A stretch of DNA of 64,000 nucleotides from Acidobacteria bacterium Ga0077534 (GTDB taxonomy: Bacteria > Acidobacteriota > Blastocatellia > Pyrinomonadales > Pyrinomonadaceae): the NCBI GenBank assembly GCA_001464455.1, contig LNEI01000017.1:124001-188000 (forward strand), read 5' to 3'. The notes under the pieces are model-generated. The model made no database searches. It was not told the DNA's origin and saw only the letters and a program-made list of their open reading frames with translations. Of the stretch, positions 1 to 64,000 are shown piece after piece. The first letter of the stretch is position 1. Each line of letters begins with the position of its first letter. A program made the translations under genes and the position numbers.

Positions 1-30
1 ACTTCGATGTCGATTATTGCGACAAACAAA

Positions 31-68
31 AAGAGGCCGCCCTTTCGGGGACTGCCTCTTCTTTTATT
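31..68 (-). terminator. Rho-independent terminator-like hairpin
   Basis: A perfect 7-bp inverted repeat (AAGAGGC at 31-37, GCCTCTT at 54-60) with an inner CCC/GGGG pairing is flanked by A-rich sequence on the left and T-rich sequence on the right, so it could end transcription in either direction. It lies 50 bases beyond the stop of the small minus-strand frame at 112-264. Confidence 0.6.
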
Positions 69-111
69 CTTACCTCTTTACTCTATCTACTTTTCCTCTC
101 TATATAGTGAG

Positions 112-264
112 TTACTGGTCCTGGATTTGAATCACTCGTTCCGGCTCGGCGGATTCTTCCCGCTCAAAGATCGGTCGTAACCTCAGATAGACCTTTCGAA
201 GATCTTCGACGGTGTAAGCGAAAGGGAATGAATCGATAATTGGTTCGTAGGTTATTTTGTTCAT
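112..264 (-). CDS. Small hypothetical protein, 50 aa
   Basis: A minus-strand reading frame starts with ATG at 264 and stops with TAA at 112-114. The product is acidic and looks protein-like, with a charged helical middle (TVEDLRKVYLRLRPIFERE). No family is recognised. A terminator-like hairpin follows it at 31-68, which supports transcription in this direction. There is no clear Shine-Dalgarno motif before the ATG, so the call rests on composition and context. It could be chance open sequence. Confidence 0.4.
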   Translation of the reverse strand: MNKITYEPIIDSFPFAYTVEDLRKVYLRLRPIFEREESAEPERVIQIQDQ

Positions 265-347
265 TGATCGGGAGTTTAATTATCTTGCAGCTTAGCAGGG
301 TATAGAAACGCGTCAATGCGCCATGGCCTGCGGCTCCGCATCTGGAT

Positions 348-965
348 TCACCAACCCTGCGGTTTGTGAAACGTGCCATTGGCGTCGGTTAGCGGAGTTG
401 AAAACTGGCTCGCCGCGAGTACGCCGGGCCTGATCTTCTTGATTGGAACGCCGGCCCTCTGGAGATGAAAACTCGGATTCTTCTGGGGATTGGCTAGAGC
501 GATGGGGAAACCTAGTTCGTCGCGAACGATTAAGATCGCTTCGAGTAGATCGGAATCGTTAGATATTACGACGGCTCCTTCGTAGGCTTTCTTGTAAGCG
601 TCGTGCAGTAAATGCACGGCCAGGTTCACGTCAGAGCCTTTTTCTTCGGTTTTTATGACGTTAGCGTATTGTTGGGGAACAGTGCCCGCGACTAGCATCC
701 GAACAGGTTTTGTCAGGAAGCGGCCTTCAATAATTTCAGCCTCCGGTCTTGTACCTAAGGCACGGAAGTAAGTTTGCTGGCGGATTGGTTGATCGGGGTC
801 GCTCGGTCTTGCGGATACCCTGGCTGTAAAATATTTGACCTTCTCAACCTGATACTGGGGATAAAGTAGCTGGCACATCTTTACGATATCGAGCCACTTG
901 TACTGCGTGTTCTTCAGTGCCCCGTAGTAGAGATTAAAGCCGTCGATATAGCAGAATATTTTCAT
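348..965 (-). CDS. NYN domain-containing protein (PIN-like ribonuclease fold)
   Basis: The product is 205 aa when started at the ATG at 963-965. The open frame runs further upstream, but only the inner methionine gives the usual NYN opening (KIFCYIDGFNLYYG). NYN domains have a PIN-like nuclease fold that coordinates a metal ion with conserved aspartates. Visible acidic positions are the D of YIDGFN near residue 7, the E/D-rich strand before VNLAVHLL (KGSDVNLAV), and VVISNDSDLLEAI. This matches the LabA/NYN arrangement. The likely role is RNA cleavage or processing; the target is unknown. Such genes are common in mobile and defence-rich regions. Family assignment is firm, function is inferred. 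Confidence 0.85.
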   Translation of the reverse strand: MKIFCYIDGFNLYYGALKNTQYKWLDIVKMCQLLYPQYQVEKVKYFTARVSARPSDPDQPIRQQTYFRALGTRPEAEIIEGRFLTKPVRMLVAGTVPQQYANVIKTEEKGSDVNLAVHLLHDAYKKAYEGAVVISNDSDLLEAILIVRDELGFPIALANPQKNPSFHLQRAGVPIKKIRPGVLAASQFSTPLTDANGTFHKPQGW

Positions 966-1202
966 GGGATTGAGAAAAGCTAAAAAGCAGAGGGCGAAGC
1001 AATTTCTCACTTCGCCCTCGCACCCACCCATCGAAACGAGTGGGGGAATATGCCCTAATACTAACGTACATCTAATTTTTGGTCAATACCTGGGCAATCG
1101 TACCGCAAAGCAACAAGGATAGCCCAGCAAATAAAACAAGGCTGCCTGAGACGTAACTCAGAGAGCCTTTTGATAGAATTCGAACCTGATCGGATAAGAT
1201 AA

Positions 1203-1529
1203 TTATGCCCCGTGCTCCTTTCGGAACCGGGCCAAGACCTCTTCAAATGAACCGGCCTCGAAGTAAATATCTCGTTCGATCCTAAAACCATTGACACAGA
1301 TGTCTTGAAGTTCGTTGAGCGAGAAGTAGCCCCACTCTTCTTCAAAGCCGATCACATATCCGAACATTCGAAAGTCTCCTTCACCGTCTTCACCTTCGGT
1401 TACAAACCAAGTCCAGTTGCCCGCCGGAAAGAAAAACTTTGCGTGGACAACTCGATCTCGTAACGGCACATTTTCCTGAGAATAGAGAGGCGGTATCGAA
1501 GCGCGCAGCTCCGCCGGAAGCAATTGCAT
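1203..1529 (-). CDS. DUF2958 domain-containing protein
   Basis: This 108-aa protein has the hallmarks of DUF2958: an opening of the type LLPAELRASIPPLYSQE, then VHAKFFFPAGNWTWFVTEG, a GD/GYVIGFEEEWGYFSL segment and an acidic C-terminal helix. The family is cytoplasmic, of unknown function, and typically encoded on plasmids and integrative elements. The start is supported by a strong Shine-Dalgarno motif (AAAGGAG) about 8 bases upstream of the ATG at 1529. It stands alone between two non-coding stretches. It is one of several hints that the left part of the window is mobile DNA. Confidence 0.85.
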   Translation of the reverse strand: MQLLPAELRASIPPLYSQENVPLRDRVVHAKFFFPAGNWTWFVTEGEDGEGDFRMFGYVIGFEEEWGYFSLNELQDICVNGFRIERDIYFEAGSFEEVLARFRKEHGA

Positions 1530-1991
1530 CGTATTATTTCTCCTTTGTTTTTTGTTTTGGGAAGCTCAGGAATCGTAGCAGACCGGGCGACTTTGTCAAC
1601 GACCGGACGATCAGCCATTTGGTCATCGCCACGCGATCTAAATGGCGAACCAAATATATGTAAGATTTGTCGCCGTTTCGTCAACTACAGATACGAAGCC
1701 GAGCTAGTTCTTGAAGAGAGTCAAAATAAATGCATATCCGCGAAGAAAGTGCTTGATTTTTTAGAAAACTAATGTATCATCGTGGCACGATCAAGCAGCA
1801 ATTATTATTGGGCGGTTAAGGAGATCCCGGTTCCCAGCATTACCCTTGACCTTGGCACTTAAATATTTCGGCTTGAAACTGAGAAAATCCCAGGTTACCC
1901 TTCGATTCCCACAGTTTCTAGAGTCCAAATTTTCTGAACTGTAGTTCGGCTTTTTTGTTGTTTTTCGATTTGAAGATAACAAGGAGGATTT
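1530..1991. other. Intergenic stretch without a supported gene
   Basis: About 460 bases separate the divergent DUF2958 and winged-helix genes. Short open frames exist on both strands, but none has protein-like composition or a good ribosome binding site. The stretch must carry promoters for both flanking genes. No clear -35/-10 pair could be singled out. Confidence 0.5.
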
Positions 1992-2366
1992 ATGCAGGTT
2001 AAGCTGACACGAAATGAGGCACGGCTTCTAGGTGCCGTTGATCCCGAAGAAGGATCGATGCTATACGAACTCGCCTCCGCAGCAGGCCTTACTCCCGGCG
2101 AGGTGCGCGAGGCGGTTGTCCGGTTAATGGAGACGAACTACATGGCGCAACCACCCGGTCAAGATTATTTCATACTTACAAAGGCGGGTAGGGAAATTCT
2201 GAGTGATATATCTAAATCATCGCTGTCCGACCCTCGGCTAAAAGTTGCTTCCTCAACTTTTATCGTTCCCGAAGAATCCGACCTAATAGGCGAGTATGAA
2301 GATCTGCCGAGCGAAGAAGTATCGGCCGCTCTGGATGAGGAAATCGACAAGTATTTAGACGAGTAA
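1992..2366 (+). CDS. Winged-helix DNA-binding protein (MarR-like), 124 aa
   Basis: The first 70 residues form a compact helix-turn-helix pattern (LTRNEARLLGAV, SMLYELASAAGLTPGEVREAVVRLMET, then a wing ending in YFILTKAGREIL) as in small winged-helix regulators. The remaining 50 residues are acidic and probably disordered, ending in a Glu/Asp-rich tail. A strong ribosome binding site (AAGGAGG) precedes the ATG. The next gene begins 15 bases downstream with its own Shine-Dalgarno motif, so the two are probably co-transcribed. It may act as a local regulator or as a partner of the membrane protein encoded next. Confidence 0.6.
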   Translation: MQVKLTRNEARLLGAVDPEEGSMLYELASAAGLTPGEVREAVVRLMETNYMAQPPGQDYFILTKAGREILSDISKSSLSDPRLKVASSTFIVPEESDLIGEYEDLPSEEVSAALDEEIDKYLDE

Positions 2367-2381
2367 TTCGAGGAGGAACGT

Positions 2382-2969
2382 ATGGAGTATTTGGTTACCG
2401 GAACAACAGCTGCTCTCTTGACCCTTTTCGATCTTGATCGAACCTTTTACGTACCTTCTCGCGTTCAAAGGAAGGTCGCACTTTATTCCTGGTGGGTGGG
2501 TTTCATCTTGATTAATGGGGCTTTGGCGGTTTTGCTTTATAGCATTCTTGGAAACATTGAAGCGCTGAATAGTCTTAACATCTATCTAAAGGCCGTGGTT
2601 TTCGGAATAGGATACCTAGCGTTAATCCGCCTTAAATTTGCAACTTTCAATTTTCAAGGTAATGCGGTTCCGTTTGGAATCGAAGCGTTCTATGAGGCAG
2701 GTAAGGGCTTCATATTCCGGCGTATTAATAGCATTGCTATTCAGGCGAGGCGGGAAGAGACTAACGAACTTGCTAAGAACTCAACGGTAAAGGAGTTGGC
2801 TAGCGAAGCAAAATTCTCGATCGAAGCAGATGCGCTTATTAGTACCGAAGATAAGCGGTCGCGACTTGTCTGGCTATTGAAAATCTTACAAGACGGAACG
2901 GTGTCAGAAGAGGACAAGAAAATTATCCTCGCGAATTACATAAAGTCGGGGCAAATGATGAGTGCCTGA
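2382..2969 (+). CDS. Hypothetical membrane protein, 195 aa
   Basis: Two strongly hydrophobic segments lie around residues 34-55 and 66-82. Residues 85-195 form a hydrophilic cytoplasmic-looking domain with several charged helices. No family is recognised. The gene follows the winged-helix gene by 15 bases and has a clear ribosome binding site (GAGGAGG), so it belongs to that transcript. The C-terminal half contains a segment resembling short protein-protein interaction helices (SEEDKKIILANYIKSG). Nothing in the sequence indicates a catalytic role. Confidence 0.6.
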   Translation: MEYLVTGTTAALLTLFDLDRTFYVPSRVQRKVALYSWWVGFILINGALAVLLYSILGNIEALNSLNIYLKAVVFGIGYLALIRLKFATFNFQGNAVPFGIEAFYEAGKGFIFRRINSIAIQARREETNELAKNSTVKELASEAKFSIEADALISTEDKRSRLVWLLKILQDGTVSEEDKKIILANYIKSGQMMSA

Positions 2970-3032
2970 GAACAGCTACTAAAAAATGGCGACCTTACTA
3001 AGATTGTCAGAAAACCGTTTGGGAGTTTGAAT

Positions 3033-3480
3033 ATGAGAATTTTGCGGAAACCACAATTAGCGATCGGCGTCAGTTCAATATTTGGGGCAATTCTCTTTAC
3101 GACACTCTTTGTCGCTTCTTTGAAGGGGCAAGAAAGGGTTTTTTTTGGAAATCTTCATAGCCATACTTCGTACAGCGACGGATCGGAAAGACCAAGAGAC
3201 GCGTATCGCTATGCGCGCGACATAGCGAGGCTTGATTTTTTGGCTCTCACGGAGCACAACCATTCTAGAGCGATGGGAAGCGATGGTGTCGGCATCGCCA
3301 CGAACAATCGACTTTACAACGGCCTCGGCTTAAACTCTCTGATCCGTTCAGCAAGAGATTATACGGTGGATGGTCGATTCGTCGCGCTCTATGGCCAGGA
3401 ATTCTCGGTGATCAGCCGTGGAAATCATATGGTACCCGGTTCAGATTTCAATATAGTCATAGGCGACCGCGAGTCGCAAC
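3033..3480 (+). pseudogene. PHP-domain metallohydrolase (CehA/McbA type), 5' fragment
   Basis: The ATG at 3033 has a GGGAG ribosome binding site. The product begins with a signal peptide (IFGAILFTTLFVASLKGQ) and then the PHP signature NLHSHTSYSDGS, with further metal-ligand-type motifs LDFLALTEHNH and YGQEFSVISRGNH. PHP phosphoesterases of this type are normally several hundred residues long and bind two or three metals. Here the homology stops near residue 145, around position 3470. The frame then runs on as arginine- and phenylalanine-rich nonsense to 3620, over the beginning of a patatin fragment in another frame. This looks like the front of a gene joined to the back of an unrelated one by deletion or misassembly. 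Confidence 0.75.
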
Positions 3481-4546
3481 AGGGAGCGCCTCGGTGCGAG
3501 TGCGCCAGAAGGTGGCGGATGAAATTCGTCTGGCAGACATCATCGCGGCTTCATCTTGTTTTCCTGGAGGGTTTGAGCCGATCTTTTTTCCGGCTGATTT
3601 CACTTGGTCAAGACCGATAAGGGAGATTGAAACACAGTTGGGGGCCAGGTACGTTCGGGATGTTCCACTCATGGATGGCGGAGTGATCGATAATCAAGGA
3701 ATCGATAACATCAAAGATTTTCTGGAACGCAGCGACGGGAAGACCAATTTCTGCATTGTTTCCGATTCCTCGCCGAGGAATTCCACACTATATGATGCAG
3801 AGTCTAAGCCAGAGAGTTTTTTGAAAATCCCGATCTGGTTGATCGTCTTGCTTTGCATGTTCACTTTCGCTGCCGCGCTTGTGACGATATACGTGCTTGG
3901 AGGAGAGGGGATCGCCCTGTGGAAGCACGGACAAATTGGAACGAGCAGTGCGATTTTGAACTACCTTTTTCCTATCGTGCCCTCAATTGTTGTTGCAACA
4001 GTAACAGTTGGGGCGGCGGGACTCTTTTTGTACTACCGTAAGAAGGCCGAAAAACAAATTCGTGGTTTAGGCGGATGGGTCTGTTTTCTGAGATTATCAC
4101 TACCAAGCGCGTTTCAGTTCATTAAGTCGAGACTTTCGTCTGTAATGACGATGACCACAGACGTTTTTATGGGAAGGATTAGATCTTTAAGCTATACAAG
4201 TGTCTTCTCGAATAAAGAACTCGGACCGCTCTCGATGGCTAATTTGATTTATGACATTGATGACCGTTCGCTATGGAAAAATAAAATTCCCGAGGAATTT
4301 TTCCCGACGCCCGCGCTCCGGGAAAAAGTGAGATTAGCGGAGAACTACGACACCACGCTGAATTTTGATGGCTGTCCCGAAACACTAGACCTGATTGTAG
4401 AAACTGGAAAGGCCACTATGTGTTTCAATCTACTTCGTTATCTTTTATATACGCGAAAGGTTGACGGCCAAGATCCGAGACACCCGCTTACGCCCCTGTT
4501 TAAAACCGTCAAATCAACTTGGGTGGACATATTGAGTAAGCACTGA
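3476..4546 (+). pseudogene. Patatin-like phospholipase, 3' fragment with membrane segments
   Basis: In the frame of the GTG at 3494 the sequence carries the second half of a patatin domain: a strand after TGSA, RLADIIAASSCFPGGFEPIFFP, and the catalytic aspartate motif in PLMDGGVIDNQGID. The N-terminal oxyanion loop and the nucleophile motif GxSxG are absent, so the fragment cannot be an active lipase alone. Two transmembrane segments follow (WLIVLLCMFTFAAALVTIYV and LFPIVPSIVVATVTVGAA), then a soluble tail of about 150 residues. This layout fits membrane-anchored bacterial patatins. The missing front coincides with the point where the preceding PHP gene breaks off. Confidence 0.7.
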
Positions 4547-4558
4547 AAATTTGTTCTG

Positions 4559-5125
4559 TTATTTCAGTAATGAAATGACGCTGCCACGACTAATTTTTAG
4601 TTTCCTTGCAATTTCCGAATTGTTCATCCCCGAAGCCTTCAATTCCTTAATCTTTTCTTTTTTGAGAGCCGCCGATTTGGGTCGACCGTGAGATTTTCCT
4701 CGTTCTCTCGCGTTGGCAATACCTGCCTTAACACGCTCTCGAATAATGTCCCGCTCAAACTCGGCAAAGGTGGATAGCATTCCAGCCATAGCCCGACCGG
4801 ATGGGGTAGAGAAGTCCAGGGATTCGGTTAGCGAGACAAAAACAACATCTAAGGTTCGAAGCTCATTTAGCGACGTAACCAAATCAACCAAGCTGCGTCC
4901 GAAACGGTCAAGCTTCCAAACCAAAATCGCGTCGATCTCACAACGCCTAGCCATCTTTAATAGCTCTTCCCGCTTGGGCCTAGTTTTGGCTCCTGACCCG
5001 ATCTCCTGAAATTCGACGGCCAATTTCCACTTCCGATTTTTTATGTATTCCTTCATCTGCTTCAATTGCATCGGAAGGGTTTGTTGATCGTGGGTAGAAA
5101 CCCGCGCATATAGCCCAACTCTCAT
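4559..5125 (-). CDS. Serine recombinase (resolvase/invertase family)
   Basis: This 188-aa protein has the complete small-resolvase layout. The N-terminal catalytic domain has Ser10 in YARVST, the arginine motif VWKLDRFGRS, and SGRAMAGMLSTFAEFERDIIRERV leading into the long E helix. A short C-terminal helix-turn-helix follows (NNSEIARKLKISRGSV). Such enzymes cut both strands at a short crossover site through a phosphoserine intermediate. The family usually serves transposon cointegrate resolution or DNA inversion. No transposase is visible beside it, so its substrate is unknown. A degenerate copy of the same gene lies 100-300 bases upstream, suggesting repeated insertion or tandem duplication. 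Confidence 0.9.
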   Translation of the reverse strand: MRVGLYARVSTHDQQTLPMQLKQMKEYIKNRKWKLAVEFQEIGSGAKTRPKREELLKMARRCEIDAILVWKLDRFGRSLVDLVTSLNELRTLDVVFVSLTESLDFSTPSGRAMAGMLSTFAEFERDIIRERVKAGIANARERGKSHGRPKSAALKKEKIKELKASGMNNSEIARKLKISRGSVISLLK

Positions 5126-5224
5126 GTTTGCATAATATACAGACGACAGGGGACGGTCAATAAATCCTCGTTTTATAACGATCTGTGAACAATTGAACAG
5201 GCAATCGTAAGTCGAGTGAAGCGG

Positions 5225-5422
5225 CCGCCTTCGGAGTCGGAGAAGACGGCTAGCATTCCTAAGGTCTTCTCGTTTGGGGCGGTTTTGGCTCCTGCCAATC
5301 CTCTGGACTTCATCAGCGATTTTCCAACCTCGCTTCTTAGCGGACCCGCATCGCCTTCAACTGCATTGGAAGCGTTTGCGGATCGTGGGTCGAGACGCGT
5401 GCGTAGAGGGCTACTTGCAAGG
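5225..5422 (-). pseudogene. Decayed serine recombinase N-terminus
   Basis: Reading the minus strand from about 5419 gives VALYARVSTHDPQTLPMQ, nearly identical to residues 3-20 of the intact recombinase next door, then a stop. The match continues in another frame as KRGWKIADEV, then GRSQNRPKREDL, corresponding to residues 32-55 of the intact protein. It fades out near 5225. The copy therefore has a frameshift, stops, and lacks the rest of the catalytic domain and the helix-turn-helix. It is a relic, not a gene. Positions 5423-5664 hold no recognisable gene. Confidence 0.75.
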
Positions 5423-5664
5423 GTGTCCAAAAAGGTGTGCTGGATCGGCGGCGAGAAATGCTGATTTTTCAGGCTCGGCCAGAGTATAGTCGAGCCTGTC
5501 CAAAAACAGTCTAGTTAAAGGCACTCAATTCGTCGGGACCGAAACCGTTAAACCAATCCAAGCTAGACAGCGATTCGAATACTCCCCTTCATTAGCTAAC
5601 TCAAATGAGCTAAATCAAAAGTCGCTCGTCACGCGTCCAATGGATTACATCCGATCCAACATTC

Positions 5665-5997
5665 TCAAGGATAGTACTGCCAGCTTTTTTCGACCCTCCC
5701 ACAACTGTCAATTGTTACACGGAAAAAGTGATACCCAGATTGATCCTTAACTTTGTCATGAAAGTCGATTGTCCAAGGTAACTCACTTTGGTTGACCATG
5801 GTAGGTTCATGAAATCTCTCAAGCTTGAGTCCCTTTTCCACAACAAATTGCCGCAGGCGGTCCCAGGCGATTCGCTTGGCTTCCGACTCTGATACTTCCA
5901 TACCCGCACAAACTATTTTCGTGGCAGAAAGACTGCACGTAGTGAAGCAAAGAACCGTAAGCAGCAGCACTGCTGTTACCACAAACCTATTCGTCAT
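5665..5997 (-). CDS. Small exported protein, candidate immunity partner of the RHS toxin
   Basis: The start is placed at the ATG at 5997, which overlaps the last 11 bases of the RHS gene. The 110-aa product opens with a signal peptide or membrane anchor (FVVTAVLLLTVLCFTTC) and continues with a compact domain containing SESEAKRIAWDRL and the strand-rich YHFFRVTIDSCGRVEKSW. Cys30 and Cys99 in the exported part could form a disulfide. No family is recognised with confidence. Position, overlap and size are those of an immunity gene directly following a polymorphic toxin, and export implies that the threat acts outside the cytoplasm. The immunity role is inferred from layout only. Confidence 0.6.
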   Translation of the reverse strand: MTNRFVVTAVLLLTVLCFTTCSLSATKIVCAGMEVSESEAKRIAWDRLRQFVVEKGLKLERFHEPTMVNQSELPWTIDFHDKVKDQSGYHFFRVTIDSCGRVEKSWQYYP

Positions 5998-8900
5998 TTT
6001 TTTTGCAACTATTTTTAGAAGTTCCATACTTGTTCCATTGCTGTAAAACATCGTAACGCCCGACTGTTATTATGTCATATGGTTTCCCAGGTATCAGGCT
6101 ACCGGCTGCTGTCGATAGTTGGGCCAGAACACCTCGATCTCCAGCATCGAAATCATAAATGTCAGGAATTACTCCAATAGTTCCCACAAATTCTACCAAC
6201 CCGAACTCGTACACTTTCAGCGTACCCGCTAGATCAAACGTAATTCGACCCAATACCGCTGCCTGCCAACCCTGAGTCTGCACGGCGGCAGAATGAATCC
6301 CTTGAACTCTATGCAATACACTCGATTTCCCTTTGGTTCCCGCTTTCACCAATTCTTTGATAGCGGCGAATGAGCTCGGAAGAGGAAACTCCGCCATAAT
6401 CTCGTCGATAGAGATATACGCGGGATTGCCCCTTCCATCCGTGTAGAGTTCTAACGCCTTTTGAGCCGGCAGACTATGTACCTTGTCGCGTTCAGGACAA
6501 TCCAAAAACTTGGGATCTTTTCGCAGATTTTCATTTTGAGAACCCAGCAAGATAGCGAGATCGAATTGACTGTACGAGGCTCCTCTAGGCCGTCCATCAA
6601 CATAATAGAATGGGCCATTTGCAAGGCCGAATTCAAACTCTCTGCGAATCGAATTCGCAATCCCCATCGGGTTGTTCCTGCCTTGATGATATCTTGAACC
6701 TGCCTGAACTGGGAGGCCTGTTGCGAAGCTGTCGGCAAGGAACGAGTTGCCGCCCTCCATAAAATAAGCAAGTGAGCACGGCATAAACGTCCCATTAAAT
6801 TGACAATCACCTACGTCTTGATTATCGAAGGTCGGCGTCTGACCTACCGTCAGGGCGTTCTCGCCGCGAGTGTTTCGGAAATTCGGAATGGTGCCGACGT
6901 TGTTACCCAATGCGTCGAGTTCTTTGGCGTTGAAGCCACGAGCACTGTAACCACTTGCGTCTTGAAACTGCCAAGTGACCGATTCGTTGTTTGCTGTGTC
7001 CACCGCCTGCTGTGCCAAGGTCGCTCCGTTGGCTATGACGTATGTGTATTTCTTTTTGCCTGTCTTGGTGGCCTCAGATACGACCTGACCAAGCACCGTC
7101 GAATTAATGAAATATACCCATTCCCACGGTTTCCAATTGCTCGCGTTAGTATCCCATGTCCGCTGTTCGCGCTTGGTTTCAACCCCGTCTCCATCCTGAT
7201 GGAGCTTTGTTTCGTAGGCCTCCGTACGCCAGGTCATCCGCATTTTACCCGCAGCATCGTAAGAGAAGATTATTGGATCGGAACTCGAATCAGTTGTCTG
7301 CCGTCCATCGTTATCATAGTTCGCTCCTGTGTCGCGGTTGTTGACCATAGCGTAGTCGAAGTCCCAGCCTCCTCCCGTATAGTCCCATAGCGTCGAATCG
7401 CGGGAAGTCACCTGACCAAAAGCGTTGTGTGTATATGATTGTCGGTACGGCAAATTAATGAGATCTGTCTCAGTCTGACTAGTCGTCGCCTCTATGCCTG
7501 ATTTAGCCTCGATAACGCGACCGGCAAAATCGTATTTGAATGATCGGTCAAACCGGTTAAGGGAAGAAATCGACTCATCATTGAGTTTTAAGAGGCCGTT
7601 ATTGTCGTATTGGTAAGACTTGTCGAACGTTTTGTTATTCGGACTGCTAGCCTGATTGACAAGATGCGTCGCTGGCCGTAGCTGAGAGTCATATGTCAAA
7701 CTCGTCTGCATATCGGCGTCACCATAGTTTAGGGACTTCAAAGCACCCCAAGCTCTGTAGACGGGATTCTTTGCATACTCGTCCACACCCCCAAACACTG
7801 TTCCGGTTACCTGCGATAGTTTTCCGGCTTTGTCGTCGGAGTAAGCAATCTGTTTGCCCCACGGATCGGTGTACGATTTAAGCTGACCGCCGAGTGCGTA
7901 GCTGTAAGAGATCGTGTAGAGCCCGGTCGAAGGTTCTTCCGCAAGCGAATCCGTAAAGTTTCTGGATTCACTGGTCAATTGCGAGATTGAATTGTACGAA
8001 TAATCCACCACGCCCAAACCATCCGTCATTTGCGACCGCTGACCCATGTTGTTGTATGTGAACACCACATCCGTAGGATCTGTTATTCCTGAGTTCTGCG
8101 GAACGTTCCACTCGATCTTTGTTACAAGATTGCGCTTGAGTGAGCCGCTAACGTTTTCGTAAGTATATACCGTTTCGGCACCGCGTGCGTCAGTTATTTT
8201 TTCGATGCTGTCATCGGCAAAATAGATGTAGCTAGTTGATCCGTTCTGTTCTGGTCGGTGTGACGCCGAAAGTCGTCCATGCCCGTCGTATGACATTGTC
8301 GTTTCCTGACAAGTACCAGTTGGACAACTTGTCGGGGTTTCCGCACCGGCGTACTGCAGCACGTTAGTAACTTGATCACGGACGTTGTATTTAGTTCGCA
8401 CGGTACTGTACGGAGCAGAACCTGCACCATCCAGATCCCATACTTCAGTCTTGACGACACGGCCAAGAATGTCTTCATAAGTCTTTTGGGTACGTCGCTT
8501 GTCTGTTTGGGACGTTCCTGAAACATTAACGGCGTCTACCATAGGCCCTTTGATAGTGGTCACTTGTCCACCCGCGCAACCGCAACCGGAATATGTATAT
8601 AATGTTTCTTTGCCATCGCTTCCGTTCGATCCAGTCGGCCAGGTCTTCTCCGGACGATTTCTCCAATCGTATATTACGGAGTTGTACCGGAATGCCGTAT
8701 CGTCACCGCCGCTAACAAAGCCCCAACTGCTGTCAACTTCGGTCGGCACAGATTGTTGGACTGCCCGCCCGACAATGTCATAAATCGTTTGCGTCGCGGA
8801 CCATGTAACTGGATTTCCCGACGTATCAAACGTATGCGGAACACGCCTTTTTATGACGCGTCCTGCGCCATCAAAATGCGTTTCCGATTCAACTTCGTCT

Positions 8901-11900
8901 CCCGTACTGCCCCCGCTTGTCGTATCCGCGTCGATCAAGGTTGAAAAGCTCTTGAACACGTTTCCGGTATTCGGATAAACGTAACGAGTGTAGCTAGACA
9001 ACACGCCGCTTCCAGACAGTGTTTCGCGCTCGAGGCGACCATCGCTGTAAAAGGCTCGCGTAGTAGTTTTTCCGTTAGGGCTAACGACCTCAACGTTTGC
9101 TCCCATGTCGTAGCGGTACTTTATCGTGGAAGAGTAACCCGCTGGATCTGTCAGCGTGGTCGGATAGGCAAATGTGGCCGTATGACCGGTAGTGGTAAAA
9201 CTGTCAGAATAACCGAATGTTGTCACTCTGCCCCTCGGATCAGTTCTAGTGATCGGTGATCCTGTTATGTTGTATTTAGTTGCCGAAACAGAACTCGATG
9301 TTGATCCCGTTACATCTTGGCGAGTCGCGGACGTTTGATTTCCTCGATAAGTTAAGCCGGTTCCGTAGCTTGAATCATGTTGTGTCGCAGAAACCGACTG
9401 ACCGGAGCCAGTGTAGCCGTTCTCATCGTACGCGAAACTCACCCGAGAAACGAGCGTCGAAACGCCCTGGTAGAGCGACACTTGCGACGGCAGTCCAATG
9501 ATACGTCGCGAGACGTAATTCTCGCTGAGATTATAGGTTGTCTCTGTCGTCCGTAGAGCGGAACCTTGATCCCATTCGTAAACCGCTGAAACCAGTCCGT
9601 ACCGCGAGATGGTGCTACTACCACTCTGCATCAAATACTCGACCGTAGTCTTTTTGGTATTCACGCCGTCGCCAATCTGAGTATGGTAGATTCTCGGATT
9701 CAGAATGTACGAAAGCGACGTATTATCCTGCGTGAATTCATTCCACGACCACCGCTTCCGGTCAGAACAGCTAGAGTCTGTGCCGATACAATCTTCGGTT
9801 GCGATAGTTAATCCCTCCAAATAACCGGAAGGCCCGAAGTGCTGGCGTGTATAAAGGTTATTATTCGGGTGATTCACAACCTCGATCTTTACTACGCTGG
9901 TTGCCTCGTTGCCATTCGGGCTACTGAACGTCGAACTCGCAGGGGCAGAGTTCGTCACGGTCACCGGCTGGGCTGTGCCACTAACCACATTGAAGCTCTC
10001 GGCCCAGATTTTCGTAGATGTAAATCGGGGACAATCTTGCTGAGTCCCTGAGACCGCGTCGAGATTGGTCGAAGTATAATTGAGGACGTGAGAGGGTGAA
10101 TCAGCAGCGATTTTGCTGACTTTCGTCACCTGCAAGTAGCCATTGTAGTCGAACTTCGTCGCACTTCCGTCGGCGTACGTTATTTTATCGAGCACTTTGA
10201 TCGACGAATTGTTTGTTGCTCCTTGAAGGGTCAAGCCGGTCGCGAAGCTGACGTTCAATGTCGTGTTTGTATAAGAGAGCGTAGCCCAGGTGTGGGGTGT
10301 ACCCGAGCCATTGCCGTTTGGATACCATGTCTGCGTGATAGTGGTCGGGTAGACATTATTCTCATAGTTGATCGTAATGACCCTGCCAAGAGTATCGGTA
10401 ACCGTCTCTAGGACGTGGTGGGTCGGATTGTACGCATTAGAGATGTAGTTTCCGTTGCGATCCATGATTTTCGTACATTTGAATAGGCCGCCTTTCAAGG
10501 CATAGCTCATTTGCGTTCCATCAGTGCTCGTAACTGTCAGGGAGGTCGGACTACTGCTTGAGGCCGTTACCAACTTGGCATATGTCGAGTTGACCGTTTC
10601 GTAATCGTAATCAACACCTGTTGACCGAAACTCCACGCGTTCGCCCGAAGGCGTAACCATAAGGTAAATCCATTTACTCTTTACCGAGTCGTAGTAAGCC
10701 GGTTCGACGATCGGGAAAGCGAACTGAAAACCGGGCGAAACGTTGTTGGAATCGGGATTGAAGTAAATGGATGAACCATCTTTGATCCATACGAGCGAGT
10801 TATAGCTTAAACCTAAATTAAGATCCAAGCCTGATCGACCGGGTAAGCTCACGAGAGACGTTCCCCAGCCAAAATTTTGTGAGTATACATTTGTTCCGCC
10901 GGTTGCGTTTTTCGGATGTAATCGGGCCGCAACGAGGTTAGGAGCGGGGGTTGGAGTTGGAGTGGGCGTCGGAGTCGCAGTCGGAGTTGGTGTGGGTGTG
11001 GGTGTTGCTCCACCTCCGCCAAAACTTACGGTCGTATTGTATATGTTGGCCCCCGATGGCATCAGACTTGTATCGACGACAAGCGGGTAGCTCGGGGATG
11101 TGGCGCTAGTGTAGATTAGGGTTCCGTTCTTTCTATACTTGACTTGTCCGCCCTCAACACCGATACGAAATACGTCGTTGTTCGAGTAAGAGCCTTCGTC
11201 CTTGTACGACCAGCCGATTTCGCGGATGGTCCAATTCCCGCCGCTGAATGTGATGCCAAAGTTTATTTCGGTATGGGTGCTCGTGCTTCCGGTTGATGTG
11301 CCGAGGCCGATGTATCCGTAGGTGCCAGAACTCGCTGTGAACTCCATGTACCCCTCGCCGCTTGAGAGTTGTTGTTGGCTGATCGCTCCAGCATCGGTAC
11401 AGCCGTCACAGCCACCGGTCTTTGTAAGGGTCGTCGAAGTATCCGTGACGTTAACTTTTTCGATCCAAATTACCGCTCCCGAGGGCGGGGGAGTTGGAGT
11501 TGGTGTGGGTGTTGAAGTAGGTGTTGGTGTTGCTCCACCTCCGCCAAAACTTACGGTCGTATTGTATATGTTGGCCCCCGATGGCATCAGACTTGTATCG
11601 ACGACGAGCGGGTAACTTGGCGATGTTGCGCTGGTGTAGATGACAGAGCCATTCTTGCGATAGACAACCTCACCGCTCTCAACTCCGATCCTGAACACGT
11701 CGTTTGCGGAGTAAGAGCCTTCATCTTTATACGACCAGCCGATCTCGCGGATGGTCCAAGTCGTCCCATCGAAATTTATCCCGAAATTAACCTCCGTGTG
11801 AGTCGTCGTGCTTCCGGTTGATGTGCCGAGGCCGATGTAGCCGTAGCTGCCAGAACTCGCTGTGAACTCCATGTAGCCGTCGCCACTTGAGAGCTGCTCC

Positions 11901-12385
11901 TGACTGGTCGCGCCTGAGTCCGTGCAGCCGTTACAGCCACCGCTTTTAGACAAGGTGGTCGATGTCGATGTCGTATTGACTTTGTTAATCCAAGTTACCG
12001 GATCCGGTGGGGGTGGCGAGAGCGGATTGACCGAGAGTAAGGATGAGCTGAGTGCTTGTGCCATTGAAAGGAGCCCTGCCCTACCATCGTTCAGTTTGGA
12101 AAAGGCCAAGAACGATCCCAGGGTATCCTTCGGAAACAGTCCCGTATGAGCTGACTGCATTAGAGAGTCACTCGGTACTGGCAAAGATCCCTTTGCTTCG
12201 GCCGCTCCTGGAGGGATGACCACAAATACATTGATCACTAATGTGAAGATTAGCAATAACACCGCCGCTCTTTTCCTCCTCGAAAGCCTAGACAAAAAAG
12301 GCTTTCGGTTCGTTACTCTACGGTCGAGCGATATCTGAAAAAAAGACGCAATTCTATTGACGCAGCGAGTTACCAAAGTAGTCAT
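5987..12385 (-). CDS. Giant RHS/YD-repeat protein with duplicated N-terminal beta domain and variable C-terminus
   Basis: The 2132-aa protein starts at the ATG at 12385, preceded by AGGAGGGAG. Residues 40-64 form a signal or membrane segment. Residues 131-283 and 306-459 are two copies of a beta-rich domain with a conserved GGCxGC motif and the ending VYRKNG...VDTSLMPSGANIYN, each followed by a Thr-Pro linker. From about 480 the chain has the RHS shell pattern with many YD-type repeats (such as FGYSDSF, FDYNGY, YTHNAFGQVTSRDS). The last 250 residues are non-repetitive and would be the cargo. The usual RHS core ending motif was not seen. Such proteins encapsulate and deliver a C-terminal toxin in contact-dependent competition. 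The next gene overlaps its stop and could be the immunity gene. Confidence 0.85.
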   Translation of the reverse strand: MTTLVTRCVNRIASFFQISLDRRVTNRKPFLSRLSRRKRAAVLLLIFTLVINVFVVIPPGAAEAKGSLPVPSDSLMQSAHTGLFPKDTLGSFLAFSKLNDGRAGLLSMAQALSSSLLSVNPLSPPPPDPVTWINKVNTTSTSTTLSKSGGCNGCTDSGATSQEQLSSGDGYMEFTASSGSYGYIGLGTSTGSTTTHTEVNFGINFDGTTWTIREIGWSYKDEGSYSANDVFRIGVESGEVVYRKNGSVIYTSATSPSYPLVVDTSLMPSGANIYNTTVSFGGGGATPTPTSTPTPTPTPPPSGAVIWIEKVNVTDTSTTLTKTGGCDGCTDAGAISQQQLSSGEGYMEFTASSGTYGYIGLGTSTGSTSTHTEINFGITFSGGNWTIREIGWSYKDEGSYSNNDVFRIGVEGGQVKYRKNGTLIYTSATSPSYPLVVDTSLMPSGANIYNTTVSFGGGGATPTPTPTPTATPTPTPTPTPAPNLVAARLHPKNATGGTNVYSQNFGWGTSLVSLPGRSGLDLNLGLSYNSLVWIKDGSSIYFNPDSNNVSPGFQFAFPIVEPAYYDSVKSKWIYLMVTPSGERVEFRSTGVDYDYETVNSTYAKLVTASSSSPTSLTVTSTDGTQMSYALKGGLFKCTKIMDRNGNYISNAYNPTHHVLETVTDTLGRVITINYENNVYPTTITQTWYPNGNGSGTPHTWATLSYTNTTLNVSFATGLTLQGATNNSSIKVLDKITYADGSATKFDYNGYLQVTKVSKIAADSPSHVLNYTSTNLDAVSGTQQDCPRFTSTKIWAESFNVVSGTAQPVTVTNSAPASSTFSSPNGNEATSVVKIEVVNHPNNNLYTRQHFGPSGYLEGLTIATEDCIGTDSSCSDRKRWSWNEFTQDNTSLSYILNPRIYHTQIGDGVNTKKTTVEYLMQSGSSTISRYGLVSAVYEWDQGSALRTTETTYNLSENYVSRRIIGLPSQVSLYQGVSTLVSRVSFAYDENGYTGSGQSVSATQHDSSYGTGLTYRGNQTSATRQDVTGSTSSSVSATKYNITGSPITRTDPRGRVTTFGYSDSFTTTGHTATFAYPTTLTDPAGYSSTIKYRYDMGANVEVVSPNGKTTTRAFYSDGRLERETLSGSGVLSSYTRYVYPNTGNVFKSFSTLIDADTTSGGSTGDEVESETHFDGAGRVIKRRVPHTFDTSGNPVTWSATQTIYDIVGRAVQQSVPTEVDSSWGFVSGGDDTAFRYNSVIYDWRNRPEKTWPTGSNGSDGKETLYTYSGCGCAGGQVTTIKGPMVDAVNVSGTSQTDKRRTQKTYEDILGRVVKTEVWDLDGAGSAPYSTVRTKYNVRDQVTNVLQYAGAETPTSCPTGTCQETTMSYDGHGRLSASHRPEQNGSTSYIYFADDSIEKITDARGAETVYTYENVSGSLKRNLVTKIEWNVPQNSGITDPTDVVFTYNNMGQRSQMTDGLGVVDYSYNSISQLTSESRNFTDSLAEEPSTGLYTISYSYALGGQLKSYTDPWGKQIAYSDDKAGKLSQVTGTVFGGVDEYAKNPVYRAWGALKSLNYGDADMQTSLTYDSQLRPATHLVNQASSPNNKTFDKSYQYDNNGLLKLNDESISSLNRFDRSFKYDFAGRVIEAKSGIEATTSQTETDLINLPYRQSYTHNAFGQVTSRDSTLWDYTGGGWDFDYAMVNNRDTGANYDNDGRQTTDSSSDPIIFSYDAAGKMRMTWRTEAYETKLHQDGDGVETKREQRTWDTNASNWKPWEWVYFINSTVLGQVVSEATKTGKKKYTYVIANGATLAQQAVDTANNESVTWQFQDASGYSARGFNAKELDALGNNVGTIPNFRNTRGENALTVGQTPTFDNQDVGDCQFNGTFMPCSLAYFMEGGNSFLADSFATGLPVQAGSRYHQGRNNPMGIANSIRREFEFGLANGPFYYVDGRPRGASYSQFDLAILLGSQNENLRKDPKFLDCPERDKVHSLPAQKALELYTDGRGNPAYISIDEIMAEFPLPSSFAAIKELVKAGTKGKSSVLHRVQGIHSAAVQTQGWQAAVLGRITFDLAGTLKVYEFGLVEFVGTIGVIPDIYDFDAGDRGVLAQLSTAAGSLIPGKPYDIITVGRYDVLQQWNKYGTSKNSCKKNDE
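10940..11008 (-). repeat. Thr-Pro linker-coding simple repeat (second linker)
   Basis: Tandem hexamer-like units on the plus strand (GGAGTT/GGTGTG/GGCGTC variants) encode alternating Thr-Pro, roughly residues 460-483 of the RHS protein. They form a flexible spacer between the second beta domain and the RHS shell. A shorter unit of the same kind lies at 11480-11537. Such tracts expand and contract easily. Confidence 0.7.
11009..11470 (-). repeat. Beta-domain DNA repeat, copy 2 of 3
   Basis: This stretch encodes residues 306-459 of the RHS protein and is a direct repeat of 11537-11995. It is also related to 12505-12957. Conserved blocks include GGCDGC, YMEFTASSG, YGYIGLGTSTGST, IREIGW and VDTSLMP. 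The nucleotide identity is high by eye, pointing to recent duplication or gene conversion. Confidence 0.8.
11537..11995 (-). repeat. Beta-domain DNA repeat, copy 1 of 3
   Basis: This stretch encodes residues 131-283 of the RHS protein. It shares long near-identical blocks with copies 2 and 3. The encoded domain looks like a SPRY- or lectin-like beta sandwich, judged only from its alternating strand pattern. Confidence 0.8.
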
Positions 12386-12504
12386 GACTCCCTCCTGAGT
12401 GAGTTGTTTCAGTATTGTTGATGAGGCAGCTAACCAGGCGAACGATGATCTTCCTTACCGATCGTCCCTACCCGATAAAGCGAAATGCCGTTTAGGTTAA
12501 AGGA

Positions 12505-13230
12505 CTAGAAAGCCCCGATTACGTTATAGATATTCGCTCCGGCGGGCATGAGACTCGTATCGATCACCAGAGGGTAGGTTGGCGATGTTGAGCTTGTGTA
12601 GATAACAGACCCATTCTTGCGATAGACAACCTGGCCGCTCTCAACACCGATGCGGAACACGTCGTCGTTCGAATAAGATCCATCTGCCTTATAGGTCCAC
12701 CCGATCTCTCGGATTTGCCAAGCCCCGCTCCCAAATGAGATGCCAAAGTTAATTTCGGTATGGGTCGTTGTACTTCCGGTCGAGGTGCCGAGGCCGATGT
12801 AGCCGTAGCTGCCGGAACTCGCTGTGAACTCCATGTAGCCGTCGCCACTTGAGAGCTGCTTTTGGCTGATCGCTCCAGCATCGGCGCACCCATCGCAGCC
12901 GCCCGTTTTTGTTAGCGTCGTCGAGGTATCAGTGACATTAACTTTTTGGATCCAGTCTGAACTCACGGGAACCGTTAGAATCTCTGGGACGGTTAAGTTC
13001 CGATCTAGCGATGGCGGTCCGAATAATGCCCGCCCCTCACCGAACCGTGCGTGCGGATTGGCGGCTACACCAGTTGTCATTGCTTCTTGCAAGTTGAATA
13101 ACGCAAGACCGGTTACGATCGATACGATTAGTAGACAGCATACCCGGCCCGGCTTACCGTGAATGTTTCTTGAAGTGATATTAAGACGATCTCGTCCCTT
13201 GAGCGAAGATGCCGATGGAGAAAAAAACAT
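12505..13230 (-). CDS. Secreted single beta-domain protein related to the RHS N-terminus
   Basis: The 241-aa product has a signal or membrane segment (CCLLIVSIVTGLALFNL, residues 31-47), a low-complexity spacer, and from residue 92 a third copy of the beta domain found twice in the RHS protein. It ends right after the domain (GANIYN plus five residues). The start at 13230 has the ribosome binding site AGGAGG. It lies 119 bases upstream of the RHS gene on the same strand, so the two may share a transcript. It is either a stand-alone binding or adhesion module, or the front end of an older RHS gene that lost its shell. A catalytic function is not suggested. Confidence 0.7.
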   Translation of the reverse strand: MFFSPSASSLKGRDRLNITSRNIHGKPGRVCCLLIVSIVTGLALFNLQEAMTTGVAANPHARFGEGRALFGPPSLDRNLTVPEILTVPVSSDWIQKVNVTDTSTTLTKTGGCDGCADAGAISQKQLSSGDGYMEFTASSGSYGYIGLGTSTGSTTTHTEINFGISFGSGAWQIREIGWTYKADGSYSNDDVFRIGVESGQVVYRKNGSVIYTSSTSPTYPLVIDTSLMPAGANIYNVIGAF

Positions 13231-13858
13231 AGGTAACCTCCTGACTGACTACATCTAGAGCCGGTCTGTTTAAGTTTCGTAACGACTCATCCGAGGTGAG
13301 ACTTGGATGATATTTAATAATCTATGATCGCAATTAAACAACAACGTTAAACATATGTCAAGAAGTTTTTGCATTTTTTCGAAAATATTTTTGGAAAATG
13401 GGAGGATTGGTGATTTACAGGCTTTAATCGGGAACTAATGAAGGTTCGTTCGCGAGGTCTTTCGACATTGTCGAACTCAGCCAAAATAGATCGAAGTTCG
13501 CGGCGTCGTCCCCGACGCGTCCACGCGCGGAAAGCATTCACCGAACTTAGGCGGGCCTACGCTAAAGATCAGAGTTCCTGTCGATAGGGTTCTGCATCTT
13601 AACGTCTCAAAAAGTTGTCGGACTCATTGACGGGATAAAGGCACAAAAACAGTCTCTGATAAGGCTGGGTGACTGAGATAGAATCTGAGCTTGTAGCAGT
13701 CAATAAACATTAGTTTTCTGACACCGGAAAACTCATTAGTCTTTAGACAGTAAAACCGGCCGTTTTTGCGACCGGTTTTTCAATGGGTTTTTTGACAGCC
13801 GATGTGCCGTCGGCAAGTTTTTGGATTATTACCTTTGCCGTCACGTCAACGCATTTTA
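13231..13858. other. Long intergenic region without a supported gene
   Basis: About 630 bases contain no convincing reading frame. The part near 13231-13340 must hold the promoter of the minus-strand beta-domain and RHS genes. A terminator-like hairpin lies at 13752-13781. The middle is GC-rich and could be a relic, but no family could be recognised in any frame. Confidence 0.5.
13752..13781 (-). terminator. Bidirectional terminator-like hairpin
   Basis: The sequence AAAACCGGC, a 10-base spacer and ACCGGTTTTT form a GC-rich stem with A-rich and T-rich flanks. It lies about 80 bases after the stop of the minus-strand radical SAM gene and would end that operon. Confidence 0.7.
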
Positions 13859-14893
13859 TTATTGATATTCACTAAAAGGAACTTGCGAACGGCCTACGCG
13901 GTCAAAAATCCCCACTAGGCGAACGCATTGGATTGTGCACTTTGGCGCACACCACTTCTCTGTCGAATACTGACGCTCAAACTCCTCCCAGGTGAAATCC
14001 TTTAGAGGAATATCAAGCACGCCGGAATTTGCAACAGGATCTCCGTGTTTTGCGCCGTCTTTGCACACGCGATGTTGTGAGCACCACTGTATGCGACCAT
14101 GTTCACAAATGTATAGATATCGAGCCCCAGCTCGACATTTCCACAACGATTCACCGTGCTCCAACAAATCTCTTTGAAACTTTGCGCTATAGTGGGCAAA
14201 TTGCAGTCGTGACTTGGCTGTAATCTGAATTATTTCATCATAGATTTTTTTAACATCACCACTGAATGGCCTTATCTGGCCATCCCCATCGTGTATGATT
14301 CCGACGGTACTGCCAAAACCTAGCTCCTTTGCACGTTTTGTAATAGTAAGCGCGTCCTCAGGATGAGGGATATCGCTACCGATTACAGAGTTTAGATTGA
14401 CATCAAATTGGGCTAGTTCCGCTAAATTCTGCAAAGTTCCTTTCTCCTCATAATAACTGAGGCTTTTTTTTGAAACGACATCAGGATGCACGTTGTCAAT
14501 ACTTATCTGAAGATCTTGCAGTCCTGCGGCATTGAGCTTCTCGATATTTTTCGTGGTTAGGGTCCGGCCGTGAGTTATAAGTCCGGCCATAATACCCTTC
14601 GATCGGATGTAACTGACTATTTCATATATACCCGGATGTAATGTTGGCTCACCCCCCGAAATTGTGATGTTAATCGTTCTGAACTCGGCTAGTTTATCTA
14701 TCCATTCCTTTACTTCTTCTATAGGTACTGGCTTCGAGTCATCATCTCGTTCGTTACAATAAGTGCAGGCGAGATCACATCTTCTCATTGGTATGATCTG
14801 AGCTAATACGACGCGCTTGTGTGTCGCCATACCATCAAGAATAAATTTAGCCGATTTTCTAAACCGATCCATCTTTGACTTTTCTTTTCCCAT
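13859..14893 (-). CDS. Radical SAM protein with SPASM/twitch-like cysteine-rich C-terminus
   Basis: The 344-aa protein carries the radical SAM cluster motif CDLACTYC near residues 39-46, the GGE motif in ITISGGEPTLHPGIYE, and further barrel motifs (ITHGRTL, LQDLQISIDNV). The C-terminal third has two cysteine groups, around WKCRAGARYLYICEHGRIQWC and CAPKCTIQC, which suggest one or more auxiliary iron-sulfur clusters as in SPASM-type enzymes. These use S-adenosylmethionine to start radical chemistry, often on peptides or lipids. No precursor peptide is evident; the only partner is the small membrane protein upstream. The start has a strong ribosome binding site lying inside a hairpin. The substrate is unknown. 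Confidence 0.85.
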   Translation of the reverse strand: MGKEKSKMDRFRKSAKFILDGMATHKRVVLAQIIPMRRCDLACTYCNERDDDSKPVPIEEVKEWIDKLAEFRTINITISGGEPTLHPGIYEIVSYIRSKGIMAGLITHGRTLTTKNIEKLNAAGLQDLQISIDNVHPDVVSKKSLSYYEEKGTLQNLAELAQFDVNLNSVIGSDIPHPEDALTITKRAKELGFGSTVGIIHDGDGQIRPFSGDVKKIYDEIIQITAKSRLQFAHYSAKFQRDLLEHGESLWKCRAGARYLYICEHGRIQWCSQHRVCKDGAKHGDPVANSGVLDIPLKDFTWEEFERQYSTEKWCAPKCTIQCVRLVGIFDRVGRSQVPFSEYQ

Positions 14894-14898
14894 AAAAA

Positions 14899-14927
14899 AG
14901 ACGCCTCCTAAAAAAAGAACGGCGTCT
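14899..14927 (-). promoter_or_regulatory. Hairpin over the radical SAM ribosome binding site
   Basis: A perfect 7-bp inverted repeat (AGACGCC / GGCGTCT) immediately precedes the start codon. In the minus-strand RNA the 3' arm overlaps the AGGAGG ribosome binding site and is followed by a run of U that reaches the ATG. It could act as an attenuator, as a terminator for the upstream membrane-protein gene, or as a translation switch. Confidence 0.55.
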
Positions 14928-14953
14928 AATTATAGCGCGGAACGCAAATGCTG

Positions 14954-15277
14954 TTATGGGCATGCCCGAATCGCTCCTAGCAGAGTATCTACATAACGAA
15001 AGACTGGGTAGACGAAAGCGAGGGAAAAGGCTGAAAGGACAATAATTGCACACTTCCAGCCAACGGATAAAAATCCAAAGATTGAATCGCTGAAAGCCAC
15101 TGCAATCGATATTATCGAGACGCTTATCGCGGCCACAATTATCGTCTTACCATATCTTTCTACGACTGCCCAAAGGGGCTCTAGTTGTGAAATTCGCATT
15201 ATAAGCTTCGCGCTTAAAACTAAAGTGAGTACCCACAATAAAATGTAAGCGAAGATCCACATGATAGTGTTTAGCAT
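14954..15277 (-). CDS. Small membrane protein, 107 aa
   Basis: Three or four hydrophobic segments span most of the protein (about residues 3-25, 46-66 and 72-95). The start at 15277 has a strong AGGAGG site. No family is recognised. It precedes the radical SAM gene on the same strand by 60 bases, with the hairpin at 14899-14927 between them, so the pair probably forms a two-gene unit. It could anchor or transport a substrate of the radical SAM enzyme; that is inference from adjacency only. Confidence 0.55.
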   Translation of the reverse strand: MLNTIMWIFAYILLWVLTLVLSAKLIMRISQLEPLWAVVERYGKTIIVAAISVSIISIAVAFSDSIFGFLSVGWKCAIIVLSAFSLAFVYPVFRYVDTLLGAIRACP

Positions 15278-15445
15278 AATTCCTCCTGGTTTTGAGATTG
15301 GAGTTCGATACTCCTGCCCCCCCTAAGGAACATCTAACTTTTATCTACCATGACGGCCTTGTTAACGCGCGCCATCGCTATTCGATCGTTGATACTGAAT
15401 TTATTGGAGCGTCCTTTCAGACGTGTGACTTTTCCCGCCTTGCGT

Positions 15446-15595
15446 TCAACAACGATGATAGCCACCCTTGCCGTAATTCGCTCCGCAAATATTGCAGTGC
15501 TTCGTCGGGGTCTGGTGATCGCGGTAATGTGACGTGAGGGCTGTTACCCTGGGGAAAGACCGTCTGCAAATCGGGCATTTGAAATTTCCTGACAT
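15446..15595 (-). CDS. 49-aa C2H2 zinc-finger protein
   Basis: This minus-strand ATG frame was missed by size-limited gene finding. Residues 7-27 form a textbook C2H2 finger: C7-x2-C10-x12-H23-x3-H27 with Phe14 and Leu20 at the usual core positions. A second zinc site of type C34-x2-C37-x9-H47-x-C49 follows and ends the protein. The ATG at 15595 lies 4 bases after the stop of the replication-relaxation gene, so translation is probably coupled. Bacterial Ros/MucR fingers use a different spacing; this one has the spacing typical of eukaryotic fingers. It likely binds DNA or a protein partner. The second site might be structural only. Confidence 0.75.
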   Translation of the reverse strand: MSGNFKCPICRRSFPRVTALTSHYRDHQTPTKHCNICGANYGKGGYHRC

Positions 15596-15599
15596 AGAA

Positions 15600-16670
15600 T
15601 TAGTCAATTAATGATCTAAGTTCGGGGGCATCGTCGCTCTCCAGCGAGGTCGCCCAGATTTTGTCTAAAACACTTTCGGGTTTCTCAAGAAAAAGGGACA
15701 CTTGCCTGTCTACACCTTTTTCTTTCGCGGAAACTAATTTCTCGAATATTAAATTCGATGGCGTGAACCAAAACAGGGGGCTAGGCTTTCGTCCCGACAC
15801 GACCGGATGACGCGAGCTCATGCGGAGCACGTTAGTCCAACGCTCATCAACCGATTCCACCAGAACCGCCTTGATCCTTTTTACACCGTAGTTTTCCGTG
15901 TGTTTCTTCTGCTTCACCGTGTAATGGAAATGGCTACGGAGCTTTCGTTGCATTTTCTTGACCGACGTTGTTTTCCGATCGGCTTCGTAGAAGAAATACT
16001 GATTTTGATCTTCTCCTGTTCGGTCAGTGAAATACAGCCCAAAAAAGGCATCCGGACGGTGCGGCAGTATTTCTTTCCCGTCCGTCTCGGTCGGAGTGCC
16101 AGTAGAGTCAAACGCTAACCTTGAGACCTCAACCGAATTCCACAAAGCCGACCCTTGATAGAAGCCAAGCAATTTCACCCTATCGCCGGATTTCTCACAC
16201 GCTTTTTCGAGCATAAAGTGAAAACGCGAGATCATTAGCTCGTGGTGCAAATGCATCAGCCTGCCTTGTATCTTTAACATTTGCTTTCCGAGCGTAATTT
16301 CGGCGTACCGCTTTTCTCGGTTTCGCCGCACGACCTCGCGATCCTTGTCGTCATCGATCTCGTATCCGGCATTCGTTAGAAGCGCAAGCGATCGCTTGTC
16401 ATCAAGGTAGTAGTTAAACTCGGTCGGATAGAAACTCGACGGAAAAGCAAAACGGTTTACGAAGCCCTGATGATAAAGATTCTGCAGATGTCGCTCGGTT
16501 GTCCTAATATCTCCGTTGACTAGCCTAACGATCATCGAAGTCGGGATGAACCTATATCTGCGAATGATGTTTATGATTGCAATCGATCGGTTTGTTATCC
16601 GACGATTTGGAAGATTCTTCCTGTCTTCGCGGGTATATTTTTTAAGGCGAAGTCCTTTTTTCGCGGACAT
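15600..16670 (-). CDS. Replication-relaxation family protein
   Basis: The 356-aa product has the N-terminal winged-helix pattern of replication-relaxation proteins (a helix-turn-helix around IIRRYRFIPTSMIVRLV followed by TERHLQNLYHQGFVNR). It continues with the nuclease-fold-like part containing HLHHELMISRFHFMLE, PHRPDAFFGLYF, and YFFYEADRKTTS. The family is encoded on plasmids and integrative elements and is linked to their replication or relaxation. The gene is followed at 4 bases by the zinc-finger gene. Its presence, with the ATPase and the integrase further right, supports an integrative or conjugative element. Biochemical activity is not established for this family member. Confidence 0.75.
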   Translation of the reverse strand: MSAKKGLRLKKYTREDRKNLPNRRITNRSIAIINIIRRYRFIPTSMIVRLVNGDIRTTERHLQNLYHQGFVNRFAFPSSFYPTEFNYYLDDKRSLALLTNAGYEIDDDKDREVVRRNREKRYAEITLGKQMLKIQGRLMHLHHELMISRFHFMLEKACEKSGDRVKLLGFYQGSALWNSVEVSRLAFDSTGTPTETDGKEILPHRPDAFFGLYFTDRTGEDQNQYFFYEADRKTTSVKKMQRKLRSHFHYTVKQKKHTENYGVKRIKAVLVESVDERWTNVLRMSSRHPVVSGRKPSPLFWFTPSNLIFEKLVSAKEKGVDRQVSLFLEKPESVLDKIWATSLESDDAPELRSLID

Positions 16671-16730
16671 TAGACGAAGGAATTAATGAATGATAGTGAA
16701 TATACCTCAATTATACCACGGTTTTTGAAG

Positions 16731-17291
16731 TTAACTGTTTGCTGCTACATACCCCACGTCAAGCAGGTTTAGAAGTCGGTCAGTCGTAAGAATCTGACCT
16801 TTTCCGATGAAACGCCCCAAAATCATCAGGCCGGCGTTATGGACTTCGTCTCCAGCATGGCTCGCACATGCATCCGAGATTACTAGCGGTATGAACTTGC
16901 GCTCAAATACGTCTACGGCCGTCTTCATAATGCAACTATCTGTTGCGACACCGCAAAGGATGAAGGTATTCCAATTATTCGCTGCAACCAGATCATTGAA
17001 TTTCGGAACGAAGGCGCTATAAATTTCTTTGTCGATGACTGTTTCAAGGTACGGAATCATCTCTGCTGTTAAAGCCGTTTCCGGTGCAGATCGAAGACGT
17101 TTCCAGCCGATCAATCTTTCATATGGACTGCCTTCAAGATTATGAAAGCGGGTAAAAACCGTGGAGATGTTCCTGCTCTTGCACTCCTCGATTAGGCGTA
17201 CGACATTCGGGATGACATGCTTAGATCGGCTTCCTAAAAAACCGTTCTGCATGTCAATTATTACCAACACGGCGTTCTGAATGTTTACCAT
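16731..17291 (-). CDS. Isochorismatase-family cysteine hydrolase
   Basis: The 186-aa product has the three catalytic positions of the family: Asp13 in VIIDMQNGF, Lys88 in TVIDKEIYSAF, and Cys120 in GVATDSC. It is a soluble alpha/beta hydrolase of the nicotinamidase/isochorismatase superfamily, acting on an amide or vinyl ether bond of a small molecule. The substrate cannot be read from sequence; the context offers no pathway. A good ribosome binding site (AAGGAG) precedes the ATG at 17291. The gene follows the winged-helix regulator on the same strand by 24 bases, so the two are probably one transcript. Confidence 0.85.
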   Translation of the reverse strand: MVNIQNAVLVIIDMQNGFLGSRSKHVIPNVVRLIEECKSRNISTVFTRFHNLEGSPYERLIGWKRLRSAPETALTAEMIPYLETVIDKEIYSAFVPKFNDLVAANNWNTFILCGVATDSCIMKTAVDVFERKFIPLVISDACASHAGDEVHNAGLMILGRFIGKGQILTTDRLLNLLDVGYVAANS

Positions 17292-17315
17292 AGTGATTCT
17301 CCTTACTTTCTTAAG

Positions 17316-18593
17316 TCACAATTGATTGTAAAGCTTGATCGTGTCGTCCATAAGAGCTTCAAGACGGCTGGTCAGCAAAATCGCTTCGCACATAGTGCGC
17401 TGCGGCGTCGGCTCGGTGCCACCGATATTTTTGAGTCTAGCAAACTGGCGAATCATCACATCTATCGACCCTTGCAGTGTCGATTTTGCCTTCGGATCTA
17501 TCGACAAACATGTTTGCTTAATGCAAGAGGCAAACCACCAAAGACCTTGTACCGCAATCTCGAATTCAACTATACGTTCTTTAAGGCTGTATCGTTGCTC
17601 GGTGAGTTCGTGATACGAGACACCGGCCCAACTAGCAAACCCGACGCTGTTCCCCGACAAACCGAATTCGACAACATCTGGAAAGTGAAGGTCATTTCTT
17701 AAAATCTCTGCTTCCAAACGAATGGACTCTTCGCGTGATACCGAATCGACGCTTATCGTTCGGAGCGACGTTAAACAGGACAGAAGTTTTAGGGCTGTCC
17801 TAAGTTCCTGGGGCTCATTCCAAAGCGGGGATCTAAGGACTAACAACGAAAGAACATATCCCGGTTTTCCGCGAAGCGCCGAAAAGGGACATCCATGCAC
17901 AGAAGTGCCCATTGTCAACAGGATATTCTGAGTCCGGCCAAATATTGCATGACGTTCTTCAGTGATATCGTGATAAGTCTCGCGTCTCCAGCTAGCCAAG
18001 TCCGTGAGAGTGGTGAAAGAATGCGTTTCCTTAATGTGCCAAACGCCAACTCCTGTCGGTAGAATGTTTAGTGTTCCGTCTTCACTCGGTATCGGCTTAT
18101 GTTCTGTCCATAGGGTTTGTTGCGCTTGGGATTCAATCCGCCCGTAACAATTCGAGGCTAAAAAAATGGGAACGAACTTATGAGATTCGATCTCAAAGCT
18201 GCCTTCTAAACGAATCTTCGGGGAATTGACCGGATCACCGTCCAAATAGCACGGTACTCTTCTGACTTGACTGGCAACGAACCGATATCCTTTCCGACCA
18301 AAAACCGTTTCAATAAATTTCGGATTCTTGCGATCGTTATCATCCAGAGCATCTCTGATCTTGCTTATGTATCCGGTAATATTGCTTTCTTCAATGAACG
18401 TATCGGCTCCCCAAACGCCGTCTAACAAATCTTGGTGAGTTACAAAAAATCTTGGCCGGGACGCAAGGTAAACCAGAATGTCAAATCCTTTTCCGTCAAG
18501 GTTTATCCTTCGATTCTTTTCAAAGAGAAGTCGGTCTTTTGGGTTCAGTGTGAATCCATCGAACTCAATACAATCTAAGGCATCTTGATCCAC
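17316..18593 (-). CDS. OmpR-type winged-helix regulator with unidentified C-terminal domain
   Basis: Residues 8-110 are an OmpR/PhoB-type DNA-binding domain (FDGFTLNPKDRLLF, ILVYLASRPRFFVTHQDLLDGVWG, GYISKIRDAL, IETVFGRKGYRFVA). In Acidobacteriota this domain usually heads proteins with TPR or TolB-like parts. Here the remaining 310 residues match none of these and are of unknown type, with no membrane segment. The gene is divergent from the ubiquitin-like operon across 177 bases that contain interleaved palindromes, which makes it a candidate regulator of that operon and of itself. The isochorismatase gene follows it. Confidence 0.7.
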   Translation of the reverse strand: MDQDALDCIEFDGFTLNPKDRLLFEKNRRINLDGKGFDILVYLASRPRFFVTHQDLLDGVWGADTFIEESNITGYISKIRDALDDNDRKNPKFIETVFGRKGYRFVASQVRRVPCYLDGDPVNSPKIRLEGSFEIESHKFVPIFLASNCYGRIESQAQQTLWTEHKPIPSEDGTLNILPTGVGVWHIKETHSFTTLTDLASWRRETYHDITEERHAIFGRTQNILLTMGTSVHGCPFSALRGKPGYVLSLLVLRSPLWNEPQELRTALKLLSCLTSLRTISVDSVSREESIRLEAEILRNDLHFPDVVEFGLSGNSVGFASWAGVSYHELTEQRYSLKERIVEFEIAVQGLWWFASCIKQTCLSIDPKAKSTLQGSIDVMIRQFARLKNIGGTEPTPQRTMCEAILLTSRLEALMDDTIKLYNQL

Positions 18594-18635
18594 GGCTGTT
18601 CCAATATCAATTAGGAATTACTTTGGAAAAAATTG

Positions 18636-18664
18636 GGAATTTCTCTGTAGAAATTCCACAGAGA
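18636..18664. promoter_or_regulatory. Interleaved palindromes between regulator and ubiquitin-like operon
   Basis: Two perfect inverted repeats overlap: GGAATTTC/GAAATTCC (18636-18643 and 18650-18657) and TCTCTGT/ACAGAGA (18642-18648 and 18658-18664). They can pair only one at a time in RNA, or act as DNA operators. They lie just 43-71 bases before the regulator start and 107 bases before the ubiquitin-like gene. Confidence 0.55.
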
Positions 18665-18770
18665 TTTAGGGACATTCAGGTGCTCCTATGTCCAGAATTG
18701 TAGTGGTTACAGGATAAAAGTCAATTGCCTTTTGTGCCGTGACTATCTTACGAGTAGGAGAAAGAAAAAT

Positions 18771-19016
18771 ATGAAACGAATCACAATTTCGGTGGCGGGA
18801 ACAGACGGTAAACGGGAACACACTGACGTGGAGCTCATGCCCGGAATAAAACCAAGAGACGTGTTGGCCAAGCTTAATCTTGACGGATTTCAGCTTAGTA
18901 AGCCTGAGGGAGGAGCCTTCGATTTTAACGACGATCTTTATCAGGCGGTTTCGGACGGGCAGAAAGTCTTTGCTACAAAATCCGATGTGGTAGCGGGCGA
19001 GAGCTTTCGTGCGTAG
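18771..19016 (+). CDS. Ubiquitin-like (beta-grasp) protein, 81 aa
   Basis: The start is the ATG at 18771, preceded by TAGGAGA; an upstream in-frame start at 18732 is less likely. The protein shows the beta-grasp order: two strands (KRITISVAG, HTDVELMPG), a helix (KPRDVLAKL), then strands ending in GQKVFATKSDVVAG. It resembles prokaryotic ubiquitin-like proteins encoded next to E1-like and JAB genes, which is exactly its context here. The C-terminus is VVAG followed by ESFRA and lacks a Gly-Gly ending, so a modifier role would require trimming behind the glycine, perhaps by the JAB peptidase two genes on. The fold call is from pattern and context; conjugation is inferred. Confidence 0.7.
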   Translation: MKRITISVAGTDGKREHTDVELMPGIKPRDVLAKLNLDGFQLSKPEGGAFDFNDDLYQAVSDGQKVFATKSDVVAGESFRA

Positions 19017-19039
19017 TTTTTCACAACCCTTAACTAACC

Positions 19040-19061
19040 CGGCGGAGGCATTAGTCCGCCG
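19040..19061 (+). promoter_or_regulatory. Stem-loop after the ubiquitin-like gene
   Basis: A 7-bp GC-rich stem (CGGCGGA / TCCGCCG) with an 8-base loop sits 24 bases after the stop of the ubiquitin-like gene. There is no U run, so it is not a classical terminator. It could stabilise the 3' end of the modifier message and set its excess over the downstream enzymes. Confidence 0.45.
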
Positions 19062-19091
19062 CCGGCATTCTAAGGACCTGAGAACAGAAAA

Positions 19092-19544
19092 ATGGCAATC
19101 GTAATTGAACCAACACGCCCTATTCGGATCAGTCCATCGGTCGCCATATTAGTGGAGCCCTCTCGGGTTATCAAGGTTACACCGACAGAGGCGGTTCGGA
19201 TCGCTCCAGTTAAGGCTCTTGAAATGCGCCCGCCGCGTAGAGGGGCTTGGGATGAACGCGGCTGGACGCGGCGAATGGATGGCCGGAAGGAGTTGTATGA
19301 AGGCCATTATCAGGTTGGAACGCGGCGATTCTATGGACGGATTGAAAAAGAGCGAAGCGGAAAGATCACTGCGTACATCCACAATCCGCCTGTCGAAATT
19401 CGCCGTCACAGACATTCCGCTTGTTTTCAACAAGTCGGCGTAGGCACGGGCTGGTTCCTTTTGCACTGGCGCCGCGCCCCCAGCAATGTCGACGGCGCGA
19501 TTCTTTATATGGAGCAGGTACTCGACGAATCGTTCAACCGCTAA
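19092..19544 (+). CDS. Small PP/HxH/Cys protein A, candidate E2-like (150 aa)
   Basis: Residues 1-48 contain three imperfect 15-17-residue strand repeats (IEPTRPIRISP, VEPSRVIKVTP, VRIAPVKALEMRPP). Residues 66-150 form the domain shared with the protein encoded at 21431-21796. The shared signature is Y-I/L-x-N/D-P-P, five or six residues, H-x-H-x2-C-x-Q, then W-F-x-L-H. Here these are Pro99-Pro100, His106, His108 and Cys111. Classical E2 enzymes also place a Pro-Pro, a His and the catalytic Cys in this order, though with wider spacing. In an operon with a ubiquitin-like protein and E1 and JAB homologues, an E2-like role is a reasonable hypothesis, not an observation. Confidence 0.65.
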   Translation: MAIVIEPTRPIRISPSVAILVEPSRVIKVTPTEAVRIAPVKALEMRPPRRGAWDERGWTRRMDGRKELYEGHYQVGTRRFYGRIEKERSGKITAYIHNPPVEIRRHRHSACFQQVGVGTGWFLLHWRRAPSNVDGAILYMEQVLDESFNR

Positions 19545-19567
19545 ATAGTCGAGCAGGGAGTATCGAT

Positions 19568-20548
19568 ATGTTAAAGACGATCATCAGGGTATCGGAACGG
19601 GCGGCGAACTTGATAGCCCGACCATCTCGCGATGCGAGGCCGACTCTAAAACGGCTTGCGACGAGTCTTCGACGTGAATCAGCGCGAAGTCTTTCGATTC
19701 TGGCTCGCCGTTCGGCGGACGTTTATCCGGTAAGGGAACTACAGATCGCGATCGACAATCTAACGAATACGGATGCCGTAGTCCGACGAGTCTGCAATTC
19801 AAAGGAGTGGATCGATGCTGAACGCTCCTTGAGTCTAATCGATATTGAAATCGAACATGCGATGAACTTGATTCGGTCGGGGCTTATTTCCGGATCTATG
19901 GACGCCGGGGAAGTGGTGCTTCGGACATCAAACCTGCTTTTTACAGCAAAGCAGAAAATCAAAAACGAGTTCAATGTTATTACGGAACTCAAGCTCAGCT
20001 CGCTCCCGGCGCTAGATCCACGTCGATCGGACCTGAGCGTAGAGATTGAACCGCATCAGCTGCCGGAGTTCGCTTCGCCGCGCAAGTTGGTCTTGTCGTC
20101 CGCGATGCTCATGCAGATCGGACAGTCGCTTTTCCCACCGGAAAGAATGATCGTCGGAGCAGCGCGGCAGATTGGGAACGAGATAAGCGTCAAAGCACTA
20201 TTCGATGTAACCGGCTCAGCGAATTCAAGCCGTGTGGTAGCGGACCCAGACCGCCTCGGACGGGCATTGATCGCGATGGCCGAGTCTGATACGTATTTCG
20301 GGTTATGGGTGCATTCGCATCCCGGATCCGGCAGCCTATCGACGTACCCTAGTCCCATAGATACAACCCAACATGCCGACTGGCTAAGGGACTATTCGCC
20401 GAATCTTGTATCGGCAATTATCGTTCGAGATCGTTACATCCGATTTTGGGGAACGGCTCTCGAAGCCGGGGATGTTGTGATTGAGATCGAGGGGAGCGGC
20501 ATAGAGGTCGTGTCAGCGGAAGAAAGTGTTTACAGATTGGCTTGTTAG
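19568..20548 (+). CDS. JAB/JAMM metalloprotease (deubiquitinase-like)
   Basis: The start at 19568 has a CAGGGAG site; the longer open frame upstream overlaps the previous gene. Residues 1-165 are a helical domain of unknown type. Residues 172-326 are a JAB domain with the full JAMM set: Glu192 in PPERM, His249 and His251 in HSHPGSGSL, Ser262 and Asp265 in PSPID. The three extra residues between the histidines and the serine are as in other prokaryotic JAB proteins. JAMM enzymes are zinc isopeptidases that process ubiquitin-like precursors or remove them from targets. Placed between the modifier and the E1-like gene, it is the likely maturation or deconjugation enzyme. Confidence 0.85.
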   Translation: MLKTIIRVSERAANLIARPSRDARPTLKRLATSLRRESARSLSILARRSADVYPVRELQIAIDNLTNTDAVVRRVCNSKEWIDAERSLSLIDIEIEHAMNLIRSGLISGSMDAGEVVLRTSNLLFTAKQKIKNEFNVITELKLSSLPALDPRRSDLSVEIEPHQLPEFASPRKLVLSSAMLMQIGQSLFPPERMIVGAARQIGNEISVKALFDVTGSANSSRVVADPDRLGRALIAMAESDTYFGLWVHSHPGSGSLSTYPSPIDTTQHADWLRDYSPNLVSAIIVRDRYIRFWGTALEAGDVVIEIEGSGIEVVSAEESVYRLAC

Positions 20549-20561
20549 GGAGCATAACGAA

Positions 20562-21425
20562 ATGGAAGATAAAGCGATCGGAAAAGGAAATATTCTGGAG
20601 ACAAATGTTGTGGACACTCTGCCGGCGTTCCCGGAGGCGGAGAATCCCATTGAGGTTTATCAGTCGGAGGAAATAGTGGCAACGCATCCGGCGGAACCTG
20701 ATCTCTTTGCTCGGCACGACGGCGTTCCGGCACACGATCAAAAGCTCCTCGGGGAGGCACGGATTGTACTTGTCGGGGCGGGAGGACTGGGCGGATGGGC
20801 TGGTGTTGGTCTAGCTAGAAGCGGAGCAAAGTCGATCTGTGTGATCGACGATGACCAAGTAGATCGAACGAACCTGTCGCGACAGTTCTTTGATTCGGAC
20901 GATCTTGGGCGTTTGAAAGGCAAGGCACTTTCCAGACGACTCGCTGGGCAAGCGGTTGGCGGCGCGGTGGTGACGGGGGTTGGCCTACGGTTTGAAGAGG
21001 CACTTGAAGCCTATCCGCTTCCGGCAGATATCTTTGTTGCGGGTGTGGATAACAACGAATGTCGTATTCAAGTCGTTCGGGAAGCACGAAAGCGAAGCAT
21101 ACCAGCCGTCTTCACAATGCTTTCAAGGGACGGGATGAGGTGCCAGGCGTTCTTGCAAAGCGCATCAAGGCTAGAACCGTGTCTTTGGTGTGCACTACCG
21201 AACCTCGATCCTGAACAGGTAGCACCGTGCGCATCTGCGATTATCTCAAGCTGCCTTCTGGCCTCCGCGTTAACGATCTTTTTTACGCACAGAGCGATCA
21301 TGGGGTGGGGGAGCATACCATTTTTCAACTGGCGCGAAGCAGACCTATCAGGGATAGCACCGGATCGAACCGGTGTCATCAAACGCCGTGACGATTGTCC
21401 GGTCTGTTCGACACACAAGGAGTAA
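20562..21425 (+). CDS. ThiF/E1-like adenylating enzyme
   Basis: The chosen start at 20562 follows AGGGAG, 13 bases after the JAB stop. The 287-aa protein has a Rossmann nucleotide-binding loop GAGGLG (72-77), the ThiF/E1 motif DRTNLSRQ (101-108) with its catalytic Arg107, the lysine-rich KGKA (119-122), and an aspartate motif GVDNNECR. Cys207, Cys210, Cys279 and Cys282 form the two CxxC zinc knuckles typical of MoeB/ThiF/E1 enzymes. These proteins adenylate the C-terminus of a ubiquitin-like protein. Cys193, Cys223 and Cys231 are candidates for a thioester cysteine. The first 45 residues are an extra acidic extension. Confidence 0.88.
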   Translation: MEDKAIGKGNILETNVVDTLPAFPEAENPIEVYQSEEIVATHPAEPDLFARHDGVPAHDQKLLGEARIVLVGAGGLGGWAGVGLARSGAKSICVIDDDQVDRTNLSRQFFDSDDLGRLKGKALSRRLAGQAVGGAVVTGVGLRFEEALEAYPLPADIFVAGVDNNECRIQVVREARKRSIPAVFTMLSRDGMRCQAFLQSASRLEPCLWCALPNLDPEQVAPCASAIISSCLLASALTIFFTHRAIMGWGSIPFFNWREADLSGIAPDRTGVIKRRDDCPVCSTHKE

Positions 21426-21430
21426 TCGCG

Positions 21431-21796
21431 ATGGGTAAGTTAGCGGACAACATCATACGGTTCGTCGAGAATGTGGCCGGGCCACTCGATTGGATAAGGG
21501 AGTACGACGGTTCCTGCGAAACCTTTTCAGGCCGATTTCTTGTTTACGATCGCCGTGGTTCGATCAAAATGGGAGTACATGGCCAGGTAATAAGACGCGG
21601 CGGCAGGACAACCGATGTTTATCTCTACGATCCGCCACGGTTTGTTAGCCGCCACGAGCACGGACGCTGTCTGCAACTTCTTCGGCCCAACGACAAATGG
21701 TTCAAGCTTCACTTCGACAAACCCGCGGCCAACTTCTCTGAAGCCTACTCATATGTCGAACATTTCTTGACTGAGGCATATAACCAAAGTCACTAA
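21431..21796 (+). CDS. Small PP/HxH/Cys protein B, paralogue of the 19092 product
   Basis: The 121-aa product starts at 21431; its Shine-Dalgarno motif (AAGGAG) overlaps the E1-like stop. Residues 30-121 align with residues 69-150 of the 19092 product: Tyr-Leu-Tyr-Asp-Pro-Pro, then His75, His77 and Cys80 followed by LQLL, then WFKLHF and a C-terminal helix (AYSYVEHFLTEAYN). It lacks the N-terminal strand repeats of its paralogue. Two related proteins in one operon could be alternative carriers, or one could be active and the other structural. Both keep the cysteine. The E2-like interpretation is inference. Confidence 0.65.
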   Translation: MGKLADNIIRFVENVAGPLDWIREYDGSCETFSGRFLVYDRRGSIKMGVHGQVIRRGGRTTDVYLYDPPRFVSRHEHGRCLQLLRPNDKWFKLHFDKPAANFSEAYSYVEHFLTEAYNQSH

Positions 21797-21808
21797 CGGG
21801 AACGAGAG

Positions 21809-22504
21809 ATGAACGAATTTCTAACAGCGATCATTGGATGCCTTCCGTTGATTCTCTTCGTAGTACTGATCGCAGTAGGCGTCTCTCGGTTAAATACTAA
21901 CTTGTTTCCGAAGAATCGGCTTTTGCGACGAGTGTTGGGTGGGACTCTGCGGTTGGTCTTTGTCGAACCGTTCAGGCAATCCTATCGGGCTATTCGGTGG
22001 CTCGGAACAACCGTCGTTACCACAAACCCTGACTATCGAACGCGTCAACTGTATCTTGATAATTATCCTGTAACCCCGCTTGAGCTTTATGCCGTGATCG
22101 AAGCCGCATTTGAAGCGAGACAGATGGTTGGCGTGGAACTGTCCAGAGTATCGCGTCTTGAATGGCATCTGCTCTCGTCACGCCGGATCTATTTGCTGGT
22201 TAGATTCAGGGATGCAGTCTGCTTTATCGGGGCCGTGCGGGTAGGTAACGGCCTTCTCGTTTCATGGCGCTATTCGATCTGGCCCGGGCGTGTTTGGGTG
22301 GTTGTCTTTCAAATACCTTATCTCGGCGTACTTGCCGAACGAGTAATTTCAACACCGACATTTTATCGAACGGATGTCTACTTTGCTTTTGAGCAGGCTA
22401 TTCGGGTGTGCGTGACTGAGGCAACCGAAGCTCTAGCCGATCGAGGAATCCGACCATTGGCGGAGAACGAACAGCAGCCTCTTCTGCGAGAGTTCTATGG
22501 ATGA
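21809..22504 (+). CDS. Membrane-anchored protein of the ubiquitin-like operon, 231 aa
   Basis: One strong N-terminal transmembrane helix (residues 5-25, IIGCLPLILFVVLIAVGV) is followed by a basic segment and a soluble domain with several hydrophobic strands. A second hydrophobic stretch lies near 162-182 (RVWVVVFQIPYLGVLAERVI) and may touch the membrane. No family is recognised. Its stop overlaps the start of the ATPase gene by 8 bases, so the two are translationally coupled. It would most simply act as the membrane partner of the ATPase, similar to accessory proteins of TraG/VirD4 couplers. That role is inferred from the overlap. Confidence 0.6.
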   Translation: MNEFLTAIIGCLPLILFVVLIAVGVSRLNTNLFPKNRLLRRVLGGTLRLVFVEPFRQSYRAIRWLGTTVVTTNPDYRTRQLYLDNYPVTPLELYAVIEAAFEARQMVGVELSRVSRLEWHLLSSRRIYLLVRFRDAVCFIGAVRVGNGLLVSWRYSIWPGRVWVVVFQIPYLGVLAERVISTPTFYRTDVYFAFEQAIRVCVTEATEALADRGIRPLAENEQQPLLREFYG

Positions 22505-25500
22505 TGAAGCCTTCTACAAAGCATTCGAAGTCTGGGAACGCAACGGTCGCGGCTGGGGGCGATGGGATTACGCGGTTGAACTGGAGCCACCTTTCTCTCG
22601 AATTTCTCCGGTAGTTAGAGATACCCAGCGGATTGATGACGATGCGAGAGTGGGCGGCGGTATCTCAGGATTTTTGACCAGGAATCGACAGACCGGGACC
22701 GAAACCGTCAGGTTGCTGAGCAGGGGGGTGGAAAGCATCGCAACCGATATACCAAAACCCTCGCCGTATTATCGAAAAACGAATGCGACTGAACTGCAAA
22801 TTGTCTTACCTCGGGAACTGGATACAAGTCCGGCAACCTTTGAACAATTTCTTCTGAGTATCGGTTTTGCGAAAGACCCTATTAGTTTCGAAATAATCGC
22901 TGATTCGTTAGGTATCTCGTTGCAAATAGCCTGCGATCCGAACCGTGCGGGCTATCTAAAGAGTCAGTTAAAGACGTTCTTCCCTGAAGTACAGATCGTT
23001 GAACGATCTAGATTTCTGGCCTCTCAATTTGTAACCAGCCAACCGACAGCGATAGCGGACTTCGGTCTTGCGAAGAGTTTCGTTCTGCCGCTTCGAGTGT
23101 TTCGTTCTTTTAATCCCGATCCGATGGGCGGTTTGATAGGCTCGCTTGCAACGTTAGAAGAGACCGAAAAAGCTGTCCTCCAGGTTCTCTTCCTTCCGGT
23201 AAAAGGGGACTGGGCAGGCGAACTTAACAAGCTACAAACTGGCCCTCACACAAAGGCTACTCAAGAGAGGATCTCGAACTTCTTACCAAGCCTGAAAGCG
23301 AAACTATCGTCCTCACTGTTTGCCGCATCACTGCGACTTGTGACCCAGGCGAGTGATGGGCAGCGGGCTTGGGAACTTATCAGGCAGGTTGGCGGAAATC
23401 TCCGTAACTTCGATGATCCAGCCGGAAACGAACTGATCGCTCTAAGTAATGACGGCTATTCAGAAAACGACCATCGATTATCGATCCTTAGCCGCACAAA
23501 CTATCGATCGGGGATGCTTCTGAATACGTCGGAACTCGCGGCCTTTGTTCATCTGCCTTCATCTGGCGTAGCCGTCGAAAAGCTGAATCGCTCGCGTTTG
23601 GTGACAAAAGCCCTTCCACTAACAGCCATCGGCAACCGGCTGGTGATTGGTGAGAATACCCACGACGGAAAGACAAATGCCGTAACGCTGTCGAATGACC
23701 AGCGGACACGTCATGTTCACATTATCGGCACGACCGGCTCGGGGAAAACGACACTTCTGCTTCGCTCAATTATTCAGGATATCGAGCACGGTGCAGGTGG
23801 CGTCTGCGTTATCGATCCGCATGGCGATCTAGTCGTTTCTATCTGTGAACATGTGCCTGAAAACCGCATCAAGGATGTCATCCTTTTCGATCCTTCCGAT
23901 AGCGAGTACCCAATCGGTTTGAACATCTTGCAGGCTCACAACGATCTTGAGAAGACGCTCATATCGTCCGATCTGGTCGCGGCCTTTAAGAGGATGTCGA
24001 CAAGTTGGGGCGATTTAATGGATGCAGTGTGTGCAAACTCGATTCTCGCAATTCTGGAGAGCGAGCGTGGCGGCACACTGCTTGATCTCAAAAGATTCCT
24101 GGTCGACCGCGGCTTCCGTGAAGAGTTCCTGCAAACGGTACGAGACGAATCGATCCGCTACTTCTGGCAAAACGAGTTTCCGTTGATCGCCGGAAAACCA
24201 AACGCTTCGATCATCATCCGGCTCGATACGTTTCTCAGACAAAGAATGATCCGCAATATTGTCTGTCAGAAATCGAGCAAGCTGAACTTTCGGCAAATCA
24301 TGGATAGTGGGAAGATCCTGCTTGTAAAAATCTCTCAAGGAATTCTGGGCGTCGAAAACTCGCACCTGCTGGGTTCGCTGTTTATCACAAAACTCCATCA
24401 GATAGCCCTTTCGAGACAGAACACGACAGATAGACCTTTCTTCGCCATCTACATTGACGAATTTCACAACCTGATCGTACCGAGTTTAGAGGCCAGCTTA
24501 TCTGGAAATCGAAAGTTCAACATCAGCCTAACGCTAAGCCATCAGGAATGGCGGCAAATTCAAAGTCGTAGCCAAGAGGTGGCGGCAAGCGTGATGGCGA
24601 ACTGCTACACAAGAATATGTTTCCGTCTCGGTGACGCGGACGCAAAGCTATTCGCAAGCGGATTTTCGAGCTTTGATGCCGATGCTCTACAGAACCTTGG
24701 AATCGGCGAAGCCGTTGCTCGAATAGAGCGTTCGAATTATGACTTTAACCTCAAAACCTTCCAGCTACCTTCGGTCAACCCTGAATTGGCACAAAGCCGG
24801 AAGAAAAGAATAATCGAGCAAACGCGAAAACAGTTTGCCGCTATACCGGTGTCCGATCGGGAACCGGAAATTGTTCAGGCGATAGAGGATCGAAAGCAAA
24901 CTGCGGTGGCAACGATTGAGCCGGTACTCGATCGTGATAGAAACGCTCAACAAGCGTCTGAACCGATTCAAGTAGAGACAGCATCAGGTGAAAACGTCGG
25001 ACGCGCCGGGCCTCATCATCAAGAGATGCAGGGGGTAATAAAGCGAGTAGCCGAAACAAACGGTTTCAGGGCAAGTATTGAGCACAGTCTGCCCGACGGC
25101 GGTCGTATTGATGTCTCGCTTGAAAAGGGAAATCTAAGGGTCGCCTGCGAAGTGTCGGTTACGACGATCGACTATGAAGTTACAAATGTCCTGAAATGCC
25201 TCACTGCCGGATATGACTATGTAGCCGTTGTTGTATCAAATCAGAAAAAGATTCCACTGATCACGTCGAAGATCCAATCAGGTGTCCCTGTGGAGCATCT
25301 TGAAAAGGTCAGGGTGTTCGGCCTGCCTGGACTACTGGGTTTTCTGCGAGAGTTCGTCCAGCCGAAGCCCGAGCAAAGGCAACCACAAAAACCTGAAGGG
25401 CAAAGACTCAATTTCGCAGAAGCCCGCGAGTTCTTTGGTATAACCTCATCGACGCTTTACCGATGGGTGCGAGAGGGGCGCGTACCATTTTATCGCCCAG

Positions 25501-25670
25501 GCCGGGAGTACCTATTTGATCGTAGCGAACTTGTGCTGATCGGCAAGCAAGATCATTCTGCGAAACGAAAGGCGTCCGTTACGTTGTCTCCGCTGACAAT
25601 CGATAAGAAATCGCCGAAAAGTAAGAAAGATCAGGATTCTCGATATAGAAAACTATTAAAGTTGGACTAA
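22497..25670 (+). CDS. TraG/HerA-type ATPase fused to PD-(D/E)XK-like and HTH domains
   Basis: The 1057-aa protein starts at 22497. Residues 1-390 are a region without recognised motifs. A P-loop follows at G411-T419 (GTTGSGKTT), then a Walker B-like YIDEF with Asp654-Glu655 and the conserved HPHG-like IDPHGDLV. This is the layout of type IV coupling and HerA/VirB4 ATPases. Residues 845-960 look like a restriction-endonuclease fold, with Asp872, Glu885 and Ser887 in place of the usual Lys. Residues 970-1015 are a MerR/excisionase-type helix-turn-helix (TSSTLYRWVREGRVPFYRPG). The likely role is pumping or loading DNA, with the end domains giving site choice or cleavage. Mobile-element transfer or defence are both possible. 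Confidence 0.8.
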   Translation: MDDEAFYKAFEVWERNGRGWGRWDYAVELEPPFSRISPVVRDTQRIDDDARVGGGISGFLTRNRQTGTETVRLLSRGVESIATDIPKPSPYYRKTNATELQIVLPRELDTSPATFEQFLLSIGFAKDPISFEIIADSLGISLQIACDPNRAGYLKSQLKTFFPEVQIVERSRFLASQFVTSQPTAIADFGLAKSFVLPLRVFRSFNPDPMGGLIGSLATLEETEKAVLQVLFLPVKGDWAGELNKLQTGPHTKATQERISNFLPSLKAKLSSSLFAASLRLVTQASDGQRAWELIRQVGGNLRNFDDPAGNELIALSNDGYSENDHRLSILSRTNYRSGMLLNTSELAAFVHLPSSGVAVEKLNRSRLVTKALPLTAIGNRLVIGENTHDGKTNAVTLSNDQRTRHVHIIGTTGSGKTTLLLRSIIQDIEHGAGGVCVIDPHGDLVVSICEHVPENRIKDVILFDPSDSEYPIGLNILQAHNDLEKTLISSDLVAAFKRMSTSWGDLMDAVCANSILAILESERGGTLLDLKRFLVDRGFREEFLQTVRDESIRYFWQNEFPLIAGKPNASIIIRLDTFLRQRMIRNIVCQKSSKLNFRQIMDSGKILLVKISQGILGVENSHLLGSLFITKLHQIALSRQNTTDRPFFAIYIDEFHNLIVPSLEASLSGNRKFNISLTLSHQEWRQIQSRSQEVAASVMANCYTRICFRLGDADAKLFASGFSSFDADALQNLGIGEAVARIERSNYDFNLKTFQLPSVNPELAQSRKKRIIEQTRKQFAAIPVSDREPEIVQAIEDRKQTAVATIEPVLDRDRNAQQASEPIQVETASGENVGRAGPHHQEMQGVIKRVAETNGFRASIEHSLPDGGRIDVSLEKGNLRVACEVSVTTIDYEVTNVLKCLTAGYDYVAVVVSNQKKIPLITSKIQSGVPVEHLEKVRVFGLPGLLGFLREFVQPKPEQRQPQKPEGQRLNFAEAREFFGITSSTLYRWVREGRVPFYRPGREYLFDRSELVLIGKQDHSAKRKASVTLSPLTIDKKSPKSKKDQDSRYRKLLKLD

Positions 25671-25677
25671 AATAAAA

Positions 25678-25699
25678 ACGCCACCTTCGCACACGGCGT
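25678..25699 (+). promoter_or_regulatory. Hairpin before the integrase ribosome binding site
   Basis: ACGCC (25678-25682) pairs with GGCGT (25695-25699), and the enclosed ACCTTC could instead pair with the GAAAGGAGGT ribosome binding site just downstream. Such alternatives can limit integrase translation. The layout resembles the hairpin at 14899-14927. Confidence 0.4.
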
Positions 25700-25717
25700 G
25701 AGAAAGGAGGTAGAAAA

Positions 25718-26821
25718 GTGACAGTTAGAAAAAGAAAGGATACTGGCAAATGGGTCAGTGATTTTTATTACCAGGGCGAACGAATTGTGAGGACACTAAA
25801 ATTCGCCAGAACGAAGAAAGAAGCCGAACAAGCTGAAGCCGTAATCATGAATCAGGTGTTTCAGCAGGCTTACGGATTCGAAGCAAAGCCTGATAAGCTC
25901 TTTGAGAATTTTATTATTGACTCATTTTTGCCGTACTCTGAAGCGAATAAGAAGTCGTTTGCAAGCGACGTATACATATGTCGCCAACTGGTCTCCTATT
26001 TTCGCCGAAAGACAATTCGACAACTAACCCCTTCCCTAATCGAGGAATTTAAGCAGTGGTTCTTAGCAAAGCCTATTGTGTTCGGACCGGATGGCGAGAA
26101 AAAAGAACGACCTCGCAGTCTAGCTACGGTTAACAACCATTTGCGAGTTTTATCAAAAATTCTCTCATTGGCGGTAGACGCGGAACTAATCGATTCGAAT
26201 CCGGTGTTTCGGGTGAAGAAATTCAAGCCAAACAACAGACGGCTAAGGGTTCTTTCGGATGAAGAAGAAGCGGCTCTATTGGCCGCGTTAGATGGCAACG
26301 ACCTGATCCAGTGTATCGTAATCGTCGCTCTCAATACCGGTCTTCGTCGGGGTGAAATCTTTGGTCTTAAATGGGCGGACGTAGATTTTGAGAGAGGACG
26401 GCTCATTATTCGCAAAACTAAAGCGAGTAAAGAGCGGTTTGTTCCAATTAACTCTACTGTTCGGAAACTCTTGCGATCGATTCCGCGTCTTTTAACTGAT
26501 TACGTTTTCCCGAGTCCAAAAACGGCGGGGCGACTGATCGACATTAAAAAGGGCTTTCGAACTGCGGTCGATTTTGCGAAGATCAAGAACCTTCGGTTTC
26601 ACGATCTGCGCCATACTTTCGCAACACGCTTAGCCGATTCAGGTACCGACGCGTACACCCTAATGGAAATAATGGGTCATGCCGACATCAAGACGACCAT
26701 GATCTACGTCCATGCGTCAGCAGAGGCTGGACGTAGCGCTGTAGAGAAACTCGATTCAAATCGGTATTTTAGTCACGAGATGGTAACTAAAAGAAAAACG
26801 GCAGATGCCAATCTGCCCTAA
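25718..26821 (+). CDS. Tyrosine recombinase (integrase)
   Basis: The 367-aa product starts with GTG at 25718 after AAGGAGGT. It has an AP2-like N-terminal arm domain, a core-binding domain (about 60-160), and the catalytic domain with Arg210 (TGLRRGE), His295 and Arg298 (HDLRHTF), His321 (MGHADIKTT) and the nucleophile Tyr330. This is a phage/ICE-type integrase that joins element and chromosome att sites. It ends 15 bases from the 3' end of a tRNA gene, the classic arrangement for integration into a tRNA. It therefore marks the right end of the accessory block. Confidence 0.93.
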   Translation: MTVRKRKDTGKWVSDFYYQGERIVRTLKFARTKKEAEQAEAVIMNQVFQQAYGFEAKPDKLFENFIIDSFLPYSEANKKSFASDVYICRQLVSYFRRKTIRQLTPSLIEEFKQWFLAKPIVFGPDGEKKERPRSLATVNNHLRVLSKILSLAVDAELIDSNPVFRVKKFKPNNRRLRVLSDEEEAALLAALDGNDLIQCIVIVALNTGLRRGEIFGLKWADVDFERGRLIIRKTKASKERFVPINSTVRKLLRSIPRLLTDYVFPSPKTAGRLIDIKKGFRTAVDFAKIKNLRFHDLRHTFATRLADSGTDAYTLMEIMGHADIKTTMIYVHASAEAGRSAVEKLDSNRYFSHEMVTKRKTADANLP

Positions 26822-26835
26822 GTTATTGATTCTTA

Positions 26836-26912
26836 TGGTGGCTGGAGAGTGACTTGAACACTCGACCTCGGGGTTATGAATCCCGCGCTCTAACCAGCTG
26901 AGCTACCCAGCC
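26836..26912 (-). tRNA. tRNA with CAT anticodon (tRNA-Met, possibly tRNA-Ile2)
   Basis: The minus strand folds as a cloverleaf: acceptor GGCTGGG/TCCAGCC, D arm GCTC...GAGC, anticodon loop TTCATAA, T arm GAGTG-TTCAAGT-CACTC, discriminator A and encoded CCA. The anticodon is CAT. Elongator methionine is the simplest call; a lysidine-modified isoleucine tRNA cannot be excluded without comparing recognition elements. One base pair at the bottom of the anticodon stem is a mismatch (A-C). Its 3' end faces the integrase gene and is the probable attachment site. Confidence 0.93.
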
Positions 26913-26980
26913 ACGAATTAACGATTATAGTTTTACGGGCGAAAAATGCAAGAACGCTGAGTTTTTTGACCAACGAATCG

Positions 26981-27008
26981 TTGACACTCGCCGTCGAATC
27001 AATACAGT
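26981..27008 (+). promoter_or_regulatory. Probable sigma-70 promoter, possibly leaderless
   Basis: TTGACA (26981-26986) and TACAGT (27003-27008) are 16 bases apart. Transcription would start near the ATG at 27015, which has no Shine-Dalgarno motif. This fits a leaderless message. Confidence 0.5.
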
Positions 27009-27014
27009 TTAGTT

Positions 27015-27944
27015 ATGTTCAAGAATTCAAAAGCGATCTTCGGGGTGGCGGTATTGTTGATTTTACTTGGTTCGGCGGCCGTTTCCGCTCAGCCATATAG
27101 GGCGATAACCATAGTCACCGAGCCAAAAGCGTCGGTCTGGATCGATGGCGTCGGGTGGGGGAAGACCAATACCAACGGCCGACTCGAGATAAAGACCATA
27201 TCGCCGGGGGCAAAAACCATTCGCGTGCGGGCAGACGGATTTAAGGAAAAGAGTCAGCCGCTCGCCGCTGCTCAAAAAGGTGAGATAGCGGTAACGCTTG
27301 TCAAAACGACCGACGCCGCCGAACTCGCGTTTCAGGAAGGTGAACGCCAGTCGTTTCAGGACCGCGAAAAGGCGGCGGATGCCTATCGAAAGGCAATTGA
27401 GCTGCGGCCCAATTTCCCCGACGCCTACGTCGCCCTCGCCCGCGTCCTGGTCGAGATGGTCGACACCGAAGGCGCCCTCGAGGCATTAAAGACCGCTAAA
27501 AAGCTGCGTCCCGGCTTTGCCGAAGCCTCCGCCGTCGAAGGCCGCGTCCGGAAAGAAAATGGTGAAGATGACCTCGCCGTGGCGGCTTTCAAGAGGGCTA
27601 TCACCGAAGGAAAAGGATTCCAACCAGAAGCCTACGCCGGGCTCGGCATTTTCTACAAGGACAAGGCTGAGTCGGCCGGCGGAAGGGGTGATTTCGAAGC
27701 TGAGGATGCTAATTTCGCCGAGGCATCAAAATACCTAAGGACGTCAATAAAGCAGCTCTCCGGAGCACCGGATACGAGCGTCATTTATCAATTGCTCGGG
27801 CTTGTTTACGAGCGGCAAAAAAAATATAAAGAGGCGATCGCAATTTACGAGGAGTTCCTGTCGCTCTTTCCAAACAGCAGCGACACCACCGCAGTTCGCT
27901 CGTACATCGTACAGTTGAAAAAGAGCCTGGCAGATCAGCCCTAG
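27015..27944 (+). CDS. Exported PEGA and TPR repeat protein
   Basis: The 309-aa product has a signal peptide ending at about residue 25 (VLLILLGSAAVSAQ), then a PEGA domain (ITIVTEPKASVWIDGVGWGKTN, near 30-95). Four or so TPR units follow from about residue 100 to the end (EKAADAYRKAIELRPNFPDAY, EGALEALKTAKKLRPGFAEA, KYLRTSIKQL, YKEAIAIYEEFLSLFPN). Such proteins are periplasmic or envelope scaffolds that bind peptides or surface layers; no enzyme activity is suggested. It converges with the TamA-like gene, the two stops overlapping. It is the first core-type gene right of the tRNA. Confidence 0.85.
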   Translation: MFKNSKAIFGVAVLLILLGSAAVSAQPYRAITIVTEPKASVWIDGVGWGKTNTNGRLEIKTISPGAKTIRVRADGFKEKSQPLAAAQKGEIAVTLVKTTDAAELAFQEGERQSFQDREKAADAYRKAIELRPNFPDAYVALARVLVEMVDTEGALEALKTAKKLRPGFAEASAVEGRVRKENGEDDLAVAAFKRAITEGKGFQPEAYAGLGIFYKDKAESAGGRGDFEAEDANFAEASKYLRTSIKQLSGAPDTSVIYQLLGLVYERQKKYKEAIAIYEEFLSLFPNSSDTTAVRSYIVQLKKSLADQP

Positions 27945-30900
27945 AATGCTTGCGAAAAGCGGAAATGAAGGTGGCCCTGACGCAGACGATAGATCGCCGG
28001 TGGGCCGACCGGCTGAGGGATCAGAAATTGCGGCGGGTTTAGCTGATGTCCATAGTCAACGCCGAACTCTCCGCCGACAGGCGTTTTCAGTCGTAGGCCG
28101 AGCCCTATTGAGTGTTTCCACACGGCTAGTTGGTTTTGTCCCACGACATCACCGGGAGCAACTTCAGGTTTCCTAAAAATGTCCTGTGCTCGGCGAAAGA
28201 CGTTACCGCCGTCATAGAATGGCACCACACGAACCGACCTCGAGATCGGAATTCTCGCCTCGAGGTTCACGACCGCCAAGGCGTTTCCGCCAAATGGAAT
28301 GGTGAACGGATCGATACGGACTATCTCACCCTCACTATTGCGAAAAGTCCCCTGCGGTACGATCACGACACGCGGCCCAGCCTCTTCGAAAGCGAAACCA
28401 CGGAGAGTATTTGCCCCACCGGCAAAAAAGCGTTCGCTGATGGGGAGAAGGCCGTTGAGCGAGGGAAACTTGGCACTCGTGAAACGGTTGTCTTCGGAAA
28501 ATACTGACCCGACGCCCAGTATCGCTCTGGCCGCGACCGTCGTATTCTTAAGTTTCGGGAACGTATAGTAATAATTATAGCTCGCCTGAAATTTTTGAAA
28601 CCCGATACTCGCCCCGAGAGCCGGGACCGAAACGTTGTAGTCGGCAGTCAGGTAACTGCCATGCGTCGGGTCGCTTGCGTTATAACGGCACGGCTCTTCC
28701 GGGTCGCCCTTAGCAATAACTTCGAGTAGAGAATATTTGATGGCGCAGTTGCGCCTCGTGTCGCGAACAAAGGTCGTCGTGATACCCGAGATGCGGGTTC
28801 TCGCATCGGGACGCAGCAGTTCTTTGACCAGCAGGCTATCGATATTGAAAAGCCGGACATCCTCGAACCGATATCGAAGGAATAAAATACTGCGATCTTT
28901 GCGGCTGATGGTTCGATTGGTTTCGGCCGACAGTGTCAATCGGTTGATCGTCGGGCTGCCGACGTTCGCACCGAATTCATCTATCGGGTTCCCGTCTTCG
29001 TCGACCCGCTGAACGATGCCAAATGTGCCCTTATCGAAGGTCGAGCGAAAGAATCGCGTAACGGTCGTGTCGCGCTGATATTGCGCCGAGAATGTAAGCG
29101 GAGCAAAACGCTTTTCACCATCGCGAAGAAAACGCGGGTGGATAAAATCCAGCTGCACCAACTGCTGCCGCTGCGAGACCTTGACACGCGCACCGCCCTG
29201 CCAGAGATTGCCAAACAGGTTCAGATGACGAATGTCGAAGAACCCGCTCAATCCGAGATCGGTCGAAGCCCCGCCGCCGTAGGAGATAAGCCGCGACGGC
29301 TGTTCTTCGAGGTTTACGATCACGTCGACCAGCCTCGTGTCTGCCGACTTGTCGCCCGCCGGCTGCGGCTTTATCTCGACCCGCGAAAACGCGTCAGAAC
29401 CGTAAAGGTTTTGTTCGCTTTGATATATGTCGCGTGCCCTGAGCAGCTCGCCCGGTTCAAATGCGAGGGCTTTTTTCACCGCCCCCTCTTTCGTTGCCTC
29501 GTTACCCGCGATCAGTACCCGGTTGATCTCGACCTTTTTGCCTTCGGTCTCGACATTGAACTCTATCCCGACATTGTCCTGCGCAGCATCCGGCGGATCG
29601 TCGGGGTCGATCAGTTTTGAGGTAACACGAGCGTCGTAGTAACCGAGGTTTGAGTAATATTCAGAGAGTTTTCTGACCGCGTTCCTCGTTCTCGCACGCG
29701 AATAGTTGCGTCCAGTGAGAGCAGGAAGTTGAGCAGTCAGTTCGGCGGCCGGAACAGCGACATTTCCTTTGATCTGGAGATTCCCGACGACCGTCGGCGC
29801 GCCTTCTTCGACCTGGAACGTAATGATCAGGTTTTCGCCGTCGAGCGAAACACCGCGATTCACGCGAACTTCCGCCCGTCGATAACCGAGTTCGGCCATC
29901 AGCGACTGGATCGTGTTCTTATCGTCCTCGAGGATCGTCTCGCTGGTGTAGCCGCGGCCGTAGCCGAGTACGGGGATGATGCCCAGCAGGTTAGCTTCCT
30001 GAGATGCGAGCACCGTTTGGACATCCTCGATCGTCAGTTTGTCGGTCCCGCGTAGGCGGATATCAGTTAGCCGCAGCCGTCGATCGAGTTCTACCCGATA
30101 CGTGACATTTACTTCGCGGCCCGCAAGTTCCTGCCCGCCCAACGAACCACAGAGAAAGATCGTGTCGTTTGGCAGGATATTATTCTCAGCGTCTGTTATT
30201 TGCGGGGTTACCGAGCAATATGCCGTTGCTTTCGCAAAAAAGTACCCTTCTTCCTGGTAATAGTTCGCGAGCCGGCGTTCGCCCTCGACGATCGCGGAAT
30301 AGTCGAGAGTTCCCTCCCGCTTGATCGGCAAAAGCCTTGTCTGCGTGCTGCTGCCGAGCTTTCCTCGTTCGGTCTCGACCGCGACCTCGACCTTTGGCCC
30401 CACCTTGCCGGCGATAGTTATCGATATCTGATTCGTGTCGCCGTTATAGGTTATTCGCGGCTCCTCCACTTCCGGTGCGAGAAAACCCTCGTCGCGTAGG
30501 TGTTCACGCACCTTCGCGACATCGCTAAGCAATCTTTCCCGCGAGAACGGGCCGCCGACCTTCAATCTCAGGGAGCCTTCTTTCAGCGGCTTTGTCAGCC
30601 CGTCAATGTTGATCGCAAACGAATTGACCTTTGTTTGGTCGTTCGGCGTGACCTTGAAAACAACGCCGACCTCATTCGCAGTCTGCAGCGGCCGCTGCTC
30701 ATAGGCGACCTCCGAGCGATAAAAGCCTCGATCGCGAAGGTATTCGAGTATCTCGTTCGCGCTATTCTGCAGCGTCTGCTCAGTGATCGCAGTCCCGGGC
30801 GTCAGCAGATTCAACTTGAACAGCAGGTCCTGTTCGCTAATGCTCTCGCCCAGAGTTTCACCGACGACAACAGAAACACGTTGTGCCTGGGTCTTTCGTT

Positions 30901-31282
30901 TGATCTCGAACCGCAGTTCAACACCGTCAGCCGCGTCCGGAATTACCGATGCCACCACGGTTTCGATCAGGCGCGTATCATAGAGGTCTCTGATCGCATC
31001 GCGAATTCTCGGTGCGGAATACACCGTCCCGACAGCGTCGCGGGCGATCAGTCGATAACGCTCGACGAGCTCGGGCGTTGATCCCGCAACAATGACGATC
31101 TCGACGCGTGAGATCGGACGTTTATCGAACTGGACCTGTGAAAAGATAGCCGAGCTGAACAGCAGAAGCACCAGAAACGGCCCGCAAAGGCTGGAAAGAA
31201 ACGCGAGACGGCGCGCGTTTATCCCGCCCGGCGCACAAAGCACCGGATGCCGAGAGAAACGCATTTTTACGCCGTCACGCAT
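27941..31282 (-). CDS. Omp85 outer-membrane protein with seven POTRA domains (TamA-like)
   Basis: After a signal peptide (LAFLSSLCGPFLVLLLFSSAIF) come about seven POTRA-type units between residues 55 and 665, each with the strand-helix-helix-strand pattern (for example ANEILEYLRDRGFYRSEV, AVRKLSEYYSNLGYYDARV). From about 667 the sequence is a 16-strand Omp85 barrel with the L6 motif LRGF and a final phenylalanine. BamA has five and TamA three POTRA domains, so this is a long form. The gene lies 8 bases after the tamB gene, which supports a TamA role in exporting or inserting envelope components. BamA itself remains possible but less likely here. Confidence 0.88.
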   Translation of the reverse strand: MRDGVKMRFSRHPVLCAPGGINARRLAFLSSLCGPFLVLLLFSSAIFSQVQFDKRPISRVEIVIVAGSTPELVERYRLIARDAVGTVYSAPRIRDAIRDLYDTRLIETVVASVIPDAADGVELRFEIKRKTQAQRVSVVVGETLGESISEQDLLFKLNLLTPGTAITEQTLQNSANEILEYLRDRGFYRSEVAYEQRPLQTANEVGVVFKVTPNDQTKVNSFAINIDGLTKPLKEGSLRLKVGGPFSRERLLSDVAKVREHLRDEGFLAPEVEEPRITYNGDTNQISITIAGKVGPKVEVAVETERGKLGSSTQTRLLPIKREGTLDYSAIVEGERRLANYYQEEGYFFAKATAYCSVTPQITDAENNILPNDTIFLCGSLGGQELAGREVNVTYRVELDRRLRLTDIRLRGTDKLTIEDVQTVLASQEANLLGIIPVLGYGRGYTSETILEDDKNTIQSLMAELGYRRAEVRVNRGVSLDGENLIITFQVEEGAPTVVGNLQIKGNVAVPAAELTAQLPALTGRNYSRARTRNAVRKLSEYYSNLGYYDARVTSKLIDPDDPPDAAQDNVGIEFNVETEGKKVEINRVLIAGNEATKEGAVKKALAFEPGELLRARDIYQSEQNLYGSDAFSRVEIKPQPAGDKSADTRLVDVIVNLEEQPSRLISYGGGASTDLGLSGFFDIRHLNLFGNLWQGGARVKVSQRQQLVQLDFIHPRFLRDGEKRFAPLTFSAQYQRDTTVTRFFRSTFDKGTFGIVQRVDEDGNPIDEFGANVGSPTINRLTLSAETNRTISRKDRSILFLRYRFEDVRLFNIDSLLVKELLRPDARTRISGITTTFVRDTRRNCAIKYSLLEVIAKGDPEEPCRYNASDPTHGSYLTADYNVSVPALGASIGFQKFQASYNYYYTFPKLKNTTVAARAILGVGSVFSEDNRFTSAKFPSLNGLLPISERFFAGGANTLRGFAFEEAGPRVVIVPQGTFRNSEGEIVRIDPFTIPFGGNALAVVNLEARIPISRSVRVVPFYDGGNVFRRAQDIFRKPEVAPGDVVGQNQLAVWKHSIGLGLRLKTPVGGEFGVDYGHQLNPPQFLIPQPVGPPAIYRLRQGHLHFRFSQAF

Positions 31283-31290
31283 CTGTCTGC

Positions 31291-34200
31291 CTAAAATCTT
31301 TTCCTCAATCTCACCTCGAAGCTAAAATTGTCACGATTGCGGGTGACATTGGTCAGCGAACGCTGTTCATATTGAGCGACAAACGACAATCGGTTCGAAA
31401 CGCGGTATTCCAAGGCAAGCACCTGCTTCTGATCCTGCGAAAGGTTTGTCGAATACGTCACACGCAGGTTGTTGTTTATCTGTCGCCCAACGGTCAGCCT
31501 CGCTCCCGGATTGGCCGCCTGGCCCGAGATCAGCGGATCGATCTCAAAAACGTTCAGGCCGAAAAGCTTGTCAGTCGCCTTGCGAACCGGGTTGTTGATG
31601 ATCGAATCGGTCAGGATCTCGGCCGCCGTATTGATACCGGTCGAGGCGAGCGTCGGGATGCCGCCCGCGCTGTTTGTCAGGCTGCCCGTCGTTATGAGCG
31701 ACACAACGTCTGCTTGCGGCAAAGCCGGGCTGGAGCGAACCGTCGCCGACAGCTCTTCCGAATCCTTCAACGGCCCCGAAAGATTGACAAAGATCTGATA
31801 ACCGCCGATCTCGGATTCCGCCTGCAGATTTATAACCGGATCGATAGCGGTATCCGGCGGAAACTCGAGCGTTCCGCGTTGAACAACGTATCGGTCCTTT
31901 CTAAAGAGGATCGTACCGCTGTTGGCAGTAATGCGGCCCGCAATTCGCGGCTCGTTAGTATCGCCCGTTAATGTCAGCGAGACCGATGCGGTTAGGTCGG
32001 CGATGTTATTTCTAACGACGAGCGCGTCGCGGCCTTCGATGATCAGGTCAAATCTGGTCGGTAGAACCGCACCCGAGCCTCCGCCGGTAAGCACCGCGTC
32101 GCGACGTCCGCTCACCAGGTTGGCAAGGTCGATGTCCTTCGAATATAGGCTTCGCCGGGCAAAAACCCGGCCGCCTATCGTTAACTGCAGCGGCTCCGCC
32201 TTAGTGTCTCGAAAGGCCGTGATCTCAAGCTGAGCGTCGCCTGTCGTTACGAAATCTTTTGGAAGCGGCACGGTGACATTGCTGCCGGTCAGAGCGAAAC
32301 GAAAACGTTGAACAGAGAATCCGTCAAGCGTTCCGCCACCGCTTCCTGTAAAACTTCCGCCTCCCAGGTAACCTGCCGCTTCTTCGATCTCGACCTGATT
32401 CGAGGTAAAGATTATCCGCGCGCTGACGCGGTCGGCAGTAAATCGGTCAGAACCGAGGAACGTCGCGACCGAACCATTCACCATGTTAGCTGTGCCCGAG
32501 ATGAGCGCCGTTTTGTTTGGCCCTGAGAACCTGATCGCTGTATCCGCAAAACCCGAAAAAAACGTGTCCCGCACAAAAAGGTTGATCAGGTTCAGATTGA
32601 TACGCCCGTCGATGGCGAGGTTGTTATTCCCCGCGTCGGTCAGGGCTTTGGCACCGGAAATGCTCATATTCGAGCCGCCGCCTGAAAAACGAGCTCGTTC
32701 GAAAACGATCTCACGCGGATTAAACCTGACGAGTACCGGCTCAGCGGCCGACAAAGGCGTATCCTGGATCTGCATCGAAAGCCGCGAAAACTCAGCTTTA
32801 CCTGTTAGATCTGCAGCCGAGGTCACTCGCTTCCCGTCCGGGCCGATCTGGCTAAGCTTACCGCCAAACTCAACCCGGCCGGTCCCAACACCAGTGATCG
32901 CGAGCCCTTTTAGCTGAGGAACAAACGCGAGAAACGGGGTCAGAGGACTGTCGTTAAAATCTGTAGCCGCCAGGAATGGCAGGTCTTCGTCCCCAAAATT
33001 GACCGACGCATTTATCACCTGCGGACGGCCGTCGAGGATCGCCGTAAGATCGGCCGTAAGGATTTGATTCGCGGTTTGCCCTTTGAATGCGACCTGGCCG
33101 AGCGTGCTTTCGCCGACGACCAGATTCGGGGCAACGCCGTTGAAATTGACGTTGTAAGTCGCCGTTTGATCGGAAATGCCGGTCGCCTTAGCCGCAAAAT
33201 CGAGGTCGCCGGTGATCGATGGAATACTGTCCGAACTCGGAAAAAGCGAGACGATCAGCGGCACCGGAACCGATTTCCCGCCCAGATCGAAGTCAAAATT
33301 CCCTGTGCCGCGGTCGTAGATCCCCCGAGCCGTGACCTGCCCCGCACCGATCCGCATATCAGCCCGTTCTAGGTTGATGCTCGTGCCGGTAAATACCGCC
33401 CTAACGACCAGATCGTCAAAACGCTGCCCGGCGATCGTCCCGTTCGCCGCTGCCAGATCTATACCGCCCGAGGCGTTGTCAGGTAAGCCGCTGATATCGA
33501 CCTTTCCACTCGTCTTACCATTGAGGTCTCTGATCTGCTCGGGCAGTTCGATCGGTAATGCCGCGAGCAGATTTCCCGCGTTTATGTCGTTCAGCGTTGC
33601 CTGAACGGAAACGTTGTTATCTCCGCCCCTCGGAATATTGACGGCAAACGTTGCTGAACCGCCTGAACGGTCTTCGAGTCGCCCATTCTTGAGATCGACG
33701 CCCGCAGGGGATGCTGAAACATCGGTCGAGACACTTCCAAGCTCGTTACCGCGAAGAGCCAGCAAATCAAGCGTCGCCTTTCCCTCGACGATCGGATCCG
33801 TTAGATTCCCTCTAATAGTTCCGTCGAAATTGAGATTTCCCGCGACCTGTAGTTGCAGGCTGTCGAGCTGCTCCTCGATCGTCGGCGACAAATTCAAAAC
33901 CCTCACGAGCCGCTCGATCTCGGTCGCATCTCTTGAACGCAGAGCCACGTTAAGCTCCGAATCTTCGTTCCTCAGATCAAAACGTCCGGTTGCCGTCGCG
34001 TTGCTTTGTGCTGTGTTGAGATCCGCCCTGTCAACATTGAATAGGCCGTTAGTCGCTGACAGGTTGATCTGTCCGTTCACGGGGATCAGTCCACGGTCAG
34101 CGGTTCCAGCATTTGCCACGATCGCGGCGCTAAGCGTGCCGCTCGAGTTTCGAACGTCAGTACCCAGAAAATTCAGATCGACCGTTCCGCTCGTCTTTCC

Positions 34201-36384
34201 TTCGAACGGCGGCAAGCTTCCGCCTTGAAGAGCGATAAGTTTCGAAATATCAAGGTCACTAAAGTTACCTACGAGCGTCGACCGCGTGCGGTTGTTCAGT
34301 GCAATGACCGCCTCACCGTTGAGCCGGCCGTCCATTACCTGAGCGTCGAGCTGATTTAGGGCGACGCGGTCATTATTTGCTTCGACCTTCGCCGTCGCCG
34401 CTCCCAGAGCAACACTTCCGATCATTCCGCCGCCGAGTGTCATATCGGCACTCGCCCGATACCGGCCGGAAGGCTCGAGGATAAACACTGGCCTCGCGAT
34501 CTTGACGTTCTCCAGCGTTCCGCCTTCGGGCAGGGCATCTGTTTTCTTCAGAGCTATATTTCCCGCGTCAACGTCGTTTGTCCGCGCCTCGACATAACCC
34601 TGCCTGATCGAAACGCGGATGCCGCCAACGTTCAGGCTGCCGAGAGTCGCGGCACCTACGTCAAGTTTTGCGACCCGCGACTTGTCGGCGTAAATGGTCA
34701 AGCCCGCTCGCGTATTTTCGATCTCGGCAAGCGGCGTCTCGACCCCATCAACGATGATCCCGTCCTTTACGACGCGGTCGGCCCTGAGGCCCTCAAGCGT
34801 CACCGACGTCGAGTTTGGGCGATCGATAAACCGAAATCTGTTTGCGGCAGCGTTCGTTACCTCCGCGTCCTGAACATTCCCGGACCGGGCTCGAATATTG
34901 TCCAGCCCTACATCGGTCCGGTCGCCGCGATCGCGGACGACGATATTGCTGCCGGTCATGTTCCGCAGGCCAATGTCCTTTGTCGAAAAAGAACGCGCGG
35001 TCGCGTTCGGCGCGGTCAGGTTAATGCCGCCGTTGTCCGAAAATCTGAGATTCCTTGCGGTAAGATCTTCAAATTCCGTATCGCCTATCGCAAACCGTTT
35101 TGCCCGGCCATTTCCGGCCTGGGCAGATATTTGTTTGTCCTTGTATTCTGCAAGCGCGTCCGAAAGGAAAAGGCCCGCGATCGAAAGGTCTCCCTTGTTC
35201 GCCGCCGCGGCCTGCAGTTCGCCATACCAGCGGAAATCGGCACCCGTTCCGCGGACGTTGCCCGCGAGCTTGAGCATGTCGATCCGAAAGTCGTCAAACG
35301 TCAAAAGCTGAGCGATCGCCGTTCCGTCGGCCTCGTAATTCGAATTGGTGCCGGTAAGCGTCGCGTTCACGCTCGCACCCTTTAACGACACGCCGTCGGC
35401 ACGAAGCGACTCGGTAAAAACTTCACCGGCGACCTTATACGTCTCGCCTTCGCCGGTGACTTTCCCCTTAAAGTTTCCCACGCCAACGAGCGATGTCCCC
35501 AGCGGTAGAACGCTCGAAGCCTGCGTCAGATTAACAGTCGACTGAATATCTAGATCGTATTTAGGCGAAGCCCAATCGACCACCGTTCCCGTCATCGTGG
35601 TCTCGCCTATTGGCGTTGTCAGATCAAATCGAGTGATCTCAGCACCGTTCTTGTGTGCAATGCCCTGTGCCCGAATATCTATATCCTCGACCGTGCTTAC
35701 GTCATAAACAAAGTTGGAATCGGTCGAGGTCAGATCAAATTTATACCGCTTCTCCGCCGCTTCTCGGTCTTCGGGTGAGAGCAGAAACACCAGATTCTTA
35801 GCATCGCCCGATATCTTTCGCGAAAGATCGCCAAAGTGAAGCACGCACTCACGCAAACTAAGATCGACCGTGTCGTACTTAAAATTCACCGCCGACCCGC
35901 GTTCATCCTCTACGAGCGTCAAATTGGAAAAATTAGAATTCCCGTTCTCATCAAACGTTACCCACGCTTCGGCACCAGTTATCTCGGTCTTGTCGATGCT
36001 GATGTCTCGCGAAAGCTGCCAGGCGTAGAGGTCGCTGACGGTTAGTTCGAGGTGAGCTTCGCGGATAAAGAAGAGCTTTTGGCCCGAAAGGCGGTCGTTG
36101 AATGTGGCGTTATTCAGGTGAAGTTCAAGCGGATTTATCGTTACGCGAAAGACATCGGCATCGAAAACAACCCCGATCTCAGCCATCTTCGCAACGAATT
36201 GGCCTTTTACGTAGTTATCAAAGACTCCGTATCTATAAGCAACAAGCGAAACAAGGCTCAGCACGATCCCCAGCACCGCCACCAACGCCAGGCCGAAGAT
36301 CGACTTCCTGCGAAGCGACCTACGCTTCCGCACGGGCTGCTCAGGTTCGATCTCCTCCGGTTTTGTTTCCTGCTCGTCCGACAT
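31291..36384 (-). CDS. tamB: TamB-type translocation and assembly module protein
   Basis: The start is placed at the inner ATG (36384); an in-frame start 7 codons upstream has no better ribosome binding site. A hydrophilic basic N-terminus is followed by one transmembrane helix (SIFGLALVAVLGIVLSLVSL) and a periplasmic body of about 1600 residues made of repeating beta-strand units as in AsmA/TamB proteins. The C-terminal DUF490 part ends in LEYRVSNRLSFVAQYEQRS and a terminal Phe. TamB bridges the inner and outer membranes and works with TamA, encoded next, in barrel insertion and lipid transport. Neighbours and ending support the assignment. Confidence 0.9.
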   Translation of the reverse strand: MSDEQETKPEEIEPEQPVRKRRSLRRKSIFGLALVAVLGIVLSLVSLVAYRYGVFDNYVKGQFVAKMAEIGVVFDADVFRVTINPLELHLNNATFNDRLSGQKLFFIREAHLELTVSDLYAWQLSRDISIDKTEITGAEAWVTFDENGNSNFSNLTLVEDERGSAVNFKYDTVDLSLRECVLHFGDLSRKISGDAKNLVFLLSPEDREAAEKRYKFDLTSTDSNFVYDVSTVEDIDIRAQGIAHKNGAEITRFDLTTPIGETTMTGTVVDWASPKYDLDIQSTVNLTQASSVLPLGTSLVGVGNFKGKVTGEGETYKVAGEVFTESLRADGVSLKGASVNATLTGTNSNYEADGTAIAQLLTFDDFRIDMLKLAGNVRGTGADFRWYGELQAAAANKGDLSIAGLFLSDALAEYKDKQISAQAGNGRAKRFAIGDTEFEDLTARNLRFSDNGGINLTAPNATARSFSTKDIGLRNMTGSNIVVRDRGDRTDVGLDNIRARSGNVQDAEVTNAAANRFRFIDRPNSTSVTLEGLRADRVVKDGIIVDGVETPLAEIENTRAGLTIYADKSRVAKLDVGAATLGSLNVGGIRVSIRQGYVEARTNDVDAGNIALKKTDALPEGGTLENVKIARPVFILEPSGRYRASADMTLGGGMIGSVALGAATAKVEANNDRVALNQLDAQVMDGRLNGEAVIALNNRTRSTLVGNFSDLDISKLIALQGGSLPPFEGKTSGTVDLNFLGTDVRNSSGTLSAAIVANAGTADRGLIPVNGQINLSATNGLFNVDRADLNTAQSNATATGRFDLRNEDSELNVALRSRDATEIERLVRVLNLSPTIEEQLDSLQLQVAGNLNFDGTIRGNLTDPIVEGKATLDLLALRGNELGSVSTDVSASPAGVDLKNGRLEDRSGGSATFAVNIPRGGDNNVSVQATLNDINAGNLLAALPIELPEQIRDLNGKTSGKVDISGLPDNASGGIDLAAANGTIAGQRFDDLVVRAVFTGTSINLERADMRIGAGQVTARGIYDRGTGNFDFDLGGKSVPVPLIVSLFPSSDSIPSITGDLDFAAKATGISDQTATYNVNFNGVAPNLVVGESTLGQVAFKGQTANQILTADLTAILDGRPQVINASVNFGDEDLPFLAATDFNDSPLTPFLAFVPQLKGLAITGVGTGRVEFGGKLSQIGPDGKRVTSAADLTGKAEFSRLSMQIQDTPLSAAEPVLVRFNPREIVFERARFSGGGSNMSISGAKALTDAGNNNLAIDGRINLNLINLFVRDTFFSGFADTAIRFSGPNKTALISGTANMVNGSVATFLGSDRFTADRVSARIIFTSNQVEIEEAAGYLGGGSFTGSGGGTLDGFSVQRFRFALTGSNVTVPLPKDFVTTGDAQLEITAFRDTKAEPLQLTIGGRVFARRSLYSKDIDLANLVSGRRDAVLTGGGSGAVLPTRFDLIIEGRDALVVRNNIADLTASVSLTLTGDTNEPRIAGRITANSGTILFRKDRYVVQRGTLEFPPDTAIDPVINLQAESEIGGYQIFVNLSGPLKDSEELSATVRSSPALPQADVVSLITTGSLTNSAGGIPTLASTGINTAAEILTDSIINNPVRKATDKLFGLNVFEIDPLISGQAANPGARLTVGRQINNNLRVTYSTNLSQDQKQVLALEYRVSNRLSFVAQYEQRSLTNVTRNRDNFSFEVRLRKRF

Positions 36385-36516
36385 CAAAATTACGTGAATA
36401 GCCAAACTGACTATCCACTAACAACTGTTAACTGAAAAAAGAAATAAGATAAAACCATCGAGCCCAGCCGTTATGTACACTATCCAACATTGCCAGGCCC
36501 GCGAATGTTTGCTTGA

Positions 36517-37644
36517 TTACAAACGAACAGTTTCGACGATCTCCAGATCAAAGGCATCGAGGGCATGAACGCGCGGCGGATGATTCGATATCAGCCTTAT
36601 CTTCGCGACGCCGAGGTCCTTCAGGATCTGCGAGCCGATGCCGTAATCGTGCACCTTTCCGTATCCCGTTTCGCCCTTTGCCGTCTGAAAATCAAGTCCT
36701 CGCTCCTGCATTAGCGAGTAGGTCCGGAGTTGGTTCACCAGATCCAGATTGTTCTCACGCTGCCGCAGGTAAATAACAACGCCTTTGCCTGTCTCGGAGA
36801 TCTTTTGGAGAGAGGTTTCGACCGCCGCTGCCGCTTCGCCCATCGTCACGCCAAACATCGCGAAGGTCACGTTCTCGGTTTGGACGCGAACTAGCACCGG
36901 CTCAGTTGTATCAGAAACGTCGCCCATCACCATTGCGACATGCGTTTCGCCGTTGATCACATTCTCGTAAACGATGGTCCGAAACGTCCCAAATCGCGTC
37001 GGCAGCTCCGCCTCGACGATGCGCCTGACGAGCATTTCCTTCTGGATTCTATAGCGGACAAGCTCGGCTACTGAAATGATCTTTAGATCGTGTTTCTCAG
37101 CAAATATCTCGAGTTGCGGCATGCGGGCCATTGTCCCATCGTCGTTCATGATCTCGCAGATCACAGCCGCCGGCTGCAAACCGGCGATGCGGGCAATGTC
37201 GACACTCGCCTCGGTCTGCCCCACGCGAACCAAGACTCCGCCGTTCTTCGCCCGCAATGGAAAGACGTGGCCCGGACGCGCCAGATCGCTGGGTTTTGAA
37301 GCGGGATCGACCGCGGTGAGAATGGTTTTCGCCCGATCGGCCGCCGAGATGCCCGTTGTAACGCCTTCGCGGGCCTCGATCGACGTAGTAAACGCCGTGC
37401 CCATGCTCGAAGTGTTCTCCGACGTCTGCGGATAAAGCTGCAGTTCGCTGCAGCGTTCCTCCGTCAGCGGAAGGCAGATAAGCCCGCGGCCGTGAACAGC
37501 CATGAAATTGACTATCTCCGGAGTTACCTTCTCCGCCGCACAGACGAGGTCACCCTCGTTCTCGCGGTCTTCGTCATCGACGATAATGATCATGCGCCCG
37601 TCGCGAATGTCGCTCGCGGCCGCCTCAACACTTGAAAATGCCAT
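36517..37644 (-). CDS. ribB: 3,4-dihydroxy-2-butanone 4-phosphate synthase fused to a degenerate GTP cyclohydrolase II domain
   Basis: The ATG at 37644 with AGGAT upstream is preferred over a TTG two codons earlier. Residues 1-205 are a complete RibB domain with [40 protein letters not shown] and the [10 protein letters not shown] segment; it makes the four-carbon unit of riboflavin. Residues 206-375 align with RibA, but the zinc ligands (Cys-x10-Cys-x-Cys) are missing and the GRGIGL active-site loop reads RENNLDL. The second half therefore cannot be a normal GTP cyclohydrolase II. A separate active RibA should exist elsewhere. The pseudo-domain may be structural or regulatory. Confidence 0.88.
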
Positions 37645-37754
37645 GCTCAAACTATCCTATTAGCCCACACTTTAGCGGTACTCGATATATCCTTTGATTC
37701 TAACGAATAGCCGCATTTTTCGCGAACCCCAGCGTTTACCGCAACGCACTTAGT

Positions 37755-37840
37755 TTCCCTTCTTTGCATCTCCTTCGCGATCTTTGCCGCTTTGCGGGAG
37801 GGGCTCACGCAAAGCCGCCAAGAACGTAAAGGAAACGCCA
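37755..37840. repeat. Palindromic CGCAAAG repeat, copy 1
   Basis: TTGCCGCTTTGCG and CGCAAAGCCGCCAA face each other in the intergenic space between ribB and the MFS gene. The same vocabulary recurs at 40297-40397, 43588-43655 and inside the monooxygenase gene at 58291-58335. The rest of 37645-37961 holds no gene. Confidence 0.7.
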
Positions 37841-37961
37841 GTCGTAGCGCATTCCTCGCGGAATACGTCATTTCAAGCATTTTGCACCGATCTACGCATT
37901 ATTGACCGTTTCACGCGGAATGGCATTTCAATTTGAATAGCTTTATTGTAGCGTTTTACGT

Positions 37962-39149
37962 ATGCCGCTCGACCTTCGAAAGATCATCCTTCACGTAGTC
38001 TTTTTCCTCTCAGGGATCACGACCGTGCTCATCGGACAGGTGCTGCCGATCCTGGCTCGTCGTTATTCGCTGGGCGACCTGGAGGTGAGTTTTTTCTTTC
38101 CGGCACAGTTTGCGGGTTCGCTGGTTGGAACCTTTTTGACGAGCTATTTTGGACGTCGCAATAACTTCCTTGCCGCGACGCTGATCGGGTCGCTGCTGAT
38201 GGCGGTGGGAATGGCGATGATGAATTTCGACTCCTTCGCCGTTTGCCTCGCTGGTTTTACCGTCAACGGTATCGGTATCGGCCTCACGCTGCCGGCGATC
38301 AATATGCTGATACTCGAAATGAACCTCGGACGCGCGGGTTCGGCCCTGAGCGTGCTCAATTTCTGCTGGGGCTTTGGAGCGATCGTCTGCAAACCTTTCG
38401 TCGATGCTTTTGGGACGCAGGATTCGCTCGGGCTGACAACCTGGCTCCTCGCCGTTCCGCTAGTAGCCGCGTCCGTCGTCCTGATATTTCTGGGACGCAG
38501 CCAGCAGGAAAAGAACAACGACGCGCCCGATGATGCTCCTGATCTGACGCCGATCTGGACCACGCCCCTCGCCTGGATGATCGCCCTCTTTAACCTCATC
38601 CACGTCGGCTTCGAAAGCGGAATGGGCGGCTGGCTCACCACCTACACCGAGCGCGTCGGAGGTCCGCCGATAGCAAGTTGGATCTCGCCGACGCTGCTGT
38701 ATTTCACCTTTTTTGTTTTGGGACGCGGATTCGCACCGGTCCTTTTTCGCTTCTTCAACGAAAGCAAAATGCTGATGCTCGGGCTCGTGATCGTCCTCGT
38801 CGGAATGATCGTCATCCTCGCCGCACCGAGCGTTTTCACCTTAAGCCTCGGCGCGTCCGTCGCCGGTTTTGGGACGTCATGGATCTTCCCCACCAACGTC
38901 GCCCGCTTCTCACAAACCTTCGGCCCAACAGCGACGCGCCGTGCAATGCCACTCTTCATAATGGGCACCCTCGGCGCCGCGTCGTCAACATGGCTGATCG
39001 GATTCATTTCCGATCGAACCGGCAGTCTGAATTCGGGAATGTATGTGCTGCTGATCTCGGTCGGCTTACTGATATTGCTGCAGATATATCTTGGGACGCA
39101 TAGCGGCAGTGGGTCCGGGTCGCCAACGGCGACAAATATTAAAGCCTAG
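37962..39149 (+). CDS. MFS transporter
   Basis: The 395-aa protein has 12 predicted membrane segments in two halves separated by a hydrophilic loop (residues 188-205). The cytoplasmic loop motif after the second segment is FGRRNNFL, as in the major facilitator family. Hydrophobic stretches such as LTLPAINMLILEMNLGRAG recall FucP-type sugar transporters, but the substrate cannot be read reliably. It lies alone between two intergenic repeats, with its stop codon inside the left arm of the palindrome at 39128. It is probably expressed from its own promoter. Confidence 0.85.
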   Translation: MPLDLRKIILHVVFFLSGITTVLIGQVLPILARRYSLGDLEVSFFFPAQFAGSLVGTFLTSYFGRRNNFLAATLIGSLLMAVGMAMMNFDSFAVCLAGFTVNGIGIGLTLPAINMLILEMNLGRAGSALSVLNFCWGFGAIVCKPFVDAFGTQDSLGLTTWLLAVPLVAASVVLIFLGRSQQEKNNDAPDDAPDLTPIWTTPLAWMIALFNLIHVGFESGMGGWLTTYTERVGGPPIASWISPTLLYFTFFVLGRGFAPVLFRFFNESKMLMLGLVIVLVGMIVILAAPSVFTLSLGASVAGFGTSWIFPTNVARFSQTFGPTATRRAMPLFIMGTLGAASSTWLIGFISDRTGSLNSGMYVLLISVGLLILLQIYLGTHSGSGSGSPTATNIKA

Positions 39150-39324
39150 GGTGCAGCCGCTTCGGCGGAACCCTAGGTTCTAGCAACGAAAAATTTCGCT
39201 CGCTGAAGGCGAGCAATTGACGCGAGTGATCTTTTCGTCCCCTTCAGGGACGGGGACGCAATGACGATCTACCTAGGGTTCCGCTCGAAGACTCGCTACA
39301 CCCTAGACTTTAATATTCGTCGCC
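39128..39324. repeat. Miniature inverted-repeat element over the MFS stop codon
   Basis: Two arms of about 50 bases face each other (39128-39178 and 39271-39324). They share GGCGAC-AATATTAAAG-CTAGGGTG-AGC and GGAACCCTAGGT in inverse order, with a handful of mismatches. The core of about 90 bases has no reading frame. The TAG of the MFS gene lies in the left arm. It looks like a MITE or large REP element. Confidence 0.75.
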
Positions 39325-39341
39325 GTCGGCGACAGGAAAAA

Positions 39342-40214
39342 TCAACCTAAATCCAACGACCGCAAATACTCGCGAAACTCGCCGCCAAGATCCTCACGTT
39401 TCAATGCCAGCTCGACCGTTGCGATCAAAAACCCGAGTTTATCACCCGCGTCGTGGCGAGTGCCTTTGAGTTTCACCGCGTAGAACGGGCGTTTCTGCAG
39501 CAGGATGCGCATCGCGTCGGTGATCTGGATCTCGCCGCCGGAGCCGGGTTTGGTTTGTTCGATGGCTTCGAAAATATCAGGCGTAAAGATGTACCGGCCA
39601 ATGATCGCGAGATTGGAAGGGGCTTCGGCAAAGGGCGGTTTTTCGACCATGTCGCGGATCTTGAAAACGTTCGGCTCGACCTCCTCGGCATCGATCACGC
39701 CGAAACGGGAAATGTCTTCGCCGTCCACCTGCATCGTCGCGATCACAGGCGCGTCGTAGCGTTCGTAGACCTCCACCATCTGCTGCAGAGCCGGAATTTC
39801 GCTGTCGACGATGTCGTCGGCAAGCAGGGCGGCAAAGGGTTCGCTGCCGACAAAATCCTTCGCCTGATAGATAGCATGGCCGAGCCCGAGAGCCTGTTTC
39901 TGACGCGTATAGCTGATCTGAGCGATGTCGGAAATGGCCCGAACCTGATCGAACAAGTCGAGCTTATTTCGCTCCTTCAAAAGCTGTTCGAGCTCGAACG
40001 AGATATCAAAATGATTCTCGATAGCGCTTTTATCGCGGCCCGTAATTATCAGTATCGACTCGACGCCGCTCGCGACCGACTCCTCAACCACGTACTGGAT
40101 CAGCGGCTTGTCGACCAGCGGAAGCATCTCTTTCGGTGATGATTTGGTCGCGGGCAGGAACCTGGTACCAAGCCCCGCAGCGGGGAAAACGGCCTTTCGA
40201 ATTTTATTAACCAT
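39342..40214 (-). CDS. galU: UTP-glucose-1-phosphate uridylyltransferase
   Basis: The start at 40214 gives the standard N-terminus KIRKAVFPAAGLGTRFLPAT with the nucleotide-binding GLGTRFLPAT and the Lys-containing SPKEMLPLVDKP. Further family motifs are ESVASGVESILIITGR, ALGLGHAIY and FAALLADDIV, then GVIDAEEV and MVEKP. The 290-aa length is that of GalU. The enzyme makes UDP-glucose for surface polysaccharides and glycolipids. The gene is transcribed away from serS, across a region with a palindromic repeat. The function is secure. Confidence 0.95.
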   Translation of the reverse strand: MVNKIRKAVFPAAGLGTRFLPATKSSPKEMLPLVDKPLIQYVVEESVASGVESILIITGRDKSAIENHFDISFELEQLLKERNKLDLFDQVRAISDIAQISYTRQKQALGLGHAIYQAKDFVGSEPFAALLADDIVDSEIPALQQMVEVYERYDAPVIATMQVDGEDISRFGVIDAEEVEPNVFKIRDMVEKPPFAEAPSNLAIIGRYIFTPDIFEAIEQTKPGSGGEIQITDAMRILLQKRPFYAVKLKGTRHDAGDKLGFLIATVELALKREDLGGEFREYLRSLDLG

Positions 40215-40296
40215 GGCAACTTTGCTAAATTCGTCTAGTTCCGGCGATAGGAACAAAATTTGATTTTAGGGCATAGACGGCCGATAAACAATGCCG

Positions 40297-40397
40297 TTTC
40301 TTCCCTTTGCGGCTTCTTTGCGTCCTTTGCGATCTTTGCGTTAAAAGTTGTTGTTTAACGCAAAGGCCGCTAAGATCGCAAAGAAAACGCAAAGAAG
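40297..40397. repeat. Palindromic CGCAAAG repeat, copy 2, in the serS leader
   Basis: Arms of about 43 bases (TTTGCGGCTTCTTTGCG... and ...CGCAAAGAAAACGCAAAG) are separated by a short AT-rich loop. The right arm ends 27 bases before the serS start codon, so an RNA hairpin would sit in its 5' untranslated region. Confidence 0.75.
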
Positions 40398-40423
40398 AAA
40401 TGAAAGGCCCATATAGGATTTTC

Positions 40424-41710
40424 ATGTTAGATCTTCACTACGTACGCGAAAATCTCGATGCCGTTCGAACGGCACTTGGCAAACGCAATTTCCCGGTCGA
40501 CACTCTCGACCGCTTCGTAGAGCTCGATACCGAGCGCCGCCGTGTGATCGGCGAAGCCGATGCGATCAACGCCACCAGAAACTCGGCCAGCAAAGAGATC
40601 GGTACACTGATGCAATCGGGCAAACGTGATGAGGCAGAAGCCAAAAAGGCCGAGGTATCGGGGTTAAAAGAGAAACAAGCCGACCTGGAAGCTCGCCGCG
40701 ATGCCGCCGAAGCCGAGATGCACGATCTGCTCGCCGGCCTGCCGAACCTTCCATTCGATGACGTACCGGTGGGTGCCGACGAATCGGCAAATATCGAGGT
40801 ACGCCGCTGGGGCACGCCGCGGAAATTCGATTTCGAAGTAAAAGATCATGTCGATCTCGGCGAGGCCCTTGGAATTCTCGATTTCGAGCGAGCAACCAAG
40901 ATCGCCGGATCGCGCTTTGCGATCATGAACGGCGCCGGTGCGAGGCTCAGCCGCGCTCTCGTCAATTTCATGATCGACATCCATACGACCGAACACGGTT
41001 ACACAGAAACGCTGCCACCGTTCCTCGTAAATCGAACGGCACTATTTGGCACCAACCAGTTGCCGAAATTCGAAGACGATCTTTTCCACATTAAAGACGA
41101 TCGCGGCTTTGCGCTGATCCCTACTGCCGAAGTCCCGGTCACGAATTACCACTCCGGCGAAATGCTGGACGCCAGCGACCTGCCGAAATATTTCACAGCC
41201 TACACGCCATGCTTCCGCTCCGAAGCCGGCAGCTATGGCCGCGACACCCGCGGGCTGATCCGCCAACATCAATTCGAAAAAGTCGAATTGGTAAAGCTGT
41301 GCATGCCCGAGAACTCGGAAGAAGAACACGAAAAACTCACGGCAAACGCCGAGAAGATATTGCAGTTGTTAGGGTTACCGTATCGAACCGTTGTTTTATC
41401 AACTGGCGACATGGGCTTCGGAGCTCGAAAGACCTATGACATCGAAGTCTGGCTGCCCTCACAGCAAACCTTCCGCGAAATATCGAGCTGCTCGAACTGC
41501 GGCGATTTTCAAGCCCGCCGAATGAACACCCGCTTCAAACGAGCGGGCGGGGCCAAACCCGAATTCGTCCACACGCTAAACGGCTCAGGCCTGGCCGTAG
41601 GCCGCACGTGGATCGCGGTGATCGAAAACTATCAGCAGCCCGATGGCTCGATAACGATCCCGGAGGTTTTGCGGCCGTATATGAATGGTTTGGAGCTAAT
41701 TGCCGCATAG
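40424..41710 (+). CDS. serS: Seryl-tRNA synthetase
   Basis: The start at 40424 yields the usual N-terminus MLDLHYVREN and a 428-aa protein. Residues 1-110 form the long antiparallel coiled-coil arm that grips the serine tRNA. The class II motifs are present: TPCFRSEAGSYGRDTRGL (motif 2) with QHQFEKVE, and GLAVGRTWIAVIENYQ (motif 3). The enzyme charges tRNA-Ser and is essential. The long open frame upstream of 40424 is the palindromic repeat read through, not protein. A second palindromic element begins right after the stop codon. Confidence 0.96.
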   Translation: MLDLHYVRENLDAVRTALGKRNFPVDTLDRFVELDTERRRVIGEADAINATRNSASKEIGTLMQSGKRDEAEAKKAEVSGLKEKQADLEARRDAAEAEMHDLLAGLPNLPFDDVPVGADESANIEVRRWGTPRKFDFEVKDHVDLGEALGILDFERATKIAGSRFAIMNGAGARLSRALVNFMIDIHTTEHGYTETLPPFLVNRTALFGTNQLPKFEDDLFHIKDDRGFALIPTAEVPVTNYHSGEMLDASDLPKYFTAYTPCFRSEAGSYGRDTRGLIRQHQFEKVELVKLCMPENSEEEHEKLTANAEKILQLLGLPYRTVVLSTGDMGFGARKTYDIEVWLPSQQTFREISSCSNCGDFQARRMNTRFKRAGGAKPEFVHTLNGSGLAVGRTWIAVIENYQQPDGSITIPEVLRPYMNGLELIAA

Positions 41711-41853
41711 CCGGGAACGCAGGCGCCCTCGCCTGCAAGCGTTCGGCTTTGCGGACGCTGGTAAACGTGGCCATTAAAAAAGTTGAAAAGTAGTGATCCT
41801 CCGTCACGCCGGAGGAACCGGCGTTGCAGCCGAGGGCGGCTGCGTTCCCGGCG
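41711..41853. repeat. GGGAACGCAGGCGCC palindromic element, copy 1
   Basis: The element begins at the stop codon of serS. Its ends are GGGAACGCAGGCGCCCTCGC and the inverse GGCTGCGTTCCCGG, with CAAGCGT and GCGTTGCA inside. A second copy with the same ends is at 61841-61950. It carries no gene. Confidence 0.75.
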
Positions 41854-41893
41854 ATAGGTTGACGATATTCCGTGATGTAATTACGATGTAATT

Positions 41894-42142
41894 ATGAAAG
41901 CCCAGATAATCCAGATCGGAAATTCGCAGGGTATTCGCATACCAAAGGTTTTGCTAGAGGAGAGCCGCATAACTGGCGAGGTCGACCTCGAACTTCACCC
42001 CGACGGAATCCTGATCCGCAACGCCCAGAAAGCACGCTCCGGCTGGGCTGAGGCTTTTAAGACGATGGCGGAAAATGAGGATGACGAAATGGATGGCAAG
42101 ACACCATTGACGGCGTTCGACAAAAAGGAGTGGCAATGGTGA
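41894..42142 (+). CDS. mazE: Antitoxin MazE family (AbrB-like)
   Basis: The 82-aa product has the SpoVT/AbrB swapped-hairpin domain (IIQIGNSQGIRIPKVLLEES, then DLELHPDGILIRN) and a C-terminal acidic tail that would wrap the toxin. It starts at 41894. The mazF start lies inside its last codons, so the two are translationally coupled, as in a type II toxin-antitoxin operon. MazE dimers bind their own promoter. A palindromic element lies 40 bases upstream, and the promoter must be between. Confidence 0.88.
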   Translation: MKAQIIQIGNSQGIRIPKVLLEESRITGEVDLELHPDGILIRNAQKARSGWAEAFKTMAENEDDEMDGKTPLTAFDKKEWQW

Positions 42143-42456
42143 ACCGTTTCGACGTTTATCTCGTCAACCTCGATGCCGTCCCGACCAGGGATGCCAAAAA
42201 CACCCGCCCATGCGTTATCATCTCGCCGGACGAGATGAACCAGCACCTCGCCAACGTCATGATCGCCCCGCTCTCAGCCTCAACCGCAAAATACCCTACG
42301 CGAGTGGCCGTCAACTTCCTCAGCAACGAACGAATGATCGTGCTCGATCAGCTCAGAACGGTCGACAAAATTCGACTGGTTAAAAAAATTGGCGAGATCG
42401 AGGATGCGGCACAAAAGAACGTTCTTGACGTCCTTGGTGAGATCTTTGCGGAGTAA
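42136..42456 (+). CDS. mazF: Endoribonuclease toxin MazF
   Basis: The ATG at 42136 has an AAGGAG site 5 bases upstream and overlaps the end of mazE; a GTG 2 codons earlier lies inside that site. The 106-aa product shows the MazF/PemK pattern FDVYLVNLDAVP, KNTRPCVIISPDEMN, VMIAPLSAS and IVLDQLRTVDK. MazF cuts mRNA at short sequence motifs when its antitoxin is lost. Its end meets the end of a convergent antitoxin-like gene with no gap. Confidence 0.92.
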   Translation: MVNRFDVYLVNLDAVPTRDAKNTRPCVIISPDEMNQHLANVMIAPLSASTAKYPTRVAVNFLSNERMIVLDQLRTVDKIRLVKKIGEIEDAAQKNVLDVLGEIFAE

Positions 42457-42684
42457 TTACCAAAGCGCTCTCACTTCAGAGTGGGTTGTCAGTTTGCCTC
42501 CATCAGCATCCTCTATTCCCTGCTCGATGGACATTTTCTCGTCTTCAGAGATTTGATCCCACCAGTCGCGGGTATGCTGATGTCTCAAGTCGTCGATCTC
42601 ATCGAGCACGGCCACATTGTCGAGGGCTGAGACCCATTGGATCAGCTCAATTTTGCGTTCGTGAATGTTCCCGTTAGCGGCCAT
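42457..42684 (-). CDS. Orphan antitoxin-like addiction module protein, 75 aa
   Basis: The sequence resembles the RelB/ParD-type addiction-module antitoxins: IELIQWVSALDNVAVLDEI, DWWDQISEDEKMSIEQGIEDADGGKLTTHSEVRALW. These usually sit next to a ParE/RelE toxin. No toxin frame is found beside it; the convergent neighbour is mazF and the upstream gene is mazG. It is a solitary antitoxin or a remnant of a module. It starts at 42684. Confidence 0.65.
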   Translation of the reverse strand: MAANGNIHERKIELIQWVSALDNVAVLDEIDDLRHQHTRDWWDQISEDEKMSIEQGIEDADGGKLTTHSEVRALW

Positions 42685-42712
42685 AGAAGCACGATTTTAT
42701 CACAGGATATGG

Positions 42713-43525
42713 TTATGAAACAGCAACTTTCGTTTTCGCCTTGTTCCACAGGTCGTCCATTTCTTTGAGGTCAGCGTCTTCCAAGGTTTTGCCCGCTCGT
42801 TTTAGTTCTTCCTCTATGAATTTGAACCTTTGTCGAAATTTTCTGTTGGTGCGATTGAGTGCAGTTTCGGGTTCGACGTCCAGATGGCGGGCTAAATTGA
42901 CCACGACAAAAAGCAGATCGCCTATCTCTTCGTCGATGTTGTCTTTTTCGCCGTTGGCGATGGCACTTTTGAGTTCGGCGGTTTCTTCGCTAAGTTTGTT
43001 GAAGATCTGCTCGGCGTTCTCCCAATCGAAGCCGACCTTTGCCGCTTTTTTAGTAATTTTCAGGCCTTCAAGCAGTGCCGGAAAATGGATGGGCACCTCG
43101 TCGAGGATCGAGTCTCGCGGCTTTTCGACCTTGCCCGAAGCGGCTCGTTCGTCGGCTTTCAGCTGGTCCCAGTTGTCGAGGACATCCTGTGCTTTCGCGA
43201 GATTTGCATCACCAAAGACGTGTGGATGCCGGAGCACAAGCTTTTTCGCAACGCCCGCAGCAACTTCGTCGATCGTAAAATCGCCACGCTCCTTGCCGAT
43301 CGTTGAATGGAAAACTACCTGCAGCAGCAGATCGCCGAGTTCTTCCTTCAAATTTGTTGTATCGCCGGTTTCGCTGGCTTCGTGGATCGCATCAAAGGTT
43401 TCGTATGATTCTTCGATCAGATACTGCGAAAGCGATTGATAAGTCTGCTCGGCATCCCAAGGGCATCCGCCCGGAGCCCGCAGACGTTCCATAACAGCTA
43501 CCAGTTCGTCAAAAGTTTTGGACAT
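42713..43525 (-). CDS. mazG: Nucleoside triphosphate pyrophosphohydrolase MazG
   Basis: The 270-aa protein is a full two-domain MazG. Each half has the EExxE/ExxD metal motifs: in the first, GGCPWDAEQTYQSL, EESYETFDAI and LKEELGDLLLQVVFHS; in the second, KVGFDWENAEQIFNKL, EETAELKSAI and IDEEIGDLLFVVVNLAR. MazG hydrolyses all NTPs to NMP and pyrophosphate and limits damaged or regulatory nucleotides. It lies apart from mazEF, on the other strand. The family call is secure. Confidence 0.95.
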   Translation of the reverse strand: MSKTFDELVAVMERLRAPGGCPWDAEQTYQSLSQYLIEESYETFDAIHEASETGDTTNLKEELGDLLLQVVFHSTIGKERGDFTIDEVAAGVAKKLVLRHPHVFGDANLAKAQDVLDNWDQLKADERAASGKVEKPRDSILDEVPIHFPALLEGLKITKKAAKVGFDWENAEQIFNKLSEETAELKSAIANGEKDNIDEEIGDLLFVVVNLARHLDVEPETALNRTNRKFRQRFKFIEEELKRAGKTLEDADLKEMDDLWNKAKTKVAVS

Positions 43526-43587
43526 GAAAATATTAGAAGCGAGAAAAGAGCGAATGTCTAGGAACCGATTTAGACGATCCTATACCT

Positions 43588-43655
43588 TGGCGCGTTCTTT
43601 GCGGCCCTGTGATAGATCGATCTTATAACTCAAAGCTGCAAAGATCGCAAAGAAT
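43588..43655. repeat. Palindromic CGCAAAG repeat, copy 3
   Basis: TTCTTTGCGGC and GCTGCAAAGATCGCAAAGAAT face each other in the 198-base gap between mazG and the DUF1844 gene. Both genes are transcribed away from it. Confidence 0.65.
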
Positions 43656-43723
43656 ACCACGGTACGGCGGACAGAGAAAAACCCTAGTTACCACATCGAC
43701 GGCGAAGTGATAAAATCAGAGAT

Positions 43724-44281
43724 ATGATAGGCCACGACGACGAAAACGAAGAAGTACATTACAAGGTTGCTGACAAACGCAAATTTAATGCTGACGGCTC
43801 GCTACGCGACGGCGTCACGCTCGACGCCGCTCCGGTGAAACCGGCCACCCCGGCCGCAGAAGCGCCTCAGCCTCAGCCAGCCCAACAGGTCGAGGAAACT
43901 CACATCGGCCCGATGGACGAAGAAGAGTTTGCAGATGACGATGGCGAGGAGATTCCCGGTGCACAAGACCCCGCGAGTTTTGTAAATTTTCTCTCGACCA
44001 TCGCCACAAACGCCGCCGCCTCGCTCGGTGCCGTTCCGCACCCGGCAACCGGCAAGCGTTCGCTCGATCTCGAAACCGGCAAATACTGGCTCGATGTGAT
44101 CGGGATGATCCACGAAAAGACCAAGGGCAATCTGCACCCCAAAGAAGCCCGCCTGCTCGAAGGCCTGCTCGCCGACCTGCGGATGCAGTACGTGCATCTG
44201 GTAAAGGCGACGGAAGAAAAGCTAAAAGCCCAGGCCGCGCAGAAGTTTTCGGGAGCAGATATTTTAGGTAAGAAAGTCTAG
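43724..44281 (+). CDS. DUF1844 domain-containing protein
   Basis: The 185-aa product has an acidic, Pro/Ala-rich disordered front (1-80) and the DUF1844 domain (84-165: PASFVNFLSTIATNAAASLGAV, LDLETGKYWLDVIGMIHEKTKGNLHPKEARLLEGLLADLRM; the motif is a Leu-rich helix bundle). The family is common in Acidobacteriota and Planctomycetota, and its function is unknown. The gene is followed by the MBL hydrolase gene; a 15-bp hairpin lies between. The last codons LGKKV and the stop belong to a repeated motif. Confidence 0.85.
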   Translation: MIGHDDENEEVHYKVADKRKFNADGSLRDGVTLDAAPVKPATPAAEAPQPQPAQQVEETHIGPMDEEEFADDDGEEIPGAQDPASFVNFLSTIATNAAASLGAVPHPATGKRSLDLETGKYWLDVIGMIHEKTKGNLHPKEARLLEGLLADLRMQYVHLVKATEEKLKAQAAQKFSGADILGKKV

Positions 44282-44346
44282 GAGGTCGTGAAAGTCTAGG
44301 AAGTCTTGAAAGCTTCCGTGACTTCCTAGACTTTCTAGACTTCCGC
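44268..44346 (+). repeat. Perfect 15-bp hairpin with repeated GTCTAGG motif
   Basis: AAAGTCTAGGAAGTC (44291-44305) is perfectly complementary to GACTTCCTAGACTTT (44320-44334) around a 14-base loop. The left unit is a direct repeat of the DUF1844 gene end (AAAGTCTAGGAGGTC). It is a terminator or REP-like element between the two genes; no T run follows. Confidence 0.7.
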
Positions 44347-44353
44347 GACTGTG

Positions 44354-45121
44354 ATGAAGCTAACCTTCCTCGGCACAGGCACATCGACCGGCGTTCCCTC
44401 TATCGGGTGCGATTGTGAGACGTGCCTTTCTGAGGATCCGCGTGACAAGCGGTTGCGAGTTTCGATCCTGATCGAGCATCGTGATAAGAAGATCCTGGTC
44501 GATACATCGATCGATTTTCGCCAGCAGGCCCTGCGGGCAAATATCAGCCGCCTTGATGCGGTTTTGCTGACTCATTGCCACGTAGATCACGTCTTCGGCC
44601 TCGACGATATTCGACCGCTGAATTTCCGCCACGGAGCGATGGGCGTTTACGCGAATGAAATCGCCTGGACAGATCTACGGCGAATTTTTCAGTATATTTT
44701 CAAGCCCACGCATGTCGGCGGCGGATTACCGCAGTTGATCCCGCATACGGTCACGCCCGGCGCATCTTTCTGCATCGGCGAGGACATCGAGGTCACGCCG
44801 TTAGAGGTAATCCATGGCAAATTGCCAGTGATCGCGTATCGTTTCAATGATTTTGCTTACGCTACGGATCTGAAAGTGATCCCTCCGGAGTCTATGGACG
44901 GCCTGCGCGATCTGGACGTTCTGGTACTCGATTGCGTGAGGATAAAACCTCATTCGACGCATCTGTGTCTCGAAGAGGCTCTGGCGATCATCGCAGATCT
45001 AAAACCGCGGCAGGCGTACTTAACGCATCTTAACCACGACATACTGCACGAGCGCGATTCGACACTTTTGCCCGATAATGTCCAATTTGCCTTCGACACA
45101 TTGGTAGTCGGTGAAAACTAA
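44354..45121 (+). CDS. MBL-fold metal-dependent hydrolase (PhnP-like)
   Basis: The 255-aa product starts at the ATG at 44354. It has the metallo-beta-lactamase signature THCHVDHVFGLDD and the second and third metal-ligand motifs VLDCVR and YLTHLNHDILH. The front has a Cys-x-Cys-x2-Cys cluster (GCDCETC), as in PhnP-type cyclic phosphodiesterases, where cysteines bind an extra zinc. A phosphodiesterase activity on a cyclic or small phosphate ester is likely; the substrate is unknown. Placed after DUF1844. Confidence 0.82.
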   Translation: MKLTFLGTGTSTGVPSIGCDCETCLSEDPRDKRLRVSILIEHRDKKILVDTSIDFRQQALRANISRLDAVLLTHCHVDHVFGLDDIRPLNFRHGAMGVYANEIAWTDLRRIFQYIFKPTHVGGGLPQLIPHTVTPGASFCIGEDIEVTPLEVIHGKLPVIAYRFNDFAYATDLKVIPPESMDGLRDLDVLVLDCVRIKPHSTHLCLEEALAIIADLKPRQAYLTHLNHDILHERDSTLLPDNVQFAFDTLVVGEN

Positions 45122-45292
45122 CAGGATTTCCATACATTTTCCTACCGTTTTCCACCGCCATTCCCATTACTAGCCTGCTTAAACCACTGCGCTTAAACAC
45201 GTTACCGCTATGTTACAGGAAAATTCATGCTTTTCATTACGGCTCGCTCTCTAAGTTGTTGAAATATCAGGGCTTAGAGAAAAGATTAAAAA

Positions 45293-45340
45293 CCACTATA
45301 TTTTGTGTTGACAAAGCTTTTCGTACACCATATATTCTAT
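45293..45340 (+). promoter_or_regulatory. NrdR-box promoter of the ribonucleotide reductase genes
   Basis: A sigma-70 promoter TTGACA (45308-45313), 17 bases, TATATT (45331-45336) is overlapped by two NrdR-box-like 16-mers at 45293-45308 (CCACTATATTTTGTGT) and 45325-45340 (ACACCATATATTCTAT). They are 32 bases apart, on the same face of the helix, as for known NrdR sites. The ATG of nrdA is 200 bases downstream. Confidence 0.75.
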
Positions 45341-45545
45341 ATCCACGCGAGCGAAACACAATCAAACTCACCCGCGTGTTAACAACCTTACACCCAGACG
45401 AGAAATGGCCGTCCAGTGATTTCTGAGATATAGGCTAAGGGGATTTCTCGCTGTTTTTACCTCCCGGAGCTGCTTTGCAGGAGCCGGAAAAGACATCGAG
45501 CAAGGGATTTTTGGCGAATAATTTCAGGAGAAACGTCTAGCTGAT

Positions 45546-47960
45546 ATGGAAAACTTTTTCGCACCAGGAGCGACAGCGGCAACACGCCAGGCAGAAACAG
45601 CGGCACAAACGACGATGCAGGTTCGCAAGCGTAATGGCTCGCTCGAACCGGTAGATATCAATAAGATCGTACGGGCGATCACCCGTTGCTGTAATGGTCT
45701 GCCATCGGTCGATTCGATGCGTATCGCCACCAAGACGATCAGCGGCCTCTACGACGGTGCCACCACGCAGGAACTGGACAAATTGTCGATCCAGACTGCA
45801 GCGAGCTTGATATTCGAAGAGCCGGAATATTCCCGGCTCGGTGCGAGACTACTGAACCAGTACGTTGAAAAAGAGGTTCGCAATCAGGAGATCCATTCGT
45901 TTTCGCAATCGATCGCCTTTGGTGTAAAGGAGGGCTTGATCGGCGAACGGGTTGCCGAATTCGTAACTGCCAACGCCCGCAAGCTGAATGATGCGATCGA
46001 CCCGACTCGCAATGATCTTTTCGAATTTTTCGGGCTTCGCACACTATATGATCGCTATCTATTGAAGAATCCTGTCACCCGCGACGTGATCGAGACGCCG
46101 CAGTTTTTCTGGATGCGCGTCGCCTGCGGCCTTGCTACTAGTCCGCACGAGGCGATCAATCTCTATCATCTTTTCTCGTCGCTGGAATACGTTCCGTCGA
46201 CACCAACGCTCTTCAATTCGGGCACGAAACACGAACAACTCTCTTCGTGCTTTTTGCTCGATAGCCCGCAGGACAGCCTCGAAAGTATTTACCGCAAATA
46301 TTCCGATGTCGCCATGCTCTCAAAGTTTTCTGGCGGCATCGGAATCGCCTATCACCGGGTTCGGAGTCAGGGCTCGTTGATACGCGGCACGAACGGTCAT
46401 TCGAACGGCATTGTCCCGTGGCTCAAAACCCTTGATTCCAGTGTTTCCGCCGTAAATCAGGGCGGCAAACGCAAAGGTGCCTGCTGCGTCTATCTTGAAA
46501 CCTGGCACGCTGATATCGACGATTTTCTCGAACTACGCGATAACACCGGCGACGAGGCCCGTCGCACACACAACTTGAATCTGGCCAATTGGATCCCCGA
46601 TCTTTTTATGAAGCGGGTTCAGGCAGACGGCGTCTGGTCGCTGTTCGATCCGAAGACTGTTCCGCATTTCCCTGATCTCTTCGGCGAAGAATTTGAAGAG
46701 GCATACGTAAGAGCTGAGAATGAAGGCCTTTATGTCCGTCAACTCCAGGCTCGCGATCTTTATGCAAAGATGATGCGGACGATGGCACAGACCGGCAACG
46801 GCTGGATGACTTTCAAAGATTCGTCGAACCGTAAATCCAATCAAACCGGCCAGCCCGGCAACGTCGTTCACCTGTCTAATCTCTGTACCGAGATCATCGA
46901 AGTTACGAGCGACAATGAAACCGCCGTTTGCAATTTGGGCTCGATAAACATTGGTCGATACGTCAAAGATGGTGCAGTCGATTACGAGAAGCTTCACCGC
47001 AATGTCCGCCTTGCCGTTCGTCAGCTCGACAAGGTAATCGACCTGAATTACTACGCGATCGATTCAACCGCAGACTCAAACAACCGCTGGCGCAACATCG
47101 GCCTCGGCGTCATGGGATTGCAGGATGTTTTCTTTCAACTTCGACTGCCCTTCGACAGCGACGAGGCACGGAAGATCTCAGCCAAGGTGCAGGAAGAGAT
47201 CTATTTTGCGGCCCTCAACGCCTCGAGCGATCTCGCCGCCGAACTAGGCCAGCACCCTGCGTTTCCCGAAACGCGTGCGGCTCAGGGCGATCTGCAGTTC
47301 GATTTCTGGGGAGTCACGCCGGACGATATGCAGCGTTGGGATACGCTTCGCGAAAAGATCAAAACGACGGGCCTGAGAAATTCGCTAATGATAGCCATCG
47401 CACCGACCGCCACGATCGCCTCGATCGCCGGCTGTTACGAATGCATCGAACCGCAGGTATCAAACCTTTTCAAACGCGAGACCCTCTCAGGAGATTTTGT
47501 ACAGATCAATAAATATCTCGTCAAAGAACTTAAGGCGATCGGGCTTTGGACGGACGAGATCAGGAATAAGATCAAATTATCCGAAGGCTCGGTACAGGAT
47601 ATCGCGGAATTCAACGACGAACTCAAAGCCATCTACCGCACCGCCTGGGAGATCCCGATGCGTTCATTGATCGACATGCAAGCCGACCGCGGAGCATTCA
47701 TCGACCAGTCCGCTTCCCTGAATCTGTTCATGGAAAGCCCGAATATCGGCAAGCTTTCTTCGATGTATATGTACGCGTGGCAAAAGGGTTTGAAGACGAC
47801 TTATTACCTACGCTCACGTCCGGCGACGCGAATCGCACAGGTGGCCGCCGCCGATAATATCGCATCTGTAATCGAAGAGCCGGCGAAGAAAGTGTATACG
47901 GACGAGGAAGCGTTGGTTTGTTCGCTGGAGAATCCTGAGGCTTGTGAAGCGTGTCAGTGA
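45546..47960 (+). CDS. nrdA: Ribonucleoside-diphosphate reductase, class I, large subunit
   Basis: The 804-aa protein has an ATP-cone in residues 25-115 for allosteric control, then the barrel with the redox cysteines Cys235 (SSCFLLDS) and Cys462 (AVCNLGS) and the radical site Asn445, Cys447, Glu449 (NLCTEI). The C-terminal tail ends in ACEACQ, with a CxxC pair for reduction by thioredoxin or glutaredoxin. It reduces ribonucleotides to deoxyribonucleotides together with NrdB, encoded after a short insertion. A palindromic NrdR promoter lies upstream. Confidence 0.95.
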   Translation: MENFFAPGATAATRQAETAAQTTMQVRKRNGSLEPVDINKIVRAITRCCNGLPSVDSMRIATKTISGLYDGATTQELDKLSIQTAASLIFEEPEYSRLGARLLNQYVEKEVRNQEIHSFSQSIAFGVKEGLIGERVAEFVTANARKLNDAIDPTRNDLFEFFGLRTLYDRYLLKNPVTRDVIETPQFFWMRVACGLATSPHEAINLYHLFSSLEYVPSTPTLFNSGTKHEQLSSCFLLDSPQDSLESIYRKYSDVAMLSKFSGGIGIAYHRVRSQGSLIRGTNGHSNGIVPWLKTLDSSVSAVNQGGKRKGACCVYLETWHADIDDFLELRDNTGDEARRTHNLNLANWIPDLFMKRVQADGVWSLFDPKTVPHFPDLFGEEFEEAYVRAENEGLYVRQLQARDLYAKMMRTMAQTGNGWMTFKDSSNRKSNQTGQPGNVVHLSNLCTEIIEVTSDNETAVCNLGSINIGRYVKDGAVDYEKLHRNVRLAVRQLDKVIDLNYYAIDSTADSNNRWRNIGLGVMGLQDVFFQLRLPFDSDEARKISAKVQEEIYFAALNASSDLAAELGQHPAFPETRAAQGDLQFDFWGVTPDDMQRWDTLREKIKTTGLRNSLMIAIAPTATIASIAGCYECIEPQVSNLFKRETLSGDFVQINKYLVKELKAIGLWTDEIRNKIKLSEGSVQDIAEFNDELKAIYRTAWEIPMRSLIDMQADRGAFIDQSASLNLFMESPNIGKLSSMYMYAWQKGLKTTYYLRSRPATRIAQVAAADNIASVIEEPAKKVYTDEEALVCSLENPEACEACQ

Positions 47961-47961
47961 C

Positions 47962-48387
47962 AAATAAAGAATTTTGAATATCGAATAATGAACGAAAGAG
48001 TTTGATCTCAAGACGCGAACCAAACAATATGCGTTGAGGATTATTCGACTGTTCAGACCTCTTTCGAAATCACCCGATGCTCAGGTGATCGGTAAACAGC
48101 TTCTGCGGAGCGGAACCAGCGTCGGTGCTCAATATCGAGAGGCTTGTCGGCCGCGTTCGGATGCCGAGTTCATAAGCAAGATGACAAGTGCTCTGCAAGA
48201 ATTAGACGAGACGGCATATTGGCTAGAACTCTTGGTTGAGGGCGACTTTATAACCGCAGACAAATTGATGGAGCTGCAAGATGAGACAAATCAATTGATC
48301 GCCATATTTGTAAGCTCGATCAAAACTGCCAGGTCAAAGAAATAGCTCGTTTTCGATATTCAATATTCTTTGTTCGTTATTTATTTC
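47962..48387. repeat. Inverted repeat flanking the four-helix-bundle gene
   Basis: The left arm (47962-47993) TAAAGAATTTTGAATATCGA and the right arm (48353-48387, read on the minus strand) CAAAGAATATTGAATATCGA match at about 18 of 20 positions. They enclose the four-helix-bundle gene between nrdA and nrdB. This suggests a small inserted cassette. Confidence 0.6.
47988..48345 (+). pseudogene. Four-helix-bundle protein (23S rRNA-intervening-sequence family), frameshifted start
   Basis: From the TTG at 48034 an open frame gives a 103-aa helical protein of the four-helix-bundle/IVS family (IGKQLLRSGTSVGAQYREACR, MTSALQELDETAYWLELLVEG). The family normally starts about 15 residues earlier. Upstream the right residues (FDLKTRTKQYALR) are in the same frame, but the only ATG (47988, MNER) is in another frame; one extra G separates them. 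So the natural start is shifted by one base, or there is a sequencing error. The gene sits between nrdA and nrdB. The function of the family outside rRNA insertions is unknown. Confidence 0.65.
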
Positions 48388-48388
48388 T

Positions 48389-49387
48389 ATGTTGTTAGAT
48401 CAAGGTTTCAATTTAACGCTTCGCCCGATGAAGTACCCGCAGTTTTATGAGATGTATAAAAATGCGATCAAGAATACGTGGACGGTCGAGGAGGTCGATT
48501 TTTCGACTGACGTGAACGACCTGCGTAACAAGATGACGCCGTCGGAGCGACATATGATAAATCGTCTGGTGGCGTTTTTTGCGACGGGCGATTCGATCGT
48601 GTCGAACAATCTCGTACTCAATCTCTACAAGCACATCAATTCGCCTGAGGCGAGAATGTATCTCTCGCGGCAGCTTTATGAGGAAGCGGTCCACGTGCAG
48701 TTTTACCTGACGCTGCTCGATACCTACATTCCCGACCATCACGAACGCGAACAGGCGTTTGCAGCGGTGCAGAATATTCCGTCGATCCACACGAAGGCCG
48801 AGTTTTGCTTCAAATGGATCGATTCGATCCAGAATCTGCACGCTCTTGAAACAAAGGAGGACCGCAAGCAATTCCTGCTTAACTTGATCTGCTTTGCGAC
48901 CTGTATCGAAGGGCTGTTTTTCTTTGCCGCGTTCGCCTACGTCTATTTCCTGCGCTCAAAGGGCTTGCTTCACGGCCTCGCGGCCGGCACGAACTGGGTT
49001 TTCCGTGATGAATCGGCACACATGGCGTTCGCTCTGGACGTAATAAAGGAAGTCCGAAACGAAGAACCAGAACTCTTTGACGAGCATCTTCACCGCCAGA
49101 TCGTCACAATGATCGACGAAGCCGTGACCTGCGAAATGCAGTTCGCCGAAGACATCCTCTCCGGCGGTGTGTCGGGCCTATCGATCGCCGACATGCGGCA
49201 GTATCTCGAGTTCATCGCCGACCAACGCCTGGCAATGCTCGGCCTCCAAAAGGTATATGGAGCCAAGAACCCGTTCTCCTTCATGGATCTGCAAGACGTC
49301 CAGGAGCTCGCCAACTTCTTCGAACGCCGCGTGTCGGCCTATCAGGTTGCGGTGGCCGGGGATGTAAGCTTTAACGAGGCCTTTTAA
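48389..49387 (+). CDS. nrdB: Ribonucleoside-diphosphate reductase, class I, small subunit
   Basis: The 332-aa protein carries the di-iron ligands and the radical tyrosine: Asp68, Glu99 and His102 (EEAVHVQFY) with Tyr106 at the radical position, and DESAHMAFA for the second glutamate and histidine. The presence of tyrosine at that position points to a class Ia/Ib-like cofactor rather than the Phe/Ic type. It works with NrdA, 430 bases upstream, interrupted by the four-helix-bundle cassette. A strong terminator follows. Confidence 0.94.
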   Translation: MLLDQGFNLTLRPMKYPQFYEMYKNAIKNTWTVEEVDFSTDVNDLRNKMTPSERHMINRLVAFFATGDSIVSNNLVLNLYKHINSPEARMYLSRQLYEEAVHVQFYLTLLDTYIPDHHEREQAFAAVQNIPSIHTKAEFCFKWIDSIQNLHALETKEDRKQFLLNLICFATCIEGLFFFAAFAYVYFLRSKGLLHGLAAGTNWVFRDESAHMAFALDVIKEVRNEEPELFDEHLHRQIVTMIDEAVTCEMQFAEDILSGGVSGLSIADMRQYLEFIADQRLAMLGLQKVYGAKNPFSFMDLQDVQELANFFERRVSAYQVAVAGDVSFNEAF

Positions 49388-49410
49388 GAATTTTTGCCCG
49401 GGAAAAAGAC

Positions 49411-49455
49411 TGAACGACGCGAAAAAGAAAACATTCTCGCGTCGTTCAATCTTTT
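49411..49455 (+). terminator. Rho-independent terminator after nrdB
   Basis: TGAACGACGCG (49411-49421) and CGCGTCGTTCA (49438-49448) form a perfect 11-bp stem with a 16-base loop, followed by ATCTTTT. It ends the nrd transcription unit. Confidence 0.85.
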
Positions 49456-49481
49456 GGAGGACATACTCTCTCCCGAGCAAC

Positions 49482-49952
49482 TCATCGCTCGGAACTAGTC
49501 GCCGTGTTCTGCTCAGCGATCCGCAATGCACGGCCGACCATCCAGATGGCGATCAGGGCTACTATGACTGGGTTAAACAACATCACAGGTGCCGGAACCA
49601 GATGCGTTAGGCCACTCAACAGGAAGAACCAAGCACGCTGGCTCAGCAATCCGAGTATCGAAACAGCAAAGAATATGCGAGAAATCCGGCGGGTGCGATG
49701 TCGCAGCATCGTGACTGAACCCAAGAACGACCCAATGACTCCTAGCGAGTAACCCACCGTCGCCCACAACGGTTCTGCCGTCATGATCTCAAGCCCAATT
49801 GGAGATATTTGCTCGGCCTTCTCGGCCTCGGACAGTAGATAAGGATAAACCAGCTGTACCACGCCGAGAATATTTAGCAATACCATCAGACCCGCGAAAA
49901 CCCAGAACCACCAAGGTGTGGCGGACTTCTTCTTGTTTGTGTCAGAACCCAT
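49482..49952 (-). CDS. Hypothetical membrane protein, 156 aa
   Basis: Four hydrophobic segments are predicted (about residues 14-37, 64-80, 88-108 and 120-140). The start at 49952 has AGGAGG. No family is recognised; the length and layout recall the small four-helix membrane proteins of Acidobacteriota and Bacteroidota. It is convergent with nrdB across the terminator. The next gene on the same strand is also a small membrane protein. Confidence 0.6.
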   Translation of the reverse strand: MGSDTNKKKSATPWWFWVFAGLMVLLNILGVVQLVYPYLLSEAEKAEQISPIGLEIMTAEPLWATVGYSLGVIGSFLGSVTMLRHRTRRISRIFFAVSILGLLSQRAWFFLLSGLTHLVPAPVMLFNPVIVALIAIWMVGRALRIAEQNTATSSER

Positions 49953-50031
49953 AACGACGCCTCCTGATCAAGATAAAAGTGTGGTCACGAGTCTAATCTG
50001 GAAAGCAAGATTTTGTCCAGACCCGGCACTC

Positions 50032-50421
50032 TTACAATATGGATCGGCGGTAGATCAGGAAGAGCGTAACGGAATGAAAAGCGGCGATAAGAAGATTGCT
50101 AACGACGACTGGATTGGCGATGGTTCCGACGGTGAACGGTGTCGTTAATTTATAGATGATCTGGACCAGTATCAGGGCGGCGACCATGTTCGGCTCGCGA
50201 CGAAACAAAAGGCCAAGCGAAACGATCGCGATGGCAACGTACACCGATAACAAGATCCCGCGAGCTGCCGTCTGTTCGCCATAACTCTCGGCTGCCCAAG
50301 ATGCATTAGTTATCATCCCGAAACAGACCGGCACAAGCACGGCGATATTTAGAATCAACGAAAGTACGATCATCATCCGCATACGGAAACGTTCGACCTT
50401 TCGTCCTAGTTGGATTCGCAA
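50032..50421 (-). CDS. Hypothetical membrane protein, 129 aa
   Basis: Four hydrophobic segments cover residues 15-115. The sequence starts with a basic helix, and an inner start (MRMMIVLSL, residue 14) is possible. No family is recognised. It ends 80 bases before the start of the previous membrane protein and could be co-transcribed with it. Nothing in the sequence suggests catalysis. Confidence 0.5.
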   Translation of the reverse strand: MRIQLGRKVERFRMRMMIVLSLILNIAVLVPVCFGMITNASWAAESYGEQTAARGILLSVYVAIAIVSLGLLFRREPNMVAALILVQIIYKLTTPFTVGTIANPVVVSNLLIAAFHSVTLFLIYRRSIL

Positions 50422-50454
50422 ACCCCCAACTATTGATCAACCAGATCAATCCGC

Positions 50455-52086
50455 CTATTTGACTTCAACCCTCGGCTCGACCCGGAAACTGCTTATCTGG
50501 GTGAACGTTCGGCCCCACATGTCCGTTGCTCGGACTTCAAGCCGGTTTTCGCCAAGCGGTAAACTCTGCGGTATCGCCCCTCTCCAGAGATGAGTGCTGT
50601 TAACACTGTTTGACGGGCGACGCCCCGGAAATAGAACGTCCGCCAGATCCCATTTATACAAGGACCAAACGTAATGTGGGTCGGGAGCTTCCGTGTGCCT
50701 CATAGGAACCCACTCACCGTTGCCGAAACGGTATTCGACCTTATCGGTTTGATACCCCATAAAGAAGTTCGCGAATATCCCGGCGGATGTGCCTCGGCCT
50801 GCTGCAACAACCTTTGGGTGAAACAACCTTATCTGAAACTCCTTGGGTTTCTCGGCTGCTTTGTAGTCGATCGTATATTTGTTGCCTTTTATATTTAGGA
50901 AAGCGTAACCACGAGGCGTGCCATCGCGCATTGTCGAGTCGGGCACACCGGCCGGAGTAATTTCGCCCGAATACCAATCGCCTGAGGTAGTGCCGGCGTT
51001 GTATTCGTGATGAGGTTTTTCCTGTCGCCAGCCGTCTTCTTTTCCATAGAAGTTGTGCCGTTGCAGGTGTGTATGAGCTGACATCGACAGGGTGTTCGGA
51101 TAATCCTTGAGTATATCGAAGAGCCTTTGGCGGTCGGCGTTTCGAAAAGTGTTCTCGTTTTGATGCAGCAATGGGATATGGAACGAGGTCACCAGAAGTT
51201 TATCTTTTGGTACCGTCTTCAGATAGTTCTCGAGAAAATCTAACTGGCTTTTTCTGAAGCCGCCCCAATAGCCTTGACCATCGCGAGGATCGGGGTATAG
51301 CACGTCGTCGAGTACGATAAAATGAGCATCGCCATAGACAAATGCATAGTCAGCTGGGCCGAAGTTGTATTCAAAAGTCTCGTCCGCAAGCTCATCCGTC
51401 TTGGCGTCGAAATTCATGTCGTGGTTTCCATAGACGTTGTACCACGGGATCCCGACTTCTGCGACGGCCTTGCTATAAGGCGGAAACAGATCGAGGTCGT
51501 CACCGACAATGTCACCGAGACTGATCCCGAAGGCCACGTTCTTGATTCCCTTGACCTCAGCAACTATGCCTCGGGCAAAGTAGTTTACTTCTTCGATCGT
51601 GTAAGGCTGCGGGTCGCCGAAGATCAATGCGGTAAAATTCTTGGCGTCGGTCGCTGGTCGCAGTCCAAAATCGATGGAAGCCGGAAGCGGGCCAGTTGGC
51701 TCAAAACCCTTGTAACGCATTTTTGGCGAGCCGTTCGGCTTATGCACGTAATAATATTGTGGCTGGTTTAACTCATTGAGCGGAACATCAAATCCGGCTG
51801 GCTTGATCACAAAGATCGTCTGGTCGCTGGAGATCGGCAAACTGTAGCCGCCGCTCGCGTCAGTGAGTACTACATCAACGCCATTGCTCACGGCAATACC
51901 CGACAGACCAACTTCGCCGCCATCGCGTTTCTTATTCGAATTTGAATCCGAGTAAACCACGCCGACGGCCTTTGACTGAGCGACGAGCGGCTGGGCGGCA
52001 AAAATAAGTAGAAACGACAACAAAACGACCGAGCATTTAAAGGTTGGCATAGTGAACCCCACAATTCTATCTAATTTTTTAATCAT
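50455..52086 (-). CDS. Calcineurin-like metallophosphoesterase with N- and C-terminal accessory domains
   Basis: The 543-aa product has a signal peptide, a prealbumin/Ig-like domain (VYSDSNSNKKRDGGEVGLSGI, about 40-110), and a calcineurin-type phosphoesterase with FGDPQP, SLGDIVGDDLD, YGNHD, TSFHIPL and SAHTHLQRH. These supply the two-metal site. A C-terminal domain of about 150 residues follows (MetallophosC type). It is an exported phosphoesterase, probably periplasmic, of unknown substrate. An inner start at 52050 (MPTFKCS) gives a shorter N-terminus with an equally good signal peptide. Confidence 0.82.
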   Translation of the reverse strand: MIKKLDRIVGFTMPTFKCSVVLLSFLLIFAAQPLVAQSKAVGVVYSDSNSNKKRDGGEVGLSGIAVSNGVDVVLTDASGGYSLPISSDQTIFVIKPAGFDVPLNELNQPQYYYVHKPNGSPKMRYKGFEPTGPLPASIDFGLRPATDAKNFTALIFGDPQPYTIEEVNYFARGIVAEVKGIKNVAFGISLGDIVGDDLDLFPPYSKAVAEVGIPWYNVYGNHDMNFDAKTDELADETFEYNFGPADYAFVYGDAHFIVLDDVLYPDPRDGQGYWGGFRKSQLDFLENYLKTVPKDKLLVTSFHIPLLHQNENTFRNADRQRLFDILKDYPNTLSMSAHTHLQRHNFYGKEDGWRQEKPHHEYNAGTTSGDWYSGEITPAGVPDSTMRDGTPRGYAFLNIKGNKYTIDYKAAEKPKEFQIRLFHPKVVAAGRGTSAGIFANFFMGYQTDKVEYRFGNGEWVPMRHTEAPDPHYVWSLYKWDLADVLFPGRRPSNSVNSTHLWRGAIPQSLPLGENRLEVRATDMWGRTFTQISSFRVEPRVEVK

Positions 52087-52254
52087 ATATCAGAGCCTCA
52101 ACACTTAGAGCGTATATCGCGCACCCGATTAACACATAGTTAATTTCCAATCCATACAACAACAATACCGCCTGATTTTGCCGTGCCCTTTTCCTTGGCT
52201 ATCCTTAAGAGTAGTTTTAGCCATCACTCTTGCGCCGGATCTGTAATTCACCTT

Positions 52255-53424
52255 ATGAAAAAAGACCTTCTTCAAACCTGGCGTTGGTTCGGCCCGGATG
52301 ATCCGGTTTCGCTTTCGGATGTAAAACAGACTGGAGCGCAGGGCGTGGTTACGGCTTTGCACCATGTTCCGCATGGTGAGGTTTGGACTGCAGATGAGAT
52401 CGAGAAGCGGAAGGCGGAGCTGGCCACATTTGGGCTGCCCTGGAGCGTGGTAGAGAGCCTTTCGGTGCATGAGGACATCAAGACACGGTCGGGGCGTGCG
52501 AATGAGTGGATCGAGAATTACAAGATCTCGCTTCGCAATCTCGCGGCATGTGGGCTTGAGGTAGTTACTTATAATTTTATGCCGGTCAACGACTGGACGC
52601 GGACGGACATTGCGTTTGAGCTCGAGGATGGCTCGCTGGCGTTAAATTTCGACTTGGTCGATTTCGCGATGTTCGACATTCACTTACTCGAACGTGCGGA
52701 AGCTAAAAATGATTTCGCTGATGAGATCGTCGATAAAGCTGCGACCCGTTTTCGCAACGCTACACAAGATCAGAAAGACCTCTTGATTAACACGGTTCTT
52801 TTCGGTATTCCGGGCGAAGAAAGACGTACGGTCGAGGGCATGCGGCGTGCGCTCGAACCTTACAAAGACATCGACCGCAAAGCCTTGAAAAAAAACTACG
52901 CGTATTTCCTACGCGAGATCACTCCCGTTGCCGAAGAAGTTGGAATTCGTCTCGCAGTTCATCCCGACGATCCGGCATTCGATATTCTCGGCCTGCCACG
53001 GATCGTTTCGACCGTCGAAGACCTGCGTGATATCGCCTCGTTCGCAACGTCACCGGCAAACGGGTTCTGCATCTGCTGTGGCTCGTTGTGTTCGAATCCA
53101 AAGAACGATATTCCTGCGATCCTGACCGAGGTGGGATCGCGTGTGCATTTCGTTCACTTCCGAAATATCAAGAAAGACGGCCTCGGCAACTTCCACGAGT
53201 CCGACCACCTCGACGGCGACGTCGATATGTACGCCGCGATGAAAACGGTCTTCGAAACTGCCCAAACCGTCGATCACTTCATCCCATTCCGCCCGGATCA
53301 CGGACATCAGATGATGGATGACATCGCCAAGATCACAAATCCCGGCTATTCCTGCATCGGCAGAATGCGCGGCCTGGCCGAACTGCGTGGGTTGCACCTA
53401 GGAATCTCGCGTTGTAGCAAATAA
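52255..53424 (+). CDS. uxuA: Mannonate dehydratase
   Basis: The start at 52255 removes a non-conserved extension. The 389-aa protein has the UxuA pattern: TWRWFGPDDPVSL, GVVTALHHVPHGEVW, ESLSVHEDIKTR, VTYNFMPVNDWTRTD, RLAVHPDDPAFDILGLPRI and FRPDHGHQM. It dehydrates D-mannonate to 2-keto-3-deoxygluconate in hexuronate use. It is alone; no other uronate gene is nearby. The function is well supported by motifs. Confidence 0.94.
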   Translation: MKKDLLQTWRWFGPDDPVSLSDVKQTGAQGVVTALHHVPHGEVWTADEIEKRKAELATFGLPWSVVESLSVHEDIKTRSGRANEWIENYKISLRNLAACGLEVVTYNFMPVNDWTRTDIAFELEDGSLALNFDLVDFAMFDIHLLERAEAKNDFADEIVDKAATRFRNATQDQKDLLINTVLFGIPGEERRTVEGMRRALEPYKDIDRKALKKNYAYFLREITPVAEEVGIRLAVHPDDPAFDILGLPRIVSTVEDLRDIASFATSPANGFCICCGSLCSNPKNDIPAILTEVGSRVHFVHFRNIKKDGLGNFHESDHLDGDVDMYAAMKTVFETAQTVDHFIPFRPDHGHQMMDDIAKITNPGYSCIGRMRGLAELRGLHLGISRCSK

Positions 53425-53457
53425 TTAAACTATTTTGAGAAGGCGGCAAACGATAAG

Positions 53458-54207
53458 CTACGTCATGCGTTTATCCCCGCTCCACAGATTAATAAGGATC
53501 TCGTTTATTGCGGGTACTGCGAACTGAACTTCGTGACCGGCACCTGACGCGACTGCTCGCGAAGCATTGATACGCTTGGCGACCTCATCACAAACGCCGT
53601 CAAATCCTGCACTGTGCCCTCCCGATACAACAACCTTGGGGAACGGTGCGGCCGCCAGTTCATCTAAAGGAAAGGCGGTATCCCACATCGGCCTCGCGTT
53701 ACGCACTACGGGAACTAGGGGCAACGCAGCCTCAAAGAACTCAGGAGGAAATTCATCCGGATCGCTGCCGACGGACTTAAGGAAACCGCGGACCCATTTG
53801 TCATCCGGGACGTCGCGATACCAGACGTCTCGGACCTCGTTGACGAGGGCCCGGGCGGCAGGATCTTTAGCGAGCGAAAATGCCGGCGGCTCAAGCAAGG
53901 CCAGGGACAGCGTCGCCTCTGGCCGGCGGGCCGCTGCAAACATCGCGCCCAGTCCACCATAAGAGTGGCCGACGAGATGGGCTCCATCGCCCATCAGGTC
54001 GACAATGTCATCGGCATCCCTAAGAAAATCCTCGCCGTTGGCAGCCGCACTCCGGCCATAACCTCGACGGTCGATGATCAGTAATCGAAATCCTTCATCC
54101 GCGAGCGGCCGCTGCGCTTGCCACTCCTCGACCCCAGTCGCGAGCCCGCCGTGAACAAGCAAAACTGTCTCGCCCTTCCCTAATTCTTCAACAAAAATAT
54201 CGCTCAT
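53458..54207 (-). CDS. Alpha/beta hydrolase
   Basis: The 249-aa product has the fold's oxyanion region (LLVHGGLATG), the nucleophile elbow GHSYGG, an aspartate in the DRRGYGRS loop region and a late histidine in SGAGHEV. It is a small esterase- or lipase-type enzyme, cytoplasmic (no signal peptide). The substrate is unknown. Its end converges with uxuA at about 30 bases. Confidence 0.85.
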   Translation of the reverse strand: MSDIFVEELGKGETVLLVHGGLATGVEEWQAQRPLADEGFRLLIIDRRGYGRSAAANGEDFLRDADDIVDLMGDGAHLVGHSYGGLGAMFAAARRPEATLSLALLEPPAFSLAKDPAARALVNEVRDVWYRDVPDDKWVRGFLKSVGSDPDEFPPEFFEAALPLVPVVRNARPMWDTAFPLDELAAAPFPKVVVSGGHSAGFDGVCDEVAKRINASRAVASGAGHEVQFAVPAINEILINLWSGDKRMT

Positions 54208-54306
54208 ATATTTTGCAATATACCATCTATGCTCAAGGGTTCAAGATCGACCCCAGACCGGACGGAAATAGCATGTTCGCAAGATTGAATGTTCCGCTTT
54301 TATCAG

Positions 54307-55491
54307 CTAGAAACCGGTGATCTGAGTAGGAACTTTCGCGTCTCGGCCGTAGGGCCCGCCGACCCGTGATGGAGCGACGCCCCACCACCAGACTGTGCCG
54401 TCGGATTTGACGGCGAAAGATCGGTTTCCGGCGACGTAGGCCGCCGAGACATTAGTGATCGCGGGCTTCTTTGGCGACGGATGATAGCCGCCGCTCGTAC
54501 CGATCCCGACTTGGCCCCAGCCGTCATGGCCCCAGATGCGTAGCGTGTTGTCGGCGAGGCGGACTACGATGTGGCCAGGACCTGCGACGATCGAGCGAGC
54601 GGTTGTAATGCCCGCAACTTTTTGCGGGGCCGCATTTACCGAACCGGCGGGCCCGCCGTTACCCCAGAATGAAGGGCTGCCCATCGTCGCCGATTGGTTG
54701 CTACCCCACATCCACACTGATCCGTCCGACTTAACCGCACCTGAGAAACCGAAACTCGTGGTTCCTTCGCACGCTATGGAGACGACGCCCGACAGTCCGG
54801 CGACTCGAATCGGCGTCCTCGATCGCCTCATCTGGTCGCTTGGTTCGACTCCAATTTCGCCGTTCGAATTTTTGCCCCAAGCATAGACTTCGCCTGATCG
54901 GGTCAACGCCAGCGCATGTTCACCGCCCGCCGCAACCGCTGCAACTGGCGGAAGGGCGTCAACCGTCTTCATCGCTACATCCGCCATCGACTGAGAAGCT
55001 GCTCCTTCGCCCCAGGTCACGACGGCTCCATTCGAGCGAACGGCCAAGCCATAATATCGTCCCGCATCGATCTGCACCACGTCCTTTGACAACGGAACTA
55101 CCATAGGCGTTGCCGAGCGCAGCGGATTATCCGGCGTCCGGCTCGAACCCGGCCCGCGGCCAAACTGCCCGCGGTCGTTCATGCCCCAAGCCAGCACCGT
55201 GCCATCTTCGAGCAAAGCGAAATGCATGTCGTATCCGCTTTCGATCTGCTTGACCTTGCCCGGAAAGGTGAGCTGCTGCGGTGTGGCCATTCCACGCCCG
55301 TCCATACGCATCCCGCCGTATTTTTCTTCGGTTCCGAATCCGCTGACCGAGCCGTCAGACTTCACGATATAGACAAAATCTGAGCCGCCAATATGTCGGA
55401 TCGGGCCTGACTGAGCAAAACTTGTAGGCAGAAAAACCGAGATAAGAAGGGAGGCAACGGCAACGGTCATCCAGATGATTCTTGTCTTCAT
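54307..55491 (-). CDS. Exported RCC1-repeat protein
   Basis: The start at 55491 gives a signal peptide (MKTRIIWMTVAVASLLISVF). The body has about seven RCC1-type blades with the pattern AWGMNDRGQFGRG, VTWGEGAAS, YAWGKNSNGEIG, WMWGSNQSATMG and RIWGHDGWGQVGIG. These form a beta-propeller used as a binding scaffold. No enzymatic motif is seen. The likely location is outside the inner membrane. A TTG start three codons earlier is possible. Confidence 0.8.
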   Translation of the reverse strand: MKTRIIWMTVAVASLLISVFLPTSFAQSGPIRHIGGSDFVYIVKSDGSVSGFGTEEKYGGMRMDGRGMATPQQLTFPGKVKQIESGYDMHFALLEDGTVLAWGMNDRGQFGRGPGSSRTPDNPLRSATPMVVPLSKDVVQIDAGRYYGLAVRSNGAVVTWGEGAASQSMADVAMKTVDALPPVAAVAAGGEHALALTRSGEVYAWGKNSNGEIGVEPSDQMRRSRTPIRVAGLSGVVSIACEGTTSFGFSGAVKSDGSVWMWGSNQSATMGSPSFWGNGGPAGSVNAAPQKVAGITTARSIVAGPGHIVVRLADNTLRIWGHDGWGQVGIGTSGGYHPSPKKPAITNVSAAYVAGNRSFAVKSDGTVWWWGVAPSRVGGPYGRDAKVPTQITGF

Positions 55492-55548
55492 GATTCTCAA
55501 GTTGAAGGGTTCGTTTTCGACTAGGATAGCAGGTCTTGCTTAGATTTT

Positions 55549-55935
55549 TTAAGGATTTGTCAGTATTTGCCGCCGATTCCATTCGACGATCGCTAGGCCG
55601 CCGACGTAGACGCCTTCAAGTAAAAACTGCGCGATCCCAAAGATGGGCGCACTTCCAACCAAAGTAACTGCGAACACAACACAGAAACACGCCCACGCGG
55701 CATTGGCAAAGATCAGCAAGAGTAATAATGACATCGGCCTTTGATTTCGCACGGCAAGCGAAAACGAGTAGGCTCCATAGGCCAGGTGCACAAACGCATG
55801 GCAGATCACCAATGTCGGCGACAAGCCGTTCAACGAGCTCAACCAACCGCTGAAAAGCAGGAGCCCCACCCCGGTCAGAATGGCCCCGATACAGTCAACC
55901 CATAAGATGCGCTGGATGAAAAAGGTAACGATCAC
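55549..55935 (-). CDS. Hypothetical membrane protein, 128 aa
   Basis: Four hydrophobic segments are visible (near residues 8-30, 40-60, 68-88 and 92-115). No family is recognised. It lies 57 bases upstream of the RCC1 gene on the same strand and could share its transcript. Its 5' end is divergent from the deoxyhypusine-synthase-like gene. Confidence 0.5.
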   Translation of the reverse strand: MIVTFFIQRILWVDCIGAILTGVGLLLFSGWLSSLNGLSPTLVICHAFVHLAYGAYSFSLAVRNQRPMSLLLLLIFANAAWACFCVVFAVTLVGSAPIFGIAQFLLEGVYVGGLAIVEWNRRQILTNP

Positions 55936-56021
55936 ATTATCCGCCTGATACGCAAAAACCGACCAATAATATATTATTTTCTTTCGAGCCTTTGCACATA
56001 ATTCGCGTGTAACAAATTTAT

Positions 56022-56999
56022 ATGAACGGACAAATAACAGAATTCATCAAACACCACTACCGCCATTTTAATGCCGCTGCCCTGATCGATGCGGCCGAAG
56101 GCTACAAAAAGCACCTCGATGACGGCGGAAAGATGATGATCACGCTTGCGGGAGCGATGTCGACAGCGGAGCTGGGGCTTAGCCTCGCAGAGATGATCCG
56201 TCAAGACAAGGTGCAGATCATTTCGTGTACGGGGGCGAATCTTGAGGAAGACCTTTTCAATCTCGTCGCCCACGATTTTTACGAACGCGTGCCGCATTAC
56301 CGAGATCTGACGCCAGCGGATGAGCAGGAGTTGCTGAATCGACACATGAACCGCGTGACCGACACGTGCATCCCCGAAATGGAAGCGATGCGGCGGCTGG
56401 AAAAGGCGATGGTCGATGTTTGGACTGCAGCTGACGCAGCGGGAGAGCAGTATTTTCCGCACGAATTCATGTATCAGGTGCTGAAAAACGGCTCACTTGA
56501 GGAGTATTACCAGATCGATCTCAAAGATTCGTGGATGTACGCTGCGATGGAGAAAAACCTGCCGATGGTCGTGCCGGGCTGGGAAGATTCGACGATGGGC
56601 AACATGTTCGCCGGCCACGTCATCACCGGCGACATCAAAAACGTCCACACAGTGCGCACCGGCATCGAATACATGATGTCCCTCGCCGAATGGTACACCG
56701 CAAACGCGACCGACGACTCGACCATCGGGTTCTTCCAAATAGGCGGCGGCATCGCCGGTGATTTCCCGATCTGCGTCGTCCCAATGCTTCACCAAGACCT
56801 CCAACGCGACGGCGTTCCCGTATGGGGCTATTTCTGCCAGATCTCGGACTCGACAACGTCGTATGGTTCGTACTCGGGTGCCGTGCCGAATGAGAAGATC
56901 ACGTGGGGCAAGCTCGAGGCGACTACGCCGAAATTCATCGTCGAATCCGATGCTTCGATCGTGGCTCCATTGATGTTTGCGTATATTTTGGGATGGTAG
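56022..56999 (+). CDS. Deoxyhypusine synthase-like protein
   Basis: The 325-aa product shows the DHS pattern: ITLAGAMSTAELGLSLAEMI, SCTGANLEEDLFNL, the middle region GNMFAGHVI, FFQIGGGIAGDFPI, and the catalytic lysine loop ITWGKLEA. Archaeal and eukaryotic DHS modify eIF5A with spermidine; bacteria lack eIF5A. Bacterial relatives are thought to make homospermidine or act on other polyamine substrates. The lysine and NAD-binding features are preserved, so an NAD-dependent aminobutyl transfer is likely. It is alone on its strand. Confidence 0.85.
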   Translation: MNGQITEFIKHHYRHFNAAALIDAAEGYKKHLDDGGKMMITLAGAMSTAELGLSLAEMIRQDKVQIISCTGANLEEDLFNLVAHDFYERVPHYRDLTPADEQELLNRHMNRVTDTCIPEMEAMRRLEKAMVDVWTAADAAGEQYFPHEFMYQVLKNGSLEEYYQIDLKDSWMYAAMEKNLPMVVPGWEDSTMGNMFAGHVITGDIKNVHTVRTGIEYMMSLAEWYTANATDDSTIGFFQIGGGIAGDFPICVVPMLHQDLQRDGVPVWGYFCQISDSTTSYGSYSGAVPNEKITWGKLEATTPKFIVESDASIVAPLMFAYILGW

Positions 57000-57015
57000 C
57001 CGGAGCTTTGGAAGC

Positions 57016-57762
57016 TTAATATTCGAGGGGGTTAAAATTGCGATATCTGGTATAGAGATCGTCGTCTGAGATTTTATCTCTCCGGAGCACTCGTTCTCGG
57101 CCTTCACCGTCGAAGGTGGTAACGGTTCGATAGCCGCCGAAATTCTCGACCGTTGCAAAAGTCTTGATACGGCTCCCTTCAATTCTGGCAAAATCAGTCG
57201 CCGTGCCCCCATAAACCCTCCATGAATCGATACACTTGAGCTTTTTATTGTATTCAATGTTCGGATACTCTTCCGAGTTTTCTATATGAATGAGTTTGTC
57301 CTCCTTGTTGTCGTAAATAAGCAGTGTTCTTACCTCGTTCGAACCTCGTGCTGCGGTGCCTGAAATAAAGGTGACGTCTTTCAGATCGTCGCCGGTGAAA
57401 TCAAGAAATTGCGGGTCAGCTTTTGCCAGAGCATAGTTTTCAATTTCAATAGTCTGTTTCATCTCCCATTTCTTTTCGGAAGTAAGAGAATAAAACCGGA
57501 TGATCGCGAAATTGTCTGCCCGATGCGGCCGAAGGTCGCCCAGCCTAACGATCTCGATCTCTATTTTGTTACGGCCAGGTCTTCCGATATGTGACTCATC
57601 CGAATAGAACTCAAGAATTTTCCGCGGCGCAGACGGACTCGCATCTGGGTTTGTTAAAGAAGCAGTCTTTGGAAACGCTTTTGAACTAGATGGCTGGGCG
57701 TCACTTCCGTCACTACACGAAACGACGTTAAAGAAAAGGAATGCAAGAACAAAGCTACGCAT
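57016..57762 (-). CDS. Lipoprotein of unknown function, 248 aa
   Basis: A lipobox (FNVVSC) follows a short signal peptide. The rest is a soluble domain with a repeated beta pattern (FLDFTGDDLKDVTFISGTAARG) similar to FG-GAP/XAC2610-like blades. No catalytic motif is seen. It converges with the DHS-like gene. Confidence 0.55.
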   Translation of the reverse strand: MRSFVLAFLFFNVVSCSDGSDAQPSSSKAFPKTASLTNPDASPSAPRKILEFYSDESHIGRPGRNKIEIEIVRLGDLRPHRADNFAIIRFYSLTSEKKWEMKQTIEIENYALAKADPQFLDFTGDDLKDVTFISGTAARGSNEVRTLLIYDNKEDKLIHIENSEEYPNIEYNKKLKCIDSWRVYGGTATDFARIEGSRIKTFATVENFGGYRTVTTFDGEGRERVLRRDKISDDDLYTRYRNFNPLEY

Positions 57763-57871
57763 GGCCGAATCACTACCTATAGAGATATATTAGCTTAGAC
57801 CTCATACTTTGGCGCGACCTGGAATTTCGGTTCCGCCGCAAAGATGTAAAATGTAGTGGTCGCTATCATTC

Positions 57872-59407
57872 ATGGAACACTTTGACGTTCTCATCATTGG
57901 GGCAGGTCTCTCGGGCATCGGGGCCGGGGCGCATCTGCGGATGGAGTGTCCTGAGAAGACTTTTGCGATACTTGAGGGCCGTGAGCGGAGCGGGGGGACT
58001 TGGGATCTGTTTAGGTATCCGGGTGTGCGGTCGGATTCGGATATGTTTACGCTCGGGTATCGGTTTAGGCCTTGGACGGAATCGAAGGCGATTGCTGACG
58101 GGCCTTCGATCCTCAGATATATCCGCGAAACATCGGCGGAATACGACCTTGATAAAACGATTCGCTACGGCCATCGAGTGAGGCGGGCAGAATGGTCATC
58201 CGAAGAGGCGCGATGGACGATCGAGGCGGAAACGATGGCCGTAGGAAGGATATCCTCTCAGGGCGATGGAGATTCGAAGGAAAATGCTGATCTCCCGCAA
58301 AGCCGCGAAAACGCAAAGGAGCCGCAAAGCAAAACCCTCACATTTACCTGCAATTTTCTCTACCTCTGCACCGGCTATTACGAATACGAAAGCGGGTACA
58401 CGCCGGACTGGCCGGGATTTGCTGAGTACGCTGGCACAGTTATTCATCCTCAGAAATGGCCTGAGTCACTCGACTTCGCCGGGAAGAAAGTCCTGGTCAT
58501 CGGCAGCGGGGCAACGGCTGTTACGCTTGTTCCGGCGATGGCCGAAACGGCGGAGCATGTGACAATGTTGCAGCGTTCGCCGACGTACGTCATTTCGATG
58601 CCTTCGGAGGACAAGCTCGCAAATTTCTTCCGCTCGCTGCTTCCATCGAAAGCTGGTTATGCTCTGACGCGCTGGAAAAACGTTCTGCGGCAAACGTTCT
58701 TTTACGAGCTTTCAAAAAAGAGGCCTTCGATAATGAAATGGCTCATTGCGAAGGGCGTCAGCAAAGAACTCGGTGACGAAATGGCCGAGAAACATTTCAA
58801 GCCAAGCTACAACCCGTGGAATCAGCGGCTTTGTCTCGTGCCGGACTCCGATCTGTTCGCATCTATCCGCGATGGGCGTGCTTCGGTTGTCACCGGCGAG
58901 ATCGAAACCTTTACCGAATCCGGCGTACGGCTCAAAAATGGTGACGCGATCGATGCCGACATCATCGTCACCGCGACGGGCCTCAAGCTCAAGATAATGG
59001 ACGGCCTTACACTGGTTGTCGATGGCAAAACGGTCGACCTTTCGACAAAGCTCGCGTACAAAGGAATGATGTACAATGACGTGCCAAACTTGGCACAGGC
59101 CTTCGGCTACACAAATGCCTCGTGGACGCTGAAATGCGACCTGACGAGCGAATATGTTTGTCGACTGATGAAGCACATGGACAAATTCGGGTTTACGCAA
59201 TGCGTGCCGCGGCTGAAGGATGCAAGTGTGAAGCGAGAACCGGTACTTGACTTTAATTCGGGCTATGTTTTGCGTGCCCTTGATACATTGCCCGGCCAAG
59301 GCTCGAAACAGCCGTGGCGACTGCATCAGAATTATGTGAAGGACGTTTCGTTGATCCGCTTTGGTCGCCTAGAAGACGGGACGATGGAGTTTACCGGTAG
59401 GAAATAA
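57872..59407 (+). CDS. Flavin-containing (Baeyer-Villiger type) monooxygenase
   Basis: The 511-aa protein has the N-terminal FAD fingerprint GAGLSG (10-15), the ending motif LCTGYY, a second Rossmann NADPH motif VIGSGATA and the later ATG motif (TATGLKL). Residues about 121-153 (TMAVG...EPQS) have no counterpart in the usual scheme and are rich in polar residues; their DNA contains the CGCAAAG repeat family. It probably oxygenates a ketone or a similar compound. It is followed at one base by the SDR gene, so the two form an oxidation pair. Confidence 0.85.
   Translation: MEHFDVLIIGAGLSGIGAGAHLRMECPEKTFAILEGRERSGGTWDLFRYPGVRSDSDMFTLGYRFRPWTESKAIADGPSILRYIRETSAEYDLDKTIRYGHRVRRAEWSSEEARWTIEAETMAVGRISSQGDGDSKENADLPQSRENAKEPQSKTLTFTCNFLYLCTGYYEYESGYTPDWPGFAEYAGTVIHPQKWPESLDFAGKKVLVIGSGATAVTLVPAMAETAEHVTMLQRSPTYVISMPSEDKLANFFRSLLPSKAGYALTRWKNVLRQTFFYELSKKRPSIMKWLIAKGVSKELGDEMAEKHFKPSYNPWNQRLCLVPDSDLFASIRDGRASVVTGEIETFTESGVRLKNGDAIDADIIVTATGLKLKIMDGLTLVVDGKTVDLSTKLAYKGMMYNDVPNLAQAFGYTNASWTLKCDLTSEYVCRLMKHMDKFGFTQCVPRLKDASVKREPVLDFNSGYVLRALDTLPGQGSKQPWRLHQNYVKDVSLIRFGRLEDGTMEFTGRK
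58235..58335 (+). repeat. CGCAAAG-type repeat inside the monooxygenase gene
   Basis: The segment CCCGCAAAGCCGCG and CGCAAAGGAGCCGCAAAGC (58295-58330) matches the intergenic repeat family at 37755, 40297 and 43588. It keeps the reading frame and adds about 30 residues between a beta-strand (RWTIEAE) and the next (KTLTFTC). Confidence 0.7.
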
Positions 59408-60246
59408 TGAGCTTAACAAAGGAAAGTGTGGTCGTGATAACCGGTGCGGCATCGGGCATTGGTCGTGCGATGGCTGCTAGATTCGTCAAGGAGCGAGTCG
59501 CGGGCATCGCCATCGCCGATGTAAACAAAGAACGCCTGGACGAAACCCGTAAACTCCTAGGCGAGACGACAACACTCGTAACCTCGCACATTGTCGATGT
59601 CGCCGACGCCCGTGCTATGAAAAGCTTTGCCGATGAAGTCTTCCTCGAACATGGCCGCGTTACGCACGTTATAAACAATGCGGGCGTCGCCCTCGGCGGA
59701 ACAGTCCGCGAGGTCTCGCTGGACGAGATCGAGTGGCTGATGGGCATCAATTTCTGGGGCGTAGTACACGGAACAAAGTTCTTTTTGCCTTACCTCGAAA
59801 AGGAACCTTCCGCCCACATCGTAAATATTTCCAGCATTTTCGGAGTTGTCGCCCCACCGGGACAGGCTGCGTATTGTGCAAGTAAATTCGCGGTTCGCGG
59901 ATTTACCGAAGCCCTTCGGCATGAGATGGAAGGCACAAATATCGCAGTTTCGGTCGAACACCCGGGCGGCGTTTCGACCAACATCGCCACCGACGCCCGC
60001 ATCTCGGACGGCGTGACCGCGACAAAGGAACAGATCGAAAAGAAAACCGCCCGCATGAACCGCAAGCTAGCAAATACGACCCCCGAACAAGCCGCCGATA
60101 TCATCGTTCGTGGCATTCTCGCCCGCGAGGTGCGTATCCTGGTCGGTTCCGACGCAAAGATGCTGAGTACGATCACCCGACTTTTCCCACGCAAATATCT
60201 CGCCGTGGCCAATCGGATCAGCGGTGGTGGATTGGAAGATCGATAA
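59407..60246 (+). CDS. Short-chain dehydrogenase/reductase
   Basis: The 279-aa product shows the classical SDR set: TGAASGIG (cofactor), NNAG, an active-site Ser in NISSIF and YCASK with the catalytic Tyr-Lys. The start ATG overlaps the stop of the monooxygenase gene. It likely oxidises or reduces the alcohol/ketone pair linked to that enzyme. The substrate is unknown. Confidence 0.9.
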   Translation: MSLTKESVVVITGAASGIGRAMAARFVKERVAGIAIADVNKERLDETRKLLGETTTLVTSHIVDVADARAMKSFADEVFLEHGRVTHVINNAGVALGGTVREVSLDEIEWLMGINFWGVVHGTKFFLPYLEKEPSAHIVNISSIFGVVAPPGQAAYCASKFAVRGFTEALRHEMEGTNIAVSVEHPGGVSTNIATDARISDGVTATKEQIEKKTARMNRKLANTTPEQAADIIVRGILAREVRILVGSDAKMLSTITRLFPRKYLAVANRISGGGLEDR

Positions 60247-60591
60247 CTATGTAAATCGGATTCGGGTTTCGGTAGCAGTAACGAACGTTTGTTCTAGTTT
60301 TTCCGAATGATCTCGCAATATTGTTTCGAGAACCGCTATCTTCATTGCTGAACGCTCGTCTGAAAGCCTCATAAATACTATGCCGCGATGAGATCGATGT
60401 TCGCGAAAAATCATTTCGCCGAAATCTTTATCATTTGTAATAAGGATCCAGTTTTCGGAATATGCCTTGTCAAGGATCTCGTCATCGGTCGCCCCCTTCC
60501 ACTCGTCAAAAACTGAAAAGACATCGTGACCGCGAGTTCGAAGCCATTTAGCGACTGCTGGCCCGGCACATTCGTCGACCAAAAAACGCAC
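60247..60591 (-). CDS. DUF5615 PIN-like toxin
   Basis: The 114-aa protein starts with GTG at 60591. The pattern FLVDECAGPAVAKWLR, VFSVFDEW, ILDKAYSENWILITNDKDFGEM matches the DUF5615 (Mut7-C/PIN-like) family, with Asp residues at the metal positions (VDE, TNDKDF). Such proteins form toxin-antitoxin pairs with DUF433. It follows the DUF433 gene by one base. A ribonuclease activity is likely. Confidence 0.85.
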   Translation of the reverse strand: MRFLVDECAGPAVAKWLRTRGHDVFSVFDEWKGATDDEILDKAYSENWILITNDKDFGEMIFREHRSHRGIVFMRLSDERSAMKIAVLETILRDHSEKLEQTFVTATETRIRFT

Positions 60592-60592
60592 G

Positions 60593-60841
60593 TTATGCTG
60601 TCTCCAGAACCAAGGGCATGAAATGGGTTCGACTTAACGATTCGCCGGCGAAAAGCAGACATGCTTTGACGTCGTCGGGAGTTAACCCATCGTATTCTTC
60701 CAGAATGTCGCTGATCGTCGCACCGTGAGCAAGTAGATTTAAGATAAACTCTACCGATAAGCGAGTGCCGCGAATCACGGGTTTACCCGCCAACACTTTG
60801 GGATTGAGCGTTATTCTCTTGAGTAATTCGTTATCGTTCAT
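60593..60841 (-). CDS. DUF433 antitoxin
   Basis: The 82-aa product has the DUF433 pattern ITLNPKVLAGKPVIRGTRLSVEFILNLLAHGATISDILEEY, a helix-turn-helix-like domain. The family is the antitoxin partner of DUF5615. It is the first gene of the pair, and its stop lies one base before the toxin start. It probably regulates its own promoter, located before the divergent hldD gene. Confidence 0.88.
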   Translation of the reverse strand: MNDNELLKRITLNPKVLAGKPVIRGTRLSVEFILNLLAHGATISDILEEYDGLTPDDVKACLLFAGESLSRTHFMPLVLETA

Positions 60842-60874
60842 ACTGGCGGTATTATATTCGAATATAGATTTGAT

Positions 60875-61840
60875 ATGAAGATAATTGTCACAGGCGGGGC
60901 CGGATTCATTGGAAGTGCTTTAGTTTGGCGGCTAAATCAGCTTGGCTATAACAACATCCTGATCGTCGACCGGCTCGACGAAAGCGATAAATGGAAAAAT
61001 CTCGTGCCGCTGAAGTTTGAGGATTATCTCGATGCGGAAGATTTTATCCACGAGCTCGAGGAATTCAACGAATTCGATGTCGTTTTCCACCTCGGGGCAT
61101 GCTCGTCTACGACTGAGAAGGACTCGAACTATTTGATGGAGAACAATTTTGAGTATTCGAGGATCGTTGCGGGTTGGGCGGCATTAAATGGCGTTCGCTG
61201 TATCTATGCATCGTCGGCGGCTACCTACGGCGACGGAACGGCCGGGATGAAAGATGGAGCGAGCGCTTTGAATCCACTGCGGCCCTTAAATATGTACGGA
61301 TATTCCAAACATCTCGTAGACAAATGGGCACAACGTATGGGATTGTTCAGGCAGATCGTCGGGCTAAAGTATTTCAATGTCTACGGACCAAACGAAAATC
61401 ATAAGGGCGATATGCGAAGCCTCGTCAGCAAGGCTTTCGATGAGATCTCTGCGACGGGCTCGCTTAATCTTTTCCGCAGCCACAACCCCGATTACAAGGA
61501 CGGCGAGTTCGGCCGTGACTTTGTTTACGTGAAAGATGCGGTGGATATGACGCTCCATTTTATGGAAAACGACATCGGTGGGCTTTTCAATGTAGGTTCT
61601 GGAAGCTCTACGACCTGGAATGAGTTAGCCAATGCGACCTTCGCGGCGTTAGGAAAGGAGCCTAATATGGAGTACATCGACATGCCTGAGCCCCTTCGTG
61701 GAAAATATCAGTACCACACACAGGCCGATATAACGCGGATACGCAAAGCCGGGTACACCAAGCCCATAACGCCGCTCGCCGATGCGGTTGCGGATTACGT
61801 TCAGAATTACCTCGTGCCGGACAAGCATCTCGGCGACTAG
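60875..61840 (+). CDS. hldD: ADP-L-glycero-D-manno-heptose 6-epimerase
   Basis: The 321-aa protein is an extended SDR epimerase with TGGAGFIG, an active-site Ser/Tyr in SSAATYGDG and MYGYSKHLVD, and the heptose-specific segment YFNVYGPNENHKGDMRS. It makes the heptose donor for lipopolysaccharide core, in line with a diderm cell. It is divergent from the toxin-antitoxin pair with 33 bases between. A palindromic element begins at its stop. Confidence 0.92.
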   Translation: MKIIVTGGAGFIGSALVWRLNQLGYNNILIVDRLDESDKWKNLVPLKFEDYLDAEDFIHELEEFNEFDVVFHLGACSSTTEKDSNYLMENNFEYSRIVAGWAALNGVRCIYASSAATYGDGTAGMKDGASALNPLRPLNMYGYSKHLVDKWAQRMGLFRQIVGLKYFNVYGPNENHKGDMRSLVSKAFDEISATGSLNLFRSHNPDYKDGEFGRDFVYVKDAVDMTLHFMENDIGGLFNVGSGSSTTWNELANATFAALGKEPNMEYIDMPEPLRGKYQYHTQADITRIRKAGYTKPITPLADAVADYVQNYLVPDKHLGD

Positions 61841-61950
61841 ACGCCAGAGGGCAGGCGCCCTCGTCTGCAAGCGTCCTGCTTTGAGGACGCTAACGAGCGC
61901 ATTGGTTGTCGGAGTCGGCGTTGCAGGCGGGGGCGCCTGCGTTCCCGGCC
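61841..61950. repeat. GGGAACGCAGGCGCC palindromic element, copy 2
   Basis: The element fills the space from the hldD stop codon nearly to the AraC-type start. Its ends GGCAGGCGCCCTCG and GGGGGCGCCTGCGTTCCC match the copy at 41711-41853 in inverse order. CAAGCGTCC and GGACGC also pair. It carries no gene. Confidence 0.75.
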
Positions 61951-61959
61951 AAAACCTCA

Positions 61960-62757
61960 ATGAGTCAGATCGACGACATCTTTATTACAACCCGCGACTG
62001 GCGTGGAACTGTGCTCGTTTGGGATGAGCAGGCGATCTTTCTCGGGCAGGCTGCGGACGCTAGCCTGCACGAATCGCCGGCGATAAAGGTCTGCGTGGCT
62101 CTCGAACACAGTTTTGCCCTGCGAACCCACGAAGACGACACCTTCACAAACTACGAATCCGCCATCATTGCTCCCGGCCAACCGCACGCCATCGACGGGC
62201 GGCATAACAAGATGGTAATGCTGCTGCTCGCTCCGGAAACGAAGCTCGCACAGCCCCTAGCCCCGATATTTTCAAAACAAGGAATAACGAGGCTTTCGAC
62301 AACAGCAGTTACGAAGATCCGCTCGATCTTTGCGGACTTTGAAGAGCGACTCGAGGCAAATGATGTCGGAAACGTTTGCCAACAGATGGTCGCGGCCATC
62401 GATAATGGCGAAAGCCTGCCGATCGACGGCCGCGTTGCCCAGAGCATCGAATGGATCAGGTCGAGCCGGGATAAGGGTATTTCAGTTCAAGAGATCGCCG
62501 CCGGCGTCGAGCTGTCCGAAAGCCGTTTTTCACATCTTTTCACCGAGAATGTACGCGTTCCGGTCAGACGTTATCTGCTATGGCTTCGTCTGCGTGATGC
62601 AATGCATTTGCTCGCAAAAGGCAGTTCATTGACCGAGATCGCCCACGAGGCCGGTTTCTCAGACTCAGCACATCTTACCCGCACATTTCGCTCGCTCCTT
62701 GGCATTGCCCCGTCAGCCCTTACGAAAGAGAGCACCATCATTTCGTTCCTCAAATAG
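61960..62757 (+). CDS. AraC-family transcriptional regulator
   Basis: The chosen start is 61960; the longer frame reads through the palindromic element. The 265-aa protein has a cupin-like sensor domain (1-160) and a double helix-turn-helix (IQEIAAGVELSESRFSHLFTE and SLTEIAHEAGFSDSAHLTRTFRSLLG). It is a typical AraC/XylS activator of unknown ligand. The gene is isolated. Confidence 0.85.
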   Translation: MSQIDDIFITTRDWRGTVLVWDEQAIFLGQAADASLHESPAIKVCVALEHSFALRTHEDDTFTNYESAIIAPGQPHAIDGRHNKMVMLLLAPETKLAQPLAPIFSKQGITRLSTTAVTKIRSIFADFEERLEANDVGNVCQQMVAAIDNGESLPIDGRVAQSIEWIRSSRDKGISVQEIAAGVELSESRFSHLFTENVRVPVRRYLLWLRLRDAMHLLAKGSSLTEIAHEAGFSDSAHLTRTFRSLLGIAPSALTKESTIISFLK

Positions 62758-62810
62758 CAGAAGCGTTCAAGCAGATCTGATCGCGATGGTTCAAACTCGC
62801 TCTACTAGCG

Positions 62811-64000
62811 ATGAACAAAGATAAATTGATCTATCCGGAGCCGATAGTCATCGGTGCCGACGAAGCGGAAAGCTGGGAAAACTGGGGTTTTCGCGATACG
62901 AGTTTTGCGATAAATGAGCGTGATGTCGTCGAGATAACAGGCAGCCGATATGAGTTGAGCGGCCAGGAATTGCCGCGTCTTTTGCCCTGGATCCGCGAAA
63001 CTCTGGCGATCGACCTCGATGCAAAAGATCAGCATCGAAATTCTTATCCGACCGAAATTCCCGCCGCGATCGAGTCGCCTGCATTCACCAAAGCAATTCG
63101 CGAAATCCTCAAGGAGGAGCAGATCGACGCCTCCGGGGAAAATCGTCTGCGCCATGGCCACGGCCATACGCAGGAAGAGATGTACGCCATCAAGCACAAA
63201 CGCCTCGGGCGCATTCCGGACATGGTTTTGTACCCGGAGAGCGAAGCTCAGGTCGCATCGCTTATCTCAGCCGCGAAGGACCATAATGCTGTTCTCATCC
63301 CGTTCGGCGGGGGAACGAACGTGACTGACGCTTTGCGGTGCAGCAACAATGAAAAACGTGTTATCGCAACCGTCGATATGCGGCGGATGAACCGAATTTT
63401 GTGGATCGATAAAGAAAACATGATGGCCTGTATCGAGGCCGGAGCCGTCGGCCGCCATATCATGACGCAGCTCGCGAAATACGGCGTTTCGATGGGCCAC
63501 GAGCCGGACAGTGTTGAATTCTCAACTCTCGGCGGCTGGATCGCAACCAATGCGAGCGGCATGAAAAAGAACAAATACGGCAATATCGAAGACATCGTTG
63601 TCGATATAACCGTAGCTGCTTCAGATGGCGAACTAAAACGAACGACCGCCGCCCCGCGAGAATCTGTAGGCTCTGATCTTCGTCGGTTAATGTTCGGCTC
63701 AGAGGGAACGCTCGGAATCATAACATCGGCTATCGTCAAACTTTTTCCGCTGCCGGAATCACAGGCTTACGGCTCCGTTTTGTTTCCTAGCTACGAAGCC
63801 GGATACGCCTTCATGCAGGAGCTTGCCCACACCTCGACGCCGCCGGCGAGCGTGCGTTTGGTGGACAATCTTCAGTTTCAGTTCGGCCTTGCTCTAAAAC
63901 CAGCATCGAGCGGACTAAAGGTTTGGAAAAGCAGCATCGAAAAGTTTGTCGTCACCAAGGTTAAAGGATTTGATCCCTATAAAATGGTCGCTTTGACCTT
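62811..64000 (+). CDS. FAD-linked oxidase / alkylglycerone-phosphate synthase-like, cut at right edge
   Basis: The frame opens at the ATG at 62811 and remains open to the window edge, so the end is missing. It has the FAD-binding type 4 domain: PDMVLYPESEAQVASLI, PFGGGTNVTDAL, VDMRRMN, GAVGRHIM, MGHEPDSVEFSTLGGWI and LMFGSEGTLG. The pattern fits alkyldihydroxyacetonephosphate synthase (ether lipid synthesis) as well as related FAD-linked oxidases. Ether lipids are known in Acidobacteriota, which favours the former. Only about 396 of some 550 residues are present. Confidence 0.8.
   Translation, partial: MNKDKLIYPEPIVIGADEAESWENWGFRDTSFAINERDVVEITGSRYELSGQELPRLLPWIRETLAIDLDAKDQHRNSYPTEIPAAIESPAFTKAIREILKEEQIDASGENRLRHGHGHTQEEMYAIKHKRLGRIPDMVLYPESEAQVASLISAAKDHNAVLIPFGGGTNVTDALRCSNNEKRVIATVDMRRMNRILWIDKENMMACIEAGAVGRHIMTQLAKYGVSMGHEPDSVEFSTLGGWIATNASGMKKNKYGNIEDIVVDITVAASDGELKRTTAAPRESVGSDLRRLMFGSEGTLGIITSAIVKLFPLPESQAYGSVLFPSYEAGYAFMQELAHTSTPPASVRLVDNLQFQFGLALKPASSGLKVWKSSIEKFVVTKVKGFDPYKMVALT

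Follow-up and report, generated by a model that had tools for sequence, protein, structure and literature searches.

A ubiquitin-like (Ubl) conjugation cassette precedes the gene of a DNA-pump ATPase in a soil bacterium, and we found that this ATPase is a mosaic: its N-terminal third goes with the Ubl cassette, whereas its C-terminal part follows the type of recombinase in the element that carries it, a new result from comparison of sequences. Our reading of the locus, to which we give close to an even chance of being right, is that the DNA-translocase operon of a 38-kb integrative element incorporates a module for Ubl conjugation. To our knowledge, bacterial Ubl cascades have until now either been linked with phage defence or had no role assigned to them.

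Results

Seven genes within an integrative element

The operon lies at positions 18771-25670 (+) of the window, the whole 64-kb stretch of DNA that was analysed, and consists of seven close-packed genes in the order Ubl, E2a, JAB, E1, E2b, membrane protein and ATPase (Table 1). Gaps of 75, 23, 13, 5 and 12 bp separate the genes up to that of the membrane protein. The original prediction of seven tightly spaced genes in one direction was exact to the base in coordinates and strand, and the overlap that it had seen between the membrane protein and ATPase genes measured 8 bp. The same order was found in every pump-linked element (4/4), namely the present locus, G006, G435 and G035, the last split over two contigs, so that the prediction passed one of the tests set for it, conservation of the gene order in another genome. 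Against G006, pN was 0.16-0.28 and pS 0.74-0.88 in all eight genes including the integrase (dN/dS could not be used because dS was saturated in seven of the eight). Since the order is shared with relatives and pN is well under pS in eight genes, the operon is not a chance array.

Table 1. Features of the locus and its surroundings, in positions of the window
Feature	Position	Strand	Evidence or remark
Ubl, single ubiquitin-like beta-grasp, 81 aa	18771..19016	+	AlphaFold2, VIA-align, Foldseek, 7-sequence alignment
E2a, E2-like, H-x4-C motif, Pro-rich N-terminal region	19092..19544	+	paralogue of E2b
JAMM/JAB peptidase, N-terminal region ~170 aa	19568..20548	+	Prok-JAB match, ligand alignment
E1, single-domain ThiF/MoeB-type adenylating enzyme	20562..21425	+	PF00899 E 1.2e-25
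E2b, second E2-like protein	21431..21796	+	AlphaFold2 pLDDT 82.2, VIA-align
Membrane protein, extra N-terminal transmembrane segment	21809..22504	+	hydropathy, weak PrgI match in G435 copy
TraG/TrwB/HerA-type ATPase, 1057 aa	22497..25670	+	TrwB_AAD_bind, TraG-D_C, HTH_17 over cut-off
Tyrosine integrase of element	25718..26821	+	PF00589 E 6.5e-34
tRNA-Met, integration target	26836..26912	-	ARAGORN
attR, 51-bp direct repeat	26833..26883	.	perfect copy attL at G000:C17:112693-112743
Divergent winged-helix regulator (Trans_reg_C)	17316..18593	-	PF00486 E 2.6e-15
Replication-relaxation-like protein, element core	15600..16670	-	PF13814 22.7 bits, just under cut-off 25.3

The element is integrative, about 38.2 kb long and delimited by a repeat of the tRNA end. 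Its attL lies 11.3 kb to the left of the window, the two perfect copies being 38.1 kb apart, and the integrase gene together with this 51-bp direct repeat at tRNA-Met supports the prediction that the element is integrated. A search for an empty site found none: in nine relatives where the gene to the left of attL has a close homologue, the short stretches examined showed neither tRNA-Met nor a match to the right flank. For G435 and five other relatives, the stretches examined contained no att repeat. The element also encodes an Eco57I-type N6 DNA methylase. A copy 70% identical to its Replication-relaxation-like protein adjoins the cassette-free ATPase operon of G023, and a related winged-helix regulator is divergent in G006, G435 and G437, with none recognised in G035. 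Among the selected ORFs scanned we found no mating-pair formation genes or relaxase beyond the Replic_Relax-like protein, the ATPase and its membrane partner.

The Ubl-pump operon is rare and was found only in Acidobacteriota in this analysis, and its four elements have recombinases of two types and are associated with three different tRNAs. A four-gene cassette in G219, the sole copy of that form with a readable flank, is without E2b, membrane protein and ATPase and adjoins DNA methyltransferases and an integrase. Five of the nine full-type ATPases with a readable flank are without the cassette, and in G434 (L077) very different genes fill the slot before the pump, in the manner of a cargo hotspot. 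These cassette-free pumps, the G434 slot and the pump-free G219 cassette count against a conjugation module built into the pump operon. The genome scan gave a seventh locus, L049, which was rejected as a chance match to an aminotransferase frame.

Components of the conjugation cassette

An AlphaFold2 model of the Ubl (pLDDT 77.7) predicts a ubiquitin-fold protein whose beta-grasp superposes on ubiquitin. VIA-align placed 617 of 997 aligned chains at Z >= 8, the best of them ubiquitin-fold proteins (Z 10.7, rmsd 1.4, 68 aligned), and Foldseek returned 15 matches at E <= 0.001, with 6fj7 at TM 0.70. That the beta-grasp protein should fold like ubiquitin was the other test attached to the original prediction, and the modelled structure agrees with it. 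By sequence, none of the seven Ubls matched a Pfam Ubl family at E up to 10, and stray matches to other families were single-member and at chance level; their alignment found no significant relative among PDB sequences, and no relatives were confirmed in viral contigs or in plasmids. The Ubl core ends in DVxAG (Gly76), followed here by the tail ESFRA, and an Ala-Gly end with a variable tail is common to the seven Ubl sequences, the present locus counted in. The G006 Ubl was entered in this alignment three residues short, and its full tail was read separately. An invariant Gly with a variable tail resembles a precursor that is trimmed by a peptidase.

The JAMM peptidase with a full ligand set, the E1 with GAGGLG and two CxxC knuckles, and the two paralogous Cys proteins of the original prediction were all borne out by alignment. 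In the JABs, E192, H249-S-H251-P and S262-x-x-D265, which comprise all metal and catalytic ligands, are invariant in 7/7; Prok-JAB matches all seven at E up to 0.1, the present copy at 21.1 bits falling under the Pfam cut-off of 25. The JAB alignment gave nothing significant against PDB sequences, an archaeal Rpn11-like protein standing at E 0.37. The E1 loop is GAGGLG in the present locus and GAGGLN or GGGGLN in five relatives, and the CxxC zinc pairs C207/C210 and C279/C282 and the further cysteines C223 and C231 are invariant in 6/6. Pfam found one ThiF match (56-236) in its 288 aa, and PDB sequences matched by it were MccB, ThiF, MoeB and eukaryotic E1s among the best 60 of 68. No E1 relatives were confirmed in viral contigs. 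Plasmid matches to the E1 came from 16 Rhizobium/Sinorhizobium records and were rejected as relatives, the one neighbourhood opened of the 16 being a cluster for a peptide product in which MoaD/ThiS and MoeB genes occur.

E2a and E2b are paralogous and share H-x4-C followed by W-F-x-L-[HN]. The His and Cys (His106 and Cys111 in E2a) are invariant in all 11 sequences, and a Cys with a His five residues before it would provide the catalytic cysteine of the E2/UBC superfamily. The E2b model suggests, with moderate confidence, an E2 core fold: titles or chain lengths marked all of the 32 best VIA-align rows as E2/UEV/RWD-type, among them one Bub-complex chain, and the first unrelated row had Z 4.7. 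The best row had Z 8.0 (rmsd 3.4, 97/121 aligned), a value that can reflect no more than a common arrangement. Foldseek alone gave E2b no match at 0.001; phage T4 MotA, first in its list, was rejected as a relative when it fell below the E2 rows on re-alignment. No Pfam E2 family, Prok-E2 included, matched any of the 11 E2s at E up to 10, what few other matches there were being at chance level and in single members, and the E2 alignment found nothing significant among PDB sequences. No E2 relatives were confirmed in viral contigs, and none of E2b in phages. E2b is present in the four pump-linked cassettes and missing from the sole pump-free cassette with a readable flank.

A mosaic ATPase inherited in part with the cassette

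The ATPase consists of an N-terminal domain (1-380), a core (about 381-745) and a C-terminal region with an excisionase-type HTH, which may be nuclease-like. Its core exceeds the curated cut-offs (in brackets) of PF10412 TrwB_AAD_bind at 54.9 bits (20.5), PF12696 at 30.1 (22) and PF02534 at 28 (20.1), which places it with the type IV coupling ATPases (TrwB/TraG). It also matches mad8 (E 1.9e-18) and, through the HTH, mad1 (E 2.1e-8), the full MADS set being mad1-8, against which ten proteins were scanned. By hydropathy, the extra N-terminal segment of the membrane protein is found in all four Ubl-linked copies and in none of six others, and the G435 copy weakly matches PrgI (E 0.025); the protein may sit beside the ATPase as VirB3/PrgI does.

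The four Ubl-linked copies of the membrane protein formed one clade (100/100), while the whole-length ATPase tree neither recovered nor rejected a single Ubl clade (p-AU 0.088). Trees of the separate ATPase domains were built from 12 sequences, leaving out G434b and G433, which had very long branches in the whole-length tree, and G036 from the N-terminal tree, for which it had too little sequence. Residues 1-380 gave a Ubl-linked clade (100/100), and a forced tyrosine-recombinase grouping was rejected on these data (p-AU 1.94e-88). The core gave no Ubl-linked clade (p-AU 0.040), and the C-terminal tree was split by recombinase type (100/100) with the Ubl clade rejected (p-AU 1.65e-51). Windowed identities locate the change: across the N-terminal windows G435 is 35-51% identical to the Ubl trio versus 22-40% to its serine-type relatives, and this preference flips near residues 390-400 and is reversed in every later window. 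G008 and G023 are a second pair with a common membrane protein and N-terminal domain despite different recombinases.

In our sample, N-terminal domains and membrane proteins of the Ubl type always occur with the cassette (4/4), and those of the other type never do (0/5 readable). Judged from these trees, cassette, membrane protein and pump N-terminal domain are co-inherited. The original prediction had proposed that the modifier pathway may control, or be controlled by, a DNA-transfer machine. That the two belong together gains evolutionary support from the co-inheritance of the membrane protein and the ATPase N-terminal domain with the cassette; the machine itself we infer from the ATPase, since the ORFs scanned included no recognisable complete apparatus for transfer.

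Comparison with known systems

We regard the pump-linked locus as a novel form among bacterial Ubl-E1-E2-JAB operons, and our literature search, in which subscription journals were thinly covered, brought up no paper that stood out as tying a coupling ATPase to a Ubl cassette. The letters BilA-B-C-D follow the gene order of Bil. They stand for Ubl, E2, JAMM peptidase and E1 (PMC11354881), which by the letters is also the order of the present operon, and in Bil the Ubl precursor is trimmed by the peptidase (PMC11354881), a step that is likely in the present locus also. However, BilA has two tandem Ubl domains and the present Ubl a single one of 81 aa, the Bil E1 has inactive and active adenylation domains and a Cys domain where the present E1 has one ThiF domain, the Bil E2 is CEHH rather than H-x4-C, and the present operon adds a second E2, a membrane protein and the pump.

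Type 6d is the later PRTRC cassette. Among types 6a-6e of Iyer, Burroughs and Aravind 2006 it comprises Ubl, JAB, E1, E2 and a helical protein, and it shares with the present operon separate Ubl, E1 and E2 genes and a JAB with an N-terminal extension. The present operon differs in having two E2s and a coupling-type ATPase but no recognised helical partner, in a Ubl and E2s that match no Pfam Ubl or E2 family, and in an E1 of 42.1 bits against a PRTRC_ThiF cut-off of 144.75. The features of Bub are reportedly set out by Ye et al. 2026 and Gong et al. 2025. Bub is likewise a ubiquitination-like operon, and E2b matches the BubCD-BubB chain 9eae_C (subunit unspecified; Z 6.8, rmsd 3.5, 96 aligned). 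Of 544 Bub operons, 219 are adjoined by CapW or CapH+CapP and 59 by CapK+CapS (PMC13373217), whereas a winged-helix regulator stands here; our comparison with Bub covers these regulators and the fold match.

Type II CBASS, with Cap2 as E1-E2 and Cap3 as JAB, is akin to the present operon in that the E1 resembles PADLOC E1-E2 models and E2b matches the CdnG-E2 complex chain 8hsb_B (Z 7.5, rmsd 3.4, 101 aligned). The CBASS operon has a CD-NTase and a fused E1-E2, whereas E1 and E2 are separate here, the Ubl has its own gene, and none of the seven genes is a recognised nucleotide cyclase. YukD/EccD of type VII secretion also set a Ubl fold beside a HerA/FtsK-superfamily pump and a membrane protein. 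The FtsK-type ATPase of that system pumps protein, not DNA, and we know of no E1, E2 or JAMM there.

Discussion

On the basis of co-inheritance, the pathway would most likely tag the pump, the membrane protein beside it or the cargo. A more specific proposal, that the element tags its own pump, membrane partner or transferred nucleoprotein via a dedicated E2b and so switches transfer on or off, we put somewhat short of even odds. The chemistry throughout, the choice of target and any influence on transfer are our inference. The JAB peptidase would cut the Ubl precursor after Gly76; the E1 would adenylate the exposed Gly and take up the Ubl, perhaps on C223; and E2a and/or E2b would accept it on the Cys of H-x4-C. 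E2b might act beside the membrane protein, whose anchor occurs only in the Ubl version, and the Ubl could be joined to the pump N-terminal domain, the membrane partner or a protein moved with the DNA, to be removed again by the JAB. Tagging may time the assembly or activity of the pump, for instance once the element has been excised.

The main rival is a passenger defence module of the Bil/CBASS kind, active against phages or plasmids, which would tag invader proteins with the pump as a mere neighbour. We consider this unlikely, though several observations favour it: Bil and CBASS count as known anti-phage pathways (PMC13373217), the order Ubl-E2-JAB-E1 parallels the letters BilA-B-C-D, the E1 matches PADLOC E1-E2 models (best E 1.6e-14), the element carries its Eco57I-type methylase, and the four-gene form of G219 stands beside DNA methyltransferases and an integrase. 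Yet PADLOC has no model that the present Ubl or E2s match at E <= 1, only one of the seven JABs has a JAB match there, a weak one (E 0.05), and the seven genes include no recognised cyclase or effector, although the ATPase could be an effector. The second E2, the distinct membrane protein type and the common breakpoint inside the ATPase of the pump-linked form further argue against a mere neighbour.

A single crossover in the conserved ATPase core would carry along everything upstream, so co-inheritance could come from linkage alone. The slot before the pump would then be a cargo hotspot whose genes move with the N-terminal domain and have no joint function, which we regard as improbable. The other genes in the L077 slot fit such hitchhiking, as does the position of the crossover, which borders on the core, where the ATPases are most similar (pairwise identity 53-81%). 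What it leaves unaccounted for is that the association of the Ubl-type N-terminal domain and membrane protein with the cassette has no exception in either direction, and that E2b and the membrane segment are additions peculiar to the pump-linked form in our sample.

We give very little weight to a structural adaptor like YukD/EccD, in which the Ubl would be a docking part for an FtsK-type ATPase and conjugation secondary. The top Foldseek match of the Ubl by E-value is indeed the ESX-3 translocon (6umm_B, E 1.2e-4), and a YukD neighbourhood with an FtsK-like ATPase is described in PMC1779556, but other ubiquitin-fold entries score similarly to ESX-3, and the Ubl is conserved together with an E1, a JAMM peptidase and two E2s that bear the Cys. 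ThiS and MoaD end in a free Gly-Gly. A sulfur-carrier pathway of their kind is the least probable reading, for although the E1 is nearest to MoeB/ThiF models, it scores 74 bits with the best of them, far under the equivalog cut-off of 449, no rhodanese domain is among the E1 Pfam matches, two E2s and a JAMM are present, and the Ubl has a tail after Ala-Gly.

For the reading that we prefer, a conjugation module built into the translocase operon, intragenic recombination marks the part of the pump with which the pathway belongs. The question of the modification target thereby becomes testable, with the pump N-terminal domain and the membrane partner as the two candidates. If tagging does switch the pump on and off, the locus would, as far as our searches show, be a first case in which conjugation of the ubiquitin type is linked to machinery for horizontal gene transfer, and it would involve a Ubl and an E2 family outside current Pfam families. 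Protein tagging would then be a further means of self-regulation in mobile elements.

The operon lies on an integrated element

Re-reading the sequence placed the seven-gene operon exactly where the original prediction had put it, with all seven genes on one strand and tightly packed as claimed (gaps of 5–75 bp); the membrane protein and ATPase genes overlap by 8 bp. The motifs named at that time were likewise all found, and alignments showed their key residues to be kept in relatives. An integrase gene starts 47 bp past the ATPase, and a tRNA-Met gene lies 14 bp beyond the integrase gene. When the window's own genome was searched by blast with this tRNA end, we found one further perfect 51-bp copy, 11.3 kb left of the window and identical to the first. 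These paired repeats therefore delimit an element of approximately 38.2 kb that ends in tRNA-Met. Encoded on it are a Replic_Relax-like protein, an Eco57I-type N6 methylase, an HD phosphohydrolase, an AEP-like primase domain, a DnaG-type zinc ribbon, a serine resolvase, a radical-SAM protein and an RHS protein. In related genomes, too, a tRNA gene adjoins the recombinase gene of such operons: Met in G008, Thr in G006, G020, G036 and G434b, Phe in G034, Ala in G434a, and Asn in G435 and G439. None was found there within the flanking stretches examined for G035, G023, G447, G460 and G433. Coordinates of the operon and of further observations are collected in the table.

Locations of the operon and of other features in the window and related loci
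Feature	Location	Remarks
Seven-gene operon	window 18771-25670 (+)	Ubl, E2a, JAB, E1 (the cassette), E2b, membrane protein, ATPase
Inverted repeat TCTCTGT-N9-ACAGAGA	within window 18594-18770	between divergent regulator and Ubl; possible operator, seen by eye
Second 51-bp repeat	G000:C17:112693-112743	
RHS-repeat protein	window 5987-12385	2132 aa; on the element
Shorter neighbour	window 12505-13230	shares N-terminal sequence with RHS-repeat protein; on the element
Radical-SAM gene	window 13859-14893	resembles L079 6406-7437, near the cassette-free operon of G439
Primase-domain, HD and methylase genes	L033 5493-11134 (G000:C17)	left part of element; possibly further defence cargo
E2a, G435	L046 8252-8863	predicted N-terminal transmembrane segment, absent from four other E2a copies tested
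E2a, G437	L045 3529-4137	as for G435
Divergent winged-helix regulator, G435	L055 16636-19251	extends into long membrane region, with UbiA prenyltransferase match
Divergent winged-helix regulator, G437	L045 543-3134	extends into long membrane region
ATPase, G008	L015 7450-10640	broken up into two frames that overlap; copy possibly inactive or wrongly assembled
Genes in the cassette's place, G434	L077 8177-14328	one with AAA ATPase domain

Predicted properties of the operon's proteins

The Ubl has a predicted beta-grasp fold (pLDDT 77.7) and superposes with ubiquitin-fold proteins at Z up to 10.7. Seven Ubl sequences are alike as far as a common Ala-Gly, past which their tails vary (ESFRA, LYVRPSTL, RRNRLRQAI, SK, GN, LAA and LAA), as would be expected if JAB, the JAMM peptidase of the operon, trimmed a precursor; trimming of BilA by BilC has been reported (PMC11354881). 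E2a and E2b are paralogues whose His and Cys are invariant in 11 of 11 aligned sequences, and no Ubl or E2 family of Pfam matched the Ubl and E2 proteins at E up to 10. In the E2b model (pLDDT 82.2) a four-strand meander leads into the motif loop and then a long helix. After re-alignment the model's top 32 rows were all of the E2/UEV/RWD kind, judged by title or chain length, with Z of 8.0 for Tsg101 UEV, 7.5 for CdnG-E2 and 6.8 for a chain of the Bub complex 9eae, and the next unrelated row at 4.7. Because Z near 8 is common, as the tool warns, and Foldseek alone gave a weak result, we regard an E2 fold for E2b as probable rather than proven. A Pfam search found a single ThiF domain in the E1, which is therefore simpler than BilD as described in PMC11354881.

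The window ATPase exceeds the Pfam cut-offs for TrwB_AAD_bind, TraG-D_C, T4SS-DNA_transf, DUF87 and HTH_17, and its N-terminal 380 residues gave no Pfam hit with E of 1 or less in any of the four copies tried. The C-terminal region may resemble a PD-(D/E)XK nuclease, to judge from the pattern G-x-[IV]-D-V-x-[LI]-E ... [CA]-E that is conserved there. PrgI/VirB3 proteins precede VirB4-type ATPases, and the membrane protein's place before the ATPase would fit a PrgI/VirB3-like position; its G435 copy matches PrgI weakly (E 0.025). A membrane-protein gene immediately precedes the ATPase at 10 of 13 full-type loci (ATPase at E below 1e-170), which is every locus where that place was readable, the G434b copy being recognised by alignment only.

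The cassette is rare and present beside only some full-type ATPases

Two Ubl peptide patterns searched against the GTDB species collection (84,980 species) returned seven loci, six of them real, in five Acidobacteriota genomes. Within the class, 5/162 genomes carry the Ubl, and the same five carry JAB; an even draw from the phylum gave 3/396 positive genomes in E2 and Ubl searches, and the class of G219 gave 1/38. The total is six genomes: G000 (the window's own), G006 and G435 with the complete gene order, G035 with the order spread over two contigs, the break falling between E2a and JAB, G437, whose contig breaks off within E1, and G219, with two four-gene Ubl-E2-JAB-E1 copies. Downstream of the G219 copy with a readable flank (L041) there is no E2b, membrane protein or ATPase; on its upstream side are an integrase gene and a Replic_Relax gene.

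Full-type ATPases (E below 1e-170) number 13, in 12 genomes, and the upstream flank was readable at nine, those of G020, G036, G460 and G434a not being judgeable. The cassette precedes the ATPase at four of the nine (G000, G006, G035, G435) and is missing from five (G008, G023, G434b, G439, G447). At the nine cassette-free or unjudged loci, the stretches examined contained no match to Ubl, E2, JAB or E1 with E of 0.01 or below. G435 and G439 offer a natural comparison: both elements sit at tRNA-Asn, and the host genes past that tRNA look similar from the starts of their protein sequences; G435 has the cassette and G439 lacks it. A second, shorter HerA/TraG-like ATPase of about 400 aa recurs in loci L023, L055, L077 and L081, sometimes close to a Rep-like gene and to a protein starting ...GARKVTR..., and perhaps marks another element family.

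The ATPase is a mosaic

Domain-wise trees of 12 ATPases, from which G434b and G433 were excluded as very long branches, conflict strongly. On residues 1–380 (11 rows) the four Ubl-linked copies, those with the cassette in the same operon, form one clade (100/100), as do their four membrane proteins (100/100), the only copies with an N-terminal hydrophobic segment. In the core the Ubl-linked copies form no clade (p-AU 0.040, G035 being a long branch), and G435 groups with G434a. The C-terminal tree follows the recombinase, five tyrosine-type versus seven serine-type (100/100), where the type of the five tyrosine cases and of G435 rests on Pfam or tblastn matches and that of the other six on sequence resemblance. 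A Ubl clade was rejected on the C-terminal part (p-AU 1.65e-51), and forcing the tyrosine set together was rejected on the N-terminal data (p-AU 1.94e-88).

Plain identities, which are model-free, place the G435 ATPase closer to the other three Ubl-linked copies until about residue 390 and closer to its serine-type relatives past it. G008 and G023, with another membrane-protein type, form one clade on both membrane protein and ATPase N-terminal domain, a grouping that the C-terminal part rejects (p-AU 3.9e-37). The position of the excisionase-type HTH differs as well: it closes the ATPase in the window and the serine recombinase in G435. Accordingly, cassette, membrane protein and ATPase N-terminal domain make up one unit, and ATPase C-terminal part and recombinase another.

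Discussion

Functionally, the simplest reading has the Ubl enzymes acting on, or via, the pump's N-terminal domain and membrane partner, and the extra E2b and extra membrane segment agree with action at the pump. Caution is needed, as a crossover in the conserved ATPase core would shift all upstream genes jointly, interacting or not. Within this small sample the special membrane protein and N-terminal type were seen solely together with the cassette, and the plain type solely apart from it; linkage by itself leaves this pattern unexplained.

Iyer et al. 2006 (PMC1779556) already described bacterial operons of Ubl, E1, E2 and JAB, some of them noted on conjugative elements; PMC11354881 describes Bil as a conjugation system, and PMC13373217 describes Bub as a large family for which phage protection has so far not been demonstrated. 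Bil, type II CBASS and PRTRC each have tested defining features that this locus does not show, and in the literature searched no paper was found to link a Ubl cassette with a coupling-type ATPase. For these reasons we regard the locus as a known kind of operon with an unusual and testable partner, a coupling-type ATPase.
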